The notes under the pieces: model-generated
The model's input: only the letters and a program-made list of their open reading frames with translations
Databases searched by the model: none
What the model was told of the DNA's origin: nothing
Origin: Parabacteroides sp.
Lineage (GTDB): Bacteria; Bacteroidota; Bacteroidia; Bacteroidales; Tannerellaceae
Length of the DNA: 32,017 nucleotides
Direction: 5' to 3'
Assembly (NCBI GenBank): GCA_028707405.1
Contig: JAQWBH010000017.1
Span: 1 to 32,017 of the forward strand
Shown: positions 1 through 32,017 of the stretch, piece after piece
Position numbering within the stretch: the stretch's first letter is position 1
Layout of the letters: each line of letters starts with the position of its first letter
Made by a program: the position numbers and the translations under genes

Positions 1-111
1 CGTATTAGAATATCTGCTTATGAACTTGCACAAATCATATTGATCTCAATATCAATAGATAAGATGAAACATTTTGGAAGATACCAGAAATGGAATACGG
101 TCAATTATTGA
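1..111 (+). CDS. Partial open frame at left edge, unknown
   Basis: A reading frame is open from the first base for 36 codons and ends in TGA. It contains the stretch ISAYELAQIILISISIDK. It could be the last part of a gene entering from the left on the plus strand, convergent with the polysaccharide operon, perhaps a transposase C-terminus. I cannot confirm a family, and 36 codons can be open by chance. The following 53 bases up to the phosphoglycosyl transferase stop codon show nothing recognisable. Confidence 0.22.
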   Translation, partial: RIRISAYELAQIILISISIDKMKHFGRYQKWNTVNY

Positions 112-164
112 CGTGAAAATCTATGTTTATGAGAAACAACGTATACCCTAACGTTGATTTGGTT

Positions 165-830
165 TTATATAAAACAGAGTTCCTTTGGTTTTTGGGGTAG
201 GTTTTTTAATAGTTTATATGGGAGTAAACTATCTTGAAAAATTATTACCCAGGCAGTAAGAAATATAATTTTAATATCAATGAACCATGATTTGTTATCA
301 AGATACCATTTTTCTAAAGCTGCCTTATACGGGCTAAGTAATTGTTTGTAGCAGGTTTCATGATCTAAATTGCTTTTGGCAAATATATCTTCTTCTTCTC
401 TAAAAATAATGGCACTTACGCCTGTTAATCCAGGAACTAATTGATTTATTATTTTTTGCTGTTCCGGAGAAAAAAAATTGAAGTGTTTAAGTGTTAGTGG
501 GCGAGGTCCAACAAATGACATATCTCCTTTGAAAATGTTAATAAGTTGCGGTATTTCGTTGAGTTTCGTTTTCCGTAAAATGCGTCCAAACGGGAATACC
601 CGTGGATCATGTTTTAATGTAATTTCCCCGGTTCCTATGCTGGGGCTGTTCAATAGCATAGTAGAAAATTTAATGATTTTAAATGGGGCTCCATTCAACC
701 CAATACGGGATTGATAATAAAAAATGTAGTGTTCCCCGGTTAGTTTTAAAACTAACATTATAGGAAGCATAAATGGTAAAAGTATCACTATAGCCAAAAA
801 GCTAAAAATAATGTCAAAAATTCTTTTCAT
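165..830 (-). CDS. Initiating phosphoglycosyl transferase (bacterial sugar transferase family)
   Basis: This protein of 221 residues should move a sugar-1-phosphate from a UDP-sugar to undecaprenyl phosphate at the inner membrane, the first step of repeat-unit assembly. Seen: an N-terminal hydrophobic re-entrant/membrane segment (about residues 4-29), a KFSTM motif after it, the block LRKTKLNEIPQLINIFKGDM and the family signature SFVGPRP. The length fits the small monotopic PglC/WcaJ-tail class. The usual DE pair of the catalytic region is read here as NE (KLNEIPQL), a variant I recall in other Bacteroidota members. It is the last gene of the operon, 3 bases after the CapD-like dehydratase, and its partners suggest a 2-acetamido-6-deoxyhexose (QuiNAc-like) as substrate; that part is inference. 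Confidence 0.93.
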   Translation of the reverse strand: MKRIFDIIFSFLAIVILLPFMLPIMLVLKLTGEHYIFYYQSRIGLNGAPFKIIKFSTMLLNSPSIGTGEITLKHDPRVFPFGRILRKTKLNEIPQLINIFKGDMSFVGPRPLTLKHFNFFSPEQQKIINQLVPGLTGVSAIIFREEEDIFAKSNLDHETCYKQLLSPYKAALEKWYLDNKSWFIDIKIIFLTAWVIIFQDSLLPYKLLKNLPQKPKELCFI

Positions 831-833
831 AAT

Positions 834-2054
834 TTACATTTGCTGATCTAAATTTTTCTTTTTTTCAATATGATGAAAATTTGGTAGGTATTCACTTAAA
901 ATTTCCACCACAGCGCTTTTCGTAACTTCCCTTGAATCAAAAAGATTGTGCAGCCGGTTGAATATTTCATCAATTTCCTTTATATTTCTTTTCTTTGAAT
1001 TTTTGATGACACCCAGGTTAATGAATTTTTCCAAATCAAGTTGTTCGTTAGCAGTATAAAACTCCTCAAAGGGTTTTTCACCTGAAGTTTCCGAACCAAA
1101 GAAATAAACCGGATATGATGTTGAGCTTTCATTCAACAATAATGCTTTTTTACAGGCTTCTTCTTCTGTAGCACAAATATCGGGTTTCATTCCAAGGGTT
1201 GCAAGCAGATCATTCGCAATCTGATCAAAAGGGATCATGTCTTTTTCCTCATCTAATTTTGGGAAGAAAATATCGCCCGATTCACCCATGATGGATGCCA
1301 TAAGGCATAATTCTCCCGACTCCTGTGGGGAAACAAAGAAACGACGAATACCCAAGGGGCATGACCACGGTTGCTTTTTATTCAATCTTTCCAAAAATCC
1401 AAGAGGTAAACTACCATTAGAAAAGGCAACATTGGCAAAGCGGGCAGTTTTAATAGGCAGCCTGTCTGAGTAAGCCATTATTAATTCTTCCATCAACTTT
1501 TTACTTGCACCCATAATATTTACGGGATTGGCAGCCTTGTCAGTAGATACACAAAAAAAATGTTCCGGCGGAAACTCAAGCAATAAATCCAAAAGTTTAC
1601 GGGCACGAAGCACATTGTTTTCGACCATCGCTTCGATGGAAAAAATATCTTTTTCGCTGCGAACATGTTTATGCGCTGCAAAGTTAGCTACAATGTCAAA
1701 GGGTCCATGGTGGTGAAAGATCTTTTCAAATACCCGGTCTCCAAAGTTAACAGGGTAGGTAATAAATTCTTCGGGGATTTTGTATCCTGTTGAACTGCGT
1801 ATGTCGCGTACCAATTCTGTGAGGCCGTTCTCATTAATATCAACGACAACTAACTTGCGAATGTTAAATTTTAAGATGGCTTTGATATAGGAGGACCCAA
1901 TGGTCCCTGCACCACCTATCACCAATACATTTTTGTTATTGATCCGGTGGTTAAGTTCTGATTTGTATTTGATGAAATCGGGCTTTAGCAGGCTTTCTTC
2001 TCGTTTGGTAACGAATGTTTTAATAAATTGATCAAGATTGAGTTGCTTTTGCAT
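834..2054 (-). CDS. CapD/FlaA1-like UDP-GlcNAc 4,6-dehydratase (soluble short form)
   Basis: This 406-residue extended SDR enzyme probably converts UDP-GlcNAc to UDP-2-acetamido-2,6-dideoxy-4-hexulose. Seen: the NAD-binding loop GGAGTIGSSY near residue 47, NFAAHKHVRSEKD, and STDKAANPVNIMGASKK, in which Met sits at the place of the usual SDR tyrosine, as in PglF/WbpM/FlaA1 enzymes. There is no N-terminal membrane domain, so it is the short cytoplasmic type. It lies between a sugar reductase and the initiating transferase, which suggests that its product is reduced (UDP-QuiNAc-like) for loading onto the lipid carrier. The same 4-keto intermediate could also feed the aminotransferase at 19.9-21.0 kb. 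It is clearly not FnlA/CapE, which has a different N-terminal sequence. Confidence 0.88.
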   Translation of the reverse strand: MQKQLNLDQFIKTFVTKREESLLKPDFIKYKSELNHRINNKNVLVIGGAGTIGSSYIKAILKFNIRKLVVVDINENGLTELVRDIRSSTGYKIPEEFITYPVNFGDRVFEKIFHHHGPFDIVANFAAHKHVRSEKDIFSIEAMVENNVLRARKLLDLLLEFPPEHFFCVSTDKAANPVNIMGASKKLMEELIMAYSDRLPIKTARFANVAFSNGSLPLGFLERLNKKQPWSCPLGIRRFFVSPQESGELCLMASIMGESGDIFFPKLDEEKDMIPFDQIANDLLATLGMKPDICATEEEACKKALLLNESSTSYPVYFFGSETSGEKPFEEFYTANEQLDLEKFINLGVIKNSKKRNIKEIDEIFNRLHNLFDSREVTKSAVVEILSEYLPNFHHIEKKKNLDQQM

Positions 2055-2095
2055 AATTTCTTTTTATAATATTTTAACCCGACTGGTAAAATTGG

Positions 2096-3049
2096 TTAAT
2101 GGAGTATGTTTATATCAAATGAAGACAGGGTTTTTTGCATTCCTGAAGTTGATGAAACGGGCATATTGTCTATTCCTAAAGCGCTCTTTAGTTTTTGGTT
2201 TGAAACCACGTAGGATTCGGTAAGTTTTTTCAAACGTTCGGAGTTTAAAGGTAAATGTAGGAGGTCGCCATATTTAGCGAGTTGCCTGATCAGCGTTTGA
2301 TTTATATTCCAAACGCGGGCCTTCTTGTTAAGCGATTCAGCAATTAACGTGACCAATTGATTGGTGGATAAGGGTTGGTCATCAGCTACCTGGTAAATTC
2401 CGGATTCAATGTTTTTTTCAATTAGTTGTTGAATAACAAAGCACAAGTTATTGATTGAACAAAAGGAGCGTTGGTTATCAAAACTCCCCAATGGCCAGGG
2501 GATTCCTTTTTCGACGAACTTATACAGCAGGTTGAGATTCCCTTTATTGCCCGGACCGTGGATCATACAAGGCCTAAGAATTATAACAGTCTTACCGGAG
2601 TCGGTCGCTGGCCAGTGTTCCTGGATATATTGCTCAGCCAATATTTTGCTCTCACCATAAGGGCCTTTAGGATTCGGCACGACATCTTCCGTCAATACCT
2701 CCCCAGGCACCGAATCCGCAGCAGCTTTCACAGAACTAAAGAAGATGAACTTCTTTGCTGAAGAGGCCAAAAAATAATCATAGATCTTTTTTGTTAGTCC
2801 GGTATTGATGTCGAAATAGGTTTTGGCTTCAGACTGATTCTTTGTGTCGTGAGCTTTACCGGCCAGGTGGATGATGGTGTCGACTTCGGATGGGTTTTTA
2901 GTTTCAAGGTCATACCAAGAATGGGTTTTGACAATACCATCTTTCTCGGGAGAGATGATGTCGAGTCCGTATAAAATATGTTTTGCTTTAAGGAATTTGG
3001 TCAGGTTGGAACCGACGAATCCGTGGAGGCCAGTGATTAGAATGTTCAT
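2096..3049 (-). CDS. NAD-dependent epimerase/dehydratase (extended SDR), likely 4-keto sugar reductase
   Basis: The 317-residue protein opens with the Rossmann motif ITGLHGFVGSNL and has the SDR active-site pieces FFSSVKA and YGESKILAE (Tyr-x3-Lys). Members beside a CapD/WbpM-like dehydratase and a phosphoglycosyl transferase (the WbpV type) reduce the 4-keto group to give UDP-QuiNAc or UDP-FucNAc. That role fits here by position, but the sequence alone does not fix the stereochemistry. A 41-base gap follows before the dehydratase and 79 bases separate it from the GT4 gene, wider than most gaps in this operon. This suggests that the last three genes form a conserved block behind a variable serotype section. 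Confidence 0.82.
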   Translation of the reverse strand: MNILITGLHGFVGSNLTKFLKAKHILYGLDIISPEKDGIVKTHSWYDLETKNPSEVDTIIHLAGKAHDTKNQSEAKTYFDINTGLTKKIYDYFLASSAKKFIFFSSVKAAADSVPGEVLTEDVVPNPKGPYGESKILAEQYIQEHWPATDSGKTVIILRPCMIHGPGNKGNLNLLYKFVEKGIPWPLGSFDNQRSFCSINNLCFVIQQLIEKNIESGIYQVADDQPLSTNQLVTLIAESLNKKARVWNINQTLIRQLAKYGDLLHLPLNSERLKKLTESYVVSNQKLKSALGIDNMPVSSTSGMQKTLSSFDINILH

Positions 3050-3128
3050 TTTAATAACAATAATTCGTTCAAAATATTGTTTTATCAGATTGTTATCTTG
3101 CCGATATCCCGTAGTTACTCACCTTAGT

Positions 3129-4250
3129 TTAATAAAGTTTCTCTATTTCTTTCCAGACCAATCGACTGTCAAAGTTCTCTACCACCCATTTACGACCGTT
3201 CTTTCCATCAATGGCGTGATTAAGACGGATAGCATCTATCTTCTTTGCAATATCATCTGGCTCATGAGTCACAAATAGTCCCGTCTCTCCATCTATGATG
3301 GAATCACAACATCCTGTAGCCTTAGTAGTAATGATTGGTTTCTCCATTGCCTGTGCTTCCAGAACTCCTGTAGGGAATCCCTCTCTATATGATGCCAGCA
3401 CATACACATCCATCAATGAATAATAGTATTCCATACCACCATTGATAACTCCTGTAAAGATTATTCGCTTGTCATTCAAGATTCGGTTCTTGGTATTCTC
3501 TGGTAAAGCATCCCGCTCTTCAAACATGCCTACCAATAGCAGTTTGCAATTATTTGCATTCTCCAGTTTGACAAACGCCTGAACCAGATCAATGATACCC
3601 TTATCTTTTACCAACCGTCCAGAATATCCTATAACAAAATCATCCTCATTAATGCCGTACTTCATTCTCAGCTCAGCAATCATATCCTGATTTATATTAT
3701 CAGGAGTGAAATGATTGATAGTATCTACGCCATTGCAAGTCCCTTTACCAAGTATCAGTTGCTTCTTTGCAGGAGCCAGTTTGTCTTCTATACTTCTCCT
3801 TAAAACAGATGGACTTACACACACCACCTTGGTCGCACAAAAAGAAGCCACCCTGTCCACCGACTTTAAAATAAAACGTTTTGCACCATGACTGGTTTCA
3901 TATACCAGTCCATGACGGAAATAGATTCGTTTCGGAACTCTGCAAATCCTCCCAGACACCATTGCCAGCAAACCACCCTTGGGTGTATGACCCACAATGA
4001 TATCTATCTTTTGCTTCTTGATGAACTTACAGATTTTGCGGATAGAGCCAAAGTCCTGCTTTATTGAGATACTTCTGTTGATAGGTGCCTCAATGTATTC
4101 AAAGCCCTCTTCTTTTGCGAAATCAACCAAATACTCACTTGGACTACATACCACATTCATATTGTAGCCTTTTTCTTTGAAGTATCTGAACTGGTCGCCG
4201 ATGAAATATGGGAGGACGAAGTATATGTTAACTACGTGAAGTATATTCAT
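3129..4250 (-). CDS. Glycosyltransferase family 4 (GT-B)
   Basis: A 373-residue retaining GT-B transferase that should add one sugar to the lipid-linked repeat unit on the cytoplasmic side. Seen: an N-terminal domain starting MNILHVVNIYFVLPYF, GHTPKGGLLAMVSGR, the domain-2 start IGYSGRLVKDKGI, and the GT4 donor-site pattern EGFPTGVLEAQAMEKPII (Glu-x7-Glu). Its start overlaps the end of the deacetylase gene by about 23 bases, so the two are probably translationally coupled. Donor and acceptor sugars cannot be read from the sequence. Because it lies next to the initiating enzymes, it may add the second sugar; that is a guess from gene order. Confidence 0.92.
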   Translation of the reverse strand: MNILHVVNIYFVLPYFIGDQFRYFKEKGYNMNVVCSPSEYLVDFAKEEGFEYIEAPINRSISIKQDFGSIRKICKFIKKQKIDIIVGHTPKGGLLAMVSGRICRVPKRIYFRHGLVYETSHGAKRFILKSVDRVASFCATKVVCVSPSVLRRSIEDKLAPAKKQLILGKGTCNGVDTINHFTPDNINQDMIAELRMKYGINEDDFVIGYSGRLVKDKGIIDLVQAFVKLENANNCKLLLVGMFEERDALPENTKNRILNDKRIIFTGVINGGMEYYYSLMDVYVLASYREGFPTGVLEAQAMEKPIITTKATGCCDSIIDGETGLFVTHEPDDIAKKIDAIRLNHAIDGKNGRKWVVENFDSRLVWKEIEKLY

Positions 4251-5220
4251 CTTGTTTTATCTGTTTTGCAAATTCATTCATAGTATAGGACTCCATTCCA
4301 TACTTTAAATGGCACTCTTGATAGCACATTAAAATCTTTTCAAGGAATTTGAAATTTTCTTCTATGTTAGATCCAAAATTATGTGGGTGCCACCATAGGT
4401 GATATAACTCTCCGTGCTTTGCAGCATATATCATTTCACCTTTGATTCTCCTCAATTTGAGGCCATCCAGAAATGACAACGCTCTACTATAAGGTCTCAG
4501 GAATCTACTTGATGGAATATTGATAATTGAGTGTTGAAGATCAATAGAGGCGTATGAAATAGAAGAATTACCACCAATGTTTAAATATGTATCGGCAAGC
4601 CTACATATTCTTTGAAATATTGAATCAATTCTATTTTTGGGATGTCTGGAAAAACCAGGAGAAATACCTCTATAAACTTCAATACCATATTTTGAGCATA
4701 CATCAAGGTATTCTTCTGTAACCTGATTTCTAGGAAAAACTATACTTTTTATACTTAATCCTTTCCCATTCGCAATATCTACTGCCATCTTTATGTCAGC
4801 ATCAAACTGCTCTATGGTTTGACCATTCTCCCAACAATAATAATGTCCAAAAGTATGAGATCCAACCTCTACTCCTGGTTTTGACATGAGGTACGATATC
4901 ATATCAGGAGCAAAATAGAGTAGTTCATCTTTAATTTTGCTAATATATGAATTCATATATGGTGATAGCTTGTCGTTATCATAAGACGGCTTCGCTTCTG
5001 GGGTACTTTTACAAGCCTCTTCCTTCCCACTTAACATTATCAACCCGACTGTTGCGAAGGTTGAATGAACACTATGTTTGTGAAATGTCTCAACCAACCG
5101 TTTAATTACAGTTCGAACATTTACGATGTTGCTTTTGCCATAATCATTAGGAGTCCACAAATCAAGAGCGCCCCACATCATCTCAAAATCAAGTGAGATT
5201 ATAAAACTTCCGTTTTTCAT
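4228..5220 (-). CDS. NodB-type polysaccharide deacetylase
   Basis: This cytoplasmic-looking carbohydrate esterase 4 protein probably removes an acetyl group from an N-acetyl sugar of the repeat unit or its precursor. Seen: SLDFEMMWG near the N-terminus (metal-binding/catalytic Asp), the metal-binding pair in GSHTFGHYYCW, the downstream FPRNQ block, and LWWHPHNFG near the C-terminus. I chose the ATG at 5220 because it lies one base after the stop of the upstream gene and puts the first motif 10 residues from the start, as is usual. A longer start at 5241 adds only seven residues and overlaps the neighbour. No signal peptide is seen, so an act on lipid-linked or nucleotide sugars is more likely than on exported polymer. 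Confidence 0.85.
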   Translation of the reverse strand: MKNGSFIISLDFEMMWGALDLWTPNDYGKSNIVNVRTVIKRLVETFHKHSVHSTFATVGLIMLSGKEEACKSTPEAKPSYDNDKLSPYMNSYISKIKDELLYFAPDMISYLMSKPGVEVGSHTFGHYYCWENGQTIEQFDADIKMAVDIANGKGLSIKSIVFPRNQVTEEYLDVCSKYGIEVYRGISPGFSRHPKNRIDSIFQRICRLADTYLNIGGNSSISYASIDLQHSIINIPSSRFLRPYSRALSFLDGLKLRRIKGEMIYAAKHGELYHLWWHPHNFGSNIEENFKFLEKILMCYQECHLKYGMESYTMNEFAKQIKQDEYTSRS

Positions 5221-5221
5221 A

Positions 5222-6211
5222 TTACATTGCTGTTTCTCCATCTGAATCTGCTAACGTCACAAAAACAAAATCTCTTTTCTCTATTTGCTTTTTATATGGC
5301 ATAAACTTTTTTCCTCCGATAATAGGTCTGTTCCTTCCCACTGAACGTAATCCGCCTTTTTCTAAGACATGATCAATAGTTGAATGAGAAGAACCGCAAA
5401 AAAGAATGGGTATATGTAGCCTCTGCGTTACTTTTTTTGCGGCATTAAATATATTGTCAAATTCGTCTGTGGAGTTCAATCGACAGCGGAAATCAACCAG
5501 CTCCATTACAATTATATGTTTTTTATATACCGTCCTAAGTACAAAATAATTATTAGAAACTGTTGACTTATAAAAAGCATATTTATGCAAATTATTATTG
5601 AACCTCCACTCAAGAAAACAAGAATCCCTTTCGGGTTCAAGCAGATTGTAGTTATAAGGATTTATGTTGCTTATAAAAGGCCTCGTTGAGACTCGTTCAA
5701 ACGATTCTGTCTTTAGCTCGACTCTATCAAGATATTTATTAATAGGAACTGTTTTCCTTAAAAAACATGTAAATATGCCTAAAGGACTTACAATTCCAAT
5801 ATATTTCTTTATCTCACCGATTATGACATTTTTTAATTTTTTGTTTAAAGCAAAAGATGGATCGTTTGCCCCAGTCGATAATGTATCCCTATTTTGTGTC
5901 CAATAATAGAGAATAATATCCACACCCCAAGCATCGCTCCTTAATTGCTCATCAACAAATAGGTCGAAGCCCCATTGTGAGTCAATCTTTTCGTTATTAA
6001 AGAAATATGATACCGAAGAAAATAAATTCTGTCCTCTAATTATTCCTTCATTGTCAACAAGTATTAAAGAATTTGCTATCTCTTCTTCTTTTTTGGAAAA
6101 CCAAAAAGAGAGATAGTTACTCATATCTATATTCGATTTATCAGGGTAGTGCTCAATGTTATATTTGCATAAATCGATAAAATCTTCCTGTGTTGCTGGC
6201 CTAATTACCAT
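5222..6211 (-). CDS. GNAT-like N-acyltransferase, double-domain
   Basis: A 329-residue protein with the N-terminal start of a GNAT fold (MVIRPATQEDFIDLCKYN) and a second GNAT-like half from about residue 170 onward (FLEWRFNNN, then VLRTVYKKHIIVMELVDF). Such tandem GNAT proteins occur in Bacteroidota capsule loci. They may attach acetyl or other acyl groups to amino sugars or amino acids of the repeat unit. Together with the GNAT at 19.4-19.9 kb it is a candidate acceptor for the special acyl group made by the ACP block. It sits one base before the deacetylase start, and five bases separate it from the transferase upstream. Fold assignment is moderate and the substrate unknown. Confidence 0.6.
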   Translation of the reverse strand: MVIRPATQEDFIDLCKYNIEHYPDKSNIDMSNYLSFWFSKKEEEIANSLILVDNEGIIRGQNLFSSVSYFFNNEKIDSQWGFDLFVDEQLRSDAWGVDIILYYWTQNRDTLSTGANDPSFALNKKLKNVIIGEIKKYIGIVSPLGIFTCFLRKTVPINKYLDRVELKTESFERVSTRPFISNINPYNYNLLEPERDSCFLEWRFNNNLHKYAFYKSTVSNNYFVLRTVYKKHIIVMELVDFRCRLNSTDEFDNIFNAAKKVTQRLHIPILFCGSSHSTIDHVLEKGGLRSVGRNRPIIGGKKFMPYKKQIEKRDFVFVTLADSDGETAM

Positions 6212-6216
6212 ATCTT

Positions 6217-7176
6217 TTATCTATTGCCTTCTCTATTCCGCTTTATTTCAATGGATTGCTCAATTATTCTAGTCGCCAAGTTCTCAAAATATAAATCTCC
6301 TAATTCTTCCAAGTTAACTTCCTTATATGGTTTATCAAGGAACCGCGGGAGAGTCGAGATGTCGTCTTCACCTAATATAAAGATATTATCTGGATCATAA
6401 AATTTGTATTTCTTAATATCCTTTGAATCTGTTATTAATTTTATCCGATTTACTAAAGACTCTTGCAGTCTGATGGTAATACAGGCTTGAGCCCCTTGCT
6501 CCAAATGAAGTATGGCCCTTGAATGAGACAAATACTCCAGAACTTTAGAGTAGGGTATTAAGGACTTATAATGGTGGTCCCTTTTTATAGTATATTTAAC
6601 ACCTGAGGCAATATGGAAATATGGATTAAGGCCAAGATCACGAAGGTTCTTTTCAAGCCCAAGCAGATAATCTAGCCTTCCTTTATCCCTTCCAATGTAA
6701 AAAACATCAATATCAGGATTTCGTTTTACAATATGCCATGATTTGAAGAACGACGTGCTCTCAGTACACATATTCATTCGATACATTGTACAATCTTCGG
6801 GATCACCACTCCATTTTATACACCATTTATCATCGAACATATCTGCATGATTAAACGGCTTACATATATTAGCATAGAATAGTACAATAAGTCTATCTGG
6901 ATCCTTTTGATATAACCATTTTAAAAAATCCGTAATAAGCAATTCCTCAAAGACGAAGAAAGTAGAGTACTTATTAATAGTTTTGCTGTTATACCATACA
7001 TATTTGCATGGCAGATTCAATCGAAAGTGAAGTTCCCTGAAGATTCTCAAAAACAATGATTTACCACCTTTATATGGAGATACTATATTAAGCCCATCAC
7101 TTTTTATGAAAGGATAATAGAACCCTTGTTCTGGCTCAATAAACAGAACATCTTTTAATAAATTATTAGAACCCAT
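6217..7176 (-). CDS. Putative glycosyltransferase of a polysaccharide locus
   Basis: A 319-residue soluble protein that I recognise only by context and by loose GT-B-like features. The C-terminal half has VFYIGRDKGR, then IPYSKVLEYLSHSRAILHLE and RLQESLVNRIKLIT, which look like the nucleotide-sugar half of CgeB-like transferases (Glu in a short loop followed by a hydrophobic strand). The N-terminal half is unusual, rich in aromatic residues. Its start overlaps the flippase gene by 11 bases. It could instead be a polysaccharide-modifying enzyme. A structure prediction would decide between GT-B and something new. Confidence 0.55.
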   Translation of the reverse strand: MGSNNLLKDVLFIEPEQGFYYPFIKSDGLNIVSPYKGGKSLFLRIFRELHFRLNLPCKYVWYNSKTINKYSTFFVFEELLITDFLKWLYQKDPDRLIVLFYANICKPFNHADMFDDKWCIKWSGDPEDCTMYRMNMCTESTSFFKSWHIVKRNPDIDVFYIGRDKGRLDYLLGLEKNLRDLGLNPYFHIASGVKYTIKRDHHYKSLIPYSKVLEYLSHSRAILHLEQGAQACITIRLQESLVNRIKLITDSKDIKKYKFYDPDNIFILGEDDISTLPRFLDKPYKEVNLEELGDLYFENLATRIIEQSIEIKRNREGNR

Positions 7177-8593
7177 TACTATTATTTATTAGGCGAATCT
7201 CAGATAAATCTTTGCGCTTAAAAAAAAGATACATTAAATAAACACACATGTACAATACAGTTGCAACGACTCCATAAAAAAACCAATGGCATAAAATAAA
7301 ACAACAGGTTGCGCATACTTCCAAGATAATATCCTTTCTGACATTTATCTTTATTTGCTTTGCTAGGACATTTTCGGCATAGACACAACATACTATTTGA
7401 TTCACCAGTATAGAAATTATTGCCATCCTAATATTCCCAAATACGACAACAGAAAGAGTTGTCGAAACAATAGATACAGCTATTCCCAAAATATTTGCTT
7501 TTAATATTGTCCTTTCTTTTCTATATACTTTCAAATAAGTAAGCACAAGCAAATTCATTTTAGATGAAAATATACATAAGGGAAACAATATCGATAGATA
7601 TTGAAAACTTTCCGAATACTGAGGAAGCCAAGCCTGCAAAATTAGAACAAGAGGGTAGTAAAAAAGCAAAAAACCCATCATTGGAATCATTAGGTAGCTC
7701 CGTATTTTGGGATAGAGGCCCTTTAATCTATCTGGACCCAATGTTCTTAACGAAGGATAAAGAACCAAGGCCACTGCATTAATAAGTACCAAGATCAAAT
7801 TTGAAACGCTTAAGGAAAAGGAAACAATTCCGAATGTGGCAATGTCCCATTTTTGTTGTATCCCAAATCTTACAATTCCTGTAATTAATAAACCGGCTAT
7901 ATTTGCAGCAAGTAGATTAATCCCGACCTTAATATTTTCGAACGCCTCGTATAGACCTTCTTTTATCGGTACGGGCTTGGTAAAAACTATATCATTACAT
8001 ATTACCACCGACACGCATAATTCTATTGATTGGCATAACAGTTCACCATAAACAAAATATTTGAAAGAGAGGTCTTTTATAAAAAAAGCAATTAATAACA
8101 GTAATAGAAAGGCCGACCTCCCTAATATAACTATAAACGAATATTCTTTTATTCTATTAGTAGCTTGTAGAATATAAACCAAGAAGGTTCGCGGTAAATA
8201 AATAAACATACTGAGTGCTATTACGGCAAAGACAATCTTATTATCAACATTTCCGGAACGTTGCAATGCGATTATCAATATTGAACAAGAAACAAGCGTT
8301 TCAAAAACTGATAACAGCCAAAACTGGCTGGATTGTACTTTTTTGTCAAGATTGGCATATTGCTTTCCTCCTTCTCTCAGGTAAATACCATCACATAGTC
8401 CAAGATGAAAAAATCCGATAAAACCCGCGTAAAATATATATAGTTGGTAAAATCCATATTGTTCTATATTTCCGCCCAATAATTTAGGAATCAGAAGCGT
8501 TGCCAGCATAGAAGCTATAAATACTACTATGTTTGCAGAAAAAGCATACGTAATCCTACCGAAGAACGAAGAATGAATTATTCTGCTAAGCAT
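7166..8593 (-). CDS. Wzx-type lipid-linked oligosaccharide flippase (MATE/MOP superfamily)
   Basis: A 475-residue integral membrane protein with about 12 or more hydrophobic segments along its whole length. It starts with a short positive N-terminus followed by ITYAFSANIVVFIASMLATL and LLIPKLLGGNIEQYGFYQLY, the typical opening of the polysaccharide flippase family. It should move the undecaprenyl-PP-linked repeat unit to the periplasmic face. It is directly downstream of the polymerase gene (13-base gap), and this Wzy-Wzx pairing defines the locus as Wzx/Wzy-dependent. Function is assigned by topology, family opening and neighbours. Confidence 0.88.
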   Translation of the reverse strand: MLSRIIHSSFFGRITYAFSANIVVFIASMLATLLIPKLLGGNIEQYGFYQLYIFYAGFIGFFHLGLCDGIYLREGGKQYANLDKKVQSSQFWLLSVFETLVSCSILIIALQRSGNVDNKIVFAVIALSMFIYLPRTFLVYILQATNRIKEYSFIVILGRSAFLLLLLIAFFIKDLSFKYFVYGELLCQSIELCVSVVICNDIVFTKPVPIKEGLYEAFENIKVGINLLAANIAGLLITGIVRFGIQQKWDIATFGIVSFSLSVSNLILVLINAVALVLYPSLRTLGPDRLKGLYPKIRSYLMIPMMGFLLFYYPLVLILQAWLPQYSESFQYLSILFPLCIFSSKMNLLVLTYLKVYRKERTILKANILGIAVSIVSTTLSVVVFGNIRMAIISILVNQIVCCVYAENVLAKQIKINVRKDIILEVCATCCFILCHWFFYGVVATVLYMCVYLMYLFFKRKDLSEIRLINNSNGF

Positions 8594-8606
8594 ATATATA
8601 ATCGGA

Positions 8607-9860
8607 TTAAGATCTTGCCCAGTATAATTTGGTGCCGAAAATAATGAATCCTACAATAAGAATCTGGACCCAACTGGAGAATAATGAGAAATATTGATCC
8701 TGAAAAAATTGCATAATTAATGGGTAAGAGAACATAGCCTGAAAGAAAAGACCTCCTATCCGTCCGTTGTTAGTCGCCTTGAAAAAATAGCCATGAAGTA
8801 TTGCTATAATAAACTGAATAAACAAAGAAAATAAGATACCGAAATCTCTTATATAAAAATCGTAAAAGGTGAACACATTTGTATAGATTATCCCATCATC
8901 TACAAATTCATTAACGACATCCGGGGCTAAATGTGTCCCAAAGAATGAATCCCAGATAGCCAGCACGAATCTAAATGTATTACTTCCATGTCTTGTAAAC
9001 GAATGAGCATCTATAACTTTGTCCAAAGAATAAACGCCGCCAGACAAATAACTAACAAATTCCCCAAAAAAAACATCCTTTATACTATTACCCTGCTCGT
9101 AAGCATAAGCGTATTTATTACGTGAAACAAAAAAGAAAAGCAGCAGAAATAAGCATACTGCAATAATCAGGATGCTTATTTTCTGTTTTCTGCTCATATT
9201 ATGAGTATATAGATAAATCACCACTAACGGGAAAAAGAATGTTAGCGCACCATTCCTTGTTGGTGATTCAAGAACGCATAAACATGCCATAATAAATAAT
9301 AATATGACATATTTTCTCACACGATTATCTAAATTGCGAGCTCTTGCTTGCCCAGATAAATTTGTGTGTTTATTTGCTACCCAATAAATAAGAGTTATTG
9401 CCAATGAAAAAGTCTGTATCATTTTATTGATATAACTCATCGCCATTGGTAAATGTAGGTCGTCATTTGCATTTAAAAGCGCTCTATACAGCGTTGCATT
9501 TACAAAGTAATTACCATCTATATATAGCTTTATAACGTATATAAACGGAACAAATAACAGAAATACTGTAACCTTTACAGCCTTAGGAAAAAGAACTATT
9601 TCTGGAAAGTATACGATTTCCTGGATTTTTTGTTGTGGAATAGTCCTAAAACCTATCTGAAATAGCAGTGATCCGAAAAAAACAAGAAGAACAGTTCTCA
9701 AGTGTAAATCTTTTGCTCCTGGAATAAACAAAATGCCAGCTACAGCAAAAATCCAGAAAATATTTTGTAGGACTGCCGGGCACAATACATTCCGATAACG
9801 CTTCAAAGAATAAAATTCAATGAAGATTAATAAGAATAATAAAAAAATAGTATTTGTCAT
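8607..9860 (-). CDS. Wzy-type repeat-unit polymerase
   Basis: A polytopic membrane protein of about 417 residues with around 10-12 hydrophobic segments and a larger periplasmic loop containing FGEFVSYLSGGVYSLD and the FGTHLAPDVVNEFVDD region. This matches the O-antigen-ligase/EpsG-like polymerases that join repeat units in the periplasm. I prefer the ATG at 9860, which makes a 4-base ATGA overlap with the upstream GT2 stop. The next start upstream (9884) would add eight residues inside that gene. Wzy proteins are too variable to tell the linkage formed. Confidence 0.85.
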   Translation of the reverse strand: MTNTIFLLFLLIFIEFYSLKRYRNVLCPAVLQNIFWIFAVAGILFIPGAKDLHLRTVLLVFFGSLLFQIGFRTIPQQKIQEIVYFPEIVLFPKAVKVTVFLLFVPFIYVIKLYIDGNYFVNATLYRALLNANDDLHLPMAMSYINKMIQTFSLAITLIYWVANKHTNLSGQARARNLDNRVRKYVILLFIMACLCVLESPTRNGALTFFFPLVVIYLYTHNMSRKQKISILIIAVCLFLLLFFFVSRNKYAYAYEQGNSIKDVFFGEFVSYLSGGVYSLDKVIDAHSFTRHGSNTFRFVLAIWDSFFGTHLAPDVVNEFVDDGIIYTNVFTFYDFYIRDFGILFSLFIQFIIAILHGYFFKATNNGRIGGLFFQAMFSYPLIMQFFQDQYFSLFSSWVQILIVGFIIFGTKLYWARS

Positions 9861-10831
9861 TTCAGCACCTTCTGTATATTCCAATGAATATATCCAAGAT
9901 TTCTGTTAATATTATGCTTGTATGCCCAATCGCCTATAAACATAGAGAAACCTGAATAAAAAGAAATATATGGAAGCAAGGAAATAAAAAGTTTCTTTGT
10001 CTGTGATAGATACTTATGTCTTGCCTCTAAAGTTTCTAAGACACCTGTCAACAAGACCTTTTGATTTTCATTGCAAATAGGCAATTTTGTTACTCTCTTT
10101 GCCCACTCAATTTGAACCTCAATATCTTTAAGACGTTTCTGTAAAGTTGCACTACCAAATGAAAAAATTCTTGATATTCCACTGGAATTTGATGTATGAA
10201 TCCTATATTTTATGACCGGGGTATCTATTCTCCATAAAGAATCGAATAGGACAGCTATTCTTCCGCACTGCGAATCATGGCCTCCCTCAGGATAATTGAT
10301 AGACAAGTATAAATCAGCAACTTTACGACTAACGCACAGACAACAACCAAGAGTCTTAATATCGTAAAAGCTCTTATTCAGTTTCACTTTTGTTAACTTA
10401 TTAGAGTAGTCCCTTTTTTCTTCACGTTTAAAATTTCTTGCTCCTGTTTCATCGATAATAGTCCTCCCCCCGACCATACAACCCAGATTGTATTTGATCA
10501 TTAGAGAAGACAATTTTTCAATTTTGTTGAGTTCCCAAATATCATCTTGGTCTGAAAAGAAAACAATATCACCTTTTGTAAGTCCGATCGCTTTATAGAA
10601 ATTTTTCTGCCAACCTAAATTATATTCATTGATTTGGAGGATCCAGTTTGATAAATTATGTTCGATAATGAAACTATTGATTATTTGTATAGTATCATCT
10701 GACGAACGGTCGTCACAAATAATAACCTCATCGGGCTTTCTTGTTTGAAGATATATGGAATCAAGTTGCTCTAATATATAATGACTACCATTATTTGTAG
10801 TCATTGCAACTGATATTTTTTTATTATCCAT
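9857..10831 (-). CDS. Glycosyltransferase family 2 (GT-A), rhamnosyltransferase-like
   Basis: A 324-residue inverting GT-A enzyme. Seen: the opening ISVAMTTNNGSHYILEQLDS, EVIICDDRSSDDT, and the metal/nucleotide motif VFFSDQDDIWELNK, typical of GT2 enzymes that include rhamnosyltransferases. The ending, without clear membrane spans, suggests a cytoplasmic peripheral protein. With rfbA, rfbC and rfbD in the same operon, a role in adding rhamnose is plausible but not proven. It lies 12 bases after the small lipoprotein-like ORF and overlaps the polymerase start by four bases. Confidence 0.92.
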   Translation of the reverse strand: MDNKKISVAMTTNNGSHYILEQLDSIYLQTRKPDEVIICDDRSSDDTIQIINSFIIEHNLSNWILQINEYNLGWQKNFYKAIGLTKGDIVFFSDQDDIWELNKIEKLSSLMIKYNLGCMVGGRTIIDETGARNFKREEKRDYSNKLTKVKLNKSFYDIKTLGCCLCVSRKVADLYLSINYPEGGHDSQCGRIAVLFDSLWRIDTPVIKYRIHTSNSSGISRIFSFGSATLQKRLKDIEVQIEWAKRVTKLPICNENQKVLLTGVLETLEARHKYLSQTKKLFISLLPYISFYSGFSMFIGDWAYKHNINRNLGYIHWNIQKVLK

Positions 10832-10843
10832 TATTTCAAATTT

Positions 10844-10990
10844 TCAATATATATTCATTAAACCATCCGACTCTTTTGGTGGAAAATCCTTAGAACACGC
10901 TACCAGGATGCAGACAGATATAGTCAATAGGCACAATCTAGTCCAGAGATTCTTCTCCAATACTTTCTGTATTGTCATATCATTTTGCAT
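10844..10990 (-). CDS. 48-residue lipoprotein-like small ORF
   Basis: Translating the minus strand from the ATG at 10990 gives 48 codons and a TGA. The residues run from a charged start (KVLEKNLWTR) into a hydrophobic core (LCLLTISVCILVAC), and then SKDFPPKESDG. The piece LVAC-SKD is a good lipoprotein signal peptidase II site, with Cys at residue 32, leaving a mature peptide of only 17 residues. A purine-rich GAGGAGAT sits just before the start. It fills the space between the metallo-hydrolase remnant and the GT2 gene in the same direction. It may be a real tiny lipoprotein or the surviving 5' end of a longer lost lipoprotein gene. Confidence 0.5.
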   Translation of the reverse strand: MQNDMTIQKVLEKNLWTRLCLLTISVCILVACSKDFPPKESDGLMNIY

Positions 10991-11016
10991 TGTACATCTC
11001 CTCGTAATAACCATTT

Positions 11017-11326
11017 TCATATTGTACTATGTCCTAGACAAAATATATTTCCTTCCGTGAATTGGCAAATTCTTTGTTCAGACATTTTCGCATTTTGTTT
11101 ATTACTTTTTTGGATTTCATGGCCCGAGCAGATGTTTTTATCTACTGCAAGTTTGAGGACTCTATCCACCGACTCTTTTGCTTTAGTCTTATCAGCATTC
11201 GGCAATACGGTGACGACTGCTTTCTCTGGAATAAAAGCATCACCAGTAAAATAGGTGGTCACGTATAAACAAAATGTATGTCCGTGAACTGAAGACCTGG
11301 TTTACAATATAGTCAACATGAAGCAT
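11017..11326 (-). pseudogene. Remnant of an MBL-fold metallo-hydrolase gene
   Basis: Twelve bases after the LuxE-LuxC stop, an ATG at 11326 opens a frame reading MLHVDYIVNQVFSSRTYIL, the usual first strand of small MBL-fold hydrolases. It stops at 11240. In another frame, from 11262, the sequence continues TYFTGDAFIPEKAVVTVLP, then AKESVDRVLKL and DKNICSGHEIQ, resembling the C-terminal part of the same family (TGD...GH). The HxHxDH metal site and the middle of the protein are missing. I read this as an internal deletion plus frameshift that killed a hydrolase once co-transcribed with the acyl genes. Assignment is from remembered family sequence, not a search. Confidence 0.55.
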
Positions 11327-11338
11327 TATGCCTCCAAT

Positions 11339-13810
11339 CTAGCACATCGGCCCAAACAAAGTATTCCACTTAACAAGCCTATCCACCAGTACAATCCCAT
11401 CCCACGGCATCTCAAAATTCAGCATACGGCCAATTTGAGGGAATCTTGCAGCACCTTTCTGGATAGCCTTCTCAGCATATGCAGAAGCCTGCTCCTTAGT
11501 AGCCTCAATTCCAATAGTCTGTATATCCTCAGTAATATAAGGCAATGAAGCATCAATGGAATCTACAGCGTGAACAAACAGAACACGAGAGTAAACTGGT
11601 TTATGCAGTCCTTCTTTCTCATCATAAAGAATAGAGAACGACATAGAATCACTTCCGTATGTCTTTCCGCAGAAGTCATATACTCCGCGAATGGAGTGAA
11701 TCGCAGACACATGCTCTGGTGACATAGTAGGTTTCGGTATCTGAAGTTCAGTCTTCTTCATAGATTCACAAAGCACCTCACAGAATTGCTCAGGAGATAC
11801 AGCTCCACTTTTTTCGATATAGAGATTATGAGGTGAAGCACATCCAGTCTGATCAAAGACTGACACATCAACAGAAAGTCTACGAGCCAGCTTCTTTGCT
11901 GCTTGCTCATCAGAAAGCATTTCCTTAGTTACAACAGCAAAGGAGAGCTTAGGACCAAAGATCACAGTCTCGCTATTGAACATAGAAGAATATCCGGCAA
12001 CAGTCTCAACAGCTTCACGGCCACCCCAAGCTATGCGAATATCAGCATTCTTAGACATGAACTCACCGTGTTTTACTGCATTACGAGAGAAGTAAACCAC
12101 AGATATAGTCTTCAACAGATCTGAGCCTTGGATTGTATAACCTGAACTCGTAGTATATGACAGTCCATCAAAAGCGCTGAGCAAAGTGGCAAATACACCA
12201 TTATCTTTAGCAGAGACTTTCAAAAGATTCACATTCTTGGTCATAATGCACTGCACCAAGGCGAAGAGTCCAAGTATCTGAACATTACCTGACATCCAGT
12301 GACAAGCAAGGCCTCTTGGGCTGGCTTTCAAGAAATGCTTTTCAGATCCATTGTATGTTTGGAAAGAATCAGCGTATGCAAGATTTCCTCTCAATCCGAA
12401 CTCTGCTATCTCTCTCAGATGTGCAGCAGAGCACCAACTGGAGAGGAACAGAAGTCCTTTATCTTTCAAGAAGGCATATTTCGGTTCAGAAATCCACTTC
12501 TTTGAGGCTTCACCGATGATACCGATCAATGCCTCAATAGGTTGTACCCTCAGCCAAGAAAGTTGATTTATAAGCGAAGCAACAATAGATTTGAATGTCT
12601 CTTCTGGAGAAATTCCTTCTGCAAGTTCACCTTTAAAGAATTGAATCTCAAGATTATTATCCTCAACACCACCTGAACTGCTCTTCTGGAAAGTGAGTTT
12701 ATTGGATAAAATATCACCACATCCCCTAACTTCGGCTTTCTTTAGCCGACCGGAAATCTTGAATCTTGTCCCAAGTCTTCCGTATGGACAAGGTTCATCA
12801 TAGATTATACCAAGGTCATCTGTCAAAACTGCATTCCCGGGGTAAGAATGAGGAATAGGAGTGATGAATTCCATCTTACCTTCTTTACCGGCAGGTTGTA
12901 TCTCATTTGTTACAATATCTCTTGTCAAGACCTTGACGTATGATGAAGCATGTTTACAACCACAAGGACAGTCTGGATAGTTCAGCCCCATCTGCTCTGT
13001 AAACCCATAGATGTCTATCACATCAACAGGCTCAAGTCCAAAACATGCTGAAAGCTGCTGATTGAAGAGAGACTTATCAATCTTTTCACTTTCAAGTTTC
13101 TTCCAACCACCAATATGGATAATCTTTGAGCCCTTAGGTAGCTGTATGGTGATACCCTTTGCCTGAATGGATTTAAGTACATTAGAATACATAATGTATG
13201 TAAAACCAAATACAACAACCGGCTGGTCAGCTGATATCTGAGCCACATACTCCTGAATAGCATCCACATCAAAATATGAAACGCCATCCTTTACTTTAAG
13301 AAAATAACCAGCCTTGGATGCAAAGCTCAGATATCCTGTTATGGCGGCAAACCGAGCTCCAAGAAGACTAATAGACTCAGACTTCGGGTCAATATCCATC
13401 ACCAAGAAAGGCTTACGTTCCTTCCCGATAAACTCCTGCATCACCTTCACCATCGCCTTTGCCTGACGTTTGGATGTGATTTTGTCTAAAACGATAGTAC
13501 TTGGCGTACCTGATGTGGCAGAGGATTGCAAACGAAGTTTGATGTCTTCCTTTGGCACAGAACTCAAACCGAATCCCAATTCTTTGAATACACTTACAGC
13601 CACAGGAGGAATATTATTTACTGACTTAAGTTCGGCATACGGATTAAACCTCTTTCGGTCACAGAACAGGTGGTACATCTCATTATGAACATAATGAAAT
13701 ATTAGTTCGTCCTGAAGTGATTTGAGATACAGAGCCTCAGTAGCAATATCTACCGAATAAACTGGTTCAGCAAATAGCTGGTCTATATTTGTAATAACCT
13801 CTTCGTTCAT
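11339..13810 (-). CDS. LuxE-LuxC fusion: acyl-protein synthetase plus acyl-CoA/acyl-protein reductase
   Basis: This 823-residue protein joins two enzymes known from bacterial luciferase aldehyde supply. Residues 1 to about 375 are LuxE-like: the phosphate-binding loop SSATSGTPS at 96-104, YGFTEQMG at 268-275 and a cysteine cluster CPCGC at 281-285. Residues from about 390 to 823 are LuxC-like, an aldehyde-dehydrogenase fold with the probable catalytic Cys657 in DQTGCASPHN. The known chemistry is acid + ATP to acyl-AMP, acyl transfer to enzyme cysteine, then NADPH reduction to aldehyde. No luxA or luxB is present, so the product is probably used for a sugar substituent. The start overlaps the acyl-ligase stop by four bases (ATGA). 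Both halves look intact. Confidence 0.85.
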   Translation of the reverse strand: MNEEVITNIDQLFAEPVYSVDIATEALYLKSLQDELIFHYVHNEMYHLFCDRKRFNPYAELKSVNNIPPVAVSVFKELGFGLSSVPKEDIKLRLQSSATSGTPSTIVLDKITSKRQAKAMVKVMQEFIGKERKPFLVMDIDPKSESISLLGARFAAITGYLSFASKAGYFLKVKDGVSYFDVDAIQEYVAQISADQPVVVFGFTYIMYSNVLKSIQAKGITIQLPKGSKIIHIGGWKKLESEKIDKSLFNQQLSACFGLEPVDVIDIYGFTEQMGLNYPDCPCGCKHASSYVKVLTRDIVTNEIQPAGKEGKMEFITPIPHSYPGNAVLTDDLGIIYDEPCPYGRLGTRFKISGRLKKAEVRGCGDILSNKLTFQKSSSGGVEDNNLEIQFFKGELAEGISPEETFKSIVASLINQLSWLRVQPIEALIGIIGEASKKWISEPKYAFLKDKGLLFLSSWCSAAHLREIAEFGLRGNLAYADSFQTYNGSEKHFLKASPRGLACHWMSGNVQILGLFALVQCIMTKNVNLLKVSAKDNGVFATLLSAFDGLSYTTSSGYTIQGSDLLKTISVVYFSRNAVKHGEFMSKNADIRIAWGGREAVETVAGYSSMFNSETVIFGPKLSFAVVTKEMLSDEQAAKKLARRLSVDVSVFDQTGCASPHNLYIEKSGAVSPEQFCEVLCESMKKTELQIPKPTMSPEHVSAIHSIRGVYDFCGKTYGSDSMSFSILYDEKEGLHKPVYSRVLFVHAVDSIDASLPYITEDIQTIGIEATKEQASAYAEKAIQKGAARFPQIGRMLNFEMPWDGIVLVDRLVKWNTLFGPMC

Positions 13811-15252
13811 TTCTTCAAACTAAGTCTTTGTATTTTACCAGATGAGGTCTTAGGTATCTCAGCGATACGCTGAAAAGCTACAGGCAGCTTATAGAACTCC
13901 AACTTCGGTTTCAGTTGATTGAGGATTTCTTTATCTGTAACATTGTCATCAGCAACGATGAAAGCTTTTACCACTTCACCCAATACACCATCTGGATCTG
14001 GAATACCGATGCAAGCGCTCTCCGAAATTCCAGGGATGGTATTAAGAATATCTTCAACCTCCATAGGAGCAACCTTCTTTCCTCCTACATTAATCATCTC
14101 TTTGATACGGCTCTTTAGGTAGATATAGCCTCTCTCATCTTGAACAGAACAATCCCCTGTACGGAAATATCCATCATAAAAGTCTGAAGCAAAACGTTCA
14201 AGCGACTCATTCCAGTAACTGCAAGTTACGTGATCACCTTTCACACAGAGTTCTCCTTCAGTCCCAACTGGAAGTTCTTTTCCATCTGGTGAGAATATCT
14301 TGATTTCACAGTTAGGAGAAGCGTGACCTGCTGTCAACAGGTCATCTTTTGATGAATGGAACTCCATAAAGGCACTTCTGGAAGCTTCAGTAGAACCATA
14401 GTGCATACAGATTCTTGTATTTGGCAGAAGTTTCATCAAAAGTTCCTTGTCAGCAGTAGGCATAAACGAGCTACCAATCTCTATGTACTTGAGCTGGTTA
14501 GCAAATTTGCCTATATACATACCACTCATCTTCTTGATGAAGCTCCAACTGGCAGGTACCATTCCAAATCCGGTCACATCACAGCGCTTCATCTCGCCAA
14601 AGAATTTTTTCATATTGGCAAAGGTTCCAAGCATTACCAGTGTACCGCCTTTTGAAAAAACGCATCTTACGCGCCCAAGGCCAAATGAATGACTGACAGG
14701 AAGTGCCAAAAGCTCTATATCATCAGCAGTATTCTGGATGAATGTGTTGATGTTAAGAGCCGCAGCCTGATGGTTCTTGAACGACAAGGCAACCCCCTTT
14801 GGGGCACCTGTCGTTCCAGTGGTAAAGAGGATATCAGCTATCTGGTTCATATCAGGCAGCGCGAACTCTGCCTTTTCCGTCCCTGATATTACATCTTCAA
14901 AAGGAATGGTTTTTCGATCTACTTTGTGGAGTGTACCCATCAAACAAACGGGCTTGGTTGACTCATTTATATAGCCGAACCTTGTCTCATTTGTATCAGG
15001 GTCTATAGGCACACAGATACCTCCTGCCAGATGGACACCAAAGTACACATATACAAATTCGATGTTTCCAGCAGCAGAGAGAATTACTCTGTCTCCTTTC
15101 TGAAGATTATATCTGTTTTTCAGGTTATGTGCAGCTATGAGACAGTATTCCCACAACTGCACATAGCTTACCTGAGTCTCTCCAGAGATAAGAGCTATCT
15201 TATCTGGAAAGACTATTGAGTTCTGATATAGCTGTTCCTCTATGGATTTCAT
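13807..15252 (-). CDS. AMP-forming acyl ligase (class I adenylate-forming; acyl-CoA/ACP synthetase)
   Basis: A 481-residue ANL-family enzyme that should activate a carboxylic acid with ATP and pass it to CoA or to the carrier protein encoded next door. Seen: the ATP loop TTGTTGAPKGVA at about 144-155, HYGSTEAS at 284-291, GYFRTGDC at 361-368, and the C-terminal catalytic lysine in PKTSSGKIQR (Lys473). All core motifs are present, so it should be active. It follows the ACP gene with a one-base overlap and overlaps the LuxE-LuxC start by four bases, so the three are coupled. The acid used is unknown; the size suits short or medium acyl groups as well as hydroxy acids. Confidence 0.9.
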   Translation of the reverse strand: MKSIEEQLYQNSIVFPDKIALISGETQVSYVQLWEYCLIAAHNLKNRYNLQKGDRVILSAAGNIEFVYVYFGVHLAGGICVPIDPDTNETRFGYINESTKPVCLMGTLHKVDRKTIPFEDVISGTEKAEFALPDMNQIADILFTTGTTGAPKGVALSFKNHQAAALNINTFIQNTADDIELLALPVSHSFGLGRVRCVFSKGGTLVMLGTFANMKKFFGEMKRCDVTGFGMVPASWSFIKKMSGMYIGKFANQLKYIEIGSSFMPTADKELLMKLLPNTRICMHYGSTEASRSAFMEFHSSKDDLLTAGHASPNCEIKIFSPDGKELPVGTEGELCVKGDHVTCSYWNESLERFASDFYDGYFRTGDCSVQDERGYIYLKSRIKEMINVGGKKVAPMEVEDILNTIPGISESACIGIPDPDGVLGEVVKAFIVADDNVTDKEILNQLKPKLEFYKLPVAFQRIAEIPKTSSGKIQRLSLKK

Positions 15253-15491
15253 TATAACTTCCCTTCCACTACTTTTACTATGTCCTTTACATCTTCTATT
15301 TCCATCATCTCTTCCGGCTCGAAGTTGATTTTAAAAGCCTCTTCAACTGAAGAAAGGATTGTCAACTGCCCAACGGAATCCCACTGAGGGAAGTCACCGA
15401 CGGTCGTTTTGTCGTTAATCTGATCAGGAGTTGTCTCGCAAACTCCAGCTATAATTTCAAATACTTTGCTTTGAATTTCTGATTTTTCCAT
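15252..15491 (-). CDS. Acyl carrier protein (first of two in the operon)
   Basis: A 79-residue, acidic, helical carrier protein. The phosphopantetheine site is WDSVGQL with Ser39 in the expected mid position. It would hold acyl chains as thioesters for the ketosynthases and reductases around it. I chose the ATG at 15491, because it lies 13 bases after the stop of the upstream SDR gene. A longer frame starts at a TTG inside that gene and adds eleven poorly conserved residues. The strong local coupling (SDR, ACP, ligase) points to a dedicated carrier, not the housekeeping AcpP. Confidence 0.9.
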   Translation of the reverse strand: MEKSEIQSKVFEIIAGVCETTPDQINDKTTVGDFPQWDSVGQLTILSSVEEAFKINFEPEEMMEIEDVKDIVKVVEGKL

Positions 15492-15504
15492 TTTGATTAT
15501 TTTA

Positions 15505-16251
15505 TTATCTGACACCCCCGTCAACTCTTAATACTTGTCCATTTATAAATGATGCTTCATCTGATGCAAGGAATAAATAGGCATTCGCAATCTCTTCTGG
15601 AGTTGCAAGACGATGCATGGTTGAAATATCTTCCATTGATGCAATAGCCTTCTCGCCCATTGCCAGTGCAAAGCCAGTTTTGGTAAGACCTGGGGCAATA
15701 GCATTGACTCTTATCTTTGACGCTCCAAGTTCCCGAGACAACACTTTGGTAAACAGTATCATTGATGCCTTTGTAGCCCCATATACTGAATTACCCATAT
15801 CGCCATCAATACCGGCAATCGAAGCCGCATTGATGATAGAACTTGTACCGTCTTTCACAATTACTGAAATTAACGACTGTGTTATCTGAAGTTGAGCAAA
15901 ATAATTGACTTGAAATACTTTCTTAACGTCACTCATTTTCGTGAAGGGCAAGATGGCAAGATGTGGCATACCCGCATTATTGACAAGAACACTTATCTTC
16001 AGTTTCAACGCTTTGATCTGTTTCATTCCGACTTTAATGGCCTCTTCATCAGAGAAATCAAAATAGAATGGGTAGATATTTATACCGTATGCCTTCATAA
16101 GTTCTTCAACGAACTCATTGTATTGTGGAGTCTCGCATAAGCTGCAAGTTATCAAGTCTGCCCCTTCGGCTGCAAACTTCTTGGAAATTTCTTTTCCGAT
16201 TCCACCATCTGCACCTGTAATACAGACTATTTTACCTGTATATTTTCCCAT
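15505..16251 (-). CDS. FabG-like short-chain dehydrogenase/reductase (SDR 1)
   Basis: A 248-residue classical SDR. Seen: the cofactor loop ITGADGGIGKEIS at 11-23, NNAG at 91-94, and the catalytic Ser144, Tyr157 and Lys161 (NAASIAG, then VYGATKAS). The ending FLASDEASFINGQVLRVDGG is the usual FabG C-terminus. The best guess is NADPH-dependent reduction of a 3-keto-acyl-ACP to the 3-hydroxy-acyl form. It directly follows one ketosynthase gene (one base), and an equivalent pair lies upstream, suggesting two condense-and-reduce units. Other SDR roles cannot be excluded from sequence alone. Confidence 0.88.
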   Translation of the reverse strand: MGKYTGKIVCITGADGGIGKEISKKFAAEGADLITCSLCETPQYNEFVEELMKAYGINIYPFYFDFSDEEAIKVGMKQIKALKLKISVLVNNAGMPHLAILPFTKMSDVKKVFQVNYFAQLQITQSLISVIVKDGTSSIINAASIAGIDGDMGNSVYGATKASMILFTKVLSRELGASKIRVNAIAPGLTKTGFALAMGEKAIASMEDISTMHRLATPEEIANAYLFLASDEASFINGQVLRVDGGVR

Positions 16252-16252
16252 A

Positions 16253-17308
16253 TCAAATTTCGATTAAAGGTAAGACTTTAAATGGTGTTGTTTCAATATA
16301 AACTGCAGCCCAAGACAACCCTGCACCAAAACCACTCATCAACAATTTATTATTCTTTGATTCTAATTGTTCTCTAATCCTAGTTACCATAGTCATAGGA
16401 ATAGTTCCACTACTGGTATTACCGAAAGTATAAAGACAATATGGTGTCTTTTCTTCCGGAACCTTAAGCTTCTTGCGGATTTTATCATCAATATATTGAT
16501 TTGCCTGATGAAGAAGAAGATAATCAATATCATCCACGTTGATTTCAAAATGGTCGCACAATGCTATGATGTCTTTTGGTACCCTTATTGTTGCAAAAGC
16601 GAATACGTCCATACCCTCCATTACAACATGTGTCTTATTTCGAATAATTCCTTCATCAATCTTTTCCATTTTCAGAGAACTCTCCGTAATAGGGTTACGA
16701 ACACCAGAATGAGGAGCTATGATAGCATTCATCTGAGAACCATCACTCATCATATTGAACAGCATTGGTTTTGCTTCTGGATCATATTCCAAGGCAGTTG
16801 CAGTTCCAGCATCTCCATGAAGAGGCCATACCGTCTTATCTAGATACGACATTATTTTCGATGGAGTATCTCCAACAAGCATCAATGCTCTCTTTATAGA
16901 GCCCAAAGACAAAAGAGACCCAATTACAGAAAGGCCATAACAATAACCAGAACATGCCATCGGTACATCTATAGTATAACAGCTGCATGGAAGACCCATC
17001 TTACCTTGAATGACGGTAGCAGTGTTTGGCTCAATATAATCTCTTGAAACTGAAAGGTAGATTAAAGCATCTATGGAGTCCTTTCCCCAACTGATTTCTT
17101 CCAGTAGCTTTTCAGCTGCTGCTTGACAATAGTCCGAACAGACCATTCCGTCAGGAGCCAATCTACTTTCTGTTACGCCGGTCAGAGCCATAACCTTTTC
17201 TGCCTCCCCTGGTGCAAAACATTCCAAGTTCTTTATGTCTTTCTTTTCTTTCGGAACAACTGCCGCCAATCCTACTATTTTAACATTTTGAATTTTAATA
17301 AATGCCAT
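16253..17308 (-). CDS. 3-oxoacyl-ACP synthase III-like ketosynthase (KASIII 1)
   Basis: A 351-residue thiolase-fold enzyme. The Cys-His-Asn triad is intact: Cys119 in VPMACSGYCYG, His267 in LLLHQANQY and Asn297 in YTFGNTSSGTIP. KASIII enzymes condense an acyl-CoA primer with malonyl-ACP. With the SDR gene that follows it, it would add one two-carbon unit and reduce the keto group. It is clearly a paralogue of the second ketosynthase (18.1-19.1 kb): same length class, same start pattern and shared ending. The two differ enough to suggest different primers, for example acetyl-CoA for one and a hydroxyacyl chain for the other. Confidence 0.93.
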   Translation of the reverse strand: MAFIKIQNVKIVGLAAVVPKEKKDIKNLECFAPGEAEKVMALTGVTESRLAPDGMVCSDYCQAAAEKLLEEISWGKDSIDALIYLSVSRDYIEPNTATVIQGKMGLPCSCYTIDVPMACSGYCYGLSVIGSLLSLGSIKRALMLVGDTPSKIMSYLDKTVWPLHGDAGTATALEYDPEAKPMLFNMMSDGSQMNAIIAPHSGVRNPITESSLKMEKIDEGIIRNKTHVVMEGMDVFAFATIRVPKDIIALCDHFEINVDDIDYLLLHQANQYIDDKIRKKLKVPEEKTPYCLYTFGNTSSGTIPMTMVTRIREQLESKNNKLLMSGFGAGLSWAAVYIETTPFKVLPLIEI

Positions 17309-17310
17309 TG

Positions 17311-18057
17311 TTATCTAATTGAATATCCACCGTCAATTATTAAATTTGTTCCTGTTGTCCACAAAGAAGCATCAGAAAGAAGATAAATCATTGCCCATGC
17401 CACCTCTTCTGGTCTTCCATATCTTTTTAACGGATATATCTTCTTATCTTCTTCAATCTGCTCTGAAGAAACGGTACCATTGCTTAGTATATTTGTTTCT
17501 ACCATTCCTGGGCAAACAGCATTTACTCGAATTCCTTTTGCTGATAATTCTAATGCGGCTCCTTGAATAAATGCGCTGATGGCACCTTTTGTACTAGCAT
17601 ACATCGTATTACCAATGCTTGTTCGACCTAAACCAGACAGTGAGCTCGTAAAAACAACCGAAGCTCCCTTCTTTAGTTTTTTCATCTTTACTAAGGATCT
17701 TAATATAATGATAGGCGCAATAGTATTGACTCCCATCATATTTTGAAGTACATCTTCGTTTATGAATTGTACTGGGGCAAATTCGGTATAACCAGCATTA
17801 TTAATCACCCCTTGGATTTCGGGTAACTTCGCTACCATTTTTGTTATTTCCGAGAAATCGATTAAGTCACATAACAATATGCTGTGTCCTGTGCCATCAA
17901 GTGCAGAAAAGGTTTTTTCAAGCCTTTCTTTATTTCGAGCAGTAATGATTACCTTTGCTCCCAACTTTGAACATTCGATAGCAGCACTTTTACCAATTCC
18001 AGAAGAAGCTCCAGTTATCAAGATAGTTTTACCCTCGAGAGAATATGGATTATACAT
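17311..18057 (-). CDS. FabG-like short-chain dehydrogenase/reductase (SDR 2)
   Basis: A second 248-residue classical SDR with ITGASSGIGKSAA near residue 14, INNAGYTEF at about 85-93 and the catalytic Ser139, Tyr153 and Lys157 (TSSLSGLG, then MYASTKGA). The ending has TTGTNLIIDGGYS. It lies two bases from one ketosynthase start and three bases after the other ketosynthase stop. It should reduce the 3-keto group made by one of them. It is not a close copy of SDR 1, so the two may differ in substrate length or product stereochemistry. Confidence 0.88.
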   Translation of the reverse strand: MYNPYSLEGKTILITGASSGIGKSAAIECSKLGAKVIITARNKERLEKTFSALDGTGHSILLCDLIDFSEITKMVAKLPEIQGVINNAGYTEFAPVQFINEDVLQNMMGVNTIAPIIILRSLVKMKKLKKGASVVFTSSLSGLGRTSIGNTMYASTKGAISAFIQGAALELSAKGIRVNAVCPGMVETNILSNGTVSSEQIEEDKKIYPLKRYGRPEEVAWAMIYLLSDASLWTTGTNLIIDGGYSIR

Positions 18058-18060
18058 AAA

Positions 18061-19119
18061 CTATATTTCAATTAAATCTGGCACAATAATTTTATCTGTT
18101 TCAAAGTATATGCTTCCCCACGAAAGACCTACTCCAAAGGCACATCCCAATATCTTCATTTTTGATGATGTCAGTTCCTTCTGGCGTTTGACTACAAGAG
18201 TTAGAGGTAATGAAGCACAAGATGTATTACCAAATTGTTCCATGCAATAAGGCATTTTATCAGCATCTATCTTAAGCTTGGTCCTGATCTTTTCATTAAG
18301 GAACATATTTGCCTGATGAAAAGGGAAACAATCAATTGAGTTTAGATCAATTCCATAATGCTCACATAACCCCATAACACTTTTTGGAGCCTTAGATATT
18401 GCAAAAGAGAATACACTCATTCCATCCAACCGGCTATGCAATCTGGTCATTATTTTACCTTCTCCCAGATCTTCATAAATAAGACTCTTATTTGTTGTAG
18501 GGTTGCGATAACCGCCATCAGGAATAATAATAGTATCCTTTCCTGATCCGTCAGTTGCCAGATGAACTTTTATTCCATTACTATTAGAATCGTATATTAG
18601 AGCAGTTGCAGTTCCAGCATCTCCAAATAGAGGATAAGAGGTTTTGTCCTTCACACAATTCTGTCTGGTAGTCAAATCCCCACATAGCAACAAGGCTTTC
18701 TTAATACAGCCATTTAGCAAGAGAGAGGAAACAACACTCATTCCATATACCCAACCAGAACACCCAAGAGATATGTCAAAAGCCAAACACTCCTTGTTTA
18801 AGTTTAAGCGTTCTTGAAGGACACAAGCAGTAGCAGGAAGAATATAATCTGGAGTCTGAGAGACAAAGACCAGAGCATCTATCTGTGTCTTCTCCCAATT
18901 TAATTCATGAATTAGCTTCTCCGCTGCCGTAAAACAAAAATCGGATGAGCAACAACCTTCTTGTGCAACCCTCTTTTCCTCAATGCCTGTAGACAATATG
19001 AACTTTTCACGTTCCTCTGCGTTGGAGAATAATGTGGAATCACTATTTCTTTCAATATTCTGAGGAACGCAAGCTGATATTCCAACCAACTTAACTGAAG
19101 GAATAGATAAATATGCCAT
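18061..19119 (-). CDS. 3-oxoacyl-ACP synthase III-like ketosynthase (KASIII 2)
   Basis: A 352-residue KASIII-type enzyme with an intact triad: Cys120 in ISLGCSGWVYG, His268 in FPFHQANMF and Asn298 in EQFGNTSCAS. The start codon overlaps the stop of the second ACP gene by one base, so carrier and ketosynthase are made together. As the first ketosynthase in the direction of transcription, it may do the first condensation, with KASIII 1 doing the second; the order is inference. An acyltransferase role (some KASIII-like enzymes form esters) is the main alternative. Confidence 0.93.
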   Translation of the reverse strand: MAYLSIPSVKLVGISACVPQNIERNSDSTLFSNAEEREKFILSTGIEEKRVAQEGCCSSDFCFTAAEKLIHELNWEKTQIDALVFVSQTPDYILPATACVLQERLNLNKECLAFDISLGCSGWVYGMSVVSSLLLNGCIKKALLLCGDLTTRQNCVKDKTSYPLFGDAGTATALIYDSNSNGIKVHLATDGSGKDTIIIPDGGYRNPTTNKSLIYEDLGEGKIMTRLHSRLDGMSVFSFAISKAPKSVMGLCEHYGIDLNSIDCFPFHQANMFLNEKIRTKLKIDADKMPYCMEQFGNTSCASLPLTLVVKRQKELTSSKMKILGCAFGVGLSWGSIYFETDKIIVPDLIEI

Positions 19120-19349
19120 TAAAGTTTACTTTTCACAGTATTATACAAATCTTCAACCGTTACAGAAGCTCTCATATCATCGCCCTTCAGTGTGACATCA
19201 TATTCTTCATCTACCATAGCAATTATTGACAACGCTATTAATGATGAATACTCGTCCAAATCGTGGAACACTGTTGTCGCTGAAATTTCACTTGCATCAG
19301 TCTCGTCGAACTGGTCTGCAAAACTCTTAATAAATTCGTTCAGTTCCAT
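19119..19349 (-). CDS. Acyl carrier protein (second), with SS instead of DS at the pantetheine site
   Basis: A 76-residue acidic helical protein. The expected carrier motif is read as EYSSLIALS, so that Ser36 aligns with the phosphopantetheine serine but the usual Asp before it is Ser35. The rest (IAMVDEEYDVTLKGDDMR, TVEDLYNTV) is typical of carrier proteins of polysaccharide loci. It lies two bases after the GNAT gene and overlaps KASIII 2 by one base, so it is the likely carrier from which an acyl group is built or handed to the GNAT. The changed residue may alter recognition by the host phosphopantetheinyl transferase. Confidence 0.82.
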   Translation of the reverse strand: MELNEFIKSFADQFDETDASEISATTVFHDLDEYSSLIALSIIAMVDEEYDVTLKGDDMRASVTVEDLYNTVKSKL

Positions 19350-19351
19350 AA

Positions 19352-19900
19352 TTAATATATTTTGATTTTGTTTATATTATTTCTTATTTTTTGAGATTTT
19401 AATAGATAATTCTGTTTAGTAATCTTCCCATACAAATATGGGATTCCATCATTATCAAGCGTTTCGCCATCCCATTCGCAACCAAATCCTTTATTAAGTG
19501 AAAGTACATGAGTATTATCTTTATACACCCATACGTCTAGATAATTCAGACATAGTACATTAAAAATGAAGTCATCGTGTAATATGCCTGTTTCTGAATT
19601 TTGAATAGAATTTCCTATTGAACAAAATCTTCCAACCTCAGCATGATTTTCTATTATGTTATAAACGCTTACCGTCCCAATACGTCGATGTTCTTTATCC
19701 TCAATGATAAAGTAGTAACTATCATTATCTGCCCTCTGCTTGGTAATCCATGCACGCTGCTGTTCAACCGTAACATTTAGAAATGGCAGATATTTAGATA
19801 TCTCATGATTATTTCTAATCTCCAAGATGAATTCTGTGTCATCCTCTGTTACTGAGCGAAGGTTAACGAGCTTTCCTTCAAGAATACCGTCGTAAATCAT
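19352..19900 (-). CDS. GNAT-family N-acyltransferase, RimJ/PseH-like
   Basis: A 182-residue GNAT protein: GKLVNLRSVTEDDTEFILEI is the typical RimJ/RimL opening, followed by YYFIIEDKEHRRIGTVSVYN and a C-terminal part with LNKGFGCEWDG. In sugar loci this type (PseH, WecD-like) acylates an amino group of a nucleotide sugar. It overlaps the aminotransferase by one base and is followed two bases later by the second ACP. This gene order strongly suggests that it transfers the ACP-made acyl group to the new amino group. Plain acetyl-CoA as donor remains possible. Confidence 0.82.
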   Translation of the reverse strand: MIYDGILEGKLVNLRSVTEDDTEFILEIRNNHEISKYLPFLNVTVEQQRAWITKQRADNDSYYFIIEDKEHRRIGTVSVYNIIENHAEVGRFCSIGNSIQNSETGILHDDFIFNVLCLNYLDVWVYKDNTHVLSLNKGFGCEWDGETLDNDGIPYLYGKITKQNYLLKSQKIRNNINKIKIY

Positions 19901-21030
19901 TATTTTACAAATTTATTTACGATAGAAATTATCTTCTCCACCTCTTCATCGGTAAGCCACATGTGCATAGGAAGGGTTATCAAATGCTCGCTGACTTCAC
20001 TTGCATATTTGCAGGTTCCCTTAGCATAGAGATACATACTGTACTCTGTATTGTCACGATAGTGAACACCTCCATAGATGTCATTCTTCGCAAGTTCACC
20101 CAGAAGACCTTGACGATCCGGAACAATCAACTCATAGATATGATAAGAGCACTCATCATGATAAGGAGCCCTTACAATCTGAATTTTCGGATTATTCTCA
20201 AAAGCCTTGTTGTACATCTCTACGATTTCGCGACGACGTGCATTGTCACGGTCAAGATACTTCAACTGCACAAGTGCAATAGCAGCCATTATGGCATTAC
20301 CATTATACTTGTATCCAACATAGTCAACATCATACTTCCAAGCGTATGTTCCATTGTTTGAACGTGCATACGTGTCTTTGTTGATTCCAAGCCATGCAAG
20401 TTGACGAGCAATCTTATCATTTTCCGCATCAGCAAAGCAAATCATGCCACTATCCCCTGTAGGAAGATTCTTTACAGCTTGATATGAATAGACGGTGACA
20501 TCTACACCATCCCAAGTTCCCGGGCAAACACCATTGACACGAGTTCCTGACATATGTGCTCCATCAAGGATAAGCTTCAAGTTATGCTTTATGCAAATTT
20601 CAATAATTTTGTCGAGCTGACCGACACGTCCGCCATAGCCCACAAAGATGACGGCTCTGGTCTTGTCGTTGATTTTCTTCTCTACATCTACAGGATCAAG
20701 GCAAAGATACTGATCAACATCAGCAAATGTTGCATGCATGTTTTCATATAAAATAGCATGATTGGTAGATACGAAAGTGATAGGAGTAGAGATGATCTCA
20801 TCACCATCGTGCCAACCATTCTGCATCTTCAGAATCTTTGCTGCAAGGTGAAGACCAACGGTATTAGAGTTGAGGTAATAAGCATTCTTATGACCTGTGT
20901 ACTCTTTCCAGGCATTCTCAAACTCTACTGTTTTGAAACCCATACCTGTCCAGCCTTTTTCAAGGCACTCTCTTACAGCGTCGAGACATTCATCAATCTC
21001 GAATTTTGGCTTTAATACTTGAATACTCAT
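19900..21030 (-). CDS. DegT/DnrJ/EryC1/StrS-family sugar aminotransferase
   Basis: A 376-residue PLP enzyme. Seen: the fold opening LKPKFEIDECLDAVRECLEK with GWTGMG, AYYLNSNTVGLHLA, Asp156 in LILDGAH, and the PLP lysine Lys187 in SYQAVKNLPTGDSG. It should convert a 4-keto (or 3-keto) 6-deoxy nucleotide sugar to the amino sugar with glutamate. Possible substrates in this locus are the UDP-4-keto-QuiNAc made by the CapD-like enzyme, or dTDP-4-keto-6-deoxyglucose from the rhamnose pathway. The active-site block differs from PglE, so I do not name the product. It is coupled to the GNAT that would acylate the product. Confidence 0.92.
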   Translation of the reverse strand: MSIQVLKPKFEIDECLDAVRECLEKGWTGMGFKTVEFENAWKEYTGHKNAYYLNSNTVGLHLAAKILKMQNGWHDGDEIISTPITFVSTNHAILYENMHATFADVDQYLCLDPVDVEKKINDKTRAVIFVGYGGRVGQLDKIIEICIKHNLKLILDGAHMSGTRVNGVCPGTWDGVDVTVYSYQAVKNLPTGDSGMICFADAENDKIARQLAWLGINKDTYARSNNGTYAWKYDVDYVGYKYNGNAIMAAIALVQLKYLDRDNARRREIVEMYNKAFENNPKIQIVRAPYHDECSYHIYELIVPDRQGLLGELAKNDIYGGVHYRDNTEYSMYLYAKGTCKYASEVSEHLITLPMHMWLTDEEVEKIISIVNKFVK

Positions 21031-21046
21031 AATTAAAAATCCATTA

Positions 21047-21619
21047 TTATTTACTCATTAATTCATTTTCTGCGATGTATCTCCACAAGGGAGCCAACAT
21101 TATTCCTTCGGTTATTTCATCCTGCAGCATCAATTGTTTGACTTCATCAATTGACATCAGAAGAACTTCTATATTCTCAGTTTGTTCAAGTCTTTGTTTT
21201 GAAGTTAGTCTAACACCCTTTGCCAAAAAAGAATGATTGATGTTTGACATCGAACTAGGGTTGGGAGAAGATTTGCCATACTCAATCCATTGGCCTCCCG
21301 AATAGCCTGTTTCCTCAAGAAGTTCTCTCTGAGCTGCTTTAATGGGAGTTTCTCCTTTGTCTATCATACCAGCACAAATCTCATACTCAATAATATCCAA
21401 ACCGTGACGATATTGACGTTCCATTACAAGGAGACCATCTTCTGTAATAGCTACCACATTCACCCAATCTGGATTCTCTATGACAAAGAAATCCTCTATC
21501 TCAGATTTATTGGGCAATCTGACATGATCAGATCTGACTGTAAGATATTTGTGCTGGTATAAGTATTTACTGGAAAGAAGTTCCCATTTACTTATATCAG
21601 AATCAGTAGAGGGGTGCAT
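21047..21619 (-). CDS. NUDIX hydrolase, ADP-ribose pyrophosphatase-like
   Basis: A 190-residue protein with a complete NUDIX box at 84-106: GMIDKGE, then RELLEETGY (G-x5-E-x7-RE-x2-EE-x-G pattern). The length and the opening fit the ADP-ribose/nucleotide-sugar hydrolase group. The first 17 bases overlap the end of rfbC. Its place among nucleotide-sugar genes suggests that it hydrolyses a sugar nucleotide, to clear a dead-end or control a pool. The locus itself does not need such an activity for synthesis, so its job is unknown. Confidence 0.88.
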   Translation of the reverse strand: MHPSTDSDISKWELLSSKYLYQHKYLTVRSDHVRLPNKSEIEDFFVIENPDWVNVVAITEDGLLVMERQYRHGLDIIEYEICAGMIDKGETPIKAAQRELLEETGYSGGQWIEYGKSSPNPSSMSNINHSFLAKGVRLTSKQRLEQTENIEVLLMSIDEVKQLMLQDEITEGIMLAPLWRYIAENELMSK

Positions 21620-22187
21620 CTATGCTGAATAGATTATCGTAGTCCTTTAGTAATTGATGTTTAGTATCTTTGTCACTCAACAAGGCCTTATCGGCCGGAA
21701 TTCGCCAATCGATTCCCAAGCTTTCATCCACTATGCTGATTCCGCCATCCGCTTCTGGATGATAAAACTCATCACATTTGTATTGTAAAATAGCCTTTTC
21801 GCTAAGTACTGCAAATCCGTGAGCAAAACCTCTTGGTATAAGAAATTGACGATGATTATCTTCTGTCAACTCAACAGTTACATGTTTACCATACGTAGGA
21901 CTTCCTTTTCGGATGTCTACTGCCACATCGAGAACTGAACCTCGGACACATCTTACAAGCTTTGACTGTGCAAACGGGGGCTTTTGAAAATGGAACCCTC
22001 TCATTACACCATAACTTGACATTGATTCATTGTCCTGAATAAAATTTATGGTATGACCTAAGATGGCTACTACTTTCTCATCAAACTCACGTTTTGAAAA
22101 GCTCTCGAAGAAATACCCACGAGCATCTTTGAACACACGAGGTTCAATAATTAATATGCCTTCAATGGCTGTCTTTATTATTTCCAT
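21603..22187 (-). CDS. rfbC: dTDP-4-dehydrorhamnose 3,5-epimerase
   Basis: A 194-residue cupin-fold enzyme that performs the third step of dTDP-L-rhamnose synthesis. Seen: GYFFESFSKREFDE, the active-site blocks MRGFHFQKPPFAQSKLVRC and IPRGFAHGFAVLSE, and YKCDEFYHPEADGGI with the catalytic Tyr region. It is full length. It lies 11 bases after rfbA and overlaps the NUDIX gene. The gene order rfbD-rfbA-rfbC without rfbB is incomplete for the pathway, so rfbB must lie outside the window if rhamnose is made. Confidence 0.95.
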   Translation of the reverse strand: MEIIKTAIEGILIIEPRVFKDARGYFFESFSKREFDEKVVAILGHTINFIQDNESMSSYGVMRGFHFQKPPFAQSKLVRCVRGSVLDVAVDIRKGSPTYGKHVTVELTEDNHRQFLIPRGFAHGFAVLSEKAILQYKCDEFYHPEADGGISIVDESLGIDWRIPADKALLSDKDTKHQLLKDYDNLFSIDAPLY

Positions 22188-22198
22188 TATCTGGCTAC

Positions 22199-23083
22199 TT
22201 AATAAATAAATATTCCTTCAGCTACATTTTTTAGATGTCGACCATAAGGGGATTTTCCGTATATCTTAGCCGATTCAAGAAGTTTCTCTTTAGATATCCA
22301 ACCATTCTTATAGGCAATTTCCTCTGGGGCAGATATTTTTATGCCTTGCCGTTTTTCTGTCATCTGAACAAACTCAGAAGCCTCAATCAAACTGTCCATC
22401 GTTCCAGTATCCAACCAGGCAAATCCACGACCAAGGATGACACCCCTCAATGTACCATCCTGGAGATATAGGCCATTAAGGGATGTAATCTCTAATTCTC
22501 CTCTATCTGATGGTTTTATTTTCTTTGCCCACTTCACTACACTGTTGTCATAAAAATAGAGACCAGTAATACAATAATTACTCTTAGGTTGTTTTGGCTT
22601 TTCTTCAACTGATAGGATCTTTCCTGTTTCGTCAAATTCCATAATCCCGAAACGTTCAGGATCATTTACATAGTAGCCAAAGATAGTAGCATAGCCGTCC
22701 TCGGCATTCTTTACTGCGTGTTTGAGCTTTGCTACGAGACCTCCACCATAAAAAATATTATCTCCGAGTATCATAGCACACAGGTCATCCCCAATGAACT
22801 CTTCACCCAATAAAAAGGCCTGCGCAAGTCCATCTGGCGATGGTTGAACCTTATATGAAAGATTGACACCAAACTGGTGTCCATTTCCAAGAAGCCTTTC
22901 AAAGTTTGACAAATCTACCGGAGTAGAGATTATAAGAATCTCTTTAATCCCAGCCAGCATAAGTGTTGACAGAGGATAGTAGATCATCGGTTTATCGTAA
23001 ATTGGCAACAACTGTTTTGATGTTACCATCGTCAATGGATAGAGGCGTGTTCCGGCACCACCGGCGAGAATAATACCTTTCAT
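22199..23083 (-). CDS. rfbA: Glucose-1-phosphate thymidylyltransferase
   Basis: A 294-residue nucleotidyltransferase making dTDP-glucose from glucose-1-phosphate and dTTP. Seen: the signature [36 protein letters not shown], the substrate block [24 protein letters not shown] and [19 protein letters not shown]. The length matches the common 290-residue RmlA class. It is 11 bases after rfbD and 11 before rfbC. The dTDP-glucose formed is the entry to rhamnose and possibly to dTDP-amino sugars. Confidence 0.97.
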
Positions 23084-23094
23084 AATATTGAATT

Positions 23095-23970
23095 TTATAA
23101 CTGCTTCATACAGGATTCAAGCGAAACAAACCAATGAGGAATTGTCACGCCAAAGGCCTTCTTGACCTTACTCTTATCAAGTACCGAGAAGCTTGGACGT
23201 TTCACTTTTGAGCTATATTCTTCAGAGCTGCAAGGACGAATATCACAATGATGACCGCTGAGATAATTAATCATTACTGCAAAGTCATACCAAGAAACAG
23301 AGCCTTCGCATGTGAAATTATATTCTCCTATTAGATCTATCTTATTTTCATCTATTACTTTTAAGATAATGTTGGCTAGCTCAGGTGCATATGTTGGTGT
23401 CCCCACCTGATCATAAACAACATTCAGTGTGTCGCGCTCTCCTGTGAGACGAATCATCGTCTTCATAAAGTTATTTCCATACTTTGAGAATAACCACGCT
23501 GTGCGGAACAAAATATATTTACATCCAGAAGCGAAAATTTGCTTTTCTCCAGAATATTTAGTGGTAGCGTAAACATTAACAGGATTCTTTTCATCTGTTT
23601 CAACGTATGGAGCAGCCTTTGAACCATTATAGACAAAGTCTGTTGAAATATGGATAAGAGAGATATCTCTTTCCTTTGCCACAGTTGCTAAATTGTGAAC
23701 AGCATCTGAATTGAGTAGCTGTGCTGTTTCAATATCCATCTCCGCCTTTTCAACATTTGTATAAGCGGCACAGTTTACTATGTTATCTATTTTCTCTGAT
23801 TTGGCTATTGTTCTAATAGCATCAATAAGAGTAATATCAAGATAGATTACTTCATCATCACCACTCGATGCCACATCCGTAAATACAAATCTATGATTTG
23901 TGAAACTAATAGAAGCAGCTCTCAATGCCTGCCCCAACTGACCATTCGCTCCTGTTACAAGTATATTCAT
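23095..23970 (-). CDS. rfbD: dTDP-4-dehydrorhamnose reductase
   Basis: A 291-residue SDR that reduces dTDP-4-keto-rhamnose to dTDP-L-rhamnose. Seen: [17 protein letters not shown], the [12 protein letters not shown] block, [26 protein letters not shown] (Tyr-x3-Lys) and [14 protein letters not shown]. It is the first clear gene of the operon in the direction of transcription; only the 91-residue ORF lies between it and the IS fragment. I see no strong Bacteroidota promoter directly in front of it, so transcription may come from further upstream, or from the IS border. Confidence 0.95.
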
Positions 23971-24000
23971 TTTGTTAAGATCATGTAGATAAAATATTTT

Positions 24001-24276
24001 CTAGTTATACTCTATGCTCCACCAAAAAGAGCTCGTTTGATTAGTATCGTCTGTCACTTTGATATAGAAAGCAATAATTATGCTGCCGAAATAATAGATT
24101 GGCCGGATAATCATATTTGACCCGTTGGAATGCAAATCTTCAAAATAGTCAAGCCATTGCTGTGTGGTCCGATTGTCATCCTTCGGATCTTCCATTTTCA
24201 TAAACCTAAAATACTCTTTAACATAACCCTTTAATGATTCAAAAGGCATGTTCAATTTTTCAAATTCAGCATTCAT
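24001..24276 (-). CDS. Hypothetical 91-residue protein
   Basis: I do not recognise this protein. It has a charged N-terminal helix (MNAEFEKLNMPFESLKGYVK), a second acidic segment ending in WLDYFEDLHSNG and a C-terminal strand-like half (MIIRPIYYFGSIIIAFYIKV) ending FWWSIEYN. Its start lies about 5 bases from the left end of the IS1380 fragment, and the frame upstream runs into that fragment without a stop. It may therefore be a gene cut at its 5' end by the insertion. It is in line with the operon, 30 bases before rfbD. Confidence 0.4.
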   Translation of the reverse strand: MNAEFEKLNMPFESLKGYVKEYFRFMKMEDPKDDNRTTQQWLDYFEDLHSNGSNMIIRPIYYFGSIIIAFYIKVTDDTNQTSSFWWSIEYN

Positions 24277-24378
24277 ATAAGGACACCTCTAAAAACAGGT
24301 TTCAGCCCGGTTAATAATGCAATAAAAGTATAACATTGTTTTTCCAACCTGAATTATTCATAAAAAAACAGGAAAAGT

Positions 24379-24408
24379 TTGTTAACTAATTGATATTTAC
24401 TATCTTTT
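24379..24408 (+). promoter_or_regulatory. Possible Bacteroidota-type promoter of the IS transposase
   Basis: A TTG at 24379-24381 is followed after 19 bases by TATCTTTT at 24401-24408, close to the Bacteroidota pattern TTG-N19-TAnnTTTG; the last base is T instead of G. It lies about 30 bases before the transposase start. No experimental support. Confidence 0.3.
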
Positions 24409-24436
24409 AGGCTACAAAACAAAAACTAACCTTTCC

Positions 24437-24770
24437 ATGAGTAAAGATACAAAAAAACCCAATACCAACCCCATTTCTGAGATCAATAATTTTTCTTCTA
24501 CCCTTTTTATCCTTTCTCAGGTTTGCAAAAAGCCAATTGAGATGAGCTTTTCAGTAGAGAAGATTTCTTTAGATGGAGGATTACTATTATTACGTGAGAT
24601 AGAAGCCCGGAGCGGCATATTACAATCTATTACCAACTGTATTGGGGAGGATCGTCACTCTGGCTATATAAATACATTCAATAAGTTCAATGTTGGCTCA
24701 GCGGGTATTCCAAATTGCCGCGGGATACGAAGATGCCAATGATTGCAATACGTTGAGGGACGATATAATC
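24437..24770 (+). pseudogene. Truncated, frameshifted IS1380-type transposase
   Basis: The frame from 24437 gives a start with MSKDTKKPNTNPISEI, then SVEKISLDGGLLLLREIEAR and CIGEDRHSGYIN, as in IS1380 transposases. Around 24685-24690 the family sequence jumps to another frame and continues MLAQRVFQIAAGYEDANDCN and TLRDD to about 24764. The full protein is over 400 residues, so about three quarters are lost, including most of the catalytic core. It is dead by both frameshift and truncation. Confidence 0.8.
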
Positions 24771-25022
24771 CGAATCGCGCAATAATGAAATCCAATACGT
24801 AGTCTCATTGGATTCTTTGAGAGCAATACTTAACTTTGAAACAAAGTCGGCTTTTGATTGGGCAAATTCAGCTTTATAAACCAAAGCGCCAGTAGCCGTC
24901 CCCGCTTTAAGAAACTGTTTAGATAAAACAAATTCTTTATGTTCAGAAACAATCTGTTTGTAAACCCGAATCACCCCCAACGCAAAAGCATACGACTTCT
25001 CCCTTAAAACACGCTCCCCCAT
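24687..25022 (-). pseudogene. Four-helix-bundle protein gene (S23/IVP type), 3' end replaced by IS sequence
   Basis: The frame starting at 25022 reads MGERVLREKSYAFALGVIRV, QFLKAGTATGALVYKAEFAQ, SKADFVSKLSIALKESNETT and YWISLLRDSDYI, the typical core of the small four-helix-bundle proteins linked to 23S rRNA intervening sequences. After the residues DYI (near 24770) the frame reads backwards through the IS1380 fragment, so the fourth helix is missing and the last 25 or so residues are foreign. The role of this family is poorly known. It may still make a truncated protein. Confidence 0.72.
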
Positions 25023-25043
25023 TTTTCAAATTTCATTAATCAC

Positions 25044-25099
25044 TATTAGTTCTTCACTGTTAACTGTTCACTATTGGTTTTTAGTTTTTAGTTATTAGG
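25044..25099. repeat. Heptamer array, 8 units
   Basis: Eight in-phase 7-base units: tattagt, tcttcac, tgttaac, tgttcac, tattggt, ttttagt, ttttagt, tattagg. It lies upstream of the four-helix-bundle start. The units are the same family as the arrays at 27.8 and 29.2 kb, partly in reverse orientation. Confidence 0.7.
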
Positions 25100-25106
25100 A
25101 GTTTCA

Positions 25107-25211
25107 TTGAACCTCCCTTATACACCGATTGAACACTCCTTATACACTCCTTATACAACGTCTGAACGACCATTGAACAACCATTGAACAAGCCTTGAAC
25201 AACCCTTATTC
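25107..25211. repeat. Ten-unit tandem array, period 11 bp
   Basis: Hexamers begin at 25107, 25118, 25129, 25140, 25151, 25162, 25173, 25184, 25195 and 25206, exactly 11 bases apart. They read TTGAAC (five times), TTATAC (three times), CTGAAC and TTATTC. The five bases between them vary, often ending in CC or CA. The array is about 100 bases upstream of the HTH-protein start. Spacing close to one helical turn suggests repeated protein binding on one face of the DNA, but no known site is recognised. Confidence 0.75.
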
Positions 25212-25311
25212 AAAATGCAGATCAGCGCAGAAAAATGTCAAAACGTCCATGGAGGTATTACTTTTTTCAAAAAATCCTGATTAATGCATATAAATTTTAA
25301 AAATCAACAAT

Positions 25312-25596
25312 ATGAAAACACAACATCAAATTCAGGTTATGGCAGCCTTTGCCGAACTTGGTCAGCGCCTGCAGCGCATCGAAAAAAACCAGAGCCTTTT
25401 AAACCCGGCCAGACCCGAGTGGCTCGACACCCCGGATGTTTGCAATCAGCTCCACATCTCAAAACGGACCCTCGGAAGCTACCGCGAAAAAGGATACCTG
25501 GGTTTTACCAAGATCGGGGGGAAGGTATTCTACAGCCAAACCGACATCGACAATTATCTTAACGACCATAAGGTAAGAAAGGAGGGACGGTCATGA
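25312..25596 (+). CDS. Helix-turn-helix (excisionase/MerR-like) DNA-binding protein
   Basis: A 94-residue protein with an N-terminal helical section (AAFAELGQRLQRIEKNQ) and a winged HTH_17 domain from about residue 38: WLDTPDVCNQLHISKRTLGS, YREKGYLGFTKIGGKVFYSQ, TDIDNYL. Such proteins are common in Bacteroidota mobile elements as regulators or excisionase-like factors. It is the first gene of the plus-strand module and overlaps the next gene by four bases (ATGA). The 11-bp array upstream is its obvious candidate target, by inference. A second frame in the same place is a shadow. Confidence 0.85.
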   Translation: MKTQHQIQVMAAFAELGQRLQRIEKNQSLLNPARPEWLDTPDVCNQLHISKRTLGSYREKGYLGFTKIGGKVFYSQTDIDNYLNDHKVRKEGRS

Positions 25597-25775
25597 AAAC
25601 GCGCGTGGTCAAAAACTGGAAAACCTCCCTGCTCGGCATCATCCTGCTGGTTGTATCTGTCATCCTGCTATTCCTGAAAATCCTCACCGGCGGCGAATTC
25701 ATCGCCCTCCTGCCAACAATCCTCGGACTTCTCTATTTACCCGATGAAATTCTTAAATCTAAATTAAAATCCTAA
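25593..25775 (+). CDS. Small two-helix membrane protein, holin-like
   Basis: A 60-residue protein with a basic start (MKTRVVKNWK), two hydrophobic segments (about 12-30, SLLGIILLVVSVILLFLKI, and 34-50, EFIALLPTILGLLYLP) and a charged tail (DEILKSKLKS). Size, topology and position right before a muramidase gene match phage holins; there is no family signature, so holin is an inference. The start overlaps the HTH gene stop. The TAA stop is the first three bases of a heptamer array. Confidence 0.6.
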   Translation: MKTRVVKNWKTSLLGIILLVVSVILLFLKILTGGEFIALLPTILGLLYLPDEILKSKLKS

Positions 25776-25800
25776 TTCCTCATTCCTCATTCCTAATTCT
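25773..25800. repeat. Heptamer array taattcc/tcattcc, 4 units
   Basis: Four in-phase units (taattcc, tcattcc, tcattcc, taattct) between the holin-like gene and the muramidase gene. The first unit supplies the TAA stop codon of the holin-like gene. Confidence 0.75.
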
Positions 25801-25806
25801 TCTCTC

Positions 25807-26319
25807 ATGGCTTCTTTTGAAACATATCTAAAAAAGCTCCTCCAGCTTGAAGGAGGTTATTCCAACGACCCTGCCGATCGCGGTGGTTTAACCAATCATG
25901 GCATTACGCAAGCCACCTGGCAGCGGATCGGGTACGATAAGGACGGCGATTGCGATGTTGATCCCGACGACCTCCTGCGCTTGACCCATCAGGACGTTTC
26001 AAAAATCCTGCGACATTTTTACTGGAACCGCTGGCGGGCCGATGAAATTGAAAGTCAGCCCGTGGCCTGGATCTTAGTCGATTGGCTCTGGTGCAGCGGC
26101 AAATGGGGCATCATCATTCCCCAGCGCATCCTGGGAGTTGAACCCGACGGGTATGTCGGGAAAATAACCCTCCACGCGGTGAACCAAACCTGCTTTTCGT
26201 CGTTCCATAAGCAATTGATCAACGCGCGGCTCCGGTTTATCCTCGACATCATAGCCCGCGACCCCACTCAGCAACGATTCCGCAACGGCTGGATTGCCCG
26301 CGTTAACTCCTTTAAATAA
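25807..26319 (+). CDS. GH108-family peptidoglycan muramidase (phage-type endolysin)
   Basis: A 170-residue lysozyme-like enzyme that should cut the glycan strand of peptidoglycan. The signature LEGGYSNDPADRGGLTNHGI holds the catalytic Glu15. The middle has the usual ATWQRIGYDKDGDC block and the C-terminal part a putative peptidoglycan-binding domain (RILGVEPDGYVGKITLHAVN). There is no signal peptide, so it needs a holin to reach the cell wall, which fits the gene before it. The length is normal for the family. The gene is distinctly richer in GC than the polysaccharide genes. Confidence 0.93.
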   Translation: MASFETYLKKLLQLEGGYSNDPADRGGLTNHGITQATWQRIGYDKDGDCDVDPDDLLRLTHQDVSKILRHFYWNRWRADEIESQPVAWILVDWLWCSGKWGIIIPQRILGVEPDGYVGKITLHAVNQTCFSSFHKQLINARLRFILDIIARDPTQQRFRNGWIARVNSFK

Positions 26320-26400
26320 ACCTTCCAGGTTTTTGTTGGAAAATCTATTTACAGTTAAATAAAAGCCACCAAACCCATTGAATTCAAACCTGGAAGGTTT
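26318..26400. repeat. 15-bp perfect inverted repeat after the muramidase gene
   Basis: The arms aaaccttccaggttt (26318-26332) and its exact complement (26386-26400) enclose 53 bases. The left arm begins inside the muramidase stop codon, and the right arm runs on into further T residues. It could form a long hairpin, act as a terminator, or be a small MITE-like element. The loop holds nothing recognised. Confidence 0.65.
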
Positions 26401-26436
26401 TTCGAAACAAACTGATAATTTAAAAACAAATGCCTT

Positions 26437-26901
26437 ATGAAAACCAAATCAACCATCCTATTCAAATTTATGAGTCCCCAAAACCTCCTGTTCTTTCTTA
26501 TCCTGCACACCCTCGCGTTCGGGGCCTGTTCGCCTCAACGCAGGTTGGAGCGACTTGTTTCGCGCCACGCGGAGCTTAGGATAGCCGACACGATCAAGAT
26601 CAATGATTCGCTGATTATCCCTGCCATTTCAGCCGATACCGCCATCCCGCTCATCCGTTTATCCGATACCGCGTGTATCCGTAACGACCGGTTGGAGATC
26701 GCCCTGATACGCATCCGCGATACGATCCATGTAACAGGCCGGTGTAAAGCCGACACCATTGTCCGCACCCTCCGGATCCCGGTGGAAAGGATCAAACTCA
26801 TACAATCTGAACCCAAGCAGGATATGCTGTTTAAAGTGATATGGATTGCAGCAGGATTGGGGTTTTTAATGATAATTTTAAAATTAGGAATGAAGAATTA
26901 G
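26437..26901 (+). CDS. Lipoprotein with C-terminal membrane anchor (u-spanin-like)
   Basis: A 154-residue protein with a lipoprotein signal ending LAFGAC (Cys31) at one end and a hydrophobic anchor near the C-terminus (MLFKVIWIAAGLGFLMIILK, about residues 129-148). Between them are some 95 polar residues with alternating hydrophobic positions, suggesting beta strands. An outer-membrane lipid anchor plus an inner-membrane helix is the topology of unimolecular phage spanins, which fuse the two membranes at lysis. It follows a holin-like protein and a muramidase. Family identity is not recognised, and a start at residue 12 is also possible. The final codons and the TAG stop are made of a heptamer array. 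Confidence 0.6.
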   Translation: MKTKSTILFKFMSPQNLLFFLILHTLAFGACSPQRRLERLVSRHAELRIADTIKINDSLIIPAISADTAIPLIRLSDTACIRNDRLEIALIRIRDTIHVTGRCKADTIVRTLRIPVERIKLIQSEPKQDMLFKVIWIAAGLGFLMIILKLGMKN

Positions 26902-27077
26902 GAATATTCAACTAACAACTGACAACTGACAACCGACAACCGACAACTAACAACTAACAACTAACAACTAACAACTAACAACTAACAACTAACAACCAAC
27001 AACTAACAACCAACAACTGACAACCGACAACTAACAACCGACAACCAACAACCAACAACCAACAACCAACAACCAAG
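26883..27077. repeat. Heptamer arrays: attagga (3 units), then AACYRAC (24 units)
   Basis: Three units attagga/atgaaga lie at 26883-26903. From 26910 to 27077 there are 24 uninterrupted in-phase units of the form AAC-Y-R-AC, varying only C/T at position 4 and A/G at position 5; the last unit ends in G. This explains nearly all of the gap between the spanin-like and the DUF6266-like genes; the remaining 70 bases up to 27150 hold only the leader of the next gene. Confidence 0.9.
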
Positions 27078-27150
27078 AAACTACTTGTACAATTAGTCAA
27101 CCAGATCCCCGGCCCGGATCGTATTTATTCACCTTTTAAATCTTTAATTT

Positions 27151-27708
27151 ATGGCAACAATCAATGAATTAACGAAAAATTACAGCGGGATTTTTGGCAA
27201 TTTGTTATTGGCAAGGAACCGCAATGGAAAGACCATCATGGTCATTCCGCAAACGAAGTCCACAAATAAGCCAACCGAAAACCAGTTGACTGCGCGCAGG
27301 CAGTTCACGCTTGCTTCGCGCTATGCCAAAAACGTGTTGCTGGATCCGGATAAGTTAGCCGCTTATACCGCGAAGTCGCGCGACGGCTTATCCCCGTACA
27401 TCCTGGCGCTTACCGATTACCTGAAGCCGCCGTTTGTTGAACAGATCGACGCATCGGGTTATCATGGCAAGGTGGGCGACAAGATCGGCGTAACCGCCAT
27501 CGACGATTTCGAGTTGACGGAAGTGACGTTGAAAATCGCCGACGTTACCGGTGTGCTGATCGAAGAAGGCCCATGCGCGTTTAGCCTGATCACGGGAAAC
27601 TATGAGTTCACTGCCACCGTTGCGGTACCTGATCCCGCCGGTGTGACCGTTACTGCCAAAGCCACCGACACCCCCGGCCATACCGCCGAACACACCATCA
27701 CCCTTTAA
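27151..27708 (+). CDS. DUF6266-like protein
   Basis: A 185-residue protein with the opening MATINELTKNYSGIFGNLLL, then ARNRNGKTIM and STNKPTENQLTARRQFTLAS, which resembles Bacteroidota DUF6266 proteins (short basic N-terminus, a K.PTE.Q...R..F block). The C-terminal half is a beta-sandwich-like segment (VGDKIGVTAIDDFELTEVTL to the end). It ends the plus-strand module and is followed by a hairpin terminator. Its function is unknown; similar proteins occur beside phage-like or mobile regions. The gene is GC-rich like the muramidase. Confidence 0.6.
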   Translation: MATINELTKNYSGIFGNLLLARNRNGKTIMVIPQTKSTNKPTENQLTARRQFTLASRYAKNVLLDPDKLAAYTAKSRDGLSPYILALTDYLKPPFVEQIDASGYHGKVGDKIGVTAIDDFELTEVTLKIADVTGVLIEEGPCAFSLITGNYEFTATVAVPDPAGVTVTAKATDTPGHTAEHTITL

Positions 27709-27731
27709 TTAGGGACAACATCTTTCAATGC

Positions 27732-27764
27732 AAAGGGAGGGCGGGAATCGTTCTCCCTTTTTTT
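27732..27764 (+). terminator. Rho-independent terminator after the plus-strand module
   Basis: Stem aaagggag (27732-27739) pairs with ctcccttt (27753-27760) around a 13-base loop, and a run of T follows. It lies 23 bases after the DUF6266-like stop and would end the HTH-to-DUF6266 transcript. Confidence 0.75.
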
Positions 27765-27765
27765 A

Positions 27766-27842
27766 GTTAACAGTTAACAGTGAATAGTTAACAGTTAATA
27801 GTGAATAGTTAACAGTGAAGAGTTAACAGTGAATAGTGAAGA
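27766..27842. repeat. Heptamer array GTKAANA, 11 units
   Basis: Eleven in-phase 7-base units: gttaaca (five times), gtgaata (three), gtgaaga (two) and gttaata (once). It fills the space between the terminator and the 3' end of the DUF4062 pseudogene. Confidence 0.85.
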
Positions 27843-27881
27843 ATTTTTTTATTGTTAGTTTTTCACTATTAGTTGTTAGTT
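27821..27881. repeat. Direct repeat, copy 1 (61 bp)
   Basis: This stretch, from agttaacagtgaatagtgaa to ctattagttgttagtt, recurs at 29244-29305 with one extra T as the only difference. It overlaps the stop codon of the DUF4062 pseudogene and contains the inverted pair aatagtgaa/ttcactatt. Confidence 0.85.
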
Positions 27882-29122
27882 GATAACCTTCCAATAGCCG
27901 CCGGTTTTTTTGCTGCCACGGCGTTCGATAAATAATTTTTTAACTAAAAAAGAAACGACTTTGTCAAGAGTATCTACCGGTATCGACAATATATCCGACA
28001 TATCTTTAACTTTTGCACCTCCATTTTCGGATATATATTCCAATACACATTTTTGCGTATCATTTAATCCGCCATTTAATCCGCCATTTAATCCGCCATT
28101 TAATCCGCCATCTTCCATGACCTCTTTTACATCACTCGCTTCTTTCCTCCAAACCACGGTCGTAAACCCATCTTCTTGAATGAATTCAGGTTGGCGTAGT
28201 CCATACGCCAAGCATTTTTTCACAATCTCCTCGGTACCGGTACCGGCTTGTTCAATGGTGCCTGCCAAGTACATGGGAGTAGCTATTAGCGGATACCTAC
28301 CCTGGCATCTATGCGGGATAAGACAAAACTGACGGCTTGGTCTATCACTTCGAAAACATCTCCTGAGTATATATGATAAGATGGTATTGGTTTTTCTTTA
28401 CGGGTTCCGTAGAACTGTCCGCATTTCACTGTGGATGTCGGGAAAAAATACTGAGGCTTTTTCCCGAAGAGCAATAGCGCGGCATTCGTAATTCTTTCCC
28501 CCTGACACAAATTCAGATGGGTAAGCAGTTCAAAAGGTTCAACATTTTCACCAAATGGGAATCCACGCCTTACGCCGGCACTGTGCACGAACTTGAGGAT
28601 CTTTTCGCTGTCAATATCATCTATCGTAGCATTAAATGCCAAAGTAGCGTCAAATGGAAGCCTGCGTATATATTCCTTATCACTCAAATAATCTATCAAC
28701 GAAGCATATACGGCAGTCTGCAATTCGTCATAACTGCCAAAAGACTGTCTTACCACCTCTTTTTCCGCTTTACGGATAAAAGCCGTCTCTTTGGGATGAC
28801 GATTATCGGCCTCTTTAATAAAGATCAACCGGTTTTTATTGGCGGCGGTCGCTATATCATACTCACGCTCTGTAGGAGAGACCCCTTCGGCATCTTCATA
28901 CCCATATTGGGAGCCAAGCAATCCAAGATAAATATCACTTTGTTCTACGCCTTCAGAATAGACCTTTTGGGCTGACTTGTCTTTTGCAGAGGTTTTCTCA
29001 AAGATGAATGTCTCAAAGAATTGGCCAAGCAATGCGTCCTGACGGATATAGTCAGCCAAAAGTTTGCGTTCTTTGGCAAACTCCTGCTGTACACTGCTTA
29101 TAAAAATTCTTATCGGTTTCAT
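27876..29122 (-). pseudogene. DUF4062 / ATP-binding (RecG-like HATPase) regulator, internal deletion
   Basis: The first part (29122 to 28286) gives 278 residues: an N-terminal DUF4062 domain (MKPIRIFISSVQQEFAKERK, LLGSQYGYEDAEGVSPTERE) and the start of the ATP-binding region, ending SRIDARVGIR before a stop. The family continues in another frame from about 28292: YPLIATPMYLAGTIEQAGTG, EEIVKKCLAYGLRQPEF, a GGLN tandem linker and a winged-helix end (YWKVIN). By recall, about 60 residues holding the ATP-site core (around the HRDY motif) are missing at the join. DUF4062 is TIR-like and often found in defence or signalling genes. The gene is probably inactive. Confidence 0.75.
28062..28109. repeat. 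12-bp tandem repeat coding for GGLN, 4 units
   Basis: Four exact copies of atttaatccgcc within the DUF4062 pseudogene encode an NGGL-type flexible linker in front of the winged-helix domain. Such linkers are common in this protein family and may vary in length by slippage. Confidence 0.9.
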
Positions 29123-29209
29123 ATAGTAGACACGTACTTAATACATCATTCCGGTCTCTCTTGCACTTCCGATATTCGCGTTTTTACCGGTAATGAGGAG
29201 GGTTTTGTC

Positions 29210-29330
29210 TTTAACAGTGAACAGTTAACAGTGAATAGTGAACAGTTAACAGTGAATAGTGAAGAATTTTTTTTATTGTTAGTTTTTCACTATTAGTTGT
29301 TAGTTATTAGTTGTCAGTTGTTGGTTTTTC
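29210..29330. repeat. Heptamer arrays at the 3' end of wecB (about 16 units)
   Basis: Units of GTKAANA type run from 29210 to 29265 (tttaaca, gtgaaca, gttaaca, gtgaata, gtgaaca, gttaaca, gtgaata, gtgaaga). After a T run, a second phase runs from 29275 to 29330: attgtta, gtttttc, actatta, gttgtta, gttatta, gttgtca, gttgttg, gtttttc. The second part enters the wecB coding end and supplies its last codons and stop. Confidence 0.85.
29244..29305. repeat. Direct repeat, copy 2 (62 bp)
   Basis: Second copy of the repeat at 27821-27881, identical except for one extra T in the T run. The two copies flank the DUF4062 pseudogene, about 1.42 kb apart in the same orientation. Confidence 0.85.
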
Positions 29331-30498
29331 GCCATACCATTTTATTTACCACTCCGGTATAGCTTTGGATGATCTTGACCACCTTGGTAGAGACGTTTTC
29401 ATCGATGTAGTCGGGAACGGGAATGCCGTGATCTCCATTGGCGTTCATCTGAATAGCTGTGTCAACGGCCTGCAGCAGGGATTTTTCGTCAATGCCGGCA
29501 AGGATGAAGCAGGCTTTGTCAAGCGCTTCGGGCCGTTCGGTGCTGGTACGGATGCAGACAGCAGGAAACGGGTGTCCTGCAGATATAAAGAAGCTGCTTT
29601 CTTCGGGCAGGGTTCCGCTGTCGGAAACTACGGTATAGGCGTTCATCTGCAAGCAGTTGTAATCGTGAAAGCCAAGTGGTTCGTGCTGTATTACCCTCTT
29701 GTCTAATTTAAAGCCGCTTGCTTCGAGCCGGTTCTTAGAGCGTGGATGACAGGAATACAGAATCGGCATATTGTACTTTTCTGCCATGGCGTTGATGGCA
29801 TTGAAAAGGGCTAAAAAATTCTTTTCAGTATCTATGTTCTCTTCGCGGTGGGCGGAGAGCAGAATATATTTGCCTTTTTCAAGACCAAGGCGCTTGTGAA
29901 TATCAGAGGCCTCGATGTCGGCAAGGTTAATACGAAGGACTTCAGCCATAGGTGAACCTGTTACAAAAGTACGCTCTTTTGGCAGACCATTCTCAGCCAG
30001 ATAACGGCGGGCATGTTCGCTATAACACATATTGACATCAGAAATAATGTCAACGATGCGGCGGTTGGTTTCTTCGGGCAGGCATTCATCTTTACAACGG
30101 TTGCCTGCTTCTATATGGAAAATAGGAATGTGCAACCGCTTGGCAGCAATGGACGACAAACAACTGTTGGTATCGCCCAAAATTAAAAGTGCATCAGGTT
30201 CTATCGCGACCATGAGTTTGTAGCTGCAGTTGATGATATTACCAATGGTAGCGCCGAGGTCATCGCCCACGGCATCCATATAGACTTCCGGGTCTGCCAG
30301 CTTGAGGTCCCGGAAGAAGACACCGTTCAGGTTGTAGTCGTAATTCTGGCCTGTATGGGCAAGAAGGGTATCGAAGTATATACGGCATTTATTGATGACG
30401 GCAGAAAGCCGGATGATTTCGGGACGGGTACCGACGATGATAAGGAGCTTGAGCTTGCCATTGTCGCGGAATTTTATATCTGAATAATCTGATTTCAT
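29314..30498 (-). CDS. wecB: UDP-N-acetylglucosamine 2-epimerase, FnlC/WbjD/Cap5G type
   Basis: A 394-residue GT-B-fold epimerase. Seen: LLIIVGTRPEIIRLSAVI, HTGQNYDYNLNGVFFRDL, LILGDTNSCLSSIAAKRL, HIEAGNRCKDECLPEETNRR, LSAHREENID and SDSGTLPEESSF. The NSCLS and EAGNRCKDECLPEETNRR blocks resemble the subgroup making UDP-L-FucNAc (FnlC/WbjD/Cap5G) more than plain WecB. Its partners FnlA and FnlB are not in the window. A 4-base overlap joins it to the KilA-N remnant upstream. The last residues (RKTNN and stop) come from a heptamer array, so the original C-terminus may be lost. It points the same way as the polysaccharide operon but is cut off from it by 5 kb of accessory DNA. Confidence 0.92.
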   Translation of the reverse strand: MKSDYSDIKFRDNGKLKLLIIVGTRPEIIRLSAVINKCRIYFDTLLAHTGQNYDYNLNGVFFRDLKLADPEVYMDAVGDDLGATIGNIINCSYKLMVAIEPDALLILGDTNSCLSSIAAKRLHIPIFHIEAGNRCKDECLPEETNRRIVDIISDVNMCYSEHARRYLAENGLPKERTFVTGSPMAEVLRINLADIEASDIHKRLGLEKGKYILLSAHREENIDTEKNFLALFNAINAMAEKYNMPILYSCHPRSKNRLEASGFKLDKRVIQHEPLGFHDYNCLQMNAYTVVSDSGTLPEESSFFISAGHPFPAVCIRTSTERPEALDKACFILAGIDEKSLLQAVDTAIQMNANGDHGIPVPDYIDENVSTKVVKIIQSYTGVVNKMVWRKTNN

Positions 30499-31093
30499 TT
30501 TAATATTTTTCTATTTTCAACCTCATTTAAAATTGTCATCTGCTGAATCGCTATTTCGTTCAATTTTTTCAGTCTTTTGTCCTGAGCTATGTTCTCATTG
30601 ATCATAACAGCATTCAAATTTTCCATATTCGACAGGCATATCAATTCATTGATCGATGCATAATCACGGATATTTCCTTTCTTTTCCGGATTCTCTTCAC
30701 GCCATTCCTTTGCTGTCATTCCGAACAACGCCACATTTAATACATCTGCTTCATTGGCATATATCAACGACAATTGCAGGGACGTTATTTCAGAGGGAAT
30801 CAAATGGCGCTTTACGGAGATAGTGTAAAGGCATTCAACCCCGCATCTTTTCTAAACCCCTCGAATTCGAGGGGTTTAAATTCCGGGTTATACAATGTCT
30901 CCCAAATACCCAGATATTCGATCGTATTCCTATTGCGCATCCAATTCCCGATCACACCACTCGTATCATCGGTCTTATATCTGGCAATATCTGTCAATGA
31001 AATAAAATCGGCATCATTGACTTTTACGATCGAGAGATCGGTGTTTTTTACGGTTATTTTTGTCATCGTTTCTGTAACTATTCTTAATTTCAA
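30495..31093 (-). pseudogene. KilA-N domain protein gene with middle deleted
   Basis: The N-terminal frame (31093 to 30812) reads the KilA-N start: FISLTDIARYKTDDTSGVIG, NWMRNRNTIEYLGIWETLYN, then EFEGFRKDAGLNAFTLSP and a stop. The C-terminal half follows in another frame, from just before 30803: HLIPSEITSLQLSLIYANEA, DVLNVALFGMTAKEWREENP, GNIRDYASINELICLSNMEN. By recall, about 70-80 residues between them (the KWIE...GRYGGTYAHKDIAFEF part) are gone. KilA-N proteins are DNA-binding proteins of phages and mobile DNA. Both halves keep good sequence, so the loss may be recent. It overlaps wecB and the DUF1016 gene by four bases each. Confidence 0.75.
30853..30878. repeat. 26-bp perfect palindrome inside the KilA-N remnant
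   Basis: From taaacccctcgaa to its exact complement, centred on an EcoRI-type GAATTC. In the coding frame it spells FKPLEFEGF, a conserved part of KilA-N proteins, so codon choice may explain much of it. Confidence 0.85.
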
Positions 31094-32012
31094 ACTTTGA
31101 CTCTATACTTTTTCAAAAAATGTATCCGGCTTTTCGGGTCAGAAACGCCAACAGGCTGGGTGCAGCTTTCCAATGCGTATTGCACATCAACATTGTCCTT
31201 TGTTTTACAAATTAACAAACCAATACTTGGATTGTCACAGGCGTGTTTTAACTGATGATTGACCGCTGTAACATAATAACTGAGTTTACCAGCATATTCA
31301 GGTTCAAATTCCTTTACTTTTAATTCTATAACCACATAACAGCGCAATTTTAAATGATAAAACAGCAAATCTATATTTCGTTCTTTGCTTCCTATTTGTA
31401 TTGGAAACTGTCTTCCAAGATACGCAAAGCCCTGTCCGAGTTCCAACAAAAACCTTGTAATGTTGGTCACCAGTGCATCTTCAAATTCTTTTTCCCTGAA
31501 GTTTTCGGTAAGTGTAAGAAAATCAAAATTGTATGGATCTTTTAGCATTTCTTTTGCCAGCTCGCTTTGAACGTCGGGCAATAATCTGTCGAAGTTGTTA
31601 AGCGCTTTGCCCTGACTGCTGTACAAATCTGCTTCTATGAAATTCATCAGCATGACCCTGCTCCAACCGTTTTTTATAGTTTTTTGAACGTAAAACATGG
31701 CTTCTTGTACACATTTACATTTGGTAAAAATTTGTACATGATGTCCCCATGGGATCAAAGCAATCGACAAATTTTCAAAATCGTCAACAAGTTGTTGATG
31801 ATTTATAATATACTCATCTTTAATTATTTGTAAATTGTCGGCAAGTTGCTGACGACTCGTGTCTTTTGAATTTGCACCTGAAAACCGCTTCCCCATACGG
31901 CATCCATTTGACGAACGGTGATATCGTGTCCCAAGTCCCAATACAAATGCAATAGTTCGCTGCTTACATGTATAGCCGCTTTTATCTGACTTCGACGAAT
32001 CCGAAGTTTCAA
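31090..32012 (-). pseudogene. DUF1016 (YhcG-type, PDDEXK-like nuclease) gene, frameshift and internal deletion
   Basis: The N-terminal frame (from 32012) reads ELLHLYWDLGHDITVRQMDA and VWGSGFQVQIQ, the usual DUF1016 N-terminal domain, and stops near 31824. The rest is in another frame: IPWGHHVQIFTKCKCVQEAM, FYVQKTIKNGWSRVMLMNFI, then the nuclease core FPIQIGSKERNIDLLFYHLK and CYVVIELKVKEFEPEYAGKL (D...ExK pattern). The FSVRNLKYM-like middle seems to be missing. The C-terminal domain alone (from about 31850) may still be made. Family members are linked to restriction or recombination genes. The gene may continue beyond the right edge. Confidence 0.75.
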
Positions 32013-32017
32013 ATCGG

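Follow-up and report, generated by a model that had tools for sequence, protein, structure and literature searches.

A two-module set of probable acyl-building genes with a fused LuxE-LuxC reductase in a Parabacteroides polysaccharide locus

Results

Ten intact genes form one tightly packed run

The window, that is, the whole stretch of 32,017 nucleotides that was analysed, harbors a run of ten minus-strand genes, all of them intact as judged by ORF inspection and a Pfam scan. Along transcription, the order is aminotransferase, GNAT, ACP1, KAS1, SDR1, KAS2, SDR2, ACP2, acyl ligase and LuxE-LuxC, with intergenic gaps of -1, 2, -1, 3, 2, 1, 13, -1 and -4 bases, and each of the ten genes carries at least one Pfam family above the cut-off.

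19900..21030, minus strand: DegT-family sugar aminotransferase (PF01041, 255.6 bits)
19352..19900, minus strand: GNAT, PseH-like, proposed N-acyltransferase drawing the acyl group from ACP1 (PF13302, Acetyltransf_3, 41.7 bits)
19119..19349, minus strand: ACP1, carrier of the KAS module (PF00550)
18061..19119, minus strand: KAS1, FabH-like ketosynthase (PF08545/PF08541; C-H-N triad; PDB 4efi, 207 bits)
17311..18057, minus strand: SDR1, ketoreductase of the KAS module (PF13561; groups with upstream SDRs)
16253..17308, minus strand: KAS2, FabH-like ketosynthase (PF08545/PF08541; C-H-N triad; PDB 4efi, 186 bits)
15505..16251, minus strand: SDR2, reductase of the LuxE/LuxC core (PF13561; groups with core SDRs)
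15252..15491, minus strand: ACP2, carrier of the LuxE/LuxC core (PF00550; ATG start)
13807..15252, minus strand: AMP-forming acyl ligase (PF00501, 190 bits; PF13193, 51 bits)
11339..13810, minus strand: fused LuxE-LuxC, 823 aa (PF04443, PF05893; Cys364 and Cys657)
15491..19111, minus strand: exchanged cassette KAS1-SDR1-KAS2-SDR2 (blastn against locus L002)
10826..11267, minus strand: remnant, MBL-fold hydrolase region (gene complete in L002, 13269-13862)

The run lies where the first-pass annotation had placed it, on the minus strand, with the domains claimed and gaps of -4 to +13 bases; catalytic residues are conserved in the KAS, SDR, ligase, ACP, LuxE and LuxC alignments across relatives. 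No flagellar or NeuB/PseI family was returned by the Pfam scan of the 30 window proteins. The most likely start of ACP2 is the ATG at position 15491 (79 aa) rather than the TTG at 15524 of the ORF list, because it is from this codon onward that L002 is homologous at the DNA level.

The phosphopantetheine serine is aligned in 16/16 ACPs, and among relatives it is present in 21/21 ACPb and 11/12 ACPa sequences. ACP1 has this serine but is missing the usual preceding aspartate, its family having EYSSL or EWSSL at this site. Across relatives, the ketosynthases keep Cys in 23/24, His in 24/24 and Asn in 24/24 sequences, the SDRs keep Ser, Tyr and Lys in 38/38, and the ligase keeps the A3 lysine in 32/33 and the A10 lysine in 33/33. 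PDB relatives of the ligase include a gramicidin synthetase A-domain and malonyl-CoA synthetase, and PDB searches with the ligase, KAS1 and KAS2 indicated no substrate.

The fused reductase keeps both acyl-transfer cysteines

A single protein of 823 aa matches LuxE over residues 3 to 373 (351 bits) and LuxC over residues 423 to 815 (245 bits) in Pfam. Its LuxE Cys364 is found in 41/41 sequences with a residue at this position (42 aligned, with a gap in L085), and LuxC Cys657 in 40/40 aligned sequences. The protein scores 96.7 and 83.1 bits against the curated luminescence equivalog models, below the respective LuxC and LuxE cut-offs of 750 and 550, and it keeps the acyl-carrying LuxE cysteine and the catalytic LuxC cysteine. 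A luminescence-type long-chain role was rejected, given scores so far under the cut-offs. Both halves match the Photobacterium LuxC-LuxE fatty acid reductase (PDB 7xc6) with the acyl-carrying cysteines aligned, although that enzyme consists of two proteins and the window encodes one fused protein. In a structure search with the AlphaFold model of the fusion (m8c7153863993; mean pLDDT 77, pTM 0.49), the LuxC of 7xc6 was the top match, with 21% identity in the fold alignment. Cys364 falls in a low-confidence stretch of the model (residues 357 to 380), and the domain packing is too weak to place both cysteines.

The full gene set with its fused reductase had been regarded as unusual. The idea of a fusion unique to the window was rejected, since a near-full-length fusion occurs in 26 of 28 relative loci. 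Among plasmid records, 78 have a LuxE-LuxC match, and an annotated 3-oxoacyl-ACP reductase lies downstream in two of the three loci opened, directly after LuxE-LuxC in Pantoea and behind three intervening genes in Priestia. The third, a Chloroflexota plasmid locus, has no annotated 3-oxoacyl-ACP reductase after LuxE-LuxC.

The block divides into two modules

The ligase adjoins the fusion in all 26 relative loci where the latter is near full length, and ACP2 stands ahead of the ligase in 24/24 relative loci whose DNA extends that far (28 loci less L003 and L005, where the contig is cut, and L027 and L028, with a partial fusion). The ACP2 count was taken from a separate neighbourhood analysis because antisense ORFs masked some ACPs in the later ORF choice. 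This adjacency and this order are beyond chance. SDR2, ACP2, the ligase and LuxE/LuxC make up a putative carboxylate-reduction core. In a tree of 37 SDR sequences, which omits fragments shorter than 200 aa (two pieces in L006, one in L029 and one in L024), 24 core SDRs separate from 13 others; SDR2 is placed among the core SDRs, in a group that includes SDRs of loci without KAS, and SDR1 is placed among the others. KAS1 and KAS2 are only partly apart in the KAS tree.

Among the 20 relative loci that were determinable for KAS (28 less L003, L005, L027, L028, L008, L012, L016 and L024; for the SDR count, L012 and L016 were left out besides L003, L005, L027 and L028), 8 have the core but lack KAS. 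KAS1-like genes (E<=1e-70) are present in 64/393 genomes of the order Bacteroidales, and 3 of these 64 are among the 4 genomes with a full-length fusion. Therefore, the two modules may serve different products. The locus L080 holds both the KAS module and the core, at separate positions and each with an ACP of its own. Judged by its sequence, the block is thus two predicted modules, GNAT-ACP1-KAS1-SDR1-KAS2 and SDR2-ACP2-ligase-LuxE/LuxC, and not one indivisible line, because the SDR tree and gene content divide it and the modules also occur apart. Within the core, ACP2, ligase and fusion are constant (24/24). The KAS relatives in L107, L109 to L115, L117 and L119 lie within another conserved KAS-SDR gene set.

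Neighbors of the core vary. The core of L080 reads ACP-ligase-Fe-alcohol dehydrogenase-LuxE/LuxC, with the alcohol dehydrogenase in place of the SDR, so that aldehyde-to-alcohol reduction would fit both arrangements. Upstream of ACP2, 16/22 determinable relatives (28 less L003, L005, L027, L028, L008 and L024) carry split transketolase genes, and the run in L019 to L021 consists only of transketolase, ACP, ligase and fusion. The ThDP-binding glutamate is kept in 18/18 second transketolase subunits; the motif test on the first subunit returned nothing. The window locus has no transketolase, and when the assembly was queried with the second subunit, one 677-aa homologue of 31% identity came back; transketolase was therefore rejected as an essential part. 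Glyoxalase-like, MBL-fold, aldo-keto reductase and lactate/malate-dehydrogenase-like genes are also found beside the core in relatives.

A predicted N-acyltransferase precedes ACP1

The best NCBIfam model for the window aminotransferase is PseC (TIGR03588; 207.7 bits, under the cut-off of 423.5), and the window GNAT scores 44.3 bits against PseH (TIGR03585), under the cut-off of 93.1. There are 16 KAS-bearing loci, namely 12 of the 28 relatives together with the window, L028, L079 and L080; 14 were checkable after dropping L028 (309-aa upstream gene unscanned) and L029 (cut). An N-acyltransferase heads ACP1 in 13 of these 14, seven being GNATs and six of the hexapeptide/PglD type, which are unrelated in fold. 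L014, the locus of Bacteroides luti DSM 26991, holds a close version of the block in the order PglD-ACP1-SDR-KAS-SDR-ACP2-ligase-fusion. Its acyltransferase is thus a PglD-type enzyme, and the calls for L017, L022, L025 and L026, four of the six, have a cluster and profile basis only. In L006, a PseI gene, which scores above its cut-off, lies between the N-acyltransferase and ACP1, and the PseH-like GNAT of L011 is just under its cut-off. L010 has KAS, but the stretch ahead of it showed no ACP1 or acyltransferase. Several KAS-bearing loci have aminotransferase, PseI or PglC-type genes nearby, and among the neighbors in relatives are PglC, PglD, PseI, aminotransferases and glycosyltransferases. 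Probably, an acyl group is assembled on ACPs of its own and then transferred to an amino sugar; this retains part of the dedicated acyl line originally envisaged while giving up its indivisibility.

A cassette between the two carriers has been exchanged

By blastn, long flanking stretches of L002 are 90 to 93% identical to the window, whereas the stretch between ACP1 and ACP2 aligns only in pieces of 64 to 76%. One border of the exchange lies 8 bases beyond the stop codon of ACP1, and the other is the ATG of ACP2. In L002, the whole interval between the two carriers is replaced, with a split transketolase added, and SDR2 was exchanged along with the KAS genes rather than retained with ACP2, ligase and fusion. 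The unusual feature of the locus is this combination of genes and its exchange between relatives, of which we found no description in the open-licence literature examined; among the matches listed there, no paper reported a Bacteroides capsule locus containing LuxE, nor one that has transketolase.

Discussion

The enzyme classes, catalytic residues, module structure, acyltransferase adjacency and cassette exchange can be read from the DNA; for the reactions, the sequence in which they run and the way the modules connect, we infer the following scheme. The block may consist of two modules that together furnish a 4-amino sugar of a capsule or O-antigen with a short hydroxylated N-acyl group, a reading to which we assign a probability of about 60%. 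The ligase would load a short acid onto ACP2 or CoA, and the LuxE half would take the acyl group on Cys364 and pass it to Cys657 of the LuxC half for reduction to an aldehyde. SDR2 could then reduce the aldehyde to an alcohol, yielding a hydroxy acid of the tetronate type (dihydroxybutanoate) or a near relative, which the ligase would re-activate. In the other module, KAS1 and KAS2 with SDR1 may lengthen a starter on ACP1 by one or two two-carbon steps, the starter being either the hydroxyacyl unit of the core or a plain acetyl/acyl-CoA. Finally, the GNAT would take the completed chain off ACP1 and attach it to the amino group provided by the PseC-like aminotransferase. Parts of known kinds are most likely used here to build a small custom side chain on an amino sugar, and the vio, wfp and tetronate systems, whose glycans are known, offer precedents. 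Several observations count against this reading: the core lacks KAS in 8/20 loci, few of the genomes with KAS1-like genes hold the full-length fusion, L010 shows no ACP1 or acyltransferase in front, the GNAT is under the PseH cut-off, and SDR2 was swapped with the KAS genes. Since transketolase is missing in the window and present in 16/22 relatives, the scheme of the window is perhaps not the usual one.

The separate occurrence of each module, together with their placement apart in L080, each with its own ACP, could also mean two separate products, the KAS module making one N-acyl group (of the 3-hydroxybutanoyl or 3,5-dihydroxyhexanoyl type) and the core another (of the tetronate type), on different sugars or positions. 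The GNAT, ACP1, two KAS and KR of the window parallel wfpC-G of Flavobacterium psychrophilum, for which the portion of the report available names no LuxE/LuxC. We consider two products somewhat unlikely, as the run has a single recognised N-acyltransferase and a single aminotransferase, and the exchanged cassette unites the KAS genes with the core SDR, which would suit a shared chemistry. The aldehyde itself might instead be the product of the core, used for C-C bond formation or amination rather than for an N-acyl group. The split transketolases, with their conserved glutamate, the minimal runs of L019 to L021, and the glyoxalase-like and other genes beside the core all favor such a use; it nevertheless appears unlikely for the window, whose locus lacks transketolase and whose assembly yields only the distant 677-aa homologue.

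LuxE and LuxC act on long-chain acyl groups in bioluminescence, and this activity, along with the KAS relatives that lie in a different conserved KAS-SDR set, would be consistent with a lipid or fatty-aldehyde pathway that merely adjoins polysaccharide genes. Such a pathway is very improbable, given only 97 and 83 bits for the fusion against luminescence cut-offs of 750 and 550, and neighbors in relatives such as PglC, PglD, PseI, aminotransferases and glycosyltransferases.

Within the preferred reading of an N-acyl factory, a more specific version is put forward tentatively. The modules could form one programmable line, in which the core supplies a tetronate-like starter and the KASIII pair extends it to a polyhydroxylated C6-C8 N-acyl group, with relatives diverting the aldehyde via the split transketolase. 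Both carriers, the ligase, the reductase and the acyltransferase would stay, and the cassette between ACP1 and ACP2 alone would be swapped, changing the side chain and therefore the surface antigen. Such a line, if real, would amount to a polyketide-like side-chain assembly system for bacterial capsules, with exchangeable cassettes. If cassette exchange between near-identical capsule loci is general, Bacteroidales may vary their surface chemistry with the sugar backbone genes unchanged. To our knowledge, no chemistry has been assigned to LuxE/LuxC genes in glycan loci; regarding an ACP, a ligase and an SDR or Fe-alcohol dehydrogenase with LuxE/LuxC as a carboxyl-to-alcohol core predicts a dihydroxybutanoyl or similar group.

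Comparison with known systems

Only single genes of this type had been thought to be known, a view contradicted by multi-gene sets in the available parts of publications on flagellin islands, Vibrio cholerae O1 and F. psychrophilum. The N-acyl-builder gene set of the vio and wfp systems (KASIII, ketoreductase and ACP with an aminotransferase and an N-acyltransferase) is found in the window, with a GNAT instead of an acyltransferase of the PglD/VioB hexapeptide family. The viosamine island of Pseudomonas (vioS, vioR, acp and vioB in P. syringae), described with mutants, makes 3-hydroxybutanoyl-viosamine (PMC3927599); it shares KASIII, ketoreductase, ACP and acyltransferase with the window but, as far as the accessible description goes, has one KAS and no LuxE/LuxC core. 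In F. psychrophilum, wfpC-G comprise two KAS, an ACP, a KR and an acyltransferase, with a proposed 3,5-dihydroxyhexanoyl group on a 4-amino sugar, and R-group genes vary between strains whose loci are otherwise alike (PMC6519341). The GNAT, ACP1, two KAS and one KR of the window match this gene content, although the wfp acyltransferase is of the PglD type and the sections available mention no LuxE/LuxC core.

Sets of ACP, FabG, AMP ligase, luxE and luxC are described in Aeromonas group II and enterobacterial flagellin glycosylation islands, adjoining pse genes in Aeromonas (PMC7874193, PMC4875605). In the window, these five enzyme classes likewise form a single run, in the order SDR-ACP-ligase-LuxE-LuxC, and the gene order of the islands, as far as described, also occurs in the Bacteroidota loci L093 and L094, and in L092 with LuxC in two pieces. 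The islands differ in having LuxE and LuxC as separate genes, in serving flagellin rather than lying in a capsule-type locus, and in that no KASIII is named in the accessible text. For flagellin of Aeromonas piscicola AH-3, whose island has the same five enzyme classes as the core in the description available, a moiety of 102 Da (nominal mass) and a 376-Da pseudaminic acid derivative are reported; a dihydroxybutanoyl residue computes to 102.03 and its sum with Pse5Ac7Ac to 376.15, equal to the reported masses by arithmetic only, as other formulas also fit 102.

In V. cholerae O1, RfbM is an Fe-alcohol dehydrogenase and RfbN has a LuxC part. By gene description, the ACP-ligase-Fe-alcohol dehydrogenase-LuxE/LuxC order of L080 resembles this tetronate set; the window has no such dehydrogenase between ligase and reductase, with SDR2 upstream of ACP2 instead, and, comparing descriptions, has two KASIII, another ACP and another SDR in addition. 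The perosamine of the O1 antigen bears tetronate as its N-acyl group; in the parts available, the sources on rfbK-O/wbe (VC0248-VC0252) assign the ligase RfbL/WbeL (471 aa) and the carrier RfbK to 2,4-dihydroxybutanoate and give RfbN a LuxE domain (PMC3441752, PMC12208996, PMC4772473). As in these V. cholerae genes, so far as they are described there, an ACP, an AMP ligase and a LuxE/LuxC reductase lie together in the surface-polysaccharide locus of the window.

The ten-gene run and its surroundings

The first-pass annotation had described a tightly coupled block of acyl-building genes after a sugar aminotransferase, and the block was borne out: ten minus-strand genes, with gaps of -4 to +13 bases, each gave a Pfam family over its cut-off. 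The run reads DegT aminotransferase, GNAT, ACP1, KAS1, SDR1, KAS2, SDR2, ACP2, AMP-forming acyl ligase and LuxE-LuxC fusion. Below, GNAT to KAS2 are termed the KAS module and SDR2 to the fusion the core.

21030-11339, minus strand: ten-gene run
19119-19349, minus strand: ACP1
13810-11339, minus strand: LuxE-LuxC fusion (823 aa)
5222-6211: 329-aa protein with no Pfam match; its counterpart in L002, a related locus, looks GNAT-like at its start by eye
24687-30498 (right part of the window): 23S rRNA IVP-like ORF, GH108 lysozyme-like gene, DUF4062 gene and UDP-GlcNAc 2-epimerase-like gene

The run sits within a polysaccharide locus. Upstream are RmlD, RmlA, RmlC and a NUDIX gene; downstream are two glycosyltransferases, a polysaccharide deacetylase-like gene, a Polysacc_synt_2 gene, a PglC-type sugar transferase and a weak Wzy_C match under its cut-off. 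The 329-aa protein is possibly a second acyltransferase. We also observed that the ACP1 family carries Y/W-S-S at the phosphopantetheine site rather than the usual D-S, conserved in the aligned orthologues.

In the fusion, LuxE Cys364 is conserved in 41/41 sequences having a residue at that position and LuxC Cys657 in 40/40, and each aligns with a cysteine of Photobacterium LuxC-LuxE (7xc6). Foldseek on the structure model (mean pLDDT, 77; pTM, 0.49; Cys364 within the low-confidence stretch 357-380) returned 7xc6 LuxC first, and PaaK adenylating enzymes matched part of the model. The fusion may therefore contain a putative shuttling acyl arm.

Relatives of the fusion

One scan of a contig collection with the fusion recovered 28 loci, 26 of them near full length. 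Their record labels comprise 23 Bacteroidota, one "archaeon" (L028, a fragment), one Candidatus Colivivens equi and three of Clostridia type (L010, L023 and L024, labelled Saccharofermentans, Clostridia and Lachnospiraceae), whose fusions, 58-67% identical to that of the window, may reflect transfer across phyla or mis-binned contigs. The ligase adjoins the fusion in all 26 near-full-length loci and ACP2 precedes the ligase in 24/24 loci whose DNA extends that far. Farther upstream the content varies, and KASIII is present in 12/20 determinable loci. An upstream SDR occurs in 19 of 22 determinable loci (all except L019-L021), adjoining ACP2 or separated from it by a transketolase or glyoxalase-like gene. 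A split transketolase, with Transketolase_N in one gene and Transket_pyr plus Transketolase_C in the other, lies as two genes upstream of ACP2 in 16/22 determinable relatives (L002, 6505-8311, and 15 more) and is a possible aldehyde-using partner. Transketolase is absent from the window, and querying its assembly with the second subunit gave only a 31% homologue.

Within the order, the fusion was matched in 40/393 genomes at E<=1e-3. KAS1-like genes occur in 64/393 (E<=1e-70), whereas only 4/393, the window's included, exceed 1000 bits to the fusion; the KAS module is therefore much commoner. Three of the 64 (G000, which is the window's assembly; G744; and G449) belong to those four. In a draw from the phylum, LuxE matches were found in 84/395 genomes, 68 over the cut-off.

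Two modules and probable N-acylation

We consider, with a probability of about 0.6, that the two-module set carries out N-acylation. The core would reduce a carboxyl to an alcohol, yielding a hydroxyacyl unit; the KAS module would extend the chain; and the GNAT would move it onto an amino sugar. Of the 14 KAS-bearing loci that could be checked, 13 place an N-acyltransferase ahead of ACP1, as a GNAT in the window, L002 (assigned through 86% identity with the GNAT of the window), L006 (with PseI between), L007, L011, L018 and L079, and as a hexapeptide/PglD type in L014, L017, L022, L025, L026 and L080 (L017, L022, L025 and L026 assigned by cluster or profile). The exception, L010, has an alpha/beta hydrolase in front, and ACP1 was not found there. 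That two unrelated folds fill the same slot argues for the acyl-transfer step itself. As sugar context, L006 has PseI over its cut-off, L011 a PseH-like GNAT slightly under its own, and L014 PglC-type and PglD-type genes.

Series action of the two modules is less probable than N-acylation itself. In a midpoint-rooted FastTree of 37 SDRs, with groups read from topology alone, one side holds 24 core SDRs, including SDR2 and those of KAS-less loci (L004, L009, L013, L015 and L023) and unfused LuxE/LuxC loci (L082 and L092-L094). SDR1 is among the remaining 13. This grouping places SDR2 by descent with ACP2, ligase and fusion, and SDR1 with KAS1, KAS2 and ACP1. L080 has a single SDR, which groups with the 13; in the L080 core, an Fe-alcohol dehydrogenase takes the place of the SDR. 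This replacement, and an SDR following LuxE-LuxC in 2/3 plasmid loci examined (3 of 78 matching records), support an SDR that would act on the LuxC aldehyde. Each module is also found alone, and L118 (KAS, ACP, ligase, SDR, SDR, KAS, ACP and PglD, with PglC-type and aminotransferase genes) has no LuxE/LuxC, which counts against a shared product. A different conserved set, KAS-SDR-C22, occurs in L107, L109-L115, L117 and L119, with a GNAT-like protein in 9/10 and an ACP in 8/10.

A strict module split is opposed by a cassette exchange with L002. Both sides of the cassette are 90-93% DNA-identical over long stretches, and window 15491-19111 aligns with L002 2904-8320 only in 64-76% pieces; one border lies 8 bases beyond the stop of ACP1, and the other coincides exactly with the ATG of ACP2. 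In the window the segment reads KAS-SDR-KAS-SDR and in L002 SDR-KAS-KAS-SDR-TKN-TKC (TKN/TKC, split transketolase subunits), so the core SDR moves with the KAS genes in this exchange. Upstream content also differs in pairs with 90-91% identical fusions (L004/L011, 91.4%; L009/L029, 90.4%). After the fusion, an MBL-fold hydrolase gene is complete in L002, preceded there by short MBL-like and malate-dehydrogenase-like fragments, and is a degraded remnant at window 10826-11267.

Origin of the contig

The window is the entire contig C309 of G000 (5.53 Mb, 620 contigs, 97.8% complete, 5.96% contaminated). Over long stretches this contig is 90-97% identical at the DNA level to G744, the source of L002 and assigned to another family, which may reflect horizontal transfer or mis-binning. 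The fusion had no match in two same-genus and two same-family genomes.

Comparison with known systems

The core order in L080 is ACP-ligase-Fe-alcohol dehydrogenase-fusion. With RfbM of V. cholerae O1 taken as an Fe-alcohol dehydrogenase, this order equals that of the O1 tetronate genes. Those genes and their product are described in PMC3441752, PMC12208996 and PMC4772473. The unfused loci L093 and L094 hold ACP-SDR-ligase-LuxE-LuxC, the gene set that PMC7874193 gives for group II islands of Aeromonas; L092 has it too, but with LuxC in two pieces. The claim that the full set is unusual stands in part: luxE/luxC sets are known from flagellin islands (PMC7874193, PMC4875605), and among the matches listed from open-licence literature none described the combined set, a Bacteroidales-capsule fusion or a split transketolase partner. 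Overall, the parts of the run are of known kinds: acyl builders like those of the P. syringae viosamine island (PMC3927599) and the F. psychrophilum wfp R-group genes (PMC6519341), flagellin-island luxE/luxC sets and tetronate genes.
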